A DNA stretch of 64,000 nt from Gracilaria domingensis (GCA_022539475.1 VCMS01000015.1:186001-250000); one strand, 5' to 3'; counted from the first letter of the stretch, positions 1-64,000 are shown. The notes: generated from the letters alone by a model not told the origin. A program made the numbers and translations.

Positions 1-512
1 AGCGAATGGTTTGTTCTGCTCGTGTCCAGTGAACACCGTTAGAGAACAACGATCACCCAGACGTGCAAGTAGAGAATTGTTGAGCACAGACTGAACGACT
101 GGCATTATGCCTGGCCAGCAGCTGTGCGGCAGTTGGTACTCCGATAGTAGGGCGCGGGTGGCTCGAAGAAGCTCTCGACATACTACCTCGACGGTTCCGT
201 TCGACCAAGGACAGTACGCGAGAGTGAAATGATGAGCAGACTTGGTGCGTTCGCGGAGAATCCTTACGACTTCATTCTTGATATGCGAGCCGCGGTCGGA
301 GACCCACTGTTGCACTACACCGAACGCTGCAAACACTTGATAAGACTTTCTGCGACGACTTCAGCAGTAGTTTCCGTAGTCGGCAATAACCACACATACC
401 CACTGTGGTCGTCCTTGAGCACAAGTACATAAAGAAAATCGTTTTCTGCAGGAGAAATGTAACAGAAATCGAAATGAAGAAGCTTACTTGGGCGGTCAGC
501 GTGTAGGGCATG

Positions 513-1806
513 GGGTTTGCATACAGTACCCCGGGTTACTTTAAAAAATTATTTTACAGCTATGTTCTCTAAGAACGTGCGTTACGAAGAGGTAATATAA
601 GCCTTATATTACCTCTTCAAAATATAGGAGAAAGTACGCATTTTCGCAAAATTTGAAATACATGAGCACAGTAAGCAAACTCATTGAAGTCACTCTCGTC
701 ATCACCGCCGTCCCCACTAACGCCGTCCAGCAGCACGCCCACGCCCCCGGCGCCTCCGTCACCCCCATCACCAGCTTCTCCGATACCACTGTTATCTCTA
801 TCCTCACCATCTGCCCTATCCCCTTCAACCACGCTAGTCCCTGCACAACCGCAATCTCCGCCATCTTCCAATTCCACGTTCGCGCCCCTTTCTCTTCCAT
901 TCCCCTTCTTCCTCCTTCAATAAACCTAAAGCCGCCAGATGCTCCCATGCCTTCCTTTCCGTCCACGCCGCTTATTCTACGCGGTCTGCTGCCGCGACCG
1001 AGAAAACTGTAGATCCCCTCACAGCCATCCCTTTTTCCATTATTGCGTAGCAGTCGTCGCGAAGGTCTCTGATCACAGGGAACTACATTAAAACAGCTAG
1101 ATATAAATGTCCGAGCGATATCCCCGCTATAGTCGGTAGACTAGTCAGTTTTTTCAACACTTTATTATGCCAGAAAGCTGGTCTGCCTAATGTCTAAGAG
1201 CACAGTGACAATAGCTTGTCAATAAAGAACGTACTTACGCTGTCTGCTAGACGCTGGGCTGGTGTGGTCTGTTCGTTTAAGGAACGCATTGGCGGGGTGA
1301 TATTACTGAGAGCCAGCGAGGCAAGTTGCGGCGGTCACCATGTGTACCGAAACATGCGACGCATAATAGCAATAAATACATGGCAATACATATTGATAAA
1401 ATGGATAGGTTTAACTCACTCTGATGCAGGGGAAATGTTAAGCTCCTGGTGGCCGTTTTGGCAATGAATGTAGCATTGGAGATACGTTGGTACTCGAAAA
1501 AAGCTTATGCAGACAGCACTGCGCTTCGACCGTTATCGGATCTTTGGTGTTGAAACCGTCAGAACCAAACGTTGAAGGCCTCAGAGCACAATCTGCGCGC
1601 GCCGTTGATTGAAACAGCTCTTTCCCCAGTGGATTAACAGCGGTACACTTTGGCAACTTGATGCACGGAATGTTCTCTAAAATATCTCTAAATTTAGTTT
1701 TCGGAGAGGTAATATAAGGCTTAAAGTGCAGCGCTGCACTTTAGGCGTCATATTACTTGTCTGTAAACTACCGCTTACTGTAACACGGGCAACTGTATGC
1801 GTACCC
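513..1806. mobile_element. Long-TIR non-autonomous DNA element 1 (Mutator-like?)
   Basis: The element starts GGGTTTGCATACAGTACCCC and ends with the inverse of GGGTACGCATACAGT. It is flanked by a perfect 10-bp direct repeat, GTAGGGCATG, at 503-512 and 1807-1816. Its terminal inverted repeats are about 105-130 bp long. At their inner end they carry a palindrome built from GAGGTAATATAAG and its complement. No transposase is seen; the interior (about 630-1670) is a Pro/Ser/Thr-coding-like low-complexity stretch with no recognisable product. Long TIRs with 9-10-bp duplications point to the Mutator superfamily, which is an inference. It sits inside the integrase region of element A and is therefore younger than it. 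Confidence 0.8.
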
Positions 1807-3214
1807 GTAGGGCATGGCCAAGTGGACGTGGGATGGACTTTGCTAAATCGGTGGAGAGACAGTGCAGACAGGTGCTGACGAAAGACTTCAAGTCCTTGTC
1901 CATATCTTTCCAATAAAAGTATGATTTCGTGGTAGCGAGTGTCACGTTTGCACTTCTGTGGCCACCGTGCCCGGTGTGGGCGGCAACAATTACCCTGAGC
2001 TTCATTAGGCTGCTGTCCCCTGGTATCCACATGACAACTCGATCATTCCGAACGCCGTCGGGGCCGTCTTTGAACCCACGCGGTTGTGTTTCCGACGCTG
2101 ATGACTGTTCTTCTTTGATCTCCTTCAGTGAGGGCCAATATAATTTTGTATCCAAGCCAGGGTCAATCGGAGCGGCCATGAGAGCTTTCGCCTAGAGAAG
2201 CGCTGCTGCTCTGACTTCCCGTGCAGGGTTGACAGCCCATCGAGTTAGCATATCGGCCCAAACGTTCTCCTCGCCCGGCAAGTGCTCCACAACGTAGCGA
2301 AAAGCACTGAGCTTGAGAGCCCATCTCATCAGCTTACTTGCTGTATGCTTCGAGATGCCAGGATTCCTTCCGTACGGGTCATACAGATACACGAGGTTGG
2401 CGTGGTCTGTTAAGATGTTCACCTCTCGTCCATACACAAGATAATCGAGTCGGCACATGGCCTCTGCGATAGAGTAGCCTTCCTTCTCTGGCACGGACCA
2501 GTTGGCTGCTGATCCCAAAAAGCTACCGGAAAGAAAACAGAGAGGCTCATGACTCTGTTCGGCGAAAGGTTTGCGTCGGTCTTCGTTCGGTACTTGGGTC
2601 AGTACGGCAGCCCAGTGTGTCTCGGACGCATCAGTGAAAAGGCAAAGCTGATGATCACTCTTGGGAGGAGCGAGTTCGACTGATGCAGCTAGTTGTTGCT
2701 TGATATCCGTGAAAGTGGATTCATGCTTGGCGCCCCATAGGTTGCCGAGGGAGAGGTTGCGAAGTGCCCGTTTGGTTCGCTTGCCTACTTTTGAACAGCA
2801 TTCTTCAAGTAGTTGATGCAGCGGGGCAATTCGTTCGGAGTATGCTGGAATACTGTTCCTCATCCAGTTGGTAGCGCAAACGAATTGTTGCAGCTCACTG
2901 GCCAGAGTCGGAGTTCTCATCGAGACGAGTGCGTCGTAGTGTCGAGGATGATACTGAACTCCTTCTGCTGTTACAGTGCGTCTGCAAAATTGAACTTCGC
3001 GTGCGAAAAATGTCGTTTTCTCGGCGTGTACCTTGAGTCCGATCTCTTTGCAGACCAGTAGGAATGACTCAAGGTTGTCCAGTAACTCCCTTTCTGTCTT
3101 GGCGTAGAAGAGGAAGTCATCGATCCACTGTAAGAATTTGTCGACCCGACCTTCGAATTTGTGTACAAGTACCGCTTGAAAGTGATTACCCGAGTCACTT
3201 TCGCCTTGGAGTAG

Positions 3215-4379
3215 GGGTACGCATACAGTTACCCGGGGATAAATAGGTGTTATTTTACTGGGATGTAACTTAAAATTTAAATTGCAGTGCTGCACTTTAA
3301 TCCTTACATTACCTCCCCAGAAGTTAAAGTTTTATCATTACTTTTGGAGGTAGAATGATGCCCACAACCGGTAAAGGCAGTGCCAGCGTAGTCGTTACAG
3401 ATTGGCAATGCCAATTTGTAACAGTCACACTGGCACTGCCTTTGATGGTCCGCCGTCGTCAACGGCGCATTGCATTCAAATGGTGCCAAATCGTATGTCC
3501 CACGTTATGCCTGTGAGGTCACTACGTCTGATGGTCACTTGGGTGTTGCAGTATGCTGCTTCGCAATGCGCCGCGAAACATCGTAGCTAATTGTACAATG
3601 TAGAATTTACGTGGCCAACAAGACACATCAAAGGCTGAAATATGAAAGCGCTGTGGTTAATAGTAAGTCGAGCATCGCCGCGTCGCAATAATATTCACAG
3701 CCACCCCAGACAGCATTCTCTTTTGGCAAGCATTTTCTACTCTCAGTAATACTGTAGGTTAGGTGGCACCAGCTTTTTCAAGAGATTTTTCTTAATTCAT
3801 CTTGGATGAGATGAAGTCAGAACATGTGAAACTAACGTTCTCGGTCGCAGGCACTACCGACGGAACAGATAATGACTTGTGCGCGATACGGTAGTTTAGC
3901 GGCAGAAGATGTGTCTTGAGATGTTAACAGGTGCTCAGTTCGATGCTTCCTTGGTTTACCGGGGAGAGGTCGTAGGCTCTGTTAAGTACAGCCTCAATGT
4001 TTCCTATTCAGGAAACGCTAGCTACGCTATGACTATGCTACACTGTTGGTGCGAGCGCACACTCCACACAATTATGAAGTGCTGAATTGTGAGTCGTGTC
4101 CTCTGTGGGTTTCGTGCAAACCCACTACATGACTGCAGCAACCCCAATCAAACAAAGAGCCAAATGTAAACGTATTTCTTGGGGTGCCTCGGTCGATAAC
4201 CTTGCAATGCATTCTGTTCTCAAAATACGGGGTAGTTTAAAATTTGCAAAAATGCGTACTTTTCCCGATATTCTGAAGAGGTAATATAAAGCTTATATTA
4301 CCTCTCCGTACTTTTGGACTTACAGTACGGAGCTGTAAAATAATTTTGTAAAGTAGACCAGGGTACTGCATGCAAACCC
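3215..4379. mobile_element. Long-TIR non-autonomous DNA element 2 (Mutator-like?)
   Basis: Same family as the element at 513-1806: it starts GGGTACGCATACAGTTACCC, ends with the inverse of GGGTTTGCATGCAGTACCC, and carries the same inner palindrome near 4266-4294. A perfect 10-bp direct repeat, CTTGGAGTAG, flanks it at 3205-3214 and 4380-4389. Its interior is unlike that of the other two copies and contains a 71-nt imperfect hairpin at 3373-3443. No transposase is present. It interrupts the reverse-transcriptase region of element A. Confidence 0.8.
3373..3443. other. 71-nt imperfect hairpin inside TIR element 2
   Basis: Two arms of about 35 nt pair around a centre near base 3408. The outer 14 nt (AAAGGCAGTGCCAG against its complement) and the inner 14 nt (GTTACAGATTGGCA against its complement with one mismatch) are nearly perfect, separated by a short poorly paired segment. 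The size and bulge pattern resemble a microRNA precursor or a foldback of transposon origin. Expression cannot be judged from sequence. Confidence 0.5.
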
Positions 4380-5373
4380 CTTGGAGTAGGCGTTTGGAAG
4401 AGTAAATTCCGATTGGTGTCTGTATGGACATCATTTCCTGTGATTGCGGTGCCAATGGAACTTGCCAGTACCCATGAGTGAGGTCGACATTTGCAAAGCA
4501 AGTGCTTCCTGCCACGTCCTGGAACTTGGATTCGAGGTGTGGCATGGCCGATTGGACTGGCACTGTGCGTGCGTTTGGTCCGCGGAGGTCTACTGTGAAG
4601 CGAAGCTTCGATGAACCTGGTTTCGGAACGGCGAGGGCCGGCGAAGCCCACCGAGCCGATGGATTCTTGTAGATGGCTCCCACAGCCTCGAGTTCTCGAA
4701 TGGTCTGCACGATAAAGTCCCTCTGTTGGGGAGCATAACGTCGTTGAGGAGACCTATATGGTTTCGAGTTCTCGACGGGTGTGATTTGGAGAGGTGGAAC
4801 GTCGACTGGTCGATCTTGCCCCAGCTTGATGCGGAAGACGTCGCGGTAATCTTCGAGGAGTGAGGACACTCGCTCAATACCTTCCTGCGACTTGCCGTTG
4901 CTGCGAGCTTCGTTCACGATCCGCTCGAACGCGTTGTCGATAGACTCCTTGCTGTCGGCAACGATGCCCGCCGTAAAACATTCGGGCAACTCTATCGGGT
5001 CGTCATCCGAGTCCGTGTAGGACAGACTTTGATACTTTGCGGGAGCAAATTTTAACTGTGCTGGGTTGAGATCGTTGAAGTCCTGGTTGTGAATGTCCTC
5101 TCTAACGCGAATGAGGTTATCTTGGAGGGTGAACGCAATCGAATTCAAGAATGGGCGCCCCAGAAGGATCTCATCCATCGGTTGATCGACAACGTAACAC
5201 TCGACACCCCGTACTCGAACTGGGATGCTAGTACGAGGGAGATATATCGTGATTGTCAGCACGACAGTTCGTGAGGCGAAAACGGAAGTATCTCCATCGG
5301 TTTGGAAAGCTCCAGCAAGTGCGACAGGTCTGAAACGTCCGTACAGAGAGATCCTGCACAGCGTTTGCGTTTG

Positions 5374-6458
5374 TTACCTTGGTGAACAGGGTTTCGTCGA
5401 TTGCGCTAAAGTCCGCGCCAGAGTCCCAAGTAGAGTTTCAAACACTGCATTCTCGATAGCCACACGGAATGGTCCGGAAGAATTGCTAGGAGCGACAGTG
5501 ACCATTGACGTTGACTGCTTCATGGCCTTTGCTCTTTTTGTCTCCTTCTTACCGTAATGCTTCTCGAAGAGTTCTTTCTTCCGATCCGTCGAAGTGTTTG
5601 GGCAGTCCTTGAAACGATGAATGCCGTCGCAGTCTTCGTTTAGACAGGGCTGGCTCCACTCAGTCTGCTTCCCCTTGCCGGAATGCTGGGTCTGCTTGGT
5701 GGTTTGGCCGGAAGGCCTACTGTCAGCGCCAGATGATTTCTTCACAACCCTGTCACCACGCGCGTTGTTGCGTAGGCTACGGGATTTCGAAGGATTAAGG
5801 CGGGAGAGGGCGGCCTCAGTCAGAGAAATTTCGAGTGCAATGTTCGAGACTTCATCTTTGAAGAGCTTGATGTTGGCCAGCTGGTCCTTCTTCCAACCTC
5901 TTCGCAACATCTTGATACGCTTCTGAAGCACTTCAGGTTTGAACTTGTTGACAAGGCGATCAATAAACTTCTTTGCCATGTCGGCGTCCTTCACAACCAC
6001 CGAAGCGTTGTTCTGATCCAAGGCCGTGATAACTTCAATAATGAAATTAGCGAAACCCCTGCGGGATCCTCTTAGTTCGGTTTGAAAGAAACGGAACGAA
6101 GCATAGAATCGATGCGCTCTGAAAGGTTTTTCGGGGTTGAAAGAGATGCCTTATCAAACCAAGACTTGACCATGTCATCAGTGGCCTCTTCCACAGTAGT
6201 TGCCTCTTCAATTTCTCCCATAATGCAGAGAGCGTGAAGTGTTGGGGCGTCTACGCAGTCCTTGATAGAGGCAAGAGGGAGTTTGGAAGCAGCATCGCGA
6301 TCCTTGTTGACGTCGTCTACCTTGGTGCGGTACGCAGCGTACTCGGTCTCAAATTTGATCAGAGACGGCTGGTCTACTGTCTTGAGAAGTGGCGGCTGAA
6401 TGACAGAAACAACTCCGTATTTTGAGGTAGCCATGGTTGGTTGCACGACGTCTGCCAT
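5374..6458 (-). mobile_element. gag region of element A (fossil)
   Basis: This is the gag part of the minus-strand Gypsy-type fossil. It contains a lysine/serine/glycine-rich stretch followed by a cysteine-histidine knuckle of the CCHC kind typical of nucleocapsid segments. The region upstream of it (higher coordinates) has the likely leader and LTR. It is treated as a fossil and appears broken. Confidence 0.65.
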
Positions 6459-6479
6459 GTTTCACACTGTTGCTCTTTC

Positions 6480-6666
6480 GATAGAACAAAGCGCTTTGTT
6501 GTTCAGTGTTTGACACCGCTGAATCACGCAGCGAAAGACTCACGCAGGATCGTGGAGGGCACACCCGTCAGATCTTGCCTTCATCTTTTTCGGGTTGTCC
6601 CCACAAAGTGGGGAGCTTTTATGTTTGCCCCTTGTTGACTCAGTTGTAAGCTGAGTCAACAAGTGA
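6480..6666 (-). repeat. candidate 5' LTR of element A
   Basis: Upstream of the gag region on the minus strand, a segment begins TGTTGACTCAGC and contains a near-perfect inverted repeat (TTGACTCAG / CTGAGTCAA, about 6637-6665) and a TATA-like CATAAAAG about 45 bp further in. This is the right place and polarity for a short LTR. The partner LTR is outside the window, so the boundaries cannot be tested here. Confidence 0.35.
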
Positions 6667-6934
6667 TTGCTTTCTCACGACAGACACTTGCGTCAGCGCG
6701 TAGACACGCAATACGTTCCTCACGCAAGACTATCACTAAAGCGTTAAATACAGTGCACTGTACACAAGTACACAGTAGCAGAGCAAATGCGCAAATGTAC
6801 ATACGCATTTGCGCGCATGCTCAATAGAGCTGCTGAAATCATACAACAGTATTGCATCTCGGCTTTTGTAACCGAAACGGGGACTCTTTGGACACTCCCA
6901 TGCATCTTTACAAGTCTGAAAAAGTTCTTTCTCC

Positions 6935-6942
6935 TATATAAC
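6935..6942 (+). promoter_or_regulatory. TATA box of the 7058 Cys-rich gene
   Basis: TATATAAC lies 123 bp before the ATG at 7058. The spacing matches the TATA-to-ATG spacing of the intact genes in this window. The 6667-6934 stretch before it holds a small inverted repeat (GCGCAAATG / CATTTGCGC, 6789-6814) and no gene. Confidence 0.5.
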
Positions 6943-7057
6943 CCACAGCAATCGCTCAAACCACTAGCAGTACCCATCGGAGACGAAAAACACACAGCTT
7001 TCGACTGCCAGGAAGAAGTAAATTGGAAAAGAACTGTACAAACGCTCTACAACCTTG

Positions 7058-8884
7058 ATGGCGAATCAAATATTATCTAGGCTTCTGAGTTTCTCCATTC
7101 TCCTCCTATACTATCGTGCCGCCTTAGCTAACGGTTGCCCAAGAGGGTCTTTCTGGAACTCGTCTACATTTGAATGTAGCCTCTGCCCTCCAGGATCATT
7201 CCAGAATTTGGAGAACTCCAGCAGCTGCAAACTCTGTGACTATGGTCAGTATCTTTCGTATGCTGGAGCTCAACGCTCTGAAGTTTGCAGAAGTTGTCCA
7301 GCAGGAATGTTTTCTGGGAGAGGCTCGTCGTCATGTACTCCATGCCCAGAAGGCCTGTTCTCGACAAAGCGTTCGCCACTGTGTGTAGCATCATGCCCGA
7401 AAGGAACACACATACTAACGACATCGCCGAGTAGCAATGAGAATGGTTGTAGTCCATGCAATGGTGGATATGCCGACGAGAGAAATCTTTTCAAGTGCAA
7501 ACGTTGTCCTCCCGGATCTGCAGCACCTCTCGGAGCCATTTCTATTGATCAATGCACTCCAGGCCCAGCCGGTACAGATTCTGCAGGCGACAGTCCCTGT
7601 GTCTAGTGTGGGCCTTATATGTTCAGTAGCGTATCTTACGCAAAATGCACATTATGTCCGCCCGGTTCGACAGCAGAAACGTTTCTTGGTTCTACAACTT
7701 GTATTCCACGTCAACCCGGTCAGTACGGTAAGGTAACGCTGGGATACTACAATATTCCAAGCTGCATCGATTGCCCGAATGGTACAATGTCTTATACCAG
7801 TGGTAGAAGACTCTGTCGACGAATCGATGGACCATGTCCACGCGGCTACATCCAAACTTCAACTGGAGACTGTGAGCGATGCGAAACCGATGAAATGTAT
7901 GACCGAGAACAGGAACGATGCGTACCATGCTCTGCTAGCGAAGGCAGTGTAGGTGGTCTGCCACTGCAATGTGCGCCATGTTCGGAAGTCATTGCGGCGC
8001 GAGTGTTTAAATCTCACTGTGTTTCATGGGATTATTCGCGTATAGTTCTTCCTCTAAACTGAACCTGTGCTCCTGGAACTTTTGTGCGTGAAGAAGAATA
8101 TGCGCGCGTCTGTGAGCCCTGCCCCATATGAAGCTTCAGCTCGGCTTCAAATTCTTCTAAGTGTTGTCGTTGCCCGAACGGAACAGTTTCCACAGAAGAG
8201 GGTGCAACAAGCTGTGAAGTGTGCCCTGAAGGAATAGTACCGAACCATTATTCTACTCGCTGCCTGGACCGCTTCACCAACTGTCCTATTGATACGCGGC
8301 TTTTCAGTAATCCGCATTTGCAATATACGTATTGTCTATCGAAAAAATGCAAGGTGGCAAAGGACGGCTCAATATCATGTGGTCCCTGCTCAAGGTCGTT
8401 CTACAGTGCAGCTGATTTTGACCACTGTCCACTCTGTCCTGGATATGAAGTAAGAAGTTACGACTATGTTTGCGGTTGCCGAGGACCACTTGCGCAAAAC
8501 TTGAGGCTCATAAACGCGACATGCTCTGTGTGCCCCGCTGGCAGCTATGGTGCTTTGGTTGCAAGTGGAGAGCATCACGAGTGCGTTGCATACCCTGCAG
8601 GAACGTATCGGGTGGTTGCAAGCTACGAGAGAATGTTGAAATCGAGGTGCCGTAGGTGCACGGAGAGTGCACCCTGTCAAAAATGTGACGCTGGCTTCGT
8701 GACGCGACATGATGGTGCGGCACATTGCGAGCAGTGTCCGACGGGAACCTTTAGCTACGGCATTGGTGACACAGAGTGCTTAGCAATTGGTTCTCTGAGC
8801 ACGTTCGCTCCGTTCAACCATCCTTTGGATTTGAACGTGGAGTCTGAAAGAATCTCAGATTTTTGGGAGTACAATACTCTCTGA
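7058..8884 (+). pseudogene. Secreted cysteine-rich repeat protein with three in-frame stops
   Basis: One reading frame of about 609 codons encodes a protein with an N-terminal signal peptide (ATG at 7058, start MANQILSRLL, hydrophobic core, then ANGC). Many CPPGS / CxxC-type modules of the ephrin-receptor-like/TNFR-like (GCC2_GCC3) kind follow. It is a paralogue of the intact gene at 55292, which shares the MAN start and the module style. Three stops fall in this frame: TAG at 7604-7606, TGA at 8060-8062 and TGA at 8129-8131, yet there is no frameshift. Judged by module patterns, the residues expected at these sites are Glu (GAG) and Gly (GGA) twice, so each stop could come from one G-to-T change. 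The simplest reading is a young pseudogene. Read-through or sequencing error are alternatives. A product ending at the first stop would be a 182-residue secreted protein. Confidence 0.75.
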
Positions 8885-10900
8885 CGAAGGGGTTCAAACG
8901 AGTTCAATTACTGGGGAGAATGGTAGTCACACTGACAATGTAACTTGAAACATGTCGAACATGGCGCACGCGCCGTATGCGCCAGTACGTGATTGACGTC
9001 TGCCGGTGGGCGACTGTCAGAGTCTCCAAGATACTTTAACACTAGTCAGAACCTTGAGCACAAGAATAGAGCTACCATCTTCTTTGCATATACAACAACT
9101 CTTTGATGTACACGACTCCCTGTCAACCAGTCTCGCCGAGAGGCCGCCATTGGCATCGCACGCCGCCCACCGAAAGTGTAACGCAGAAGACAGTCTACAA
9201 GCCAGCCGTGACGCTTGATCACCGTCCGTGGCTTGTAGCTGACGTGAGAGCTAGCACAAGACAGTAGACAGCTTGTAGGTTATTCGTAGATATCTCTAGA
9301 CTCCTACAAAATCTGTACTAAAGGAGAGTAGCAGGCCTTCCCCTCCATCGGAGAAGGCCAGATTTCACTCAATCATCTCTTCACTATAGAAGGGCTGCCA
9401 CTGCGAGTACCTCGTCAGCCGTAGTACAATCGTACCAAAGGACAAGGACCGGTCGCCGGGTGATTGAGATATGTCGTTGTCTACAGAAACAAGTGCGAAA
9501 TTCTGACGATACCACATGAGATAGGCGCTTTAACTGTGACATCGTGTAACTGATTTCAGTAACATAGGCTATTTTACATTGCTCCTTCAAGACAAAGATA
9601 AGGAGGACCGGCGAATGATTCTCTCTCTGTTTCTAATTTGATGAGGATTTGACCTAGTTCATGAATCTTCGATAGGATGGTGTAAATAGTTTTATTGATC
9701 ACTCTCCTTTTGGTCTCTTGTAGATCTTTGGTGTTTGGGTAGTTCGGAGACACAGAACAGGCACTCGCCCATAAGGTTCTGCTGCACCCTCTGACACAAC
9801 CGGACGCGTTCAGTGAGTCCTATGGGGACAACACTGTTCCACAGGTGGGAGGGAAGGGAAAACTAAATTCATAAAGAGCGTCGCAGAGACCCACATCGCG
9901 AGAGGAGAACGACAGGGCTCTGCGTCGCAGCGACGGCGATGAAGATCGTCGGCCATGACGATCTTCAAAAGCGCTGGAGAGAGCGGGAAATGGCAAGCTT
10001 CGGAATACTTTCATGACAAACGTAAAACATTTTTTATTTTTATACAAAAGGTTCATACATATATTCTAGCAAGTATCATTGCTGTTGCGTCGTAAGCAAT
10101 GTGTTGTACGTAGAAGTTTTGTAAGTTGATCGCTGTTCTTCTCCGATACCTGATCTTAGATCTACGGGAAATATGTTGATACTGCCGCTATCTCGAAATG
10201 AGAACTCGTGTTACTCGCATTTACTTTGAGCTAACCGTGTCAATTGTAGGCGTTCTGAGAGATCAATGCAAGATCTATTGAAGCACCCAAGCTTCGCTTT
10301 GCTACAGTTTAGTAAAACATGTTAATATTGAGTTACAATGTGTTCCGAATAGCAATATGAGCGGTATATATCGTTGTTTGGAACGGCAAACTTTTTGCTA
10401 TATGAACTTGAATATTATTCATTTCAACATAATTCGTTACGTTTATGTCACATGCACTGAAGTACTCTAATCCTACTACGACTGCCCGACAACTTTTGTG
10501 TCATACCATCGTTCTACTTCCTACTTCGTCGATACCTGAAATAACGCCATAATCCCGAAACACAAGGACGTTGAACATGTTCAACTGACATTGAATTACT
10601 AATTTATTGAATGAACCCAACGCACCAGCAAGGTGACCTGTAAACAAATCAAATAAAAGAAGATTGTAAATATTTTCAAAGTTTTGAACCAATGATACAC
10701 CTGATACTTTCGATAGAATATCTGCTATTTCCCGCTCTCTCCTGCCTCTCTATCAATGTTTCACAAGATGAATAAATTTTCTTGCCCCGAACGAAAGTTT
10801 TGAACAACTCATGTCACTTCGTGTGTAACGGAGAGGAAGTACTCACACGTGCAACACGCACGGAAATATTGAACGTGTCGAGGGTACTCTGGCATATTCA
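8885..10900. other. Intergenic stretch, no gene recognised
   Basis: Only short open frames with no recognisable product occur here. A hairpin made of GGCCTTC and GAAGGCC lies at about 9333-9359, just after the Cys-rich relic. The sequence becomes AT-rich from about 10020. It could hold further decayed parts of the Mediator-like relic to the right, but I saw no convincing match. Confidence 0.5.
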
Positions 10901-12133
10901 GTCGAGAGCCGCTTCCTTTCTTCAACATCGTATGTTGTACCAAGCGTAGGCTTGTAAGTCAAAAAGACCTGGAAGACCCTGGCGGCCTACCAGGTTAACC
11001 GCCAGTGTCTCCCCGACGTTCGGTTTGGTTCCCTGCCAAAATAATCTATTCCTGAACACAAATCCCCGCTTTCCTTTATAACCTACTCGAATGGCGAGTT
11101 GCGCCATTTTTTTTGTCGCCCCCGTACTGCAGTTTGCACTTTGCAGCATTCCCTGCCGAAAAAACCGCCCACGCACCCTACAATCTATCAACTGCTCCAG
11201 CCCACAGACACCATACTTTTTCTAAGCACAATATTCTTAACAACAATTTCATAACACATTGTCTACTCATAACAGCGCGCAACCTCAGGGATCCCGTTTT
11301 ACGACAAGCTCGCGTAAAACTGGTCGAAAGAGCAGTTGGTGGACGTCTGAGTGTTTCAGTCTACAGCCTGCTACAGATGCGCTCTATACAGATGAAAGTC
11401 TGTACACAACCTGTAACGGCTGCAAATGGCAGGCTAAGGCGGAGACACCGAACACTACGCAGCTTGGTAAGAACCTGCTAAAGTGCTCTCTCACGTCCCC
11501 AGAGACGCTTTTGCGGCTCCTGAAAACCCCCTCTCTTTTGCGCGCGTACAAACAACTCGGAAGTCTCTCCCAAGGCTTTGGATTGCCGGTGACTCCGGTT
11601 AAACGAGTTCGAGAGCAGGCGATGGACAGCAGGCCGAGCAAACTCATGGAGTCCAAAATCGTTTCTCACAGTATCGTGGGAAATTCGGAGAGCATGCAAC
11701 CAAATCCAGAGGATCACCGAATACTTAAGGAAAGAAATCGCTTTTCAATAACATCCTAACGCGTCTAGTTGTACACCACATGCTTCCATTTACGGTTTTG
11801 AGCACAAGGGAAGGCGAATGCGAATTGCGTGAGCTTGTTAAGCTTTTAGATCCCAGCTTTGAAGCCGTTGTTCCAAGCATTGCACGAATGGCAAGCAAGA
11901 ACATCCAGGCAATGTACGACGAACGATTGATTCAGGTCAAATCAGCTATATCGGCCGCATTGAAGCAAACGTAGGGAACCTTAATTTTTGATGGTTGGAC
12001 GGATGCGAGCTCTGAGAGTGTGATCAACGTATTGCTGACTATTACAGGAGTGGATAGGTGAAGACGAATATTCTTTCTACGGTCTATATACACTGGGTCT
12101 ACAAGTTTTGATGCTAATCTGTATGCGAACACG

Positions 12134-13126
12134 GTGGAATCCGTGTTTTCCGAGTTTGGCGATATGAAACGGGTGTGCGCCGTCGTGAGTGATAATGCGA
12201 GTACTTGCATTAAGGCCAAGGAGCAGTTAGCCGTGAAATACAACCACATTGTATGGAGCCCAGATCAGACCCATGTGGCAAATCTCCTCATGCAAGATGT
12301 GGGGGAGCTACAGTTGGTGAAGGATATATTGAGTACCGTATCAGGCATAATTAATGATTTGAGAAAGCACTCAAAGCTGTACTTTCGCTTCAAGCAGTTG
12401 AAGGAGCAGTATAACTGCGAGGTGCGGAATCAGGGGTACACGACAAGCAACCGCGAATGGGACGAGTACAATAGATTACGGACACTCCGCACCGCTGTGT
12501 TGCCTGTAAGAATGGCCCCTACTCGCTTTGCGAGTTCAGAAGGAATGCTACATTCCTTTCTGAGGAGCAAACCAGTTTATCAGAGGCTGGTTCAATCCTC
12601 TGATTTTTCTGCAAGTCTGTACAGCGGCTGCAGTGACCAGAGACGCGATATATTCGAGTCAACCGTTCGAGACGATTCTGTTTATGACAGAGGTCTGGAT
12701 ATATATCATATTCTTCGCATCATGAGGTACTACTTACGAACATTTGACTATGACAGTTCCGTCATTTCAGAGGTATATCTAGCCACCAAACAACTGGAGA
12801 GAAAGCTCCTTGCATTGCCTTTGACACCGTTTTTCACCGAGGATGGAAAGAATGAGGTGATGAGTACATTTCGCCGACGCATGTTGGGCTCAAGTCCAAG
12901 AGTGAGAGTATCTCTTTTGCCTTATCTACACTTAGTTTCATATTATCTTGACATTGGCAGCCTGTACGAAGATTTCACGCCATTCATAGCAGAAATTCTT
13001 AAACATATACGTTGGTATGTGGAATCCGATGCGTTTCCAAGAACGCAAAAGCTGCCGAGCTCCGGAGGAGAGGACGGGGCAGTCCAGCAATTGTTTGAGC
13101 AATTTACGTTTACTAGGTTGTCATAG
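12134..13126 (+). pseudogene. hAT transposase, central catalytic segment
   Basis: This is the longest open part (about 330 codons) of the hAT transposase. It contains the second catalytic aspartate in a VVSDNAST context and the alpha-helical insertion typical of DUF659/hAT proteins (THVANLLMQDVGEL then VKDIL). It is in the same frame as the upstream piece (11780-11974) and the downstream dimerisation piece (13166-13492), separated from them only by stop codons. No ATG is needed at its start because it is an internal piece. Confidence 0.75.
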
Positions 13127-13165
13127 AGGTCACAGGCAGACAGTCCTGCGCAGCGAGAGGGTATC

Positions 13166-13492
13166 ATGGCGTTCAAGAACATTCCTCTTGTTTATTGGCT
13201 ACATTATAAGAACAGACCGTGGCTCCAGGATTTCGCGCTACGTATACTTTCAGTGAGCCCGCCATCTTCGAGTGTGGAGAGGAGCTTTAGTCTCCAAGGA
13301 CGAATTCGTACTCCAACAAGAAATCGGCTCCATATTATGAAAGTCGAAAAGATGATGTTTTGCGCGTTCAATCGAGCTCTAACGTCGCGACTACGCGGGC
13401 GCAAGTCATCCATTACAAGAGCAAGGATTGCACCGAATGCGCTGACTGCAAGCGATTCCGGCACTGATGCTGGTTTGGGGAACCTAGTGTAG
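13166..13492 (+). pseudogene. hAT transposase C-terminal dimerisation segment
   Basis: Encodes the conserved hAT C-terminal dimerisation block: PWLQDFALRILSV, then SSSVERSFSLQG, then RNRL. It continues the frame of the catalytic segment, which ends 40 bp upstream in a TAG. It is followed by an acidic tail that ends before about 13627. Confidence 0.75.
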
Positions 13493-13631
13493 TACTTGGA
13501 TGTCGATACAAATCTAGAAGTAGAAAACGAAGGAAGCAACGACGACCAGCTGCTCGATTGAGAGCATGTCCAGGAAGACAGCGAGGGTTTACCGGAGACC
13601 AACGTAATGCGGTCTCTCTTTGAATAGAATA

Positions 13632-13897
13632 GTAAGTTAGTGACGCCAGTTTCGTGCATAGAGCTTTGACGTACTGCTGATACTGTTCAGATTTTGCCTT
13701 CTCTGCCTCAGATAAAGTTGTTCCACTTTCATTTTCCGAGGATTCTATGTCTACCACAGAGTTGGAAATAAACGCAACTCGTTCAAACTGGAAAAAGGTA
13801 TGTGTTCCGAATGAGCATTACTCGTACGCAGATGACACGTCTCGAAGCAATACGTCCACATCGTGTTGAATGGTTTCGGGGGCAATCGCAACGTATT
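13632..13897 (-). pseudogene. MED13-like relic, C-terminal piece
   Basis: Continues the Mediator subunit 13-like frame across the LTR element at 13898-21158. Reading leftwards from the insertion it encodes VAIAPETIQHDVDVLLRDV then SSAYE, a stop (TAA, 13818-13820), then CSFGTH. This aligns with the animal MED13 block of the form Y-V-x-x-x-PE ... RDL...YESCRLGQH. The stop stands where animal MED13 has a Ser. Beyond it the frame stays open through an acidic segment (VVDIESSENESG) to about 13632, where the hAT transposon region begins. The terminal catalytic-like PIWI portion known in MED13 is not visible. Confidence 0.65.
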
Positions 13898-14871
13898 TTT
13901 GGGGCAAACTCGGAAGAGTGAAACCCACCAGACTGTCCGAAAGTCCGCTCTCGTGAGAGATGGCAGACCAGTGACAGAGCACTCTGTACAACCGTAACTC
14001 GGTTGTAAGGCCGAAGTGGCAACTGGCTATACCTACAGAGGTGCTAGGCCACGTCGTGAGGAAACGATGAGAAACTCCAGAGATGGGGTGGTATCGGCAA
14101 CGATGAAACACGACCAACGACAGGTGTAGTCCCGAGAGGGAAAGCAACAGAAAACAACAACCAAAAAACACCCACACGCGACGGGTAGGGCCTCCTCGGC
14201 ACTGTGCCCGGAGCGGGGCGAGATCCTCCAACGGTAATGCACGGGTTTCCGTAAACACGGCAAAACTCTATACAGAGTCGGATCACTTCGTAATCTAGTC
14301 CTATACCTCCTCGGTACGACCCTCAGGTTTCGACGTCAGCGGCAGATGTTCCTCAAAGGTACCGAGAGGGTAGGACCACCGTAACCAGACGTGGCTATAC
14401 TCGCGAGAGTGATAACCCACGTAGGCGGTTGGCGCCAGAGCCTCACTCGTGTAGAGTCCACTCAGGAGAGCGCTACTCGACAAAGAGTTCACTTAGAAGT
14501 GCTCGGGTTGACTTTACAAAGGTGCTCGCGACGACGAGGTCGAGCTCACATAAGTAGGTCTAAACTAACTATGTACACGTGGTGCACACCCGCAGGGGTC
14601 CGTACACGTGGCTAGCCCAGTGTCAGGCACCTCAGGTGCACTACCTATTGTCCCGTAATATGCACACACACGGTGGTGTAGTACACGCGTCCACCTAGCG
14701 GTATTGGCCAGCAATGGCAACCCTGATTACAGGTAACTGTGGGAAAGCCATTCCAAAAGTAACCGCCAAAATTGGGTCCAACTCATAACTCTTCGAGTGC
14801 ATCCTCGTATCACTCCCCTGAGTATATGAGGCGCATCATCCTGATAACCACGCAAATTGCGTTGCTCTACA
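13898..14871 (-). repeat. 3' LTR of element B
   Basis: A 974-bp direct repeat of 20182-21158. On the minus strand it begins TGTAGAGCAAC and ends near GTTTGCCCC. The outer edge abuts the 5-bp duplication GTATT. The inner edge abuts a purine-rich tract, which marks it as the 3' LTR. Confidence 0.9.
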
Positions 14872-14950
14872 TCTCCCCCTGCTTAGAGCCGAGAACGACT
14901 TCGAGGCTGAAGTTTTGTGCGAAACGCAAGTACGTAAATACGTCACAGTC

Positions 14951-16021
14951 ATGAGCTGTACCAACTCCTCGTTTTCTATACCTCGCAAGCGCGATACACA
15001 CTCAAGCGAACAGAGTATTCAAGTATCCGAACTCGATCACAGTACATCATCTGTCATTCCGATGAACCCGAATCAGTTTCCTCATCACCCGACGGGTCAG
15101 GCGAGCGCGTCGAACTACCCTCAGCCGGGTTCTGCGACGGCTCCACTGCCTCAGTCTCAACCGATGGTCCCTGTGAACGTTCCGTTATGGAATTCAGCGC
15201 AAGCGATGCCGCTGATGGCGAACCAAGCTGGTTGGATATCGAGGGAATCTCTCGCAGTACGCGATCCACTCCGTGATGGGTTTGCGTTCAGCCGTGCACC
15301 GTGTCCGTTAGCGGTAGTGCAATCCTCAGAATGGAAAGTTCATATAGCGATCGACCCGATGCTCCTCCGGTACGATACCCGCGAGGGTGAGAACCTGAAC
15401 ACCGCGCGCGCGGAACACGCGAAGTTGGCGTACAAGAGACTCAGTCGAGTGCACCTCGAGCACCTGGTTCCACCGTCATATGGGTTCGATACTCCGTTCT
15501 ACCGTACTTTCGGTGAAGTCCGATATGGAGACAATTTGGCGGCGTTCGACCATGCGCGGTACGCTGGCGATGGCCCGACCACATCGAGGTTGATGTTGTG
15601 CTGGAATCGGCCCATACTCCGAGCGGAGTTCCGTTATCTTCGCAAGAACGCTTCCCAGGGTGGGTTCGTCAACCGCATTCGGTTTGAGCGGAAAGCTCGT
15701 TCCCGTCATGGGTATCTGATTCCGTACCCGAATATCGAGACCGAGAGGTACAGACCGCAGGCCTTTCTTGGACGGTTCCCTCCTCTACCAGATTGGTGGC
15801 GTGATGTGGAGGTACCCAAAGGGTGTTTTGCAGAACTGCCTCCGTGCTTGAGTTACATCGGCTCCCGATTGATCAGCGATCCGCGTTCAGGATGGTGGGG
15901 TCTCGTAGCCGGCGAGTGGGCGGCACGCGTAGCAGCGTTTCTCCTCTGGGAGGCTTACGACAACTACCGTGTTTGGTATATTCCGCCGATGCTTCGCAGC
16001 ATTATCCGCTCGCTGGATTAG
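14951..16021 (+). CDS. Plus-strand ORF carried inside LTR element B, function unknown
   Basis: An open frame of 356 codons from ATG 14951, running opposite to gag and pol and ending tail to tail with the reverse-transcriptase region. The first 70-100 residues are Ser/Pro/Gln-rich and probably disordered (PHHPTGQASASNYPQPG). The rest is a basic, Trp/Tyr/Arg-rich domain (LPDWWRDVEVPKGCF, GWWGLVAGEWAARVAAF, YDNYRVWYIPPML) that looks folded. I do not recognise the family. It occupies the place where RNase H and integrase would normally be. Extra antisense ORFs between pol and the 3' LTR are known from plant Gypsy elements of the Ogre/Grande type; whether this one is related cannot be told here. 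A shorter start at 15061 is possible. Confidence 0.6.
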   Translation: MSCTNSSFSIPRKRDTHSSEQSIQVSELDHSTSSVIPMNPNQFPHHPTGQASASNYPQPGSATAPLPQSQPMVPVNVPLWNSAQAMPLMANQAGWISRESLAVRDPLRDGFAFSRAPCPLAVVQSSEWKVHIAIDPMLLRYDTREGENLNTARAEHAKLAYKRLSRVHLEHLVPPSYGFDTPFYRTFGEVRYGDNLAAFDHARYAGDGPTTSRLMLCWNRPILRAEFRYLRKNASQGGFVNRIRFERKARSRHGYLIPYPNIETERYRPQAFLGRFPPLPDWWRDVEVPKGCFAELPPCLSYIGSRLISDPRSGWWGLVAGEWAARVAAFLLWEAYDNYRVWYIPPMLRSIIRSLD

Positions 16022-17823
16022 ACAGAATCTGTGAAGAACTCGCACTTCTTGAGTTTCAGCGTAATGCCCGCGTCCCTGAGAACTCTCATGAAGTCCCGGA
16101 CGTATGTTAAGTGGTCATCAAGGTTATCAGAGAACACGATGATATCGTCAAGATACACCAAGCAGGTCTTCCACTTGAATCGAGCCAAGAGGATATCGAT
16201 AGCACGTTGAAACGTAGCCGGTGCGTTGGTTAATCCGAACAGCATTCGTTTAAACCGGTACAAACCTTGGTGGCACACAAAAGCAGTTTTGTCCTTATCC
16301 TTTTCACGGATCGGAACTTGCCAGTATCCCCAATTGGCATCCAAGGCGGTGAACACTGTAGCACTCCCAAGCGAGTCAATGTATTCGTCCATCCTGGGTA
16401 TGGGATAAACGTCTTTGACGGTGACCGAATTTAGACGACGGTAATCAATACAGAATCGCCATGATCCGTCCGCTTTTGGAACTAGCACCACGGGTGAGGC
16501 CCAAGCGGATTGAGCTGCCTCTATGACGCCAGCGCGTAACATCTTCTCAACCTGGGATTGCTCTTCTTCCCTAGCTTTGGGACCAGCCCGGTATGGGTGT
16601 TGGGAAATGGGGCTAGTACCTGAAAGTAGGTCAATACGGTGTTCCGTGATTCCAATTGTCCCGAGGGCTCGATCCCGCATGGGTGTGAACTCCCTCAACA
16701 TTTCTCTTAGCTTACCTCTATGAGATTCAGGTACATGATCAAAATTCAATTGTTCCAGTTCCTTGACAGGGTCTGTATCTTCCGTTCCTGGTGGCAACGC
16801 TTTACCCTTGGTGGGTGCCAGCGATTCGGTGACTTCGCTCGCCGGGGTAACCGATGCGGTAAAAGCGGTTTCCGCTGATCCCTCCCCCTCCTTAGCATCG
16901 GTTATACCGAGAATATCCGCAACGGGTATCTTCGTCGGTACGATAGCAGCAGGGTGTGGGAGAGTGGTACCAAGGATTTGGTTTTTAGCTAACCACTGTC
17001 GGGTTGTGCCAAAGTTGGCGACCAAAACTCTGAATGGTTTGTCGGGTTCCACCGAGATTACTCCGTTCGCCAAAGCGAGTTGCTTCTGATCATACAATGA
17101 TGGCAATGGTTGTACCACACGTAGACCAGACTGCTTAGTAGTTATGGTGACCCAAACTTGGGATTGCGCAAGGATTGCGATGGCATGAGCCACATGGAGC
17201 TTAGATGATACCGGGTCGACGGTTGGAACTTCCTTTGCAGCAGGGAGCGGGACGCGCTTGCGTGTAGCTCTCTTTAGCGGTTTCCTTACAATCGGTATTT
17301 CGGAACCATCATCCATGGTAACAACTCGAGCTCGAGGTCGAATCGCTTCAACAAAACGATCACAAAAGTCACAACCGAGTATCACCGGTGCGGCAATGCT
17401 TTTGCAAACCATGGAATCCACTTTAACCATACAGGTTCCTAATCGTACCATGAGAGGTATGTACCCAAGAGTACGCAACGGGTTATTGTTGGCATCCGCG
17501 ATGTCCAAACCTGGACCATGACGAATTTCATCCCGTAGCGCGGGTGGCACCAACTCAAGGTGATTCAGGTTCGGTGCAGCTCCTGTATCCAACACAGACA
17601 ACTGTCGAACCATGAACTGGTTAGACAAGCCAAGATCGGCATAAACTTTGTAGTTTCTCTTGGCCATCACAAGAACTCTTTCCGGAATACGGAGATTACG
17701 GGACCGTATCCACGGACGACGTAGAACCGAAAGGTGTTCTGAGCTCACGTCAGTTGTAGCCGCTATCCTTGAAAGGATTCTAACAGCTGGGGAGCGAAGC
17801 TGTGACGCCTCGGGCGCCTTCAA
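16018..17823 (-). mobile_element. Element B protease and reverse transcriptase region (fossil)
   Basis: A minus-strand open region of about 600 codons. It has an aspartic protease signature (LDTGAAPN near its start), a linker, and a full Gypsy-type reverse transcriptase with FCIDYRRLN and the catalytic YLDDIIVFS. It ends shortly after the KKCEFF block that normally precedes the RNase H domain. Its end overlaps by a few bases the end of the plus-strand ORF that follows, so the two are tail to tail. Confidence 0.85.
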
Positions 17824-17867
17824 CTTCGGCTCGGAAGGCGCCTCTCCCGTAGGGGAAACTCCCGAAG

Positions 17868-20006
17868 TCAGTTTTTCTGAACGGGGCTCACCGAATTCGG
17901 TGCGTGAACTCCGTTCGGGGGGCCTAACTGAACCCCATGCGTGGGTACTTCGCCTTGAACCTGGTTCGAAGGGGCCTGTGCCGGAACGGAGGGCTGAGCA
18001 TAGACCGGAACCGGTAATCCCCGTTCAGCTCTGGCCTTATCATATTCCTTTCGTGGAACAGATTCCTTTTCCTCGGGAGTGAGGGCGTCGTAATACGCAA
18101 TAATTTTCGGCCGGTGCGACGGCGGAAATACGCACTGCGTCGATACGTGACCTGGAAGGTAGCACTGGAAACATATGACCGAGGCCGGTTTGTCGCGAGG
18201 GCGATTGTCCACTCGACGTTGTGGTGCTGTGTCCTTCCACCCTGGACGGTTCAGACGCGAGGAATTGTTAGCGTAAGGCAGCGGGGCTGCAGGCACCCGG
18301 ACACTTTGGGCATACAATGCGGGGTCTTCTTCCGTGCTCGGAATCGAGGTTGACGGCAGGTCCGTAGATCCGTAAGAATCGGGGTTACTTCCGATGAAGT
18401 GGACGTTATCAGCATCACCGACAGCGGTTTCACGTCGCAAAACCGACATCGATCGTGACGAACTCTCCGCGAGTAGCGCTTTCGAGCGGCGCTGCCCCGG
18501 GTTGCGGGCTCGATACGTCTCTCTTTCCGCCTGGTCGTAATTAACCAACTCTAGGTACGTCATTCGGCGTTTTTCCTCGCGTCGGCGAGCGACCAACGAC
18601 CGAATGGTGGGGTCCAAACCATCAACAAACATAGTACACCGCTCCTGTGCGGAATACACATTACCACATCGGTGAAACGCTTTGTTCAACCGCGTTGAAT
18701 AAACCGTTTCAGATTCTCCACTCTGCTGTCTAGTGTCGCGAACAGCAAGAGTAGCGCTGTAAATCGCGTTGGAAGTCTCGTACGACCTGAGAAGGTAGTT
18801 CACGGCTTCCGGCCAAGACGTGACTCCTCCTTCCGAGGCTCTCGAGGTTCCTCGAACTGAGTTGTACTGATCTTCCGCAGTCCCTGTTAGGAAGTACGGC
18901 AGTGCCACATATGCCTGTGCTTCACTCATACCGAGTATATCGGCCTCCTGGACGAACCTGGCAAGGAAATCCAAGATAAGGATACTATCTGTCCCCGAGA
19001 ACTTCCTTGTTTCAAGGGTAACATTCAACCTTCGAATGTAGTCCTTCACCTTACCGGTTCCTCGCGAGGAGCGATTCGAAGTAACATCTTCCAACCGATA
19101 ATAGCGGTACGACAACAGCTTTGTGTAGAGCGGGTCCGTCGGCTTTAACTCTTTGAGTCCCAAGTGGCGCCGTCCTTTCACGCGTGATCTCATCACTGCC
19201 TGAGTAGACTGCGTCGCTTTCGACCGTGTCGAACGTGACCTATGACGGTTGTCATCACTATCAGATGAATCTGACGAACTGTCTTCAGTCATGCCGCTCG
19301 AGTCAGAGCGCGATGAATCCGAATCTTAGTGAACTCGTTTTGGGTGTCGACGTTTCTGCTTCACCGAACGATGGTTTTCATCCTCAGATGGATTTCCTTG
19401 AGGAACCTGTGCGTCCACAGCTTCATCCATACGGATTGTATCCTCCAGCGTTTCCAAGCGCGAACGAATTCGACCGATATCGGTGCGCATTTCCTCGACA
19501 AATGCCCGGTACTCCGTGACGAAGACGTCTGGGGTACCCAGATTTTCCATAATGGAATTCACGTCCCTTCTCAGAAGACGTAAGTCTCCTGAGACATCCC
19601 TCACCTGGGCATTATCAACCTGCGTCCTCAACGAGGTAACATCCTGTAGGAGTTCCACGTGAGCAGCGTGATTAATATCCAAGCGGGATTCCAACCTAGC
19701 CAACTCGGCTACGGTAGCAGCGTTAGGATTAACCATGGATGGTGTCTCAACTACGGGTTGAGCAGAACCCACATTTCATTTGGGTGCTTCCGTAACTGAA
19801 CGCGTTCTCCGGGGGCGGGATACGACCTCAAGAGGTTGCGCCTCATCTGGGATAGACCGGGACGTCGGTGCAACGGGTGGAACCGCAGCTGACGACCGCG
19901 CGGAACCAGCTCGAGAACCTCGAGGCGGTTGCGGCATACTGAAAACCAGTAAGCAATCTGATCCAGATGATCCAGTTAAACTCGTACACGAGTCTCCAAA
20001 GAACAA
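17868..20006 (-). mobile_element. Element B gag region (fossil)
   Basis: This minus-strand region has a coiled-coil-like N-terminal part (heptads around ELARLESRLD and MRTDIGRIRSRLETLED) and an acidic/serine-rich linker. A capsid-like segment (ETVYSTRLNKAFHRCG) is followed by a classical CX2CX4HX4C zinc knuckle (CFQCYLPGHVSTQC). It is treated as a fossil with about two breaks. Confidence 0.75.
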
Positions 20007-20181
20007 GAAAACTCAATAAACCTTCTCGGTAAACCACCACGTCAGCGGTTCACGTTCAAAAGTTGTCAACCTCCAAAACTCTAAAGAGTCCCCTGATCGT
20101 TGTCAAAAAACGGTGATCCGTCAACAATCAAGTCAATTCCACGACAGTGACCTAAAACGGTTCTAAGTCGGGAGACCACTT

Positions 20182-21158
20182 TGTGGGGCAAACTCGGAAG
20201 AGTGAAACCCACCAGACTGTCCGAAGGTCCGCTCTCGTGAGAGATGGCAGACCAGTGACAGAGCCCTCTGTACCACCGTAACTCGGTTGTAAAGACGAAG
20301 TGGCAACTGGCTATACCTACAGAGGTGCTAGGCCACGTCGTGAGGAAACGAGGAGAAACTCCAGAGATGGGGTGGTATCGGCAACGATGAAACACGACCA
20401 ACGACAGGTGTAGTCCCAAGAGGGAAAGCAACAGAAAACAACAACCAAACAACAACACCCACACGCGACGGGTAGGGCCTCCTCGGCACTGTGCCTGGAG
20501 CGAGGCGAGATCCTCCAACGGTAATGCACAGGTTTCCGTAAACACGGCAAAACTCTATACAGAGTCGGATCACTTTGTAATCTAGTCCTATAACTCCTCG
20601 GTACGACCCTCAGGTCCCGACGTCAACGACAGATGTTCCTCAAAGGTACGGAGAGGGTAGGATCACCGTAACCAGACGTGGCTATACTCGCGAGAGTGAT
20701 AACCCACGTAGGCGGTTGGCGCCAGAGCCTCACTCGTGTAGAGTCCACTCAGGAGAGCGCTACTCGACAAAGAGTTCACTTAGAAGTGCTCGGGTTGACT
20801 TTACAAAGATGCTCGCGACGACGAGGTCGAGCTCACATAAGTAGGTCTAAACTAACTATGTACACGTGGTGCACACCCGCAGGGGTCCGTACACGTGGCT
20901 AGCCCAGTGTCAGGCACCTCAGGTGCACTACCTATTGTCCCGTAATATGCACACACACGGTGGTGTAGTACACGCGTTCACCTAGCGGTATTGGCCAGCA
21001 ATGGCAACCCTGATTACAGGTAACTGTGGGAAAGCCATTCCAAAAGTAACCGCCAAAATTGGGTCCAACTCATAACTCTTCGAGTGCATCCTCGTATCAC
21101 TCCCCTGAGTATATGAGGCGCATCATCCTGATAACCACGCAAATTGCGTTGCTCAACA
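20182..21158 (-). repeat. 5' LTR of element B
   Basis: A 977-bp repeat matching 13898-14871, including a 3-bp length difference in an A/C-rich run. On the minus strand it begins TGTTGAGCAAC. Its inner edge is followed after 3 nt by a tRNA-like primer-binding site starting TGGTCTCCCGAC, which marks it as the 5' LTR. Confidence 0.9.
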
Positions 21159-22579
21159 GTATTCAACATTCTTCCGCTCACTGTACGGTTCAAACCCAGC
21201 TTTTTCCCAAGTTGGAAGAACTCCACCAAAAGTCTCCATAAATTCCTTATTATAACTAACACACACTTTTGGAGGGTTGAGAGGAAACACTGTGGCGAAT
21301 TTCTCCATATACTCATTGATTGAAGGAGGACCGAGCACACTAGGAGTACTTTGTTCTGGACTTTGAATGCTACCCTCGGTCTCTGATAGACAAGATTCCC
21401 GTATGGTGTTCTCCGACAACTTGGGTCCGAACCCGAGAGACTCTAAACACGTCTTAAACACATGAATTGTTTCCAGTGCTCTCGGCGAACCCAGAAGCAC
21501 TCGCCGCATAGTGGCAGAAGAAACCATATTCGTGTTCTTTTCAGTAGATACTCTATCCATGGGATCATTCACATTTCCTCGGAACAAGGAAAGATCGTTC
21601 ATGGAAAACAGTTGCATTTCAAGAAGAGACATGAGATTAAAGACTTCCCCATCTCTCTTAATGGAAGACCTTCCACTCGGGGAACTCGCAATCGGTGGCA
21701 CAAATTGTTTTGGTGGAAGTATGGGGCGGGAATTTCTTGCTTGCTGGTGGACCCATTTTTATTGTTGATATGGGTTTCTGATCTTCTTCTCGAACGCCAT
21801 GCAACGAACTCTGAGAGAGAGAATTCTCGCTGAGGGCCGGGGATAATCCTGCCAGTGGAATCTTGTCGGCTGATAACACATAGCATGCGCTCGCGCAATC
21901 AATGGCAACAGAATCAGCCAGTTGCAAAGCATCATTCTCCATGTTGCGATCTCCTAATGTGCTCTGATTGTCCCCCTTCTCAATACAGCGACCCAGAAGG
22001 ATACATGCCCGCTTCACGCCATCGGTTGAGAACCAATTCGGTCAAAGCATCACCAGCAGGTGCACGGGGGGTTAAAATGGCTTGAGTATCAAGAGAAGCA
22101 GTTATAACGGGTGGAGGGATTTTGGCGTCGCGCAGCAAGTCATGTGCGGTGATTTAACGAGCCTTGGAGTTGTTGCAAGCAACTCTAATAATTACGGGAG
22201 ATTCGGATGAGAAGGAAAGCGATACGAAGAAAGAAAACGAGATAGGGACGGGTGGTTGCACGACCTGGTTGGAAACACGCATTGCGCCTTGAGATTGCAC
22301 GGCTAGGACGATGGCGGGATGAATGGCGGAGGTGAACACTTGGGTGTGAAGGGTAGGAAAGCGGCGGTCCACGCGCCTTGCTCCTCCAAAAGAACAACAT
22401 CTGAAAGCAAAGCCTTGGCATGTTCTATTGTGGCGGTAGCTTTAAAGACCCACAAGCAGGGGGGAGGCAGCGGGCTGCGAGAGGGTTTGGGCGGTGGCTT
22501 AGGAGGAGACGGGCGGTTGAGAGAGGAAAGCGCGGCGGGAAGCCGCTCGGCAGGAAGCGCGAGCGCGACGGCAGAGAGG
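21159..22579 (-). pseudogene. MED13-like: MED13-like relic, N-terminal and central piece
   Basis: Minus-strand remains of Mediator kinase-module subunit 13. From right to left I see LWVF...EEQGAW, then VFTSAIH...ISFSFFVS, matching the Med13 N-terminal domain. Next come IDCASACYVLSADKIPLA and finally VCVSYNKEFMETF ... LPTWEKAGFEPYSERKNVEY. The last block matches the animal block L-x-GYD-Y-x-L ... PYWERLxLEPYGSQRDIAYV. The frame is disabled by a shift near 22320-22340, a stop at 22154-22156, another stop and frame change near 22000-22050, and a shift near 21690. The long-TIR element at 22580-24001 and LTR element B split it on either side. MED13 links the CDK8 module to core Mediator. A working copy is presumably elsewhere in the genome. 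Confidence 0.7.
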
Positions 22580-24001
22580 GGGTTTGCATACAGTACCCCG
22601 GGTTGAAATAAAAAAATATTTTGCAGCGCAAGCAAATGCGGCTTAAAGCACGTGGCGGTAAAATAACGCTTATTTTACCTCTTCCGAAATTAGCAAAAAA
22701 CATCCATTTGGGCCTGTTGCTGCCACAGTAAGCAGCGTGCAGTACAGCTGTGTTTGCTGTCTACCGTTAGAAAGTAACGTCTACGTCGCTACCATGCTTT
22801 ACCACTCTTTCCGGCTTCTAGTGAACACACTGCCTTCGTAGACGGACATTCTATAGCTGCATCACTGAGCTTTGTCATCCGCACAGTAACCCCGATATGA
22901 GAGCTGCACCCGGCACAGAGATGTGCTTCTGGGAGCGGCATCTCTGCGTTCCGTAGTCAGGGCACTGATGTAGTTACATCTCTTAGCAACATTACTATGC
23001 TGATTACAAAGCACAATGACGCAGTTAAGAAATATGCATCAGTGTGATTTTCACCCTTGCGCAGAAAAAAGGATTTCGATGCTGCATCAAAACGCAAAGT
23101 AATTGGCGAAGTAATGCAGCTAAGCTAAGTGCGTTTTCATTTAAAATGAAACATTGCACCAATTGCTCTATGTAGCGATGCAACTTTTGTTGTTGAATTA
23201 ATACACACTGCAACTGGCGCATTAATGCAGCAAAGAAAAGCTGCATCAAATCCAATACCGGTGAGTGCAATGATGCACAAAGCGCTTAAAGAGCCATGGG
23301 TGTGGAGCAGAATGGAGATTAGAAACACAGTATGCTTCTACCAGACGCTTCCCGGTCTTCCACTATACTTGAATGTATCGGTGCTCTTAAAGTAGGCTTT
23401 AGGCCGCCAGCCAGTGAGCTACTACAAACAATAAGGCGGTGCTACAGTTGCAGTCGCTAGTATGATATTGCTTGGGCATGGCGTGTCACAGTAGATCAGC
23501 ATTCGACCACTGCATAGGTGGTACTTATTGGGTTCATTACGAACTGTACCCGATTACCCGCTTACCTGCAAGTGTGTGAGAGTGCTCTGAACTACAAATA
23601 GTAGACCGCTCATATGCAATCTGTCGCTGCCGGAGGCAGCCAGCACGACAATGGGGATGATTTAGTTTCACGTTTATCGTTCATCTCCTGACAGGCAGCA
23701 TTGGAGTTTGTTTTGCAAGCACCATGCTGCAGTGACGCAGTTGCGATCCGCCTGCTGAGTGGCCTAAAGCGTTTTCGTCCAAAGCGCCTTCCAAAGCCAC
23801 TTGATGCCTTTCTCGAAGAACCTTTGCATGCATTGCAAACTTTTGGAGGCCCTATGGTTATTGTTGCCTTCAGAAAATAAACGTAAATTTTTTTTTCGGA
23901 GGGGTAAAATAAGGCTTAAATTGCCGCCGTGCACCCTAAGCTTTAAATCACCTCTGTGTACTGTAAAGTTTATTTTATCCCGGGTTACTGTATGCGTACC
24001 C
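22580..24001. mobile_element. Long-TIR non-autonomous DNA element 3 (Mutator-like?)
   Basis: Third member of the family at 513-1806 and 3215-4379: it starts GGGTTTGCATACAGTACCCC and ends with the inverse of GGGTACGCATACAGTAACCC. The palindromic inner TIR segment is present at both ends (about 22660-22680 and 23899-23960). A perfect 9-bp direct repeat, GCAGAGAGG, flanks it at 22571-22579 and 24002-24010. The interior differs from the other two copies and has several short inverted repeats around GCTGCATCAAA. No transposase. It interrupts the MED13-like frame, which reads on directly through the duplicated target. Confidence 0.8.
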
Positions 24002-24186
24002 GCAGAGAGGGTGGTTTGGGCGCCGATGTCGCGTTCAAGCCACTTTGTCTGTCGTGAGACAGGCGAGGTGGGGTTGAAGCGGGGGATCGGATGGAGTGCA
24101 AGTCGCTCGAAGGTGACGGTGAAGAGGTTCTGAAGGTCGAGCACGGAGACGCTGAAGACGGGGTGGAAGGGGTGAGGCAGCTGCAT
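24002..24186 (-). pseudogene. MED13-like relic, extreme N-terminal piece
   Basis: ATG at 24184-24186 (minus strand) starts MQLPHPFHPVFSV. The frame runs to QTTLS at the target duplication of the inserted TIR element, then resumes at 22579 as AVALALPAERLPA in the same frame if the insertion and one copy of the duplication are ignored. The first ATG may not be the original start, because the sequence upstream is AT-rich and could be an intron. Confidence 0.5.
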
Positions 24187-24189
24187 CGC

Positions 24190-25640
24190 AACGATAAGCG
24201 GGAAAACTAACAGAATGCCATAGACATGTACAGTCTATTTTGTTTGAAATGAACAAGTTTTTTCACTCAACGGTATTTTCTTTTCTTCCAATTTAAAACT
24301 TGTAGCACACAAATCAGAGATATGACTTCTTACTTAATTCCCGTTATATCATATATTACAAAGCTGTATAGTATAATAAGAGTTGACAACATGCCTTTTC
24401 TGATAGAGACATCTGTTAAGGTTGTGACAGGATGAACTGAACATTGCTTTAGCGCAAATGCATCTGTTGCTGCTGAGAAAGACTGGACAATAAAGCGGAC
24501 TGTTTGCCGGAACGTTAGGATTTGTTGACCGTAAAAGTCGCGTTCTACTTTCTTTAAATGGTTGTGGAAGTTCATGCGACGTTTCTGTTTCGTTCGACTT
24601 TGCGTTCATTTTTGTTTTCATTGAGTCCATGGTATTGACGCAACAATCACTCCAAGATTACCAGAAAAATCTGGAAGGAGAGACAGCAACAGGCCGAACT
24701 GACAAAGAACAGCGACGAATACAGGTAAGAGTTCTTTCTGCATGTACCTTTTATCTGCATAAAACCTCAAATATCTCTCACTTTTCAAATAGGTCTCTCG
24801 ATATTGAAATCTTGTGACAGAAGACCGTCACAGACAAACTTTTTGCACTCTAGCATGTGACCAGAGGGTGACCGAGAAAAGTTTTAGAGGACGTGCAACA
24901 CTGCTCTCTATCAAGAGCGCTGCCTGCGTTCTTTAGATCTTCAGTCCACTCACTCCCGTTCAAACTAAATCATCTTCTACGTTCCTCGAAATCCTAAATT
25001 TTAAAATTTTGAAACTTCGCCGCTTTGCGATGCTTTGCGAATGATGACGTGTACACAAAGGCCGGAACTACTTTAACGTAGTACCTTTTTGTACAGGGAA
25101 GTGCGGGAAAAAGCAAAAAAAGAGAAGCAAATCTACAAAAGACTGTGGAATTGAGTTATTGTAGTAAACACTTAAACATAACGTTGTAAACGTTATTATA
25201 AATTAATAATCACATTTCTTCGGGAGCTTAAGATGTAGTGTAAAGAAACCATTTTAAGATAAAGACATTCAAAGTAATGTGTACCAATTGGAAGGTTTCT
25301 TCATTTTCACAACTGGTATCTGCGTTGTAATGTAAAACGTTTGAAACATGAAATAGTTTTATAACTATTTTTTTCTCCTCTGTAATATGAACTCGACATG
25401 AAAAACGAAAGTATTCAGAAGTAGAAAAACTAATTAAAAAAATGAAACAAAACATATGAAACAAAACACTTCCAAGCATTTGTACGCATCTTGAAGGAAT
25501 CAAATAGAATATAAATATATCACAAAAACCTAAAAGCCGAGGAAGCAAATAGTAATAACTGAAAAGTAGAAAGAAACTAAAGCGAAACATTTTTATTTTC
25601 TGATTAAATACAGGAAAACAAACTTGAATATATACAAGTA
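24190..25640. other. AT-rich intergenic stretch with one exon-like ORF
   Basis: Mostly AT-rich with no recognisable gene. At 24629 an ATG opens 32 codons (MVLTQQSLQDYQKN...) ending exactly in a strong splice-donor-like ACAG/GTAAGA at about 24724. This could be the first exon of a lost or unrecognised gene. An opposite-strand frame starts one base away at 24630 (MDSMKTKMNAK). I cannot assign either. Confidence 0.3.
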
Positions 25641-25653
25641 CGTGTTCTCAATT

Positions 25654-26622
25654 TTATACAACAAACAAAGAGCTTTCATTCTTAAGCACCACAGCAATAA
25701 TTTGAGCCAGAGCATGGAAACAATAAGAATGAAAAGAAATGGCGTGGCGAACCACTTGCTTGAGAACCTGAAAGCACTTCAAGCGTTGATTCAAAGTCTC
25801 CTGCCTAGCACGGATCATTGTTTGATTCATTCCTAATAAAAACAAATTTCCTGAGGGTGTTATGCATTTCTCATCCAAATATCCATCATCAGCAATTACG
25901 AACTCGTTTTCGAGCAGAGTGTTCTTCATGCTTGATAAAAAGATTTTGTTGTCAGGATAAGCTCCGCACTCGAATGGACCATTTGCCCATACAATATATC
26001 CCGAATGTATACAAATTCCCAGCTCATAACGAAGTCCAGACGCTCTTAATTTGTGCGAAACCCATTTTGTGTCAAAGGGAAATGGTTCATTAATTTGACA
26101 ATCTGTTGCATCAACAGAAACCAGTACAATAGGTTCACCTAAAACGTTTGAATTAAATCGATCCTCCCACGATATCTTCATAACTGTTAGAAATGTATTC
26201 AAATGAGATGATTAGTTCAGTTTACTTACTTCATTTAAGTTTGAAAGAATTTTTACCGTTCTTTTCACCCAAAGGCGAATGGTTTTCTCGTCTGCCTGAA
26301 TAAGTGAACTTAGTACATGTTCCGAAACATACAGTTTCAGAAACATGAGTCCCTAAAGCAGATAATCAGGATCAAAGGTACACGGTAGATTTACAACAGA
26401 AATCTTTTCCCGTGCGCACATGTCCGAACTAACTCCGAACAAAGATCGAAATTTTCTCATCATCGTTAACGATGATAATCCGGGAGCGTGTTGAATATAG
26501 CTTTTAGCGTAGAACTGAAATGTTGAGGCAGAAACTTGCGGCAACATGATAATGTGAGGATGAGCTGCAAGAAAGACGTTGACTGTAGTTTCAGTTCCTC
26601 TCAGACTAGGATTGCTTCTCAT
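25654..26622 (-). mobile_element. PIF/Harbinger-type DDE transposase, decayed
   Basis: Minus-strand transposase of the DDE_Tnp_4 (PIF/Harbinger, ISL2EU-like) kind. The N-terminal piece (26353-26622) holds FRSLFGVSSDMCAREKI. The catalytic piece (25654-26202) holds VSVDATDCQINEP (first Asp), the KWVSHKLRASGLRYELGI block, VIADDGYLDEKC (second Asp) and RARQETLNQRLK (Glu). An in-frame stop follows DYLL at 26353-26355. Between the two pieces lies a segment of about 45 nt that begins GTAAGT, contains CTAAT and ends TAACAG, like a small intron, though the exact GT-AG join is one base out of frame. Terminal repeats and a TTA-type duplication were not found. Confidence 0.75.
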
Positions 26623-26639
26623 ATGTAGTCCTTATCATG

Positions 26640-28540
26640 TTGCCCTAAACACAAATTCAAACGGTTCTGAAAAAAACCTAGTCTGCGCAATATCACGTAA
26701 TAAAAATTCTCTTGTAACATTGGTAAAGACAGTGCCTTTCTTTGTAAGTTCTGCGTGAAATATTTCTGACATTAGTTTCTTCCGTAACATAAATTTGTGT
26801 GACATGTCTTAAGCACATGTTTATACACTTGAGATGTTTAAGAACTCTATGATCCGAAACAAATATCACAGTTTTCTATATCTGCTTTATGGCATAAACT
26901 TTTCGATCAGTGCGCAAATCATATACTTTTCCTTGTTACGGTAGTCTTTACTGATGCCAACATGAAAGTAAAAGCAAAAGAAAGTAAACCTGCACACCAT
27001 TGCAAACTTTACGACAGTTACTTTTGCCGATTTTCTGCGATTCTAGTGTTTTTACGCTTCTTTACTACGACGTAAACTTTTTTATACGGTCTTTGTTTTA
27101 TTTGAGAATTGGTGAACGAACTCGCCGATACCAAGACAATGTCATAACATTACATTTCAAAAGAAACAGGATTCAATCGCGGTTTTTATGCTAGAAGACC
27201 ATTTGTCTTTGAAAAACTATCTTTGTCGCATATATTGACTCTCTCTTTGGCATGCTTTTATTTTTTCCAACGATTTCTAGAAACTGTCAGCGACTTTCTC
27301 AGTGTAGGTTCAGGAAGCCAAGGACATGTCTGAGAAAAGTCCTCACAAATTCAAAAAGGAAAGTTGCTCTCTACATCACTGATGTACAGACGGTGGATTG
27401 CTTGTATTATGAAGATCTCTCCATGTTGCACAAAACTATAGTTGATTGTAGAAGGCAGAGTGGTTGCTCAAATTGGCAGCAGAATTTGATTTCAACACAA
27501 ACTGTTAGGTATAAATACATTCGACGCCGAGTTTGACCTTGTGTCTTACTTTCGCATTCTCGCTCTGCGCCCATCTCCTCATCATCATGCCTCGTCTCAC
27601 TAAGAACTCCGAAGCGATCAAGCTATTGAAGCAAAAATATTTCGTGTCACATTGGTTTCGGGACTAATTTGTCGCTTACAGTCAATGATCGTAAGCTAGA
27701 ATTGAAAACGCCATAACTTTCAACTATTGCGTTTCGACGTGTTACTTTCGAAAGTTAACTTTTTAAGTTTTAGATTAAGCCGAAATTTTTCTTATAGACT
27801 ACAATAAACTTAAATTAATTCCATAATTGCAATCAGATATGGAGTGTGAACAACAAATTAGCTTAGTTTTGAAAGAAAACTGTGACTTGGAAGAATTCTG
27901 AGGCGAAACAAAACCTTAATATTAACTTCGTTCATTTTGACTTTTAGATTGCGTCGAAACTTTTATGATAATAACATGAAATGATGTAAGTTGCATTACA
28001 ATGTCAAATGTATTTGTATAAAATATGTATTTATGCAATAATATCTGCAGTATTGAATGTACTCTCTCTAAAACTTGACTAAGGAGAAAGTATGTTTCGG
28101 CACAAGAACGATACATAGTTGGGGTGTTTTGAGCCAAAACGTTCATAACGCTGTAAGTTGTAGTAAGTAATACTGTAAACGTGTTGCGAAAAAGTTAAAT
28201 ATTTCATTGCTGGACAATAATGCGTTTAATTTTAATTGACTTCACAGGTTTGCTTCACATATCTAAAGGCCCGGCAGGATAACAATAGGTGCCAAAAACG
28301 CTATTTCCCCGCAACTTCCTGATCTGAAGTAGATTGAATTTCCAAAAAGAAGCAAAAATGCGCAGTGTTTCACGGCGCAATTTCTTAAAAACTTGTATTT
28401 ATATTTTGTGTCGCGTTTGAAACAAAACACGTCATTCTATATAAAGGCGGTAAATCTTGACTTTGTGCCAAATGACCACCTACTAATGCCAAAAAAAGCC
28501 TTTTTGGCGCAACAAATAAAAATCTTTTCTGGAAGAGCTC
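26640..28540. other. AT-rich intergenic stretch
   Basis: No recognisable gene. A TATA box (TATAAATA, about 27510) is followed 77 bp later by an ATG (27587) that opens only 26 codons (MPRLTKNSEAIKLLKQKYF...). This looks like the promoter and first codons of a truncated gene or transposon. The remainder is AT-rich sequence without visible structure. Confidence 0.4.
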
Positions 28541-28544
28541 TAAA

Positions 28545-28664
28545 TTATATCTGAACAGCGGGCCTCCATGGCATTAAGAGCTTTGCAATGACTTCCTGAC
28601 TAGCAGCAAGAGAAGAATCGGTGCTTTGAGGGCAATCGTGGAGAACATTAAGGCCCCCTACTAC
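28545..28664 (-). pseudogene. Interrupted unidentified gene, 3' piece
   Basis: Continues the minus-strand frame of 29811-30049 across the inserted hAT-type element. If the element and one copy of its 8-bp duplication are ignored, the frame reads SSDSLFVVG then GLNVLHDCPQSTDSS and AKLLMPWRPAV, ending at a TAA (28545-28547). The sense and continuity across the insertion support real coding. The protein family is not recognised. Confidence 0.45.
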
Positions 28665-29810
28665 CATGGGCGTATTTGTGACTGACTAAATTGTAATTCT
28701 CTTACTCACCAGTCACCACAAACAATCACGTTGTCAGTCATGTTCGTCATAGAAAGCTTTGAAATATATTTTCAGCTAACTTTTATCAACTTTAGACGCA
28801 CTTGCGTCCACCAAAGCACCTTCGGTGCCTTCAGCAAGATGTAGAAGTCTAGTCTGCGTTACATAATTGATTTTAAGCTTACTTGTAACAAGAACTCAAA
28901 ATAAATTGGAAGTTTTCAAACATCTTTTGGAAAATTGAGCATATTTTCATGAAGAGGAGCATACCTAACCTCTAATTTTTGTGCATATGCTCGTAATTCA
29001 GTGGAGGTCTCCTGAAAACACAAATGGCAAACGCTCATTTCCAGAAAAATGCGCGTTTGCGTGCGACAGACAATCTGAAAATCGCAAGCGCGCATACGGC
29101 AGCAACAAAGTGCAAAAGCCCGACAGAGAGTATGCACTCTTCTCCATTTTCTTCCTTCCTATCAACGGCAGCAACTCCTTTGCATATGGCACTTTGGCCA
29201 TCTTCTAAAGCCTTTTTGATGGCTATTGCTTTTCATCGCTTTGATGATGCTAGGGAAAGTCCCAGAGCAAGCACGGTGGAAGACGATTAATGAACACTAC
29301 TAGTGCGTTGGGGCTGTTTCTTGCTCAGTGAGCATTGCTTACACGCACCGCAATGATAGATTCTCTTGTAAGATAGACGTAGCTATGGTGCTAGATTCAT
29401 GCCGGAACGCATTGAGCTTCTCGGGCGCGCTGCATTTTTCCTTCGCGCGGTGAAGGGAAAGGCGGGACTTCCTTTTTGTCCGCGGGATATGCGGTTGGGG
29501 AGGGACATGCAAGAGCAAATGAGAGTTTGTGTGGTGCGCACAAGAGCTTTGCACGTCTCTGCGCGTCGAGCGAAATCGATGACACATGTCTAGGAAAGTG
29601 CACGAATCGTGACGGTTTGCGTGCACACAAAAAGCGCTTTTGTATTTTCAGGAGATGCCCAGTATCATTGCAGACGTCCGCGTTTAATACGCCATCGTGA
29701 CGGACCTGAGCTTTCCTATGACTAAGATGACTAAATATTTACCGTCGTAGTCAGTCAGTCATTAGTCACTCATTTTTTAGCGTAGTCAGTTAGTCACAAA
29801 TACGGCCCTG
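28665..29810. mobile_element. Non-autonomous hAT-type element, 1146 bp
   Basis: Ends are CATGGGCGTATTTGTGAC on the left and the inverse of CAGGGCCGTATTTGTGAC on the right. A perfect 8-bp direct repeat CCTACTAC flanks it at 28657-28664 and 29811-29818. An 8-bp duplication and CAGGG-type ends are diagnostic of the hAT superfamily. No transposase is encoded; the short open frames inside are not recognisable. Related ends occur near 40707-40722, at 49617-49798, near 51966-51985 and near 52163-52177, so this is a small repeat family. Confidence 0.85.
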
Positions 29811-30290
29811 CCTACTACAAACAAGGAGTCGGAACTAATAACCGCAAAGATCATGTTACTTTGTTCACAAGCATGTCCATGATTGTTGATTGTCGTGGGC
29901 TCTGCCTTCTCCTCTTCCGGACTTGGAGATTTTGCCGTTTGCGGGGTGTCCATGTTTGCGGGGTTGTAATAGTTCGAAGTGTTTGGCGGTGTCCCTAATG
30001 CAGGCGGAGAAAAATTTGAAGGGCCCCTAAGGATCAGAGTCATCACCAATACCCGAGTCGTTGTCGTCCAATAAGTACAAGTGCTTTGGATTCAAAGGTG
30101 AAGGCACAGACGCGGTTCGCTCGCGCGATTCGGAGGAAGCGACATCTCGTCCGACTCTTAGAAGCGGTTGTGGAGTTTTGTCTCGGGACTCGTACCATTG
30201 GTACGATTTCCCTTTCCAGTCTGACAGAGACGATTTGCGTCCGCGATCAGGGACTTGCGTGAGCTCACTCCACCGCAGCGTGAAGTTCAC
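29811..30290 (-). pseudogene. Interrupted unidentified gene, 5' piece (Ser/Pro-rich)
   Basis: A minus-strand coding-like stretch rich in Ser, Pro and charged residues: SSLSDWKGKSYQWYESRDK, then HLYLLDDNDSGIGDDSDP, then a shifted frame PPALGTPPNTSNYYNPAN ... NMIFAVISSDSLFVVG. The frame changes near 30030-30045. The hAT-type element at 28665-29810 splits the coding frame from its 3' end. The low-complexity acidic composition suggests a disordered regulatory protein. No family was recognised. Confidence 0.4.
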
Positions 30291-30436
30291 GCTGCTGTGG
30301 AGTGCTGCTCACGCATTGGAGGGTGATTTACGCATTTTGGCGTGAATTCACGCTGCCCTGCGTGCGCAATTTCGATCACGCAGTGGGCTTTATCCAAGGG
30401 AATGTGTACATGGAAGAGATATCTTCCATGTACCCG
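30250..30436. promoter_or_regulatory. GCGTGA/TCACGC motif cluster with two palindromes
   Basis: Within about 125 bp (30255-30378) the hexamer GCGTGA or its complement occurs seven times. Two pairs form inverted repeats: an 18-bp-arm hairpin at 30267-30303 (arms ACTCCACCGCAGCGTGAA and complement, one mismatch) and CGTGAATTCACG near 30341. Just downstream is an 11-bp-arm palindrome at about 30408-30433 (TACATGGAAGA / TCTTCCATGTA). It may be a transcription-factor array or the subterminal repeats of a transposon end. Confidence 0.4.
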
Positions 30437-31329
30437 ACAAGGGTAAGCCGTGACGGATGGTCATGGTGATGTGCTGACCTGCTTCCGGTTTAAGCAGTTC
30501 CACCTTTGCTTGACTCCAGCTACTCGTTTCGATTGCCCTACATCTGTTTCCTCTTCGGCTCGTCTTGGCGTGCAGATGCGTATTCCTGCTCTGCCACTGT
30601 CGAATATATAACTGTTTGAGGGCTTCTTCCTCACTTCTTCTGCTAAGTTCATTGGTCTTAGAGCGAATGCATTATGAGGCGTTGGAGGACTCGACTCTTA
30701 TGTCTAGTCCTCCTCAGCACTGCCATTATATTGAGTGTAGAGAGCACAAAGTGGTCTCGTAAGCACTAAAATATAAGCAGTAGAATAAACGGGTGCCACC
30801 CAGTCTGTATTATTCCTAAGAATTGGGCCGTCGTTGATGCACTTTGCTTATTCTGCTTCCAAACTAATTCGAGATATCTTTTGGTGGGGTCTGTTGGGTG
30901 TGGTCTGTTGGATGTACTGCTATCTCTCACTTTCTGGCAACGGATATCGAGAGATATCGATAGTATGATTAGTATGATAGAGATATCGACACGCACTACT
31001 CGCTTGCTACTCTTTATTCTGCTTATTGCACGCGAGTGGTGTGCAATACCCTGATTGGTCCTTGGTTATCGTAGTGGAACAGTGCTGACTACCAATTGGG
31101 CCTTGGTTCAGTTTTGCTGCGCATACAGCGGATTCCAATGTTGGCGTGCGGTTTATTGACTGTCCGTTGTCCAACCGTGCAATAAGCGCGTTATATCAAA
31201 ACCCTACTGCAATAACGGGTCACTCGACAGCAAAATCGGTCCGTCGCCTTCGGCTCGGGCTAAAGTTTGGCTGTCTTGTGCCCCGTTGTCTGCGGTCAGC
31301 TGTTGTTATAACTCATACTTATCACTCGC

Positions 31330-31338
31330 TATAAAAGG
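31330..31338 (+). promoter_or_regulatory. TATA box of the sulfatase gene
   Basis: TATAAAAGG stands 111 bp before the ATG at 31441, in the context CTATAAAAG shared with the promoters at 48691 and 53590. Two CCAAT-like boxes (ATTGGTCC near 31054 and CCAATTGG near 31091) lie further upstream. The rest of 30440-31330 shows no gene. Confidence 0.65.
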
Positions 31339-31440
31339 AACGAACTTCACCTGTCTTCGAAGTTTAGTACAATCTCCCCTGCAGCTTTCTTCGTGCATCA
31401 AGTGGATACTACAGTTTTGGAGGAAGTTCTCTATCCGAAT

Positions 31441-33861
31441 ATGTCCGGAGCTGGTTCGAGTACTAAGAACACTGGGAATGTGCTGCCGTACCCAGAGCCT
31501 CCGTTTGAGGGAGAAGTAAAAGTCAATGCTTCAGAATCCACTCAGAGCTACCCTGCCGCAACGAAAGCTCCAGAAAATGCCCCCAACATTATCCTCATCA
31601 TGACTGATGACGTCGGCTTCGGTGCCGCCAGTGCCTTTGGAGGTCCATGCCACACCGATACAATGGAACAGTTGCTCGAGGAGGGGATTCGATACAACCG
31701 TTTCCACACAACCGCTCTCTGTTCGCCCACTCGCGCGGCACTTCTCACAGGACGTGAGCCTCACAACTGCGCGCAAGGAATCATTGCCGAACGTTGCATG
31801 GGATTTCCAGGCTACAACTTTCTTATGCCAAAGAGTTGCGGAACAGTTGCTGAGATATTGAAGCAAAATGGTTACAACACTGCGTGGTTTGGGAAGAATC
31901 ACAACGTTCCGGAATGGCAGATGAGTCAATCTGGACCGTTTGACCTTTGGCCGACCAATTTGGGCTTTGAGTACTTTTACGGCTTCATTGGGGGTGACTG
32001 CAATCAGTGGAAGCCCAACCTGTACAGGAACACCACGCCTATTCAGCCGTATGAAGGAAAGGATGACTATCATCTTGATGCTGATTTGGCGGATGAAGCC
32101 ATCCAGTGGATAAGGCAGCATCAGGCCCTCACTCCCAGCGACCCGTTCTTTGTGTACTACGTTCCAGGAGCCACTCATGCCCCACATCATGTGCCGGACT
32201 CTTATATCGAGAAGTACAAGGGTAAGTTTGACAATGGATGGCACGCGCTCCGAGAGGAAACTTTTGAGAAACAGATTGCTAAGAATATCATTCCGGACAC
32301 AACGAAGAATACTCCATACCCGAGTAACATGCCAGAATGGGAACCTCTGAGCGATGATCGGAAGCGAGTGTATAGTCATATGATGGAAGTGTATGCTGGC
32401 TTTCTCGAGTATACGGATCACAACATAGGCAGAGTTCTGAAAGAAGTGAAGGAACAGGGAATCGAGGACAACACGCTGGTGATCTACATTCAGGGAGACA
32501 ACGGAGGAAGTGCTGAGGGTACCGTGCAAGGAACTACCAATGAGCTGGCAGTGCTCGGAAACGACATTGACGAATCGTTCAGCTTCATACAGGAGCAGAG
32601 TGACAACGGTCTCCTGGGCGGTCCCATGAATTACAATCACTTTCCAGTATCGTGGAGCTGGGCGCTTAACTGTCCAATGCAGTGGACGAAGCGCTACGCC
32701 AGTCACTTTGGAGGCACTCGAAACGGCATGGTGATGAAGTGGCCCAACAAAATCACTGACGTGGGCACGTCGCGTTCGCAGTTCCATCACGTTGTAGACA
32801 TCGCGCCAACCATTCTGACGGCGGCTGGTGTACCCTGGCCACTTGACTCAATCAACGGCGTGACGCAAAAGCCTTTGGACGGCATATCGATGACTTACAC
32901 ATGGGAAGCAGGTTGCGCCGAGGAGCGTCGCGTAGAGCAGATCTTTGAGATGTTTGGCAACAGAGGCCTGTATCAAGAAGGTTACATGTGCTGCACAACG
33001 CCGCTTGTGTTTGCGTGGGACGATGACTCGCAGAACGGGACTTACAAGGCGAGCGACTTTGAGTGGGAGCTGTACGACCTGAACACGGACTTCAGCCAGG
33101 GGCACAACCTCGCGAAGGACGATCCGCTCCGCACGGAGAAAATGCGCGCGGCGTGGATGGAGAAGGCGCGTAACAGCCCGATTCTGCCGCTGGTGTTCAC
33201 GGAGAATGAAACGATTATGGCGGGCTTTGTGCGGCCCAACCTGAACGAGGGCCGTACCACGTTCAACCTGCCGGGCAATCTGCGACGCGTTCCCGAGGGC
33301 GTGGCACCCAACGTGAAGAACACGTCGTTCTGCCTGACGGCGTACGTGGAGTACAAGGATGCAAGCACGGAGGGGGTGATCATCACGCAGGGCGGTCGCT
33401 TCGGCGGGTGGGGGCTCGTGGTGCTGGACAGCGTGCCCGTGTGGGTGTACAAGCTGTCGCAGATGACGGGCCATGAGTTCCGCATCACGTGGCACGAGGC
33501 GCTGACCACCGGTATTCACAAGATCCAGGTGAGTTTCGAGTATGAGGGCGGCGGCACGGATATTGGAGCGGCCGGCACGTTCTACATGAGCGTGGACTAC
33601 GGCCAGAGCAGTTGCGACAAGAACACGGTTTTGTCGCAGTATGTGCCGCAGACGATTTCGGCAAAGTTCTCGGTGAACGAGACGATGGACGTGGGCTGTG
33701 ACACCGGCACGCCCATTCTGGACGAGTATGAGCCGAAAATGCCGTTCGAGTTTTCCGGGTCTGTGATGAAGGTGACGATTGACCTGCTGGACGGCGCGAC
33801 GGCGGAAAAGCGCAGGAAGATCATGCAGAGCGTGGCGCACTTTGAGGTGGCCACAGACTGA
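31441..33861 (+). CDS. Sulfatase (formylglycine-type, S1 family)
   Basis: Encodes 806 residues and hydrolyses sulfate esters, in this setting most likely on a galactan or another sulfated glycan. Near the start NIILIMTDDVGFG (about residues 49-61) supplies two metal-binding aspartates. CSPTRAALLTGR (94-105) is the C-x-P-x-R signature whose Cys94 becomes formylglycine. Further family marks are WFGKNHN and YIQGDNGG. The C-terminal 200 residues look like a beta-sandwich (YVEYKDAS ... TFYMSVDYG). No signal peptide is evident. ATG 31441 is chosen because the frame upstream has only a GTG, and a TATA box lies 111 bp before. The length and architecture resemble the large bacterial-type arylsulfatases. 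The gene is intronless. Third-position GC rises sharply after about 32.7-33.0 kb, unlike the first half. The exact substrate cannot be assigned. Confidence 0.92.
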   Translation: MSGAGSSTKNTGNVLPYPEPPFEGEVKVNASESTQSYPAATKAPENAPNIILIMTDDVGFGAASAFGGPCHTDTMEQLLEEGIRYNRFHTTALCSPTRAALLTGREPHNCAQGIIAERCMGFPGYNFLMPKSCGTVAEILKQNGYNTAWFGKNHNVPEWQMSQSGPFDLWPTNLGFEYFYGFIGGDCNQWKPNLYRNTTPIQPYEGKDDYHLDADLADEAIQWIRQHQALTPSDPFFVYYVPGATHAPHHVPDSYIEKYKGKFDNGWHALREETFEKQIAKNIIPDTTKNTPYPSNMPEWEPLSDDRKRVYSHMMEVYAGFLEYTDHNIGRVLKEVKEQGIEDNTLVIYIQGDNGGSAEGTVQGTTNELAVLGNDIDESFSFIQEQSDNGLLGGPMNYNHFPVSWSWALNCPMQWTKRYASHFGGTRNGMVMKWPNKITDVGTSRSQFHHVVDIAPTILTAAGVPWPLDSINGVTQKPLDGISMTYTWEAGCAEERRVEQIFEMFGNRGLYQEGYMCCTTPLVFAWDDDSQNGTYKASDFEWELYDLNTDFSQGHNLAKDDPLRTEKMRAAWMEKARNSPILPLVFTENETIMAGFVRPNLNEGRTTFNLPGNLRRVPEGVAPNVKNTSFCLTAYVEYKDASTEGVIITQGGRFGGWGLVVLDSVPVWVYKLSQMTGHEFRITWHEALTTGIHKIQVSFEYEGGGTDIGAAGTFYMSVDYGQSSCDKNTVLSQYVPQTISAKFSVNETMDVGCDTGTPILDEYEPKMPFEFSGSVMKVTIDLLDGATAEKRRKIMQSVAHFEVATD

Positions 33862-35690
33862 GCTACGCTGGACTGGTTGAATGGTTCGAGGCCGTGGCTG
33901 TCGTGGTTAGTATTATGAAATATGCGAGATATCTATCTCGCTGTCGGGCTGTTTGGGATCCTGGGGGATGGAAGGCGCAAGAGGAGAGTTGATTACATTA
34001 CGAATATCTCTCAGTATGCGCACTGTAGCCGAGAGAGGTGAGCTATTTGCTGCGATATACTGTATTTCATATATACCAAAGACGCAAATGCGTCTTGATA
34101 GAGCTCCTGCGAGATATCAGGCTCAACGGGGAGATAGCGGTTTAGCAGGTTCACGCTTTCTCGAATAGTTCTTAACCCTTGTCAGAAGGACATGGAATAG
34201 CCAGCAGATTCCTGAAAAGGGCGTTCGTAGAACTGGCGCTATTCCTTAATTGTTTCTTACAGGGACGAGAAAATCAGTGCATCATGTAGTGCTTTGTGTC
34301 TTTTTTCAATTGCTGTTCTTGCAGGTCAAGACAACAAAATTGTTTTGAAGTTATGCGCGTTAGCACATCATCGCAAAGCAAACGTGCGCTCCAAGTAACA
34401 CGTTTGCCACTCCTTTTGGCAAAAAGCTGGAGCTTTCAAGAGGAAGAGCCAGGCACTGCCAGGCAGGGAGATGCGGGCATCAAAGATCTAAGGGCTGTCA
34501 GAAGAACAGATAGATTTTCTACTTTTGCTCCTCTTGGAGGAACTATTTAAGAGTGCAATTGAAAGGAAACATTTTGCAAAGATAAATCAGAGCTTCGAGA
34601 AGCATGCTTCTCAAAGAATAGGTCGCAAACCTCCTCCAGCCCAGAGAGAGAGATTTTGTGCTTTTAGTAAAGCATAGCTACAAATATTCACGAAACGAAG
34701 TTGAAACAAAACGTTTTGAGCTGTAGAAAAATGGTCTTTACATTATAGAGAAAAAAGAATTGATGTCAAGGTATTCCATTAAAGGTTGTTTTATGCTTAC
34801 ACACTGAGCTGACAATTTTGTTTTTTAATGCATTTTAAGCTCTCGGGACTATATTTTTCTTCAACTATAAAACAGTATGCAGTCACAAACATAAAATAGT
34901 AAATTGTGTTACCAATAGAGCTTAACAGCCTGCTTCTTTACAACAGTTCTTCTGAAAATTAAAATTGAATGTAAAAGAAAAAAAACTCAGATTAGTTGTT
35001 GCAAAACATGTTGTTGCAAAACATGCAGAAAGTAGGATATATATCTATCTATTTTTAATCAACACTAATTTTTCTATTATATATAAGCATTCAAAACTTA
35101 ATGCGATTCTCTTGGTCATCTGCTTGCAGAGATCTAAATTTTATTTCTAAATGTTTTGCAAGATATTTGTTGAATTTCTATTCAGAAAAGTTTACTAAGA
35201 GCAATCAACATAATGATTCCAAATCAGATTTATTCTTGTAAGTTCGTATGTACAATATGCAAATCTGTCCTTAAAAATAAATAAAAATAAAAAAATCCTT
35301 TTGTCTCAGAAAACAGTAGTCTGACGACAAATTATATTTGTTGTGAGCTATGTGTTGTAAAGCAAAACCTTGCAAGAAAAGCGGCTGATGGCGACTCATA
35401 ATTGTTAGATCCGGTGTGACGGTAATACCCCTCGGTTATGAGTATTGAGAGGAAGGATTCACGCAAACTGGGGATTCACCGCAGAAGAGTATTGTTTCCA
35501 GACACGTGTAGTGTGGCCGCCCTAGGCAGACGCCCCGTGAGTCAAAGGGGGTATAGTGAGGCACACGTGACCAATACTGGTCACGGTGACAGCAATGACT
35601 GGTAATCTAGAGGTTGCCTAGCGCCAGTACTTCGCCGATTCATCAGCATCTTTGCTAAATCCTCTGCCGTTTTCTATTCCGCAAACTTTG
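33862..35690. other. Intergenic stretch downstream of the sulfatase
   Basis: A hairpin GCGAGATA/TATCTCGC at 33924-33941 lies 63 bp after the sulfatase stop and might lie in the 3' UTR. From about 34.7 to 35.3 kb the DNA is very AT-rich, with a 15-bp tandem duplication of GTTGTTGCAAAACAT at about 34998-35027. A hairpin GTGACCA/TGGTCAC lies near 35567-35584. No gene was recognised. Confidence 0.5.
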
Positions 35691-35699
35691 CAAACAAGA

Positions 35700-37847
35700 A
35701 GTTAGAGTTCACCAAGGAAATGAATTCATCATTTGAAGAGTTGAAGAAAAAACGTACGTCTCCGATGCTGTTGGCCTTCCCAGATTTCTTTAGAGCGTTC
35801 CGTGTTGAACTGATTGATCTACTGTAGCACTAGAATCTCTTCCAGCTCAGGAGAAAAAAGATTGAATGTTCCATCCCGACCAGTATGTGAGCTGGACTTT
35901 GAAGTCGTCCGAAAAAAATTATTCTGTCTGCAAGAAAGAAGTTCTAGCAGATACCTTCGCTTTGAAGAAGTTCAGAATCTGTTTGCACTCTTCTATCGCG
36001 TCCCAGTTGCTGACTGATCACCAGGCATTGAAACATTCGTTTTCGAAGAAGTATGTTCACGGTCGTCTTGCCAAATGGTTGGATTTTCTCGCCGACTATT
36101 AATTTGAGATCGTCTATCGTCCTGGGGCTGTGAGTAATGCTGCCAATCATCTCTCTTTTTATGCACTCGATCCGCAAGAAGCAGAGAACTCCGTCGAAGA
36201 AGGTGATCTGGTTGCTTCGATTGGCTTTCCCGATTTTGAAGGCATTGAGCCGTACTACGCGAACACTGGCGGCTAACTTTGCAACTTGGTGATGGATGAG
36301 GAAGAACTGAAGTGGCGCACTGCTGCGCAGCGTACCGCAAAGCACTTTGTTGTTTGGAATGACCTCTTGTTCCGCAGGACGAAAGATGGAATTCGTCTGG
36401 TCCCCCTATTCGTGACCGTATTCCGTTGATTCGAGTGTTTTGTGATGAAGTCGGACATTGGAATAACGACACTACAAGGAATTTCTTAGTCGATCGCGTC
36501 TGGTGGCCGACAATTCGTGGAGATATTCACAAGTATGTTCAGAGTTGCGTAGAATGTCAGTTGATGGCGCCAGTGATCTCGTACCGAGCCAATCAGAGAG
36601 CTCCGCTGACAAAAATCTTTGACACGTTCTCAATGGACTTTGCAGGACCTCGTCCTACTAGTACTTCTAGAAATCGCTTTTTTCTAATTGGAGTAGAACA
36701 TTTGACTGGTTGGCCTATCGCCATTGCTACCCCAGATTCGACCTCATCAGTTGTTGTCCAACTTGTGAAGAAGGAGATCATCCTTCCCTTTGGTCCACCC
36801 CGTGTCATTGTGTCTGAAAACGCTACCTCTTTTCTGGCTAGTTCGATTCGAGAACTTCTGAAAAAATATGGAACTCAGCTGAAGCCGGTTCTAGAGTACG
36901 CTCCGATGTCGAATGGTAGTGCCGAAAGGATGGTTGGAACGATCAAGCGCGCCATTGCTAAGACTATCGTCGACGAAGGATCAGATTGGGACATGGCTTT
37001 AGATCAAGTCGTTTATGGCTACCGCCGCCGCAGGTTGGTTGGTGGATTCTCCCCATTTGAGCTAATGTTCGGTATAATTTCTCGCATGCACCCCACGGAT
37101 CCAATCCCCTTGATTGAAGACGCCATGCTGTTCGAACGCCGTCTCGAATTATTGGCTGTCCTTCCCCAGCGGGCTACGCGTGTTCCGATGCAGCCTAGTC
37201 GCCAGGATGACTCGAAGTATGCTCATCGTGTCAATTTAGGAGATGAAGTCTTTGTCGCTGTTATAAAAGCTCTGAATCGTAGGGTGAAGTGGCCTTCTTT
37301 CGTATCGAAGTTCTATGGACCGTGCAAGGTGGTCAAAGCATCTCATCCCCGTTATACTCTGGTCCCTCGCGGAAACTGGTACTCCAGGAAGTCTATCCAT
37401 ACCGGTCGTCTCAGGCCGTTTCACCCTCGTCCGATTCATCTTACGACGAATGATGATTCTCAGTAATTCGTTTCGTGTCGGTTGCAGCGGCGTGCCAAGA
37501 GTTCAGTGGGGGAGTGTGTGAAGTGGGAATTCTACAATTTATGATTGTTATTGCATGTATTTGATATCCTATACTACATAATGTGGGTGCGGTGCACTGC
37601 TGTAAGTACAGTCAGGAGGACATCGTGACTTGGCATGCGTGCATTGCCCGAAGGCGATGCCACGTGTGCTAAAATGGCCAATGATGTCACATTGTACTGG
37701 CTTCGGCCCCACTACTCTACAAATAGGAGTACTACTGCATCTAGTTAATAACTATAGTGCGTTATTGCATTTTAAGTTCGTTCTAGAGGGTTCAAAAATC
37801 TATATAATGGGTCGTCAAGACGCCTGACGGTGTCTCGACACAACACA
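35700..37847 (+). mobile_element. Gypsy-type LTR element fossil C, 3' part
   Basis: Plus-strand remains of a Gypsy-type element: reverse transcriptase/RNase H remnants (about 35.75-36.25 kb, with LADTFALKKF and LLTDHQALK), then an integrase. The integrase (to 37466) has a zinc-binding start (GHWNNDTT ... CVECQ), a core with FSMDFAGP and MSNGSAERMVGTIKRA, and a C-terminal domain. A purine tract (GTGGGGGAG) precedes a 3' LTR at about 37515-37847, which has a TATA-like TATATAATGG near its end. Gag, protease and the 5' LTR are not seen, so it is truncated, and the RNase H part is broken. It belongs to a different clade from elements A and D. Confidence 0.8.
37515..37847 (+). repeat. 3' LTR of element C
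   Basis: Begins TGTGTGAAGTGGG directly after a purine tract and ends ACAACACA, about 333 bp long. No 5' partner was found in the window, so the right boundary is tentative. Confidence 0.5.
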
Positions 37848-37875
37848 ATGTAGAGCAAAACCCTGCGCTAGGCGC

Positions 37876-38838
37876 GATGGGGAATCTCCACTAGGATGTC
37901 CGAGTCCTACTCCATGGATGGGATAGAAACAGCGGTAGAACCCTCTGTCCGTCCTCGAGTCGCGAGACAAGCCGGGTGTAAGACCGGAGACGGTGACTGG
38001 ATATACCTACAGAGGTGAGATGCAAAGAACGGTGTAGATCCAGAGGTGAAGTGTGATCCGAACCTGGAGAGATGAAGAAAAAGGGAACCGTGTCAACGGG
38101 GGAAAGCTCACGGTGCAACCTACCGGAGCGAAGCTACGGACCGTGCCAACCGGCGGGAACCGGTCAGATAGCGGAGCGACGCACAAAGGCTTGCCAAAAA
38201 TATACCCAATACTGGGGCAGAAGCAATACCTGAACCAGGTGAACGGGTGACAACAACAGTCACGAAAGTAAACAACAAAATACAATGACAACAACAATGG
38301 ACCGATACAACGGTAGATATAACAAAGATTGCAGAGATGGCAAGATGCAAGCTTCCTAAGTGACCCTGAGGGGTAGTAGCGCCGAAACCAATCGTGGTTA
38401 CTCTCCGAGGGGAGTGGTAAACCTACGTAGGCAGCTGTCTACTATAGCCCGATCCTCAACAGGACGCGACTCAGTTGTCCATTTACTTGTAGGCTCCAGG
38501 GTGAGATCACCCGAGCATATATACTATTACTACTACGGTATCTACAATGCACACCTCCCGAAGGTCATACACGTGGACGAACCACTGTCAGGGCGCAGGG
38601 TATTCCCCAACGAGCGTGGCACAAATATCTAACTAGCCAGCTCCACCACGTGGCCTACTATCACACCTACTAGGCACTTCCCATGCAGGGTCCACCTATT
38701 AAGGGTCCAACCAAACCATCTCAACAATACCCAAAATGAAAGAGAGTTTTCATAACTTAGCCACGTCACCGGCCATCAGTACCATCTCATTATGAGAACT
38801 GTCATGCATACGATAGCAGAAAGCCGTTGCTCCACACA
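37876..38838 (-). repeat. Old solo LTR related to element B
   Basis: About 960 bp aligning in order with the LTRs of element B. It shares TGGGG at the left end, TATACCTACAGAGGTG near 38003, a CCTACGTAGGC-like block near 38425, ACACGTGG and CACTGTCAGG near 38570, GGGTCCAAC near 38705, and a GTTGCTCCACA end near 38836. No internal region adjoins it, so it is best read as a solo LTR left by recombination. It is clearly diverged and no target duplication is visible. Confidence 0.55.
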
Positions 38839-38839
38839 C

Positions 38840-41800
38840 AACGTTGCTTTCATCAACTTTTTTATTGTATCAACCTTACCCAATATCTTGGGCAGTGCAG
38901 CTAAGTAAGTTATTACTGCGTCTAGAACTTTGTGCTTTTCTAACATCTTTTGTTTTTGCACGTGTCGTACGAGCGCTGCTCTACTCAACAGATAACCTAG
39001 TACCGGTCGAAGCGCCCAAAGCATGAACGGGAATCGGGTGGTGTGTACGAAAGGCGCTTTTCTTGTCAGTGAGCCCCACTGGAGCTTCGGTTCAGATAAC
39101 GGTGTCGGTCGAAGGACCTGGTGCTACACAGGCTTTGGCGCTGAACGGGAACCTGTCCGTTGGGTTTTTTTTGGAGTGTCGCGTAACGTCTTCGGCGAGA
39201 GACTAGCTTGGGCAAAGAGTGAAGACTTATCTTTAAATCGTAACTCTCCTCGGGACGTCTCGTAGGAAGTCTATACGTCTCTCTCTGGACGCGCAGAGAT
39301 AAGTTTGGCTGCACAATTCGAGTGCAGTTTGTTGTTGTCCGTCGTTTGTTTTTTTTTTGACTGCTGGTTGTCCAACCACTAGTTTGTCTTTTTGCCTTCT
39401 TTGTTTTGGAATCTTTCCTTGGGCATACTATGTTTATTTGGTTGGTGGCATTTAAGCCCACGATTGTGTTTTTGAGTGACTGATTGTTCTACTCTAACCT
39501 TTGTTTTGCTATGAGAGACAAATGTGAGGGTCTGTAAACGCCAGCATCGTTTGCCACCAAAATGACGTTCAGAGCAATCTAAAGTAGTATATCAGGAGAT
39601 ACATGGTTGGCGTTATTATTTATTGAATTTGAAGATTCTTACAGGGGTTCGATCGGAGCAAAGTTCTCTGAAAGGTATTTTGATTTGCGAAAAGACACAA
39701 AGAAACGGTTTTGATTGAGCCACAGATATTTAACCACGAAGAGAACTTCAAATAACTCTTGCACATTCGATGACCATGCACAAATCGCAATTTTTGACTA
39801 TTCCTTAGGTCATCATTGACCCTAGGGAAACATTTTGTATGGGAACTCTATACGTGGCATTTTCAAGGTCTTCATCTTCGAAAAGAATTGCACTACTTTC
39901 ACCAGTCAGTGTTGAAATCCTGAGTACGTATTCTCTACAAACATGTAGTACTTTGGATCAAATACAAAAAATTCAGGATCGCTTCTCTTCCGTTCAACAT
40001 TTCGTGGACTGGGTTAAAACTATCTCTTTATGTTCTTGAAGTATACATTATAAACTATATTGCGTAGGATACATAATTTAACATACCATCACTGGCCAAT
40101 ATTTATAAAGAAAGTCGCTAAAAATATGCTCCATTTTTTCTCGGTAAATAGCGAGCTACATAAGATCGGTAGATTGTCGGCAGCCTTGGTGTTTTTCATC
40201 TTTGGAACACTGGCATTCTTCATTATCACCATTGCCAGAGCCATTCCCATTGTATTCCAACTTTTTAACAGTAATGGCTAAGTGAACTATTTAGATTTTA
40301 TTTTGTCTTAAAGTTCATTATCAAGTTCTTTTTGCCAAGAAGCTTTGCGGGGTTTTTCCTTTGGGATGCTTGCTTCTCAAAGCACTGATACTTTGAAAAA
40401 AGGAGATTATTCTATATATATACGCGCACTTTTCGTCAGTGTACCAACAACCTAAAAAGATTACCAAAACTACTGTTAGCCCTAGTATTTATTCTATTTT
40501 CGCTAAAATTGGTTTTACATTTTGAGCTGATTAGCGAGTGTCCACCCCAGTAGGAGCTCTGCAATTTAGTGGTTGTAAATGTGCCACGTGTTTTTGTGGC
40601 CATTTCTACTGTAAATGACTAAATGTGACTAGGATTTCATTGCATATGCTAATCAGTTAGTCATCAGTCAATTATTAGTCTAATTGTTTCTATCGAGTCG
40701 GGCAGTCACAAATACGGCTCTGTCCTGAACGGAGCAGAGCCGATGACGACCTGACTTCTCAGCAGTTTCAAAGGATATTCCAGGCACGAAGAAGAGGATT
40801 TATATGAGCGAATTGAGACGCGACGGACTCATGATGCTCTACAAATTCTGCACTGGCGGTGCGAGCGATTGCACCGCCGTCGGGTTCTGCTCGATCTTCG
40901 TCGTTCCCGCTATCGCACTTCGGGGAGTCGATCTACGTCGATCCTGGTTGTTTTGTTTTCCCAACCCTCCCAACCCCTGGGGAGCAGCACGTTCCTTCTA
41001 GGAACGTGGTGTGTGCTTTGGAAGGTTTCCATTCGCACGACGGGAACGAGGTCCGTTCCCGTCACCCCCTCCTTTCTTCGAGACATTAAAGATCTTGAGG
41101 CAACAATAACAAAACTGTATTCCTCAACCTAGCGCATTAGACTTAGTGCTCGACTACCTTCATTACGGCACCAGTGTACGTCGTGCTCACAAATCTGGAC
41201 AGCGCTTCGTTCGCTCTCATGGCATTTGCCTGGTCCCCATCCGTGAGCAGAGCTTACCCATGCAGCGCAAGTAGAACAATAATCGTGGTCCGGAATTGAA
41301 TACCTGTCGTACTCATGCTTTCGGGGGAGAATTGAAGTGTAGTTAGAAACAGCGAAGAGTCGTTTCTCAGATGCGAAGCAGTCTGATGTCTGAAAGGTTT
41401 CAGTACAGGTGTTGTAGGATCAGGGAAGACTGAAGAGCGTTCTGCCTCCTTTCGTATCAGTCATTGTTCTGTGTATGGATACCGGGTGCCCTTCTTGACC
41501 AAATGATGTTTCCAGCTCTCTCCCAGAAATACTTCAAAGAGCAGTCATCCTACCTGAATCACAAACACTGTGTTGTTCTGCTCAATTGTGAATTTCTGGT
41601 GTCCTTCCCTACCTCTCATACAATTCAAATGACACTTTAAGCTTGAGAAATTCCTGGCTGTCGAGTTCGAAATGGAACAAGGAGATTATTCTTATAAAGC
41701 GTAGCTCGCAAAAGTTGGACCATGGTACTCTCCGTGGGATGTCTTTAAGAACAAACTGGGTACTTTTTCTGCAAACGGTTTGATTTGATAAAGAAGTTTG

Positions 41801-42181
41801 GTAGGATTGGGAGAGATCCTTGGATTTTCTCCAGATGCGGGAAGGGTGTTTAGATCAGGCAATGCTCTCCCCATGGGACTCCATGCTGTCACTATAGAAA
41901 TTCATTATTCAAAGCAGTCATACGTCCATCTATTGAAACGTTGTAGGAAGGATTGCGGAATGTCAATTATCGGACTTCTCGCAACCACTTTACACACTCC
42001 AAATGACCGTTTTGTGCCAGGGGATGACCTCTCTACGATCGCGTGGCCGTCATCATTTAGAGATATCAAAGCGACTCCAAGGTTGTCGTAGTGATGGCGT
42101 TCTGATTGGAACTTCGTGTCAAGCCCTTGTTTCTTTCCACAAAAGCTTTAAGTCTGAGAATATACCCTTCGGACGCAGATC
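38840..42181. other. Intergenic stretch
   Basis: No confident gene. A 51-codon frame from ATG 40126 to 40281 encodes one strong transmembrane helix (LVFFIFGTLAFFIITIA), but has no other support. A hAT-family end (GTCACAAATACGGCTCTG) ends at 40722. A hairpin CACGTTCCT/AGGAACGTG is at 40989-41009. A weak 98-codon frame at 41798-42091 has no recognisable product. Confidence 0.4.
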
Positions 42182-42186
42182 CACCG

Positions 42187-42477
42187 TGTGCGCTTCGGTC
42201 GTAAGCGCAAGATGGTGGAGTGAAAGGTGTGGAGTTTGATGCCTCCGGTTTACTCGGGAGGCGCTGCAGCGAGGCGTTAAGTACGCCGCAGCTCGAGAAC
42301 GAGCACGGCTTGAGGTCCACGCAAATCTACAGTGACACCCAGAGATGCGTCTCTGAGTGACGTGGACGCACGAAGGTGATGCATGCCTCGCGCTGTGCGT
42401 GGGTGGCACTCAATCTAAACTCCTAAATGACTATCTGCGTAGTGTGTCTACCAAGTGGCTGAGTAACGGCCACTACA
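42187..42477 (-). repeat. 3' LTR of element D
   Basis: A 291-bp repeat starting TGTGCGCTTCGG and ending GCCACTACA on the plus strand. It is nearly identical to 47269-47559. It abuts the duplication CACCG on its outer side and a purine tract on its inner side. Confidence 0.92.
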
Positions 42478-42487
42478 CTCCCCTTCT

Positions 42488-45400
42488 TCAAAGACCGAGT
42501 ATCTTCTTTGCCTTCTTAGCCAATGCTTGGGGAGTAGTTTTGCGGCGCAGTAAACGTGTCACCATGACTGGCACGTCTTTGTACATTTGTGTGAGTGGTT
42601 CCAGAGTATCTTCGTCCTTGCTGAGACCCTTCCAGCGAACATGAACAAATATTCCATCTTTGTTCTCCAGCAGTTTCAGTAAACGGGAAACCGGCATACC
42701 TGTTTCAGATGTAAGCACATGCGACATGATAGCCTCCTTGTTGAGCGAGGCGTCGTGATAGAACTTCAAGCGAGAGCCATGTACATCATCTACCATACCG
42801 TTGCGTAGATCTTCTACTTGGAAAACATAGTCTGAAAGCGCTTTAACAATTCGTCTGGGGCCGCGCCAACGCAGCGCCAGCTTCTCGCCGGCGTGGAAGT
42901 CCTCACGAGCCACTAGAACAAAGTCACCCTTCTCGAAATTCGGTAGTTTGCCTTTGGAAGCGCGAAACCGAGAGAGTGCGCGATTCTTCTGCAGCGCCGT
43001 ATGCACCAACGGGTGCAGCGCAGCAACTTTCACCCTGAGAGCGTCAATGTTCACGCACTTTTCCAACAGTGCTTCGGTTACAGTCATCGCTTCGGTGGTG
43101 GTGGTGCGGAGAAAGGTTGAGATGGGAGGGGTCGGTTCCAGGCCAAGAAAAGCCGTAATGGGGGCGATGTTGTTGCGCTGAGGTGAGGGTGCGTTGTTCA
43201 GAACGCTTTGTATGACAGGTAGAAGGTCCGGCCACTCCGAGAAGTCCATCTGATATTCGGAGACCAGAGCGCGAAAGGTGCGAATTACTTCCTTTCCGAG
43301 GCGTTCTACTGCTCCGTTGCTCCAGGGCGTGTAGGGCAACGTGAAATGATGCGGAACACGAAGGCCTTTCGTAACCATGCGCACGGTCTCGTTTCGAAAG
43401 TGTGTAGGGCCATCGGACATTAGTCCTTGGGGAACGTTAAAGGCCGCGCACCAGTCCACGATTGCTAGAGCGGCGTTCTCGGCAGAAGTCCCGGGTGTTG
43501 CGAAGAACCACTTGTAGTCCGAATGATCGTCTCTGAGCATCAGAATGTACTTGAAGCCTGCTTGGCTCGGCCCGATTTCAATATAATCAAACTGGAGCAG
43601 GTCATTCGCTTTCGTGCCGTGTAATGCAGGCCCGAATGGGCGCGGGACTTTCTCTCCGCCAAGAGTTGAGATGCAATGGATGCATCCCTTCACGAAAAGG
43701 TGCACGTCGTTGGGGAGGGTGCTCCAGTGATAGTACTTGCTCAAGGTGCTCAGAGTCGTCTGCCTACCACGGTGTCCGGCTGGTCCGGTGTGTGCAATGA
43801 TGCAAAGACGGAGTTGAAGATCCTCCGAGGCATCTGGTATCCAAATTGCGCCGGCTGAGGTTTGCCACAGACCCTCCGAAATGACCAAATGCTTGGGGCG
43901 ATGATTAGTATTGCGTTTTTGTTGTTCGGCAACTTCGATGGTGGATGGCCAACAAAATTCGTCTGCATTTGATGACGGCAAAACGGGGATCTTGACCAGA
44001 CGACGGACAGTAGGTGGAGCGCACCAGCGAGTCATCATGTCGGTCCACACATTGTCGAGGCCACTGATGTGGAAGCAGAGGTACGAGTAGGCGCTAAGGC
44101 GCACAGCCCAGCGGAGAACTTTCCGAATCGATGACTGACTGAGATCTGGGAGGAGCGATAGAGGGTCAAACAAAAACACCAAGTTGTTGTGATCAGTGAA
44201 GAGGTCAAATCCGGCAGCTGTGGCTGCCAACCAGTGCATGCGCTCGACAGTGGCCATGATGGCGAAACCTTCTTTCTCGAGAGTCGACCAGCCGAGTTGG
44301 GTTGAATTGAAACGCCCAGAACAAAACGCAAGCGGAGTGTGGCGCTGTTCGCTATGTGGCTTCGCAAGGTCTTCGTACGGCACTTGTGTCACAATACCAG
44401 ACCAGTGAGTATCAGAAGCATCGGTGTAGATGCAGAGGCGTTGCTCTTTGTCCCGATGAGCGAGCGTCACGGTTTGGGCGAGTGCTTTTTTGCAGTTTTC
44501 GAAGGCGCTGCTCTCATGTTCGCCCCATCCTAGGGAGTTCAACTGAACTGCTGCCACAGCGCGTTTGGTCCGCTTTCCAACTTGATCGTAAACGCGTTCC
44601 AGGAATTCATGCAGCGGGGAGATCAATTCAGTAAAACTTGGGATAGCGGTCTTCACCCACTGCATTGCGCACACAAACTGCTGCAGGTGTGCGCCGGTTG
44701 TCGGTGGCTCCATGTTCACCAAGCCATCCAGCTGTCGCGGATCGTAGCGGACTCCATCGGCAGATACAATGCGACCACACCAACGAATTGACTTAGCAAA
44801 CAGTATGCACTTTCGGGGGTGCAAGCGAATGCAATAGTGAGCACAGGTGCGAAAAAGAAGGCGGATGCCATCCAAAAGTCCTGCGATGCTGTGACTGTGC
44901 AGCAGTATGTCATCAAGCCAATATAGTAGCTGACGTAGCAAGTCTTTGGGGAAGACATTGGCCAGTGCCGACTGCAGATGAGTTGTAGCATTGGTGGTGC
45001 CATGGAGCACCCTGGTTGGAGAGAAGACACCGTCAGGCGTAATCAAAGACTGGAGTTCTTGAGAGTCCTTATCCAGAGGAAATTGCCAGTAGCCGTGTGA
45101 GAGGTCAAACGAGGCGAAGAAACGCGATTTCGCCAACTTCAGAAGCTCCTGTTCGATGTTCGGCATGGGGTACTGATGCTTCACAGTGTACTGGTTGACA
45201 GGGCGGAGGTCTACTGTGAAGCGGAATCGGGCTGCTCCCGGCTTCGGGACGATGAGAGGGGCTGACGCCCAGGGTGAGGAAGGATTGGGGTAGGCCATGC
45301 CCGCTTGTATAAGCTCAGTGACGAAACCGTCCAGAAATTTGCGCTGCTCTTGTGAGTACTTGCGCAAGCGAACTCGGACCGGGCGAGCGTCAGGAGTCAG

Positions 45401-47221
45401 AGAAATCTTCAGAGGTGCGACCTTGGCAGCGGGGCCAGAAGAGAGGGATGTCCGAAAGATGTTGAGGTTCTCCTGGACAATCTGTTTCAATGTGCATGCG
45501 TGCTCTTCAGGAAGGCTGTTTGCCACGGCACTGGCAACCATGCCAGTGACTGCTTCGCAAATGTCGCTCTCTTGGTCGGCGTCAACAGGGTCAAGGAGTG
45601 CTGGGTCAGGAAAAGGGTCCTCGTCACGACGGGCGGTGTCGTAGACAACTCGGGGCCGATCGGCTGATGATGGCGATGTACTGGCGGATAGGGCGTTCAT
45701 GCGAGCTATCATTAGACGACTGACGTAACCCTTGGTCGAGTGTGAGGTTGGGTTTCCAACGTCAGAACAGTCCGCGCCATTGAGGGAAAACCTGTTGTTG
45801 TCCAAAAGCGTATGGGTGTCTACACGTAGGTGCTGCAGGACGGGTCTCCCGATGAGGAGGTGTTCACATGCTAAATCATCGTCAGCTACCAAGAAGGAGA
45901 TGTTCATGAGGGCGAGGTTTCCAGACGCCAGGTGGAGGATTGTGCGAGGCACAGTCCATGTCCGCGAGAAAGAAAACATCTGCGCTCTGTCCTGATGCTC
46001 TTTTTTCAAAGCGACTGCTAAAGACACCTTCTGAATGGCAGAGATCTTTCCGATCCCTTTGATAGCAGCATCCTCGGCCAGCCGTGGTGAGACGATACTA
46101 TCATCGCTGCCATCGTCGCAGCGCCCAGTCGAATCGATGGATGTGATTCCATCTGAGACCGTCACATAGCAAGCCGGCAAGGCATTCTGCTGAGAAGGTT
46201 GTAGTCGAGCAACGACACCGGAGTTGTTCCGCTTGGCCTTTTGCCCGCGTGTGGACCGCGAGGGACCATCGGCGGCCTTCCGTGCTGCGAGTTCGGACTT
46301 CAGATCTTCCTTTTCGGCCGCTGTGGCCTTGGGACAGTCATCAATCCAATGACGGGCGCCCTCAGCTTTGCAAGGCGGATGCGGGCAAGGCGGTTGTCGT
46401 TTCCCTTTCTGGTTGGTTGGTTTCGCTGTAGCATCTGTGTTTTCAGATGAAGATTCGGCCCCCATTCTGTTGCGAGTTGTACTTGCATTGCTGTTAACCC
46501 GGTTTTGCGTCTTGGATGAACGTGCCCGGGGCGGTGGACCCGTGTCAACAATTTGAAAAGCTTCAGCGACTGTGAGTGCGTGCTTCATAAATCCCTTGAA
46601 GTCCTTCCGGAGCGGTGCGTAAACCAGTTCTAGATCGCTTTCCAGGCGTTGTTGCAGAGATCTAGGCTTCACAGCTGATACGATGTGTCTAACGGCGAGT
46701 TTAGAGTGGTCCTTTGCCACCCATGACAAGCCATTACGACGAAGGATGGACACATATGAAGTGAATAAGCTTTTCATTCGCGAGCGGGAGGAGTTGTCGG
46801 ACATATCCATTGTGAGCTCCTGCCGAACCACTGCGTCGATCTCTGCTCCAGTCATCGTGTCCTTGTCCTCTTCAGCTTCAGATTCCAAGTATAGACGAAG
46901 TTTGGCGTCGGTCAGATCTTTTGGGTCTTTGACGCCTGGAATGTATTCCAATTCGATGCAAGACTCGAGCCATTCGGAGTCAACACAGTAGCTGAGGTTG
47001 ACAGGTCGGACTGGTTCGGTTGTGGTTGAGTCGACAACTGCCAGTTGTAGTGCCCTAGCGGTGACTTCTTTGACATACTGGTCGTATTGGCTTAGAAACA
47101 CTCGAATGGACTTGGGGTTGGTGTTTGTCAGTCGTGGATGACTGAGAGAAAAAGAGACAGATGTCGGCTGCTGCAAGACAGTATTGTCTCCGTGAAGTGT
47201 TGGCGTTGATGCCGACGCCAT
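42488..47221 (-). mobile_element. Element D gag-pol polyprotein
   Basis: A single frame of 1577 codons from ATG 47221. In order it has a gag domain, a CPHPPCKAEGARHWIDDCP zinc knuckle, a retropepsin-like region, and a reverse transcriptase with RFTVDLRPVNQ and YWLDDILLHS. RNase H (CIYTDASDTHWSG) and integrase with its zinc-binding part (HTGPAGHRGR ... CIHCIS) follow. The integrase core has DYIEIG and PWSNGAVERLGKE. A chromodomain-like tail (FVHVRWKGLSKDEDTLEP) closes it. The chromodomain-like end suggests the chromovirus type. Gag and pol share one frame with no shift needed. Confidence 0.92.
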
Positions 47222-47268
47222 GATCAAACAGAAAATGCGATACAACCGTTAGTATCGGCAGTGATCAC

Positions 47269-47559
47269 TGTGCGCTTCGGTCGTAAGCGCAAGATGGTGG
47301 AGTGAAAGGTGTGGAGTTTGATGCCTCCGGTGTACTCGGGAGGCGCTGCAGCGAGGCGTTAAGTTCGCCGCAGCTCGAGAACGAGCACGGCTTGAGGTCC
47401 ACGCAAATCTACAGTGACACCCAGAGATGCGTCTCTGAGTGACGTGGACGCACGAAGGTGATGCATGCCTCGCGCTGTGCGTGGGTGGCACTCAATCTAA
47501 ACTCCTAAATGACTATCTGCGTAGTGTGTCTACCAAGTGGCTGAGTAACGGCCACTACA
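47269..47559 (-). repeat. 5' LTR of element D
   Basis: A 291-bp repeat nearly identical to 42187-42477 and followed by the second copy of the 5-bp duplication CACCG. It is upstream of the gag-pol frame on the minus strand. Confidence 0.92.
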
Positions 47560-47564
47560 CACCG

Positions 47565-48690
47565 AGAGGAACTGAACTGCAGCCAAAGTTTTCGGCCCTC
47601 TGAATGTCATACACGTTATGTTCATGACATTCTGCATGGTGAATAAAGGGGGTCCACTTTCACGGAGAACCAACACCCAGTGAAGTCATAATGACGTTAC
47701 ATCATGACCATGCAGTATACTGATCTAGCTCTCCTGATATCTTGAGGACCATCGTAGCTTACAGTCTGCAGGCTTGAGACTGGAAGAGGCACCCGAAAAA
47801 GGCAAGATCTTCGAGATCTGTTCGCTTGCACTTGTCACACGATTGGATGGTTCGGTTTCCGTCATATAATAATAGAGAATCTATTATTTATTACCTAAGG
47901 GATAGACTGGGTAATTCTCGCTGGCGTGATTGTTGCAGCAAATCTCTCGGTTTTATGAAGGGCAATTGCTATAGAATCCAACGTATCCGAAATATTTGGA
48001 CCGTTTTCATCGATGTGAGACGTTAACTTTTTGCCTTCCATTACTTCACTGTTGTGCCTCAACATAGTAATCGCAAGGATAGCTTTATTGGAACCAATGT
48101 AGTACTAAGAACCACGAGTTTGTATCTGCATAACGGCTCCGATTGCACCATCTTCCAGTTGTGATCATCGAAAAGCCCAATACTTCTGGCTCTCAGTTTC
48201 GCTCCAATATAACCCCATCCAGATTCAACCATTGCTGTCCACTTTCTGATGGTTATTTAGGTGGGAGAAAGTATTTGGATAAGAAGTATCATATTCCCAG
48301 GGAGCTAGTAGTCCGTACAAAATGCTCGCATCAGAATTCCAATTACATTAGCTCTACCCGGGGATGGGATTCAGAGCGCAGATGCCATGGATCGGGAGTC
48401 GTTCGCACGAGTAGTCAACTGACGGCCAATCGACACCATGACATTCACTTGTCCCCCAAACGTCCGATCCAAATAAATTCTCTTCTCTGGTATCTTTGAA
48501 ATATCATGAGTAGGATGTCAGACACGGACCTGTTTGTTTTACTCCTCCATAGTCCACAGGCTCTTGAGTAGGAAAAAAGGCTCCAACATTTTCAGTTATT
48601 TCTTTGTCCAAAAAGCATTTCATAGTCCCCTTGATCCTCCTTTTTCTCCCCTTGAGAGCAACCAGAGAGGCTCAAGACCAGAAGCATGAC
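47565..48690. other. Intergenic stretch
   Basis: Only weak open frames (for example 48143-48499) with no recognisable product. AT-rich repeats such as ATAATAATAGAG lie near 47870. No transposon ends were seen. Confidence 0.45.
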
Positions 48691-48699
48691 TATAAAAGC
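48691..48699 (+). promoter_or_regulatory. TATA box of the small secreted protein gene
   Basis: TATAAAAGC, in the context CTATAAAAG, lies 134 bp before the ATG at 48825. Confidence 0.6.
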
Positions 48700-48824
48700 A
48701 GAGCTTCCTTTCTAACTTTGCTTCCCTCTCCCCCAATCAAGCAAATCAAAGAGATAACCACGACGAGACTCGACCACTCTACCTCTCGATTGAGCAACTG
48801 CAATCGACACTCATCCTCCGCAAA

Positions 48825-49181
48825 ATGGTCGTCTATCATGCCAAGGCAATCTTGATCGCTGCAATCTCTCTCATTTCGATTCACTCCGTCTGTGCGTGGG
48901 CACCAGGAGAATGTCACAAGGCAGGAGCAACTGCTGCCCGTTGTTGTGTGCATGAGGCATATTGGTGTCACAATGGAAACCAAAACGGGCGTAATCACTG
49001 CCATTACTGTCAGGAGGAGTGCATCAAGGTTCCCTCAGGTAATATATGCGTCTTGGGAGGCATTTGGCCTTCCAGATATGACAAGTGCTTCCCTGGTATC
49101 GAATGGTTCAAGACCTGCTCACTGATCAATAACGACCCTTCCCTAGGGGGTGTTCCATGGAGCGAAATCGATAGACAGTAA
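48825..49181 (+). CDS. Small secreted cysteine-rich protein, unknown family
   Basis: Encodes 118 residues. The N-terminus (MVVYHAKAILIAAISLISIH) is a clear signal peptide, with cleavage likely near VCAWA. The mature part of about 92 residues has ten cysteines, including CC and YWC, HCHYC and EEC clusters in its first half, which points to several disulfides. There is no membrane segment or anchor. The start is supported by the ATG with an A/C-rich leader and a TATA box 134 bp upstream. The gene is intronless. I do not recognise the family. By size and cysteine density it could be a defence, signalling or wall protein, but this is conjecture. It lies 1.1 kb from the convergently oriented GH16 gene. 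Confidence 0.75.
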   Translation: MVVYHAKAILIAAISLISIHSVCAWAPGECHKAGATAARCCVHEAYWCHNGNQNGRNHCHYCQEECIKVPSGNICVLGGIWPSRYDKCFPGIEWFKTCSLINNDPSLGGVPWSEIDRQ

Positions 49182-50292
49182 ACCGCGCGGTCTATCAGTC
49201 CATCATCGGCTGCGAAACCCCCTGCAGTCGCACCAGTGAAGTTTTGGATGCTGCCGCAGCTCGCTTGCTAGGCAGTAATCGATAAAATAGGACGATGATT
49301 TTGGACGAAGGGAGAAATAGCTTTGAACGGATATGTATCATTCCGGAGTTTCACCGGTGACTGGGAGCCATGGGACCCAGTCGCATGTGAGCCTTCGGAC
49401 GCACTCTGTGAAGAAGTAATTTGCTAAGGGCGAAGCGCCCAAGTTTAGTTAGAGCTGTCAGAGCTACTTGTGATTTTTCCTACATGATCTATAAGAATGA
49501 CTTCGTTGTAGAATCGTTAAACTTATGTCCCCTTGGCTCAAGCAGAGCTGAACCTTGTACGACACTTTGCCATTCCGAACAAAGCCTGATTTCCAAAAAT
49601 CAAAGGGAGGTAAGGGCAGGGCCGTATTTGTGATAGCTATTTTGCCAAATGATAGAGATCGACAGACTGCTTTAGCAGAACGACTAGTTATCATCCTATT
49701 TTTTTCTTATTTTTAGAGCGTTGTGACTAGTCGATTTGCCATTTTGTTGACTAGTGACTACTCAATTTACTATTTTGATAGTCACAAATACGCCCCTGAT
49801 CTTGATGCTAGTAACAGTAGTTTCTGTCTTCTTCTTGAACACAAGATCACAAATTAGGAAACCCCCAGTGGTGGGGACCGCAAATACCAAAAGAGAATTC
49901 TGCGATGAGTGCTGTTCCGTGAATACTAATCAAAACATTTTTAAATATCCGGAAGTAATAAAAAAAGGTTTAAAGGTGTAACCACGAAAATAAAAATAAT
50001 TCATAACCGAAATATGAAACCAAAAAGCTTTCAGAACTACTATACTATACTTTCCCAAATACATGACAGAACGCCAGCCAGGAGTAATAAGAAGAACACC
50101 AATCCATGGAACACGTACTTGCCTAACGTCTCCGATTATTCATCATCCTGTCACGCATCCTCCTCATTCGATCCCGCATCCTCTTGATTGCGCTGTTTTT
50201 CCTGTTGCCGTGATCAAGAACAGACCAAGTAGAGAGTCAGAATTTTGCTGCGAGCATTTTTTAGATAATACAAAAGTTCAAGGCGTCATTAC
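49182..50292. other. Intergenic stretch with a short hAT-family repeat
   Basis: Contains the 182-bp repeat at 49617-49798, otherwise AT-rich sequence after about 49.86 kb. Small open frames here have no recognisable product. Confidence 0.5.
49617..49798. repeat. Short hAT-family MITE
   Basis: Starts CAGGGCCGTATTTGTGAT and ends with the inverse of CAGGGGCGTATTTGTGAC, the same ends as the 1146-bp element at 28665-29810. At 182 bp it is a miniature member. No 8-bp duplication is visible at the flanks, so it may be old or rearranged. Confidence 0.6.
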
Positions 50293-51234
50293 TTACAATT
50301 GCCAGGTGCGAATGTACATCACCTCGAAGTCGTCAAACGGATCATTGCGAAGGGGGTCTCCAATCCAATTGAAGTACTCTCGATCGAACTGAACACGCAT
50401 CTTCGCGTTTCGAAACTCGCCACCATGATCAAACTCTCTCACCAGCGTGTCGTTAAGATACCAACACACCTTGTTCTTGGTCCATAGTAGTCCGGTCTTG
50501 ATATACTGCTGCCTGCTCAAATCTTGATCCAACACCACGAATTTCGAATTTTCATGATCGGTTCTTTGATTACCGCGTCTCTCAAACGTATGTACGTTCA
50601 TGAGAAACTGATTGGCCAAAGGTAAGCGTCGGCGACCGTCAAGGTTCGTGCTCGTGCTGTACTCAAACACGTCTATCTCACGTTCTCTTCCTCCTCGTTC
50701 CTTGAGCCAGAATGCACTAGAAAGCCCCGAGTCTCCCAGTTTAACCACGGCCTCAAAGTAACCATACGTGATCTCTTCTTTGCTTCTCACAAAGGAGCCG
50801 GTATAGAAGCGGCGACCTGTTCTCATTCTCTCTTCGATCTCTCTTCGGTGGCGTTGACCAAACGCTTGAAGAAAGCCTGACGTGGGAGTGTTGTGCTGAC
50901 GCGCCCTTAGAACCATGGACCTGCCGTCGTACGTGACATTGTTCTTATCAAACACGGCAGGGAAGCGGCCTTGCCAATGATTATCGGTTGTCCATCGATC
51001 AAGCTGATCCATTGGAACTCTCTCGCGGGCGCTCTCTGTGTTGAACTCGGAGGAAAAATTGTATTGCTTCACCCATTGCATATTAGCCGGCGCCTGCCTC
51101 ACAATATAGCTCGGTGGCGGATCTTCATGTCCACTAATAAGATCCGGAACCACAGTAACTTCTGGGAGAGCCATTGTTACTGGAAATTCTCTCCTATCTC
51201 TCCATCTAGGAGGAAATGGTCGTCTTGCATTCAT
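50293..51234 (-). CDS. GH16 family glycoside hydrolase
   Basis: Encodes 313 residues of the GH16 family, whose red-algal members act on galactans such as agar and carrageenan or related glycans. The core is present: a YTGSFVRSKEEITYGYFEA strand pair, SGLSSAFWL, and the catalytic motif EIDVFE (nucleophile Glu, assisting Asp, acid/base Glu of ExDxxE). It ends with the family's closing strand (DPFDDFEVMYIRTWQ). The N-terminus (MNARRPFPPRWRDRREF) is basic and not an obvious signal peptide. A TATATAAA box lies about 100 bp upstream (51331-51338). The stop codon is embedded in a perfect splice-donor-like GTAAGTAA, so a further 3' exon cannot be excluded. Substrate is not assignable; remodelling of the wall galactan is the likely role. 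Confidence 0.85.
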   Translation of the reverse strand: MNARRPFPPRWRDRREFPVTMALPEVTVVPDLISGHEDPPPSYIVRQAPANMQWVKQYNFSSEFNTESARERVPMDQLDRWTTDNHWQGRFPAVFDKNNVTYDGRSMVLRARQHNTPTSGFLQAFGQRHRREIEERMRTGRRFYTGSFVRSKEEITYGYFEAVVKLGDSGLSSAFWLKERGGREREIDVFEYSTSTNLDGRRRLPLANQFLMNVHTFERRGNQRTDHENSKFVVLDQDLSRQQYIKTGLLWTKNKVCWYLNDTLVREFDHGGEFRNAKMRVQFDREYFNWIGDPLRNDPFDDFEVMYIRTWQL

Positions 51235-51330
51235 TGGGAGATTTGGATGAAACTTGACGAGAAGTTATGAGTTACAACACCGCACATTGAGATGACACAG
51301 ATTAACCGCTCATCAGAGAGGAACCAAAGG

Positions 51331-51338
51331 TTTATATA
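51331..51338 (-). promoter_or_regulatory. TATA box of the GH16 gene
   Basis: TATATAAA on the minus strand, about 97 bp before the ATG at 51234. Confidence 0.55.
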
Positions 51339-51339
51339 C

Positions 51340-53580
51340 TAAAGCATCGCGGTCATAAGGATTTGAATAAACGACGTGACTGGGCCGTGGATTGTGGTGC
51401 TAACATGAGGGAAACTAAGCTCATTCGTAATGCTCTACGTTATGTGTATGGTCGATAGACCAATCTTTCATTACCTTCTTGTTAAGGGGCCTCGAAATTC
51501 GATGAACTATAGGGTCCCTGAAGGGACATGCAGATTCTTGAGTTCCACTGTTACGCAAGTATTAACTCGATTCCAGGAGAAATTGGAATTGTGGGCCAAA
51601 TGAGCTCAGGTTTTTCCAATTCATATTGCCCTTTGTGCTAGTCTTTGTGCTCTCACGACAACTGCCTTATTCCCTCGGAGGTAGAAACTAGACTTGACGA
51701 AAGTACAGTGCGTATACACCATATTTCTCCATTTGCCCCGACCAAATCAAGAAATTCAGATTCTGTCCCGAGAACCACGCAACCGAAAAGGGCATTCATG
51801 ACGCAATACAACGGCTCTCACATGAGCCATTCCCGGGCCGTACGCTTGGCGCATGACAATCGTTAATCGAGTAATGGGTGATGACGCACATGGACGGCCT
51901 CATTTGAATGCTCTTGAGAGAAGACATCAAGATGCATAACAACAACTATTATTTGGCAAAATAGCCAGTCACAAATACGGCCCTGGCACTGACAAATTTT
52001 GTCTTTACCGAAAAAGCCGGAATTCAAAGATTGTTACGAGACTTCTTAGTAATTTAGAGTTTAGAGAAAATTTGTAAATTTATTAACCTGACTAATGAAT
52101 GTGATTGATTTACATTTTTCTTTTGAGGACTATGACTTTTGGACCAGCTCCAAATTTTAGTTAAAAATACGGCCCTGTAGAACCTTGCCAGCAAAGGGAC
52201 TCTATTTAGTACATAAAAATTGTTTTGCACCTCAATACGGCTTGCACTACATTGATACAAAATTAGTTTTATTTACCTTTAATGAAATATAAAAAAACAA
52301 GCATTTGTGCCTATTTATGACATTGCAAGCGATTTAAAGTACGGTTCTAAGAGCAATGACGTGGAAATGTCCTTGCCATCGGCATCCGTACTAGGTTCTA
52401 GACAAGCCAATCTTGTCCTGTTGTTTTGATACAGCGAACGATGCGGAGTAACATTTCATACTTCGTGCTGCTAGAAAGCCATATCTCCGGGAACCATGCT
52501 GGCGAATGGCAGACCATATCGCTGGCCCCCAGATTCAGTCAATGTAGCCCATGCTGCAAGTAGAAGAGCACAGGTATCTGGCAACGGCGCAACATCCACT
52601 ACGATCACGTCCGTGCAAATCGTCATCAATCATCTCCTCAAATCTAGGCCGGGTACGAACCCCATCATCACCTGTTTCGGGACACTTCCCATCTTCGCGG
52701 CAAATCACATATAGAACGTAGATATGCCTTAGACATGGCTCATTGATTCGCCGCCGTCTAGGCATAACACGTCTAGGGTCAAAAGTACCATCGTGCACAA
52801 TTGGTTCCAATTGTGATCCACATGAGAATTGCTCGACCGGTGATTCCGTTCACGAGCAGGAAGTTCATGCAAGAAGGACTCAAACGACGTTACGCATTGA
52901 TGACGCTTTCGAGGTTTGTTAGCTTTCTCTCGACTCTGGGCGTTGTCCAGGATGTGCCTCCCACAATTCCAATCATGCGGAACAAAAATGAAAAAAGAAT
53001 ACTGTAGAAGCAAATCAAAAGCTTTTTGACATATAAACACGAAAGAAAAAAGGGTCATGTCTTTATACCACCGGCCTTCATGAACATCCATCCCCACCAT
53101 GATTCAGAACACAAATCGTACACATTCATATCAATCACTTTTACAAACATTATGTCTTATAGAATTTGCTCTCGTGCAAACTGGTATACTTGGGGGCATT
53201 TGTGTTCAGTACAGTGACTCCTACCCTTCTTCACGACACAGATCGGCTTTTATTTGCGCTCTGGGTCGAACAGCTCTTCTGAGAGTCAACGATACACTCG
53301 TTGGAGATATGTCATGAAAGGAAGATGAGATGGACATCGGCCGACATAATACCGCCGAAAGCAGTATTCTGTTCTGCTCAAGTAGAACGAGGAGTGGAAC
53401 CGAAAGAGTGCAGCAGGTGTCAAGGCCAGTCATACTGGTGATAACTGGTCTACTGGGTGAATGCGTCAATTTATATAGTCTCCAACGAAAGAACTTTCCA
53501 GTGAGGGAAAGCAACGATATCTCAACAGAACGGCTACTCCAAACACGTTGGCGAGACCCTCGTCCATCATCTGTAACGCA
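51340..53580. other. Intergenic stretch with hAT-family repeat ends
   Basis: Two right-type hAT-family ends occur, GTCACAAATACGGCCCTG ending at 51985 and AAAATACGGCCCTG ending at 52177. A possible degenerate left partner (GGGCCGTACGC near 51836) is present. The remaining sequence has only short frames without recognisable product. Confidence 0.45.
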
Positions 53581-53589
53581 GAGAGACGC

Positions 53590-53597
53590 TATAAAAG
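53590..53597 (+). promoter_or_regulatory. TATA box of the VWA-domain gene
   Basis: TATAAAAG in the context GACGCTATAAAAG, 96 bp before the ATG at 53686. Confidence 0.65.
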
Positions 53598-53685
53598 AAA
53601 TGAATTAAGTGGTCTTCTTCTCGTCCTTCGTATTCGAATCAAGTCAACTTAATCGGAAGTACCACTCTGTTCGAGGATCACCATA

Positions 53686-54435
53686 ATGAACGACTCACGT
53701 TCAGTGCTTCGCGCTTCGTTGCTTTCGCTGCTCTTTGCCGTGGCGCTCTCATATCCCCAAGTTGCCGATGAGTACACAAAACATGGACCAGGCAGGACTG
53801 ACAGCCCTCTCACAAATCATGCAGCACGTCAAGCGCAGAATACTGGGGCCGTAGCAACCTCACAGCCCACAAGGTACAACCCGGAGGTCTGCTTCGCCAT
53901 CGATGGAAGTGAATATTGGGGATTAACAGGATTTCAGTTACAAAAGGACTTTGTCAAACTGGTTGCGGCCGCAATCGAAGGCCGCGTTCCGAGGTTCAAA
54001 CACGCGGGAGTGCAGTTCTGGAAACCTATTAGCCCGCTCAATGAAGATGTGAGCGAGTTCCTTCATGAGGTTGATACGACTGAGTATATGAACGCGACAA
54101 ATAGTTTCATCGGTCTTGGTATTGCGGAGTGCTGGAGACACCTGAAGAACGTTAATGGACAGCCGCAAAAAATTGTTTTGTTCCTTCATAGTGATTACAA
54201 CGACATTACGTTCCAGTTGGCAATTACCATGGCGCAGAAATTCCTTGATAATCCGGGAAATTCGCTGTATGCCGTGGGTTTGGGTAGTTTCGAACACCCC
54301 GGACAAGTTGAGAGCCTCGCTGGAGCCCCCCACAGAATATTTCTAGGTGAACAATGGGCTGATCTCTTTGCCGCTGTTCCCAGTCTCGTTACTCAGATTT
54401 GCACTATACTCGTTGGCGTTACCGGAAGAACGTAA
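53686..54435 (+). CDS. Secreted von Willebrand factor A-domain protein
   Basis: Encodes 249 residues. A signal peptide (SVLRASLLSLLFAVALSYP) is followed by a linker of about 40 residues. A single VWA domain covers residues 66-245: VCFAIDGSEYWGL (first strand and metal-site region), VQFWKP, SFIGLGIAECWRHLK (helix before the third metal-site loop), KIVLFLHSDYND and SLYAVGLGSF. The metal-binding DxSxS motif is imperfect (DGSEY), so metal-dependent ligand binding is uncertain. No transmembrane segment or anchor follows, so it is probably secreted into the wall or medium. The gene is intronless. The start is fixed by the ATG behind a TATA box at the usual distance. VWA domains bind proteins or matrix; the partner is unknown. 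Confidence 0.85.
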   Translation: MNDSRSVLRASLLSLLFAVALSYPQVADEYTKHGPGRTDSPLTNHAARQAQNTGAVATSQPTRYNPEVCFAIDGSEYWGLTGFQLQKDFVKLVAAAIEGRVPRFKHAGVQFWKPISPLNEDVSEFLHEVDTTEYMNATNSFIGLGIAECWRHLKNVNGQPQKIVLFLHSDYNDITFQLAITMAQKFLDNPGNSLYAVGLGSFEHPGQVESLAGAPHRIFLGEQWADLFAAVPSLVTQICTILVGVTGRT

Positions 54436-55291
54436 TGGTTGATCAGTTTCATAAGGAGAATAATTGGAGAAGCTTCTGTTCGCATTCGGTCTGATCGATT
54501 AGAATATTGTTGCATTTGTCTGTTTACAACTCTATCTAGCTCTCGTTGCGGTTAAAGAGTGCTTTAATCTTCAGTCCTCACTAAACATTTGCCTTTGCGC
54601 AGTCTTGGATGGCCGGGCATTGCAAGGCTAGGATGAGGTGAAGACCAAAGTCTATTCTGCATGTGCATATGTCATTGAGGTTTTGTTTCCCCAATTGTCT
54701 CACAAAGCTACGCTTGTTAGACACGATCCAAAGTGAAAATTTTCTGAGCACCAACACTCACGTTTTGAGCAGGTGCTCGCAATGCCACGTAGTACGTCGT
54801 CGGCCATTTGCTTCCACGGCTGCAATGCGCTGGCGGCAGAAGGATAGCCTTTGGTAGACGGTACTTGGGAGGTAACCTGAGGGCTACCGTCGGTATCCTG
54901 CGGTACCGAACGGACCCGCGGAGAGCATCTTTGTCTGCTCGACGACTCAGTGCGCGCGTGGGGTGTCCATCGCTCGCGGTCCTTGGTGGCGCCGTGGTGG
55001 CCTCGTGGAATCTCAATTCCACAAAATACCGAAAAAACACCGAGGAATGATACACTCGATATATCGTTTTAAATTACCTGTTACTAACAACTTGTTTTCG
55101 GAAAAAAGCCGTTCTGTTCCACTACTAGCTTGTGGAAGCAAGAGCTGGCCGTTACACCAGAAAGATGCCGTTTCATGCATGCTCTTGAACTCTCTCCTAT
55201 CCGTCACTGCGCTTCCCTGCCAGTATCTACCATCTCAGCGCAAGCACTCTCAACTTCAGGGTTCGCTTCAGCTCGATCTTCTCGCGCCGTC
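54436..55291. other. Intergenic stretch upstream of the Cys-rich gene
   Basis: No gene recognised. No canonical TATAAA lies at the usual distance before 55292; an AT-rich CGATATATCG is at about 55057. The open frame continues upstream of the chosen ATG without an in-frame stop until before 55130, but that part has no domain and reads unlike a signal peptide. Confidence 0.4.
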
Positions 55292-56488
55292 ATGGCGAAT
55301 ATGTTCCTGCTTTCTCTGTTCACATGTTTTGTTTCCATCGCATCGCAGAGCGTATGTCCTCCCGGGTCAGAAGTGGGACCAAACAACACATGTGTACCTT
55401 GTCAACCGGGTTTCAGCAGCCTTCAAACGCCGGACTCCTCCGTCTGTCTCTCCTGCACATCTGGAACGTTTCAGCCGCTTTCCGGGCAAACATCATGCCT
55501 ACCCTGTCCTCCAGGAACCGAGTCTGTCTTTGGCGCCACAATGTGCGGGGCGTGTCGTGATGGGCAGATCGTGTTTGCGAACGGAACTTGCGCCGATTGC
55601 CCGCCAGGAAAGCAGTTTCGCAGGGCCACCCGAAGCTGTGAATCATGTCAAATTGGCTTTTTGAAAATAAGGGAAGGACCAGGCCCTTGTCTGCCATGCC
55701 CCAGCGGTTCCTTCTCTATATCCGGTGCCACCGAGTGTTTTGCTTGTCCAGAGAACCAAGCTCCAGTTATGGCCGATGGGAGCTGCGGGAAATGCTCAGC
55801 CGGCTCGTTTTTTCAAGAGTTCAGGCTTGGTTGTTCGGAGTGTCCTCCTGGAACCTTCACAAGCGTCGAAAATGTGTTCAATCGTTGTGTTCCATGTGAA
55901 AGAAACACATTCGCATTGCTACCAGGCGCTTCGGAATGTTTTGCTTGTCCGGAGAACCAGGCACCGATCATGCCGGACGGAAGCTGTGGACAGTGCCCAC
56001 CGGGCTCTTTCCTGGACGATTTGAGCGGCAGTTGCGTGGAATGTTTCCCTGGCAGTTTCTCAAACGTTCCGAATGTGTTCTCCCGGTGCATTCAGTGTGG
56101 AGGAAACTCATTTGCACCACAAGGCGCAGCAGAGTGCATCCCATGTCCGATTGGTCAGGTGTTCATAAACAGCACACAGAGCTGTGAGCCTGATTGCGAG
56201 CCAGGTTTCTTCTACGACGAGTCTGCCTTGGAATGCTTGCCATGCGCGGTTAACCAGTTTAGCAGAGGACGCGGACTGGGTTTCTGCAATCCGTGTTTAT
56301 TTGGGAGTTTTGCTCGAGTGGGATCGTCTACGTGCTTCTTATGCCCTCCTGGACAGAGCTTTATTGAAGCCATTGATGGTTGTGGGGTGTGCCCTGAAGA
56401 CGCGCCTTACAGTATGTTGACTGCCAGCTGCGGATCGGGCTCGACTGTCCTCATCACTCCCCTTCCGGAAGCTTCTGATGAAGCGTAA
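55292..56488 (+). CDS. Secreted cysteine-rich repeat protein (ephrin-receptor-like/TNFR-like modules)
   Basis: Encodes 398 residues. The start MANMFLLSLFTCFVSIASQS is a signal peptide. ATG 55292 is preferred over an upstream in-frame ATG at 55175 because it places the signal peptide at the N-terminus and matches the MAN start of the paralogue at 7058. The rest is a chain of CPPGxxxxx-CxxC modules of the GCC2_GCC3 kind, ending in a short Cys-free tail (VLITPLPEASDEA) with no membrane helix. About 69 residues are duplicated in tandem, each copy starting ECFACPENQAP and followed by DGSCG, GSF and a VxNVFxRC segment. Such modules form disulfide-rich rods in extracellular proteins. Function is unknown; a wall or surface role is likely. 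Confidence 0.82.
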   Translation: MANMFLLSLFTCFVSIASQSVCPPGSEVGPNNTCVPCQPGFSSLQTPDSSVCLSCTSGTFQPLSGQTSCLPCPPGTESVFGATMCGACRDGQIVFANGTCADCPPGKQFRRATRSCESCQIGFLKIREGPGPCLPCPSGSFSISGATECFACPENQAPVMADGSCGKCSAGSFFQEFRLGCSECPPGTFTSVENVFNRCVPCERNTFALLPGASECFACPENQAPIMPDGSCGQCPPGSFLDDLSGSCVECFPGSFSNVPNVFSRCIQCGGNSFAPQGAAECIPCPIGQVFINSTQSCEPDCEPGFFYDESALECLPCAVNQFSRGRGLGFCNPCLFGSFARVGSSTCFLCPPGQSFIEAIDGCGVCPEDAPYSMLTASCGSGSTVLITPLPEASDEA

Positions 56489-57683
56489 AGGTATTTCTGC
56501 GACCGGTCATTGAAAGAGTTCCATCGACTCAAACAATGACAGGTATGCTCTTTGTCAGGAAGTTGCGAAGCGGTACATACACCCGGCCAAAAGCACCGGG
56601 GGGGTACGAAGTTGAGGTGTATGGCAACATTCAACTTGCTCTTTGTAATCGAACGTCATCGGCTCAGCATCAGCATCGAAAAGGCGCGAAGTCTTGGCAT
56701 GGTGGGGTCACCCCACTGGGGTGGCATGGTGGCGGCATAATGGCCGCATTGCTGGCACGCGGTGTTTGGCTCTTGGTGACGTCGTCGACGTGCATTGGTT
56801 TCAAATTTCAAATTTGAAACGCTCTTTTGCTAAATATACTTAATATTCCAAACAATCAAGTTTGATTAGATTAATTAGAGTTCCCAAATAATCTTCCTCC
56901 CTAGAAACAATTAAATTCTAATTCATTCGAAACAGTAAAATAATATGGTGAGATGAACGTGGCCACTCAGCAGACAATGCAAGTTGTACCAATCGGAATA
57001 AAGCATTTTGAAAACTTTAGCTTAAATTTTGCAAATTTGTTACACATGGGGCAACTCCAGCACATAGTACACGTGGCCAAACCGACACTAGTTCAATGTG
57101 GCCACCACCAACATCTCACATTCCCACAATTTCGATTCTTCAGGTCAATCTCGCTTCAATCTCCGAGAGTTGCACGGCGCGGGAGATAATTTTTCTCCGG
57201 CCGAACTGTCGGAGATTGCGAAGTTGGTCCGCATCAAGCGGATTGATTGCGTGCACATCTGTGGCGGCGTGCGACGAATGTACGGCGTCTCCCAATTCGG
57301 TCACAGTGTTGTCACCATGCTTAAACTTTGTCAGCTCGGCGAGTTCCGCTTATCTTTTGGGAAACATGTACAATCAAAACGCTAAACGCTAACCATTGGA
57401 GCGTGTTGGAGGAGAGTTTGGAGTCAAGCGGGGAGCTTAATTCAAACTCTCCTTCAACATATTCCAATTGCCACGAAATGTGTCAGCACTTCGCTTTCCA
57501 TCACAAGCAAAGTCAAGCTTGTACTTAAGCTTCCCTAGGGTTCCCAGCACTTCCATTCGACGTTCGCCGCTCAACTTGGTCAGTACTACTCTTCGTCGTT
57601 CTACTGTGCTTGGTCCATTTCAAGAGCTTCATCCCACAATCGTGAAAGCCCCCACGTTATCTCTACGTCGCAAACACTCCACC
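56489..57683. other. Intergenic stretch with one coding-like frame
   Basis: A frame at 57098-57385 reads like protein (SPAELSEIAKLVRIKRIDCV then HICGGVRRMYGVSQFG) but lacks an ATG and has no recognised family. A palindrome TTTCAAATTTGAAA is at about 56805-56818. CACGTGGCC-type motifs recur near 56960 and 57070. Confidence 0.35.
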
Positions 57684-59420
57684 ATGTCTCACATATACAC
57701 GCCGTCCGCGGAAAGCCTCGCCGTGTTTGATCAATTGAAGGCCGAAGTTGATCACAAACGTTCTGCAGCCTTGGCGAGCTTGAAAGCTACGAGAACCGTG
57801 TGCAAGGAAACCGGGCAGGAAACTGGCACCGGTGACGGAAAGTGCATCTCCAGTACTTCCGCAAGGAGCTGGTTTGGTCTACTCTCACCGGGGCGACCTA
57901 CCGCACTCCCTCGAGAAGAAACGGTTTGCAGCCGAAAAGAGAAGGGTACGGTCGAGGAGACAATGGCGGTGAATGAATTTGATCACCGTGATGGGCAGAC
58001 GTTTGCTTCCCTGGACCCGCTTTCTCTGTCTTCCTCTATCAAGAGCTGGAGAGTTTTATCTTCAAGCACATCTAGGCAAAGCTCGGCGGTTGTTGAGGAG
58101 ATGCAGCTTCGTGAAAAGGGATCGTCTGCCTCGGCCAGTTCGTGTACGATCGGGGGTGTGAACGAAACCGGTGCTGCTCACGACTGCAGTTCCACTTCAG
58201 TGTCTCCGCTGGGTGGCTGTTTCAAGGCGCTGCCGGGATGTGCGAAGAAACAGGCGATAGCCGAAAAGGCACAAGTGCACACGAAAGTCAGCACAAGGGC
58301 AACGGGCATGGAGGCCGTGGGGGAGGTGAAGGTGGTCAGCTGGGAGTGGTTTGAAGCGCATTCATCGCAAGAGCGCACCAGCGGATCATTGCGCATCGAG
58401 GCAGAGGCGCCTCCGCAGTACACTCCGTCAGCAGAGAGCCTGGCGGTGTTTGACGAGGTGAAGGCAGAAGTGGACAGGTGGCGTTCATCGGCGTTGGCGA
58501 GCTTGAAGGCGATTCGCAGGGGGAATGAAGGTTGTTCTGGAGATGGTGCTCACGTTTCCGCGACCAACGCAGCACGAAGTTGGTGGGACTCATCGTCGTT
58601 TCCGGTTGCAACCGGCGGCCGACGCATGAAGCAAGCAAACACGGGAAGGGGTTGTCGGGACGAGAGTTTGCCGCTCGCCGATGTTGAGAGAAGGGCTCTC
58701 TGCAAGGATGATCACGTCAGCAACGGGAAGGAGGCCGGAGAGCATGCGCGTACATCGGGCCTCACGCGGCGGCACAACGATGTGGAAGTCATAGCATCGG
58801 TGGAAGAAGCGCGAAAAAAGAGGGCGACCTCGAGTTGTGCGCGTGGGAACGACGGGACGGAGCGCGATGACGGCGCAGTTTCAATCCCGGCGACAGCAGC
58901 AGACGCCAAGGAGTCGCCCTCATCAGGCGGAGGAACTGCGAACAACGAAAGCGTGCTCGAGCGCGACGGAGCACTCAGAGCCGGCGAGAGCAACCGGCGC
59001 GAGGGCCGGCAGCGCGAGCAGGAACGCAGCAAAGGGCGCGGGAAGAAGGTGGCGTTCGGGCCGATGACGGAGAAGCAAGCGGCAGCGGCAGAGTGGCGCG
59101 AAGCCGTGCGGCAGCACCAAAGCAGGCTGCGCGGCGAGAAGCCGTCCAGCTGGCGGCTGTGGAAGCGCGCGCACATCCCGTTCCAGCTGCGCTCGTCGCG
59201 CGCCAGCGCGGCGTCCGGCGCCTCGTGCGGATGGGAGCTCAACGAGCGCCTGGCGCGTCGCGTGCGAACCGCGCGCTGCGCGGCTGGTGGCGGCGCGTGC
59301 GCGAGCGCGCGCGGGCGGTGGCGCACGCGGTGGCGCGCGCAGCGCGCGCGCTGCTGCGTTGGGTTCGCGCCTTCCCTTCGCACCTTCACGCGCGCGCATG
59401 ACGTCACGTCGCACGTGTAA
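57684..59420 (+). CDS. Unrecognised protein with two copies of a conserved block
   Basis: Encodes 578 residues from ATG 57684 (the frame upstream of it has no other ATG in a good context). Two similar segments begin YTPSAESLAVFDQLKAEVD (residues 6-24) and YTPSAESLAVFDEVKAEVD (about 246-264). Each continues with ALASLKA, a GDG turn and an ARSW motif, giving a unit of about 70 residues. The rest is Ser/Arg/Glu-rich and probably disordered, with a basic helix-prone region near the C-terminus (KQAAAAEWREAVRQHQSRL, SWRLWKRAHIPFQL). The last 80 codons are extremely GC-rich, and another frame there reads more like a helical protein, so a frame error or different end is possible. There is no signal peptide. 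It lies 1 kb upstream of the NLR-like gene in the same direction. Confidence 0.55.
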   Translation: MSHIYTPSAESLAVFDQLKAEVDHKRSAALASLKATRTVCKETGQETGTGDGKCISSTSARSWFGLLSPGRPTALPREETVCSRKEKGTVEETMAVNEFDHRDGQTFASLDPLSLSSSIKSWRVLSSSTSRQSSAVVEEMQLREKGSSASASSCTIGGVNETGAAHDCSSTSVSPLGGCFKALPGCAKKQAIAEKAQVHTKVSTRATGMEAVGEVKVVSWEWFEAHSSQERTSGSLRIEAEAPPQYTPSAESLAVFDEVKAEVDRWRSSALASLKAIRRGNEGCSGDGAHVSATNAARSWWDSSSFPVATGGRRMKQANTGRGCRDESLPLADVERRALCKDDHVSNGKEAGEHARTSGLTRRHNDVEVIASVEEARKKRATSSCARGNDGTERDDGAVSIPATAADAKESPSSGGGTANNESVLERDGALRAGESNRREGRQREQERSKGRGKKVAFGPMTEKQAAAAEWREAVRQHQSRLRGEKPSSWRLWKRAHIPFQLRSSRASAASGASCGWELNERLARRVRTARCAAGGGACASARGRWRTRWRAQRARCCVGFAPSLRTFTRAHDVTSHV

Positions 59421-60414
59421 AACGTTTATAGATAGCCTTCCACTGGTCGTGCGGCGTTTGTCCGTGCTGGGGGCAAGCCCGGACTGACTATAGTTTTGAG
59501 TTTCGGGCGCTTCACGCTGGAGCACGTTCACACCATGTTACGTGGCCGTGTGCCACGATGCCCACGCGCACACGTGCGCCCCCACATTCATCCCCGTACG
59601 TGGACAGGCGCAACGGTACGTGTTTGGCGTGTGGTGTAATCACGCCCCGAGATTTGCCTTGATGCCGCGACTTGCGTGTGTTGCATATCATATATCATAT
59701 CACAGGGTACCGACGGTACCGAGAAGCAGCAACGCACGACGCCATTCGGTAACCATTCCGTGCGCTCCCTTCCCGGCGCCTTTTCGCCCTTGCCAGCGCC
59801 CCTCGGCAAACCCAGAGCCGAGAGCGCTATCGAAGCTCGAGAGGGACTCACAAGCTTGAGAGCTGGCGTGGTTGTCGAATTGGTTGACGAGCTAGTTGAG
59901 GCGTGTGCGTGTGCAGGTAAGGCGTTGTGAAACTTGTTCACTGCCAACTATACAAGCTGATACCTCAGACTAGTGTCGTGTAAGCCTGACTCTGATCAAT
60001 GGCGTCCACAAATTGGTGTAAAACAACTGAACAACACAAAGGAAGTGTTACAGTAACTGCTGGATACAATTTGGGAATTCGCGACAAGGCGGTACGAGTG
60101 CGGGTCAGAGAGCGACAGCTGCGGCGAGCACGCGTGTGAGAGGCAGAATCTGTCATCTGATGACGGCGAACACGCGTTACAGAAGGTATAATACGCGCGG
60201 AGATTCTCGAGAGTCGAAATGGCGCCTTTGCTTTGATGCCGCGGCTGGCGTGTGCTGCGTGCAGTTGGCAACTCCGCTCCCTGTTGGAAGGTAAGCTTGC
60301 CAAGCAGTCCCGGCACCTTTTCGCTGGTGCCGTGGCCCCACGCCGTTTTCATTCTGCCCAACTCACGCACCCTCCCCGCTCCGCCCGAGACGTTTTCCCT
60401 CTTCCGCAGCCAAA
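59421..60414. other. Intergenic stretch / NLR promoter region
   Basis: No gene. A segment near 59660-59790 is a diverged copy of the leader just before the NLR gene (60230-60325): both contain TGATGCCGCG, GCGTGTG and a CCCGGC-CCTTTTCGC block in the same order. The NLR start codon has an A-rich context (CAAAATG) but no TATA box at the usual distance. Confidence 0.4.
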
Positions 60415-63400
60415 ATGTCGGCCTACTTCGACTTGGTAGCTCCCGGTCTCACAGTGTTATCCAAGCTTGAAACCACCGTCAACGAGTGGTACAACCGTGG
60501 CGACATCAAGGAAGACAACAAACGACAACTTGCTGATCTCAAACGCCTGTACAAAACCGTTACCAACATTCTTCGTCGCCTTGAGTACGTCACCCACCCG
60601 GACATTGTCACGCTCGAGCTACTCAGCTTTCACATGGAAACATTTGCGGATGATGTCGAACAACTCGAATCATGGAGTGAGCCCATCAACACCGCGAAGC
60701 GCTTCAAACGTGTTCGGCGCATGAAGGACGTTCTTGATGGTTGCCAGACGCGCCTCGAAACCTTTGTGGACTTCCTGCTGAACAAAATCTCCCCCATGCT
60801 GCCGACTGAACTTTCCAAGCCAGATCAGTACATCAGCCGTAACACCGTTCCGCCAAATCCACCGAGACTCATACTGGACTACGACACACCCGGCACCAAC
60901 GAGTGCAAACTTAAGACCGCCGTACTAGAGAAAAGTGAAGCCCGCGTCGTCGCTGTGATCGCTTCGGGACAAGGCGGCGTTGGCAAGACGTGTGCTTTGC
61001 GAGGTCTAGCAACGCATAGCGAAGTGAGGAGCAGCTTTCCTGGAGGAGTGTTGTACATACAGCTTGGCAACGACGCCACCATTCAAAGCATTATCTCAGG
61101 TATCTCGGCTATCGTGCACAAGACGGGCGGGAAACAAATGGCCGACAAGATAAAGGGGATGAAATCGTTGAGCGACGCCGCCGACCTCGCCTCGAACTGG
61201 TTTCACGCCCATACTTGTCTCCTTCTCGTGGATGATATCTGGAAAGTGAACGGGATAGATAGCTATGTGCTCAAGATTCTGGGCAGAATGGTGAACGAAA
61301 GGAGTCGATTGGTGTATACCACAAGAGATGAACGATTCCTAGGTGACGAGGAGTGTGTCATGTTTGAGAGGAATGAGGTGAACGGCACTCGGTCACGCCA
61401 AATGTTGATGAATCATGCGAGATCCGAAAAGCCGGGTGCTCTAGATGAGAGTGTCCTCGATGAGAGCAACCGGAAAGCGTTCGAATCCATCTTAGATATG
61501 TGCGACGGCCTTCCTCTGGCACACGGTATTGCTGGAAGTGCGGTGCGCACAATCTCAATCTCACTTGAGCGAAAGCAGGACGCTTGGTCACAGTTCTATA
61601 CCGATACAATGGCCAAACGAGGACATAATATAATGGATAAGCTGTCCATTATCGTGGATACTTCGCTTGAGGTTTTGGACAGAAACAACAAGGAAGGAGT
61701 GTATGCGGAGCGCTTTCGGTACTTGTGCGTTCTTCAGAAGCAGCAAAAGGTTTCCGTGCGAATGCTTCAAAGGCTGTGGAATATGGAGACCTTGGCGGAT
61801 GCTGAGAAAGTCGTGGACAGGTTTCGAGAAGTGTCCATTGCGCAAAAATGGGTAGAAGGAAATCTGGTGTTCTTGCAGCTACATGATTTGGTTCTCGATA
61901 TATCAGTTTGGATGGCGGAAGGACGTCGTCAGAGACGCAGAATCCTTCAAAACCTTGTTCACAGCTACATTCCAGATGGTCGCTGTGGAGACCCGTCGTT
62001 CGAATGGTGGGAGATTGAAGAAGACGGGTACTTTTACGACAACGTGTGTAGAGTTCTTCGGGAGGGCGGGCTTGCGTTCCTGCTGATTCGGCTGCTGTCC
62101 AGGCCGCAATGGATTGCAAAACGTCTCGTAAGCAGCGGGATCTACGCCGTTGAGCAGGACTTGGGGCATGGCATAGCGATTGCGAACGAGAGCAGGCACG
62201 GCTATTCGGATCACAAGGACCATCTGGTCATGGTCGGCAGAGCTGCGCGGATGGGCTGCACGGCAGTGGCTTCCAACCCTCGTGAAGTTTGGTTTCAACT
62301 GCACGGACGTCTGCTGCAGCACGCGGAAGAATGCAAGCAGACCAAAACGTTTGTGGTGGAAATTGAGAGGTGTGCGCCGCGACCGTGGGTGCAAGCTTCT
62401 TTGGGGATTTTGCAACCTCCGGGTGCTCTGCTTGAAATCATACGCAGCCCGAGCACGCCACATTGCGTGACGATAGAGCGAGATGGAATTTGGTTCTCAT
62501 GGGGTTCAGCATGTAAGGGCGGGTCTCCCGGCGTCACGGAATATCGAAGCGAGAGTGGAGTTTGCAGATCCGAACCATTCGTCACTGAAGAAATGCACAA
62601 CAAAATAGTCGATTGCAGCGTGATTCTTTCGGAGCAGAACAGCGTTGTCACCGCCGGGAAGGACCGGAATGGGAATGGAACAATCGTGACGTGGGATACA
62701 GAAACAGGGAGGATGAAGCGAGTGGTCAAGTGCGCCCACTTTGGCTTTGGGCATAAATTCTTAGCGTTCAGCTGTGACGGTACACGAGTGACGTCCACTG
62801 ATGGAACGCATCAGATCCGAGTATGGGACGCACGTAGCGGCAAGGAGCTGACGCCGCTCTTGTTCAGTCTCCCTCGATTGCTTACCTGCGCTGCGATGAG
62901 TGCGGACGGTGGGCGCATTGTGTCGAGGTCTGTGGACAACACGGTGCGCGTGTGGGACGCGCGTAGCGGCGAGCGGCTGACGCCGCGGTTTGTGGGTCAC
63001 ACTGATTCGGTTACCTGCGTTGCGATGAGTGCGGACGGCGGGCGCATTGTGTCGGGGTCTGTGGACAACACGGTGCGCGTGTGGGACGCGCGTAGCGGCA
63101 AGCAGCTGACGCCGCCGTGTATCGGTCACACTGATTCGGTTACCTGCGTTGCGATGAGTGCGGACGGCGGACGCATTGTGTCGGGGTCTCGGGACAGGAC
63201 GGTGCGTGTGTGGGACGCGAGAAGCGGCAAGCAGCTGACGCCGCCGTGTGTCGGTCACACCGCATCGGTTGAGTGCGTTGCGGTGAATGCGGACGGCGGG
63301 CGCATTGTGTCGGGGTCTTGGGACAGAACGGTGCGTGTGTGGGACGCGAGAAGCGGCAAGCAGCTGACGCCGCCGTGTGTCGGTCACATCGCATTGGTTA

Positions 63401-64000
63401 GGTGCGTTGCGGTGAGTGTGGACGGCAGGCGCATTGTGTCGGGGTCTTACGACAGGACGGTGCGTGTGTGGGACGCGAGTAGCGGGAAGCAGATGACGCC
63501 GCCGTGTGTCGGTCATTCCGCATCGGTTGAGTGCGTTGCGGTGAGTGCGGACGGCGGGCGCATTGTGTCGGGGTCTGTGGACAACACGGTGCGCCTGTGG
63601 GACGCGCGTAGCGGCGAGCGGCTGACGCCGCGGTTTGTGGGTCACACTGATTCGGTTACCTGCGTTGCGATGAGTGCGGACGGCGGGCGCATTGTGTCCG
63701 GCTCTTCGGACAACACGGTGCGCGTGTGGGACGCGAGTAGCGGCGAGCGGCTGACGCCGCCGTGTGTCGGTCACACTGGATGGGTTACGTGCGTTGCGAT
63801 GAGTGCGGACGGCGGGCGCATTGTGTCGGGGTCTAGAGACAGGACGGTGCGAGTGTGGGACGCGAGAAGCGGCAAGCAGCTGACGCCGACGTGTGTCGGC
63901 CACAAAGGGGACATTACCTGCGTTGCGGTGAGTGCGGACGGCGGGCGCATTGTGTCGGGGTCTTTGGACAAGACGGTGCGTGTGTGGGACGCGAGTAGCG
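60415..64000 (+). CDS. NLR-like receptor: helical N-terminus, NB-ARC, tandem WD40 (3' end outside window)
   Basis: One open frame of at least 1195 codons from ATG 60415 to the window edge. Residues 1-130 form an alpha-helical bundle; the segment around WSEPINTAKRFKRVRRMKDV then QTRLETFVDF resembles the MLKL/HeLo-type N-terminal domain (inference). The NB-ARC ATPase follows: P-loop GQGGVGKT (185-192), Walker B LLLVDDIW (269-276), sensor VYTTRDE, GLPLA (365-369) and an MHD-equivalent LHDLV (489-493). After a linker come one or two diverged WD40 blades, then from about 62885 at least nine 43-residue WD40 repeats spaced exactly 129 bp and nearly identical. This is an Apaf-1/NLR-type switch, probably triggering a response when the propeller binds a ligand. 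No stop or intron is visible. Confidence 0.9.
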   Translation, partial: MSAYFDLVAPGLTVLSKLETTVNEWYNRGDIKEDNKRQLADLKRLYKTVTNILRRLEYVTHPDIVTLELLSFHMETFADDVEQLESWSEPINTAKRFKRVRRMKDVLDGCQTRLETFVDFLLNKISPMLPTELSKPDQYISRNTVPPNPPRLILDYDTPGTNECKLKTAVLEKSEARVVAVIASGQGGVGKTCALRGLATHSEVRSSFPGGVLYIQLGNDATIQSIISGISAIVHKTGGKQMADKIKGMKSLSDAADLASNWFHAHTCLLLVDDIWKVNGIDSYVLKILGRMVNERSRLVYTTRDERFLGDEECVMFERNEVNGTRSRQMLMNHARSEKPGALDESVLDESNRKAFESILDMCDGLPLAHGIAGSAVRTISISLERKQDAWSQFYTDTMAKRGHNIMDKLSIIVDTSLEVLDRNNKEGVYAERFRYLCVLQKQQKVSVRMLQRLWNMETLADAEKVVDRFREVSIAQKWVEGNLVFLQLHDLVLDISVWMAEGRRQRRRILQNLVHSYIPDGRCGDPSFEWWEIEEDGYFYDNVCRVLREGGLAFLLIRLLSRPQWIAKRLVSSGIYAVEQDLGHGIAIANESRHGYSDHKDHLVMVGRAARMGCTAVASNPREVWFQLHGRLLQHAEECKQTKTFVVEIERCAPRPWVQASLGILQPPGALLEIIRSPSTPHCVTIERDGIWFSWGSACKGGSPGVTEYRSESGVCRSEPFVTEEMHNKIVDCSVILSEQNSVVTAGKDRNGNGTIVTWDTETGRMKRVVKCAHFGFGHKFLAFSCDGTRVTSTDGTHQIRVWDARSGKELTPLLFSLPRLLTCAAMSADGGRIVSRSVDNTVRVWDARSGERLTPRFVGHTDSVTCVAMSADGGRIVSGSVDNTVRVWDARSGKQLTPPCIGHTDSVTCVAMSADGGRIVSGSRDRTVRVWDARSGKQLTPPCVGHTASVECVAVNADGGRIVSGSWDRTVRVWDARSGKQLTPPCVGHIALVRCVAVSVDGRRIVSGSYDRTVRVWDASSGKQMTPPCVGHSASVECVAVSADGGRIVSGSVDNTVRLWDARSGERLTPRFVGHTDSVTCVAMSADGGRIVSGSSDNTVRVWDASSGERLTPPCVGHTGWVTCVAMSADGGRIVSGSRDRTVRVWDARSGKQLTPTCVGHKGDITCVAVSADGGRIVSGSLDKTVRVWDASS
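62885..64000 (+). repeat. Tandem 129-bp WD40-coding repeat array
   Basis: The landmark GCATTGTGTC recurs at 62915, 63044, 63173, 63302, 63431, 63560, 63689, 63818 and 63947, exactly 129 bp apart. The units are very similar in DNA, including silent sites. Most amino-acid changes fall at a few places: the two or three residues after GH, the residue before CVA, and the residues on either side of the Asp in SGSxDx (V, R, W, Y, S or L; then N, R or K). Units alternate between KQLTPPC and ERLTPRF endings. Confidence 0.92.

Follow-up and report, generated by a model that had tools for sequence, protein, structure and literature searches.

A candidate NLR-type receptor gene with homogenised, hypervariable WD40 repeats in the red alga Gracilaria domingensis

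Introduction

Apaf-1, the protein of the animal apoptosome, combines an NB-ARC nucleotide-binding switch, a winged helix, a helical domain and propellers, as does the receptor described here; unlike that receptor, it carries an N-terminal CARD and diverged blades and has cytochrome c as its ligand. We know of no red-algal intracellular immune receptor with a demonstrated ligand. According to a review, red algae are without the canonical plant immune receptors (PMC8307928), and NB-WD40 genes are already known from them: in Chondrus crispus, WD40 accompanies the NB domain in 58 of 61 NB-encoding genes (PMC7145615), Pyropia yezoensis genes that combine NB-ARC with WD40 increase in expression on oomycete infection (PMC6928737), and rhodophyte and cyanobacterial proteins with NB-ARC, WH, APAF1_C and WD40 domains have been noted alongside an Ulva homologue (PMC8891106).

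Repetitive WD40s are common in bacteria and in some lower eukaryotes (PMC5587647, PMC9218822), and fungal NLRs are enriched in homogenised WD40, ANK and TPR repeats (PMC4986451). The HNWD receptors HET-E, HET-D and HET-R of Podospora anserina join homogenised WD40 units to a STAND switch. Seven positions serve to type their repeats (10, 11, 12, 14, 30, 32 and 39; PMC12222747), and their four strongest selected codons form two pairs flanking conserved residues 8 and 26, which lie 18 codons apart (PMC1805685 numbering). Brown-algal NB-ARC-TPR genes, in the account of Teng 2023 that is cited in PMC11378527, likewise pair an algal NB-ARC with a diversifying repeat domain; as described there, they rely on TPR repeats, exon shuffling and splicing, whereas our receptor carries its repeats in one open frame.

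Here we describe an NB-ARC/WD40 gene with homogenised, hypervariable blades; a literature search that took in few subscription journals found no description of such repeats in an algal NB-ARC gene.

Gene and domain architecture

The window, the whole 64,000-nucleotide stretch of DNA that we analysed, ends within a plus-strand reading frame (60415-63999) of 1195 codons without a stop, still open at the window end. The frame starts at an ATG in a favourable context (CCAAAATGTCGG), and the gene is intronless across its visible part and looks intact; no paralogue was found elsewhere within the 64 kb. Its features are as follows.

60415..63999, + strand: uninterrupted receptor reading frame, 1195 codons, cut by the window end
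60415..60798, + strand: predicted N-terminal four-helix bundle (residues 1-128; AlphaFold helices, no sequence family found), followed by a low-confidence linker
60910..61614, + strand: NB-ARC nucleotide-binding switch (residues 166-400; PF00931, E=1.4e-13; Apaf-1 chains by sequence, E=4.2e-06)
60967..60990, + strand: P-loop, GQGGVGKT
61219..61242, + strand: Walker B, LLLVDDIW
61318..61329, + strand: TTRD (sensor 1 / RNBS-B type motif)
61507..61521, + strand: GLPLA motif
61714..61899, + strand: putative winged-helix domain (PF21296, E=8.5e-04, under the curated cut-off)
61879-61887, + strand: LHD at the MHD position of the winged helix, invariant in the aligned bacterial homologues
61939..62430, + strand: APAF1_C-like helical domain (hhalign against bacterial homologues, probability 86.5, E=4.6e-06)
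62428..62838, + strand: about three diverged WD40 blades, with low-confidence strands in the structure model
62839..63999, + strand: nine in-register 129-bp WD40 units, the last eight (62968-63999) highly alike; the array reaches the window end

Pfam matches, motifs and predicted helices bear out the sequence-only reading of a helical N-terminus, an NB-ARC with its main motifs and a WD40 region, the last matched by PF00400 over nine stretches (E=6.8e-92). The switch motifs are intact, with LHD replacing MHD. A Pfam search gave no direct match of APAF1_C itself to the receptor; residues 144-805 are nevertheless colinear over their whole length with bacterial proteins that combine NB-ARC, winged helix, APAF1_C and WD40 (hhalign probability 99.9, E=5.8e-31), two of which match APAF1_C directly, and the best PDB sequence match of the receptor is Apaf-1 (E=4.2e-06). 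A winged helix and an APAF1_C-type helical domain, as in an Apaf-1-like architecture, are thus both predicted, and by its domains the protein is an NB-ARC/WD40 STAND protein with an Apaf-1-like NLR architecture. It likely belongs to the same family as the red-algal NB-ARC-WD40 genes (Chondrus crispus, Pyropia yezoensis and the Rhodophyta sequences in PMC8891106), which share the NB-ARC and the C-terminal WD40; the receptor differs from them in having no TIR, with a predicted four-helix bundle instead.

For that bundle, AlphaFold without alignment input placed helices at residues 2-28, 33-58, 64-85 and 93-124 (block pLDDT mostly 63-82). Searches of PDB sequences, Pfam, NCBIfam and PADLOC returned no family above threshold for the N-terminal domain, residues 1-162 gave no Pfam match to a HET domain, and residues 1-128 had no counterpart in the bacterial homologue alignment. 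Against solved structures the matches listed were generic bundles, with no significant E-value; MLKL, HeLo and plant CC chains were absent among them, an absence that excludes nothing. The single PADLOC match, which pairs the WD40 part with a HEAT-ARM model, is uninformative. The full-length model is modest (pLDDT 65.6, with most repetitive blades at about 75-89); at a pTM of 0.43, its top solved match was full-length Apaf-1 (Foldseek E=1.5e-33), and the next structural match after the Apaf-1 entries was 2ymu, a highly repetitive propeller.

A homogenised repeat array

TRF reported a repeat of period 129 at 62824-64000, with 9.1 copies and zero indels, confirming that at least nine WD40 units stand in exact 129-bp register. 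The eight units from 62968 share 83-96% DNA identity and 67-95% protein identity, which supports the repeat homogenisation proposed earlier; between these eight and the unit at 62839, DNA identity is 78-85%, and the in-register unit at 62710 is only about 42-46% identical to later units. With nine blades in register and about three diverged, the receptor has at least 12, from which we infer enough blades for two propellers, some missing past the window end. Mean blade-core identity is 0.80, so that the array reaches the cut-off of over 70% used for highly internally conserved (HIC) WD40 sensors (PMC5587647), its mean lying under the stricter cut-off of over 85% (PMC4986451).

Silent sites had also been described as nearly identical between units. 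They are indeed alike, to about 90%, but near-identity was an overstatement: pS outside the hypervariable codons described below is 0.097, and 6 of the 23 residue-invariant degenerate codons carry a silent difference. Across 62428-63999, GC3 is 0.56 for the diverged blades and jumps to 0.76 for the array, a step that either GC-biased conversion or descent from a GC-rich founder blade could explain. In a four-gamete test, 21 of 55 site pairs suggest mosaic units, the signal outside the hotspots coming from the single codon 42; the mosaic look may also come from recurrent mutation. The units at 62968 and 63613, five units apart, share 96% identity. Block duplication at that spacing was considered, but the mean identities for the different spacings (0.85-0.91) do not settle the matter. 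Judged from the assembled sequence, an assembly artefact is unlikely, because each unit can be told from the others and the reading frame is unbroken.

Hypervariable codons and selection

Non-synonymous differences rank highest at unit codons 32, 16, 34, 13, 14 and 12, in that order. Together these six account for 57% of all such differences, a share equalled by 0 of 200,000 random six-codon sets, and the concentration of amino-acid changes at a few unit positions is therefore confirmed. The uniform random-codon null is too generous owing to WD40 structural constraint, and bacterial arrays were added as a second control; because these vary at the same sites, we do not accept the permutation as sole proof of selection.

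At the hotspots pN is 0.51, against 0.064 elsewhere in the unit, and pS over the whole unit is 0.14. The putative signal of diversifying selection, drawn from one array and one haplotype, is a hotspot pN far above unit-wide pS (about 3.6 times; bootstrap pN(hot) minus pS(all) 0.26-0.50, never reaching zero), yet dN/dS is 0.88 for the whole unit and only 1.34 within the hotspots. The latter value is held down because silent differences are also raised there: across 62968-63999, same-residue pairs use different codons in 27% of cases at hotspots (13/49) versus 9% elsewhere (76/863). This raised silent divergence may represent older variants kept against homogenisation, or higher local mutation, which could then have a share in the hotspot pattern. 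The case for positive selection hinges on setting hotspot change against silent change in the rest of the unit, and conversion may have reduced the latter.

In the receptor unit V15 and D33 are likewise 18 codons apart, and because this spacing equals that of the conserved HNWD residues we use a register offset of +2 relative to HNWD. Hotspots 32, 16, 34, 13, 14 and 12 then correspond to HNWD positions 30, 14, 32, 11, 12 and 10, and HNWD site 39 is invariant in the receptor. Per-codon diversity across units, the check that the sequence-only reading had called for, places the six top codons at six of the seven HNWD typing sites and upholds the view that variation falls at the same propeller-face sites as in the fungal proteins (PMC12222747, PMC1805685). 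The two systems differ in other respects: HNWD proteins are fungal, with NACHT and HET domains and 42-residue units, whereas the receptor has 43-residue units and, by Pfam, no NACHT but an NB-ARC.

Bacterial control arrays

An alignment-based scan of 84,980 prokaryote genomes yielded 80 control loci and a viral collection six more, all picked for their similarity to a WD40 alignment in which NB-ARC proteins were already present, which is a bias of the set. A scan of genome contigs with the single receptor protein, using peptides that lay mostly outside conserved motifs, found no relatives. Across 44 arrays from outside the window (mean blade-core identity at least 0.60), mean entropies were highest at sites 14, 32, 16, 13 and 34, followed by 9 and 12. 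Because most bacterial arrays of comparable identity share it, the variable-site pattern is not specific to HNWD; it marks repeat-homogenised WD40 sensors generally and is no mark of descent from HNWD. Calling the receptor HNWD-like in the sense of kinship is not supported, for it has neither NACHT nor HET and is colinear with cyanobacterial and other bacterial NB-ARC-WD40 proteins and with Apaf-1.

Among 31 control arrays, silent divergence outside the hotspots ranged from 0.02 to 0.67, and hotspot pN (median 0.47) depended little on it. The receptor array sits inside this distribution, with identity 0.80, hotspot pN 0.51 and, over the same blade core, pS outside hotspots of 0.11. A set of 20 repetitive bacterial-type proteins with long N-termini comprised 18 with a STAND NTPase (nSTAND1, NB-ARC or NACHT), one with TIR alone and one with a protein kinase, several additionally bearing TIR, caspase or CHAT. 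NB-ARC/APAF1_C/WD40 proteins of cyanobacteria and other bacteria, such as those of an Acaryochloris 'Moss Beach' plasmid (L001) and of Arthrospira (L012), resemble the receptor in their colinearity from NB-ARC to WD40, their homogenised blades and their variable sites; they differ in an N-terminal region unrelated to the receptor's.

These controls bear on an alternative that we consider unlikely, though deserving of serious attention, in which the array is a nascent propeller recently amplified from one blade and the six positions vary for want of structural constraint, with no diversified recognition. Nearly every repetitive WD40 array from bacteria, the kinase fusion included, does show variation at these sites, many lineages amplify new propellers from single blades (PMC9218822), and the whole-unit dN/dS would suit such an origin. 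Unconstrained sites, however, are expected to change at about the silent rate, and hotspot pN in the receptor exceeds pS both in the unit and in its remainder; in bacterial arrays with silent divergence of at most 0.10 outside hotspots, hotspot pN is already 0.28-0.53. Fusion to immune-type switches, moreover, is the rule among the bacterial arrays.

Two further observations concern the control loci themselves. On a conjugative plasmid of an intertidal Acaryochloris (L001:904-9083), adjoining CHAT, NB-ARC/APAF1_C/WD40, TIR and NB-ARC/TPR genes form a compact immune-type cluster. Contigs filed as viral (L085-L090) encode WD40-repeat proteins, that of L085 with TIR and NB-ARC, and could be misbinned bacterial DNA.

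Genomic neighbourhood

Bacterial contamination was rejected because Ty3/gypsy-type and other eukaryotic-type elements share the sequence with the receptor gene. Ty3/gypsy-type retroelement frames occur at 2192-6150, 16018-19325, 36363-37466 and 42488-47248; the last (- strand), the only one of these frames that was scanned, consists of one frame of 1586 codons that encodes RT, RNase H and integrase, along with a weak chromodomain. A sulfatase (31312-33861, +) and a GH16 glycoside hydrolase (50293-51264, -), both single-frame, are of a kind expected in galactan cell-wall metabolism. A VWA-domain protein with a hydrophobic N-terminal stretch is encoded at 53653-54435 (+); in some red algae, lectins that contain VWA have been proposed to sense microbes (PMC8307928). 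Cys-rich frames at 7022-8884 and 55088-56488 (+) contain Ephrin_rec_like/TNFR-like repeats, and a 659-codon frame at 57441-59420 (+), with no Pfam match, has an internal duplication (YTPSAESLAVFD...SALASLKA twice). The intronless gene, its GH16, sulfatase, VWA and Cys-rich neighbours and the Ty3/gypsy-type elements are together consistent with a red alga.

Discussion

The predicted domain order, the intact switch motifs, the homogenised repeats and the hypervariable sites can all be read from the gene, and we think it probable, if well short of assured, that they belong to an NLR-type receptor in which blade exchange and selection diversify the propeller face. In such a receptor the 12 or more WD40 blades would form a double propeller, the top face of which would bind one or more ligands. 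Binding would free the NB-ARC switch for nucleotide exchange and Apaf-1-like oligomerisation, and the four-helix bundles thereby brought together would set off a response, probably cell death. That output is a guess because the N-terminal bundle has no significant relative; the bundles might signal via membrane disruption, as plant CC or MLKL bundles do, an idea backed by no specific structural match. Near-identical blades would exchange by unequal crossing-over or conversion, creating new binding faces, and selection would favour differing residues at the six face positions. As the predicted ligand, something made by a pathogen or parasite is likelier than a house-keeping partner that is conserved.

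Allorecognition is a possible role for the receptor, and one that we judge rather improbable. It would police the fusion of genetically different thalli or of parasitic red-algal cells, in the manner of HET-E and HET-D, and the closest functional precedent for homogenised WD40s that vary at these positions is fungal allorecognition (PMC1805685, PMC12222747). Coalescence into chimeras does occur in red seaweeds (PMC5325190), but the chimeras form readily, which argues against strict rejection; the absence of HET and NACHT domains and the presence, in bacterial relatives, of domains linked to anti-parasite defence weigh in the same direction. A house-keeping role as an Apaf-1-type adaptor in cell death, responding to a conserved internal ligand, although Apaf-1 is the best match both by full-length structure and by PDB sequence, is very hard to reconcile with blade-to-blade hypervariability on the presumed ligand face and with the many NB-WD40 paralogues in Chondrus (PMC7145615).

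This putative NLR-type receptor, with its readable, hypervariable predicted binding face, is a concrete candidate for a red-algal immune receptor. More tentatively, and with a slight balance of doubt, we propose that red algae keep an NB-ARC-WD40 repertoire whose specificities are rebuilt by the exchange of near-identical blades under diversifying selection, in which case the fungal strategy of homogenising and diversifying repeats would also be at work outside fungi, in another eukaryotic lineage whose Apaf-1-type scaffold is shared with cyanobacteria. One pattern of repeat evolution recurs with different switch domains in bacteria, in fungi and in an alga, which suggests that rapidly evolving recognition inside the cell can arise by one general route.
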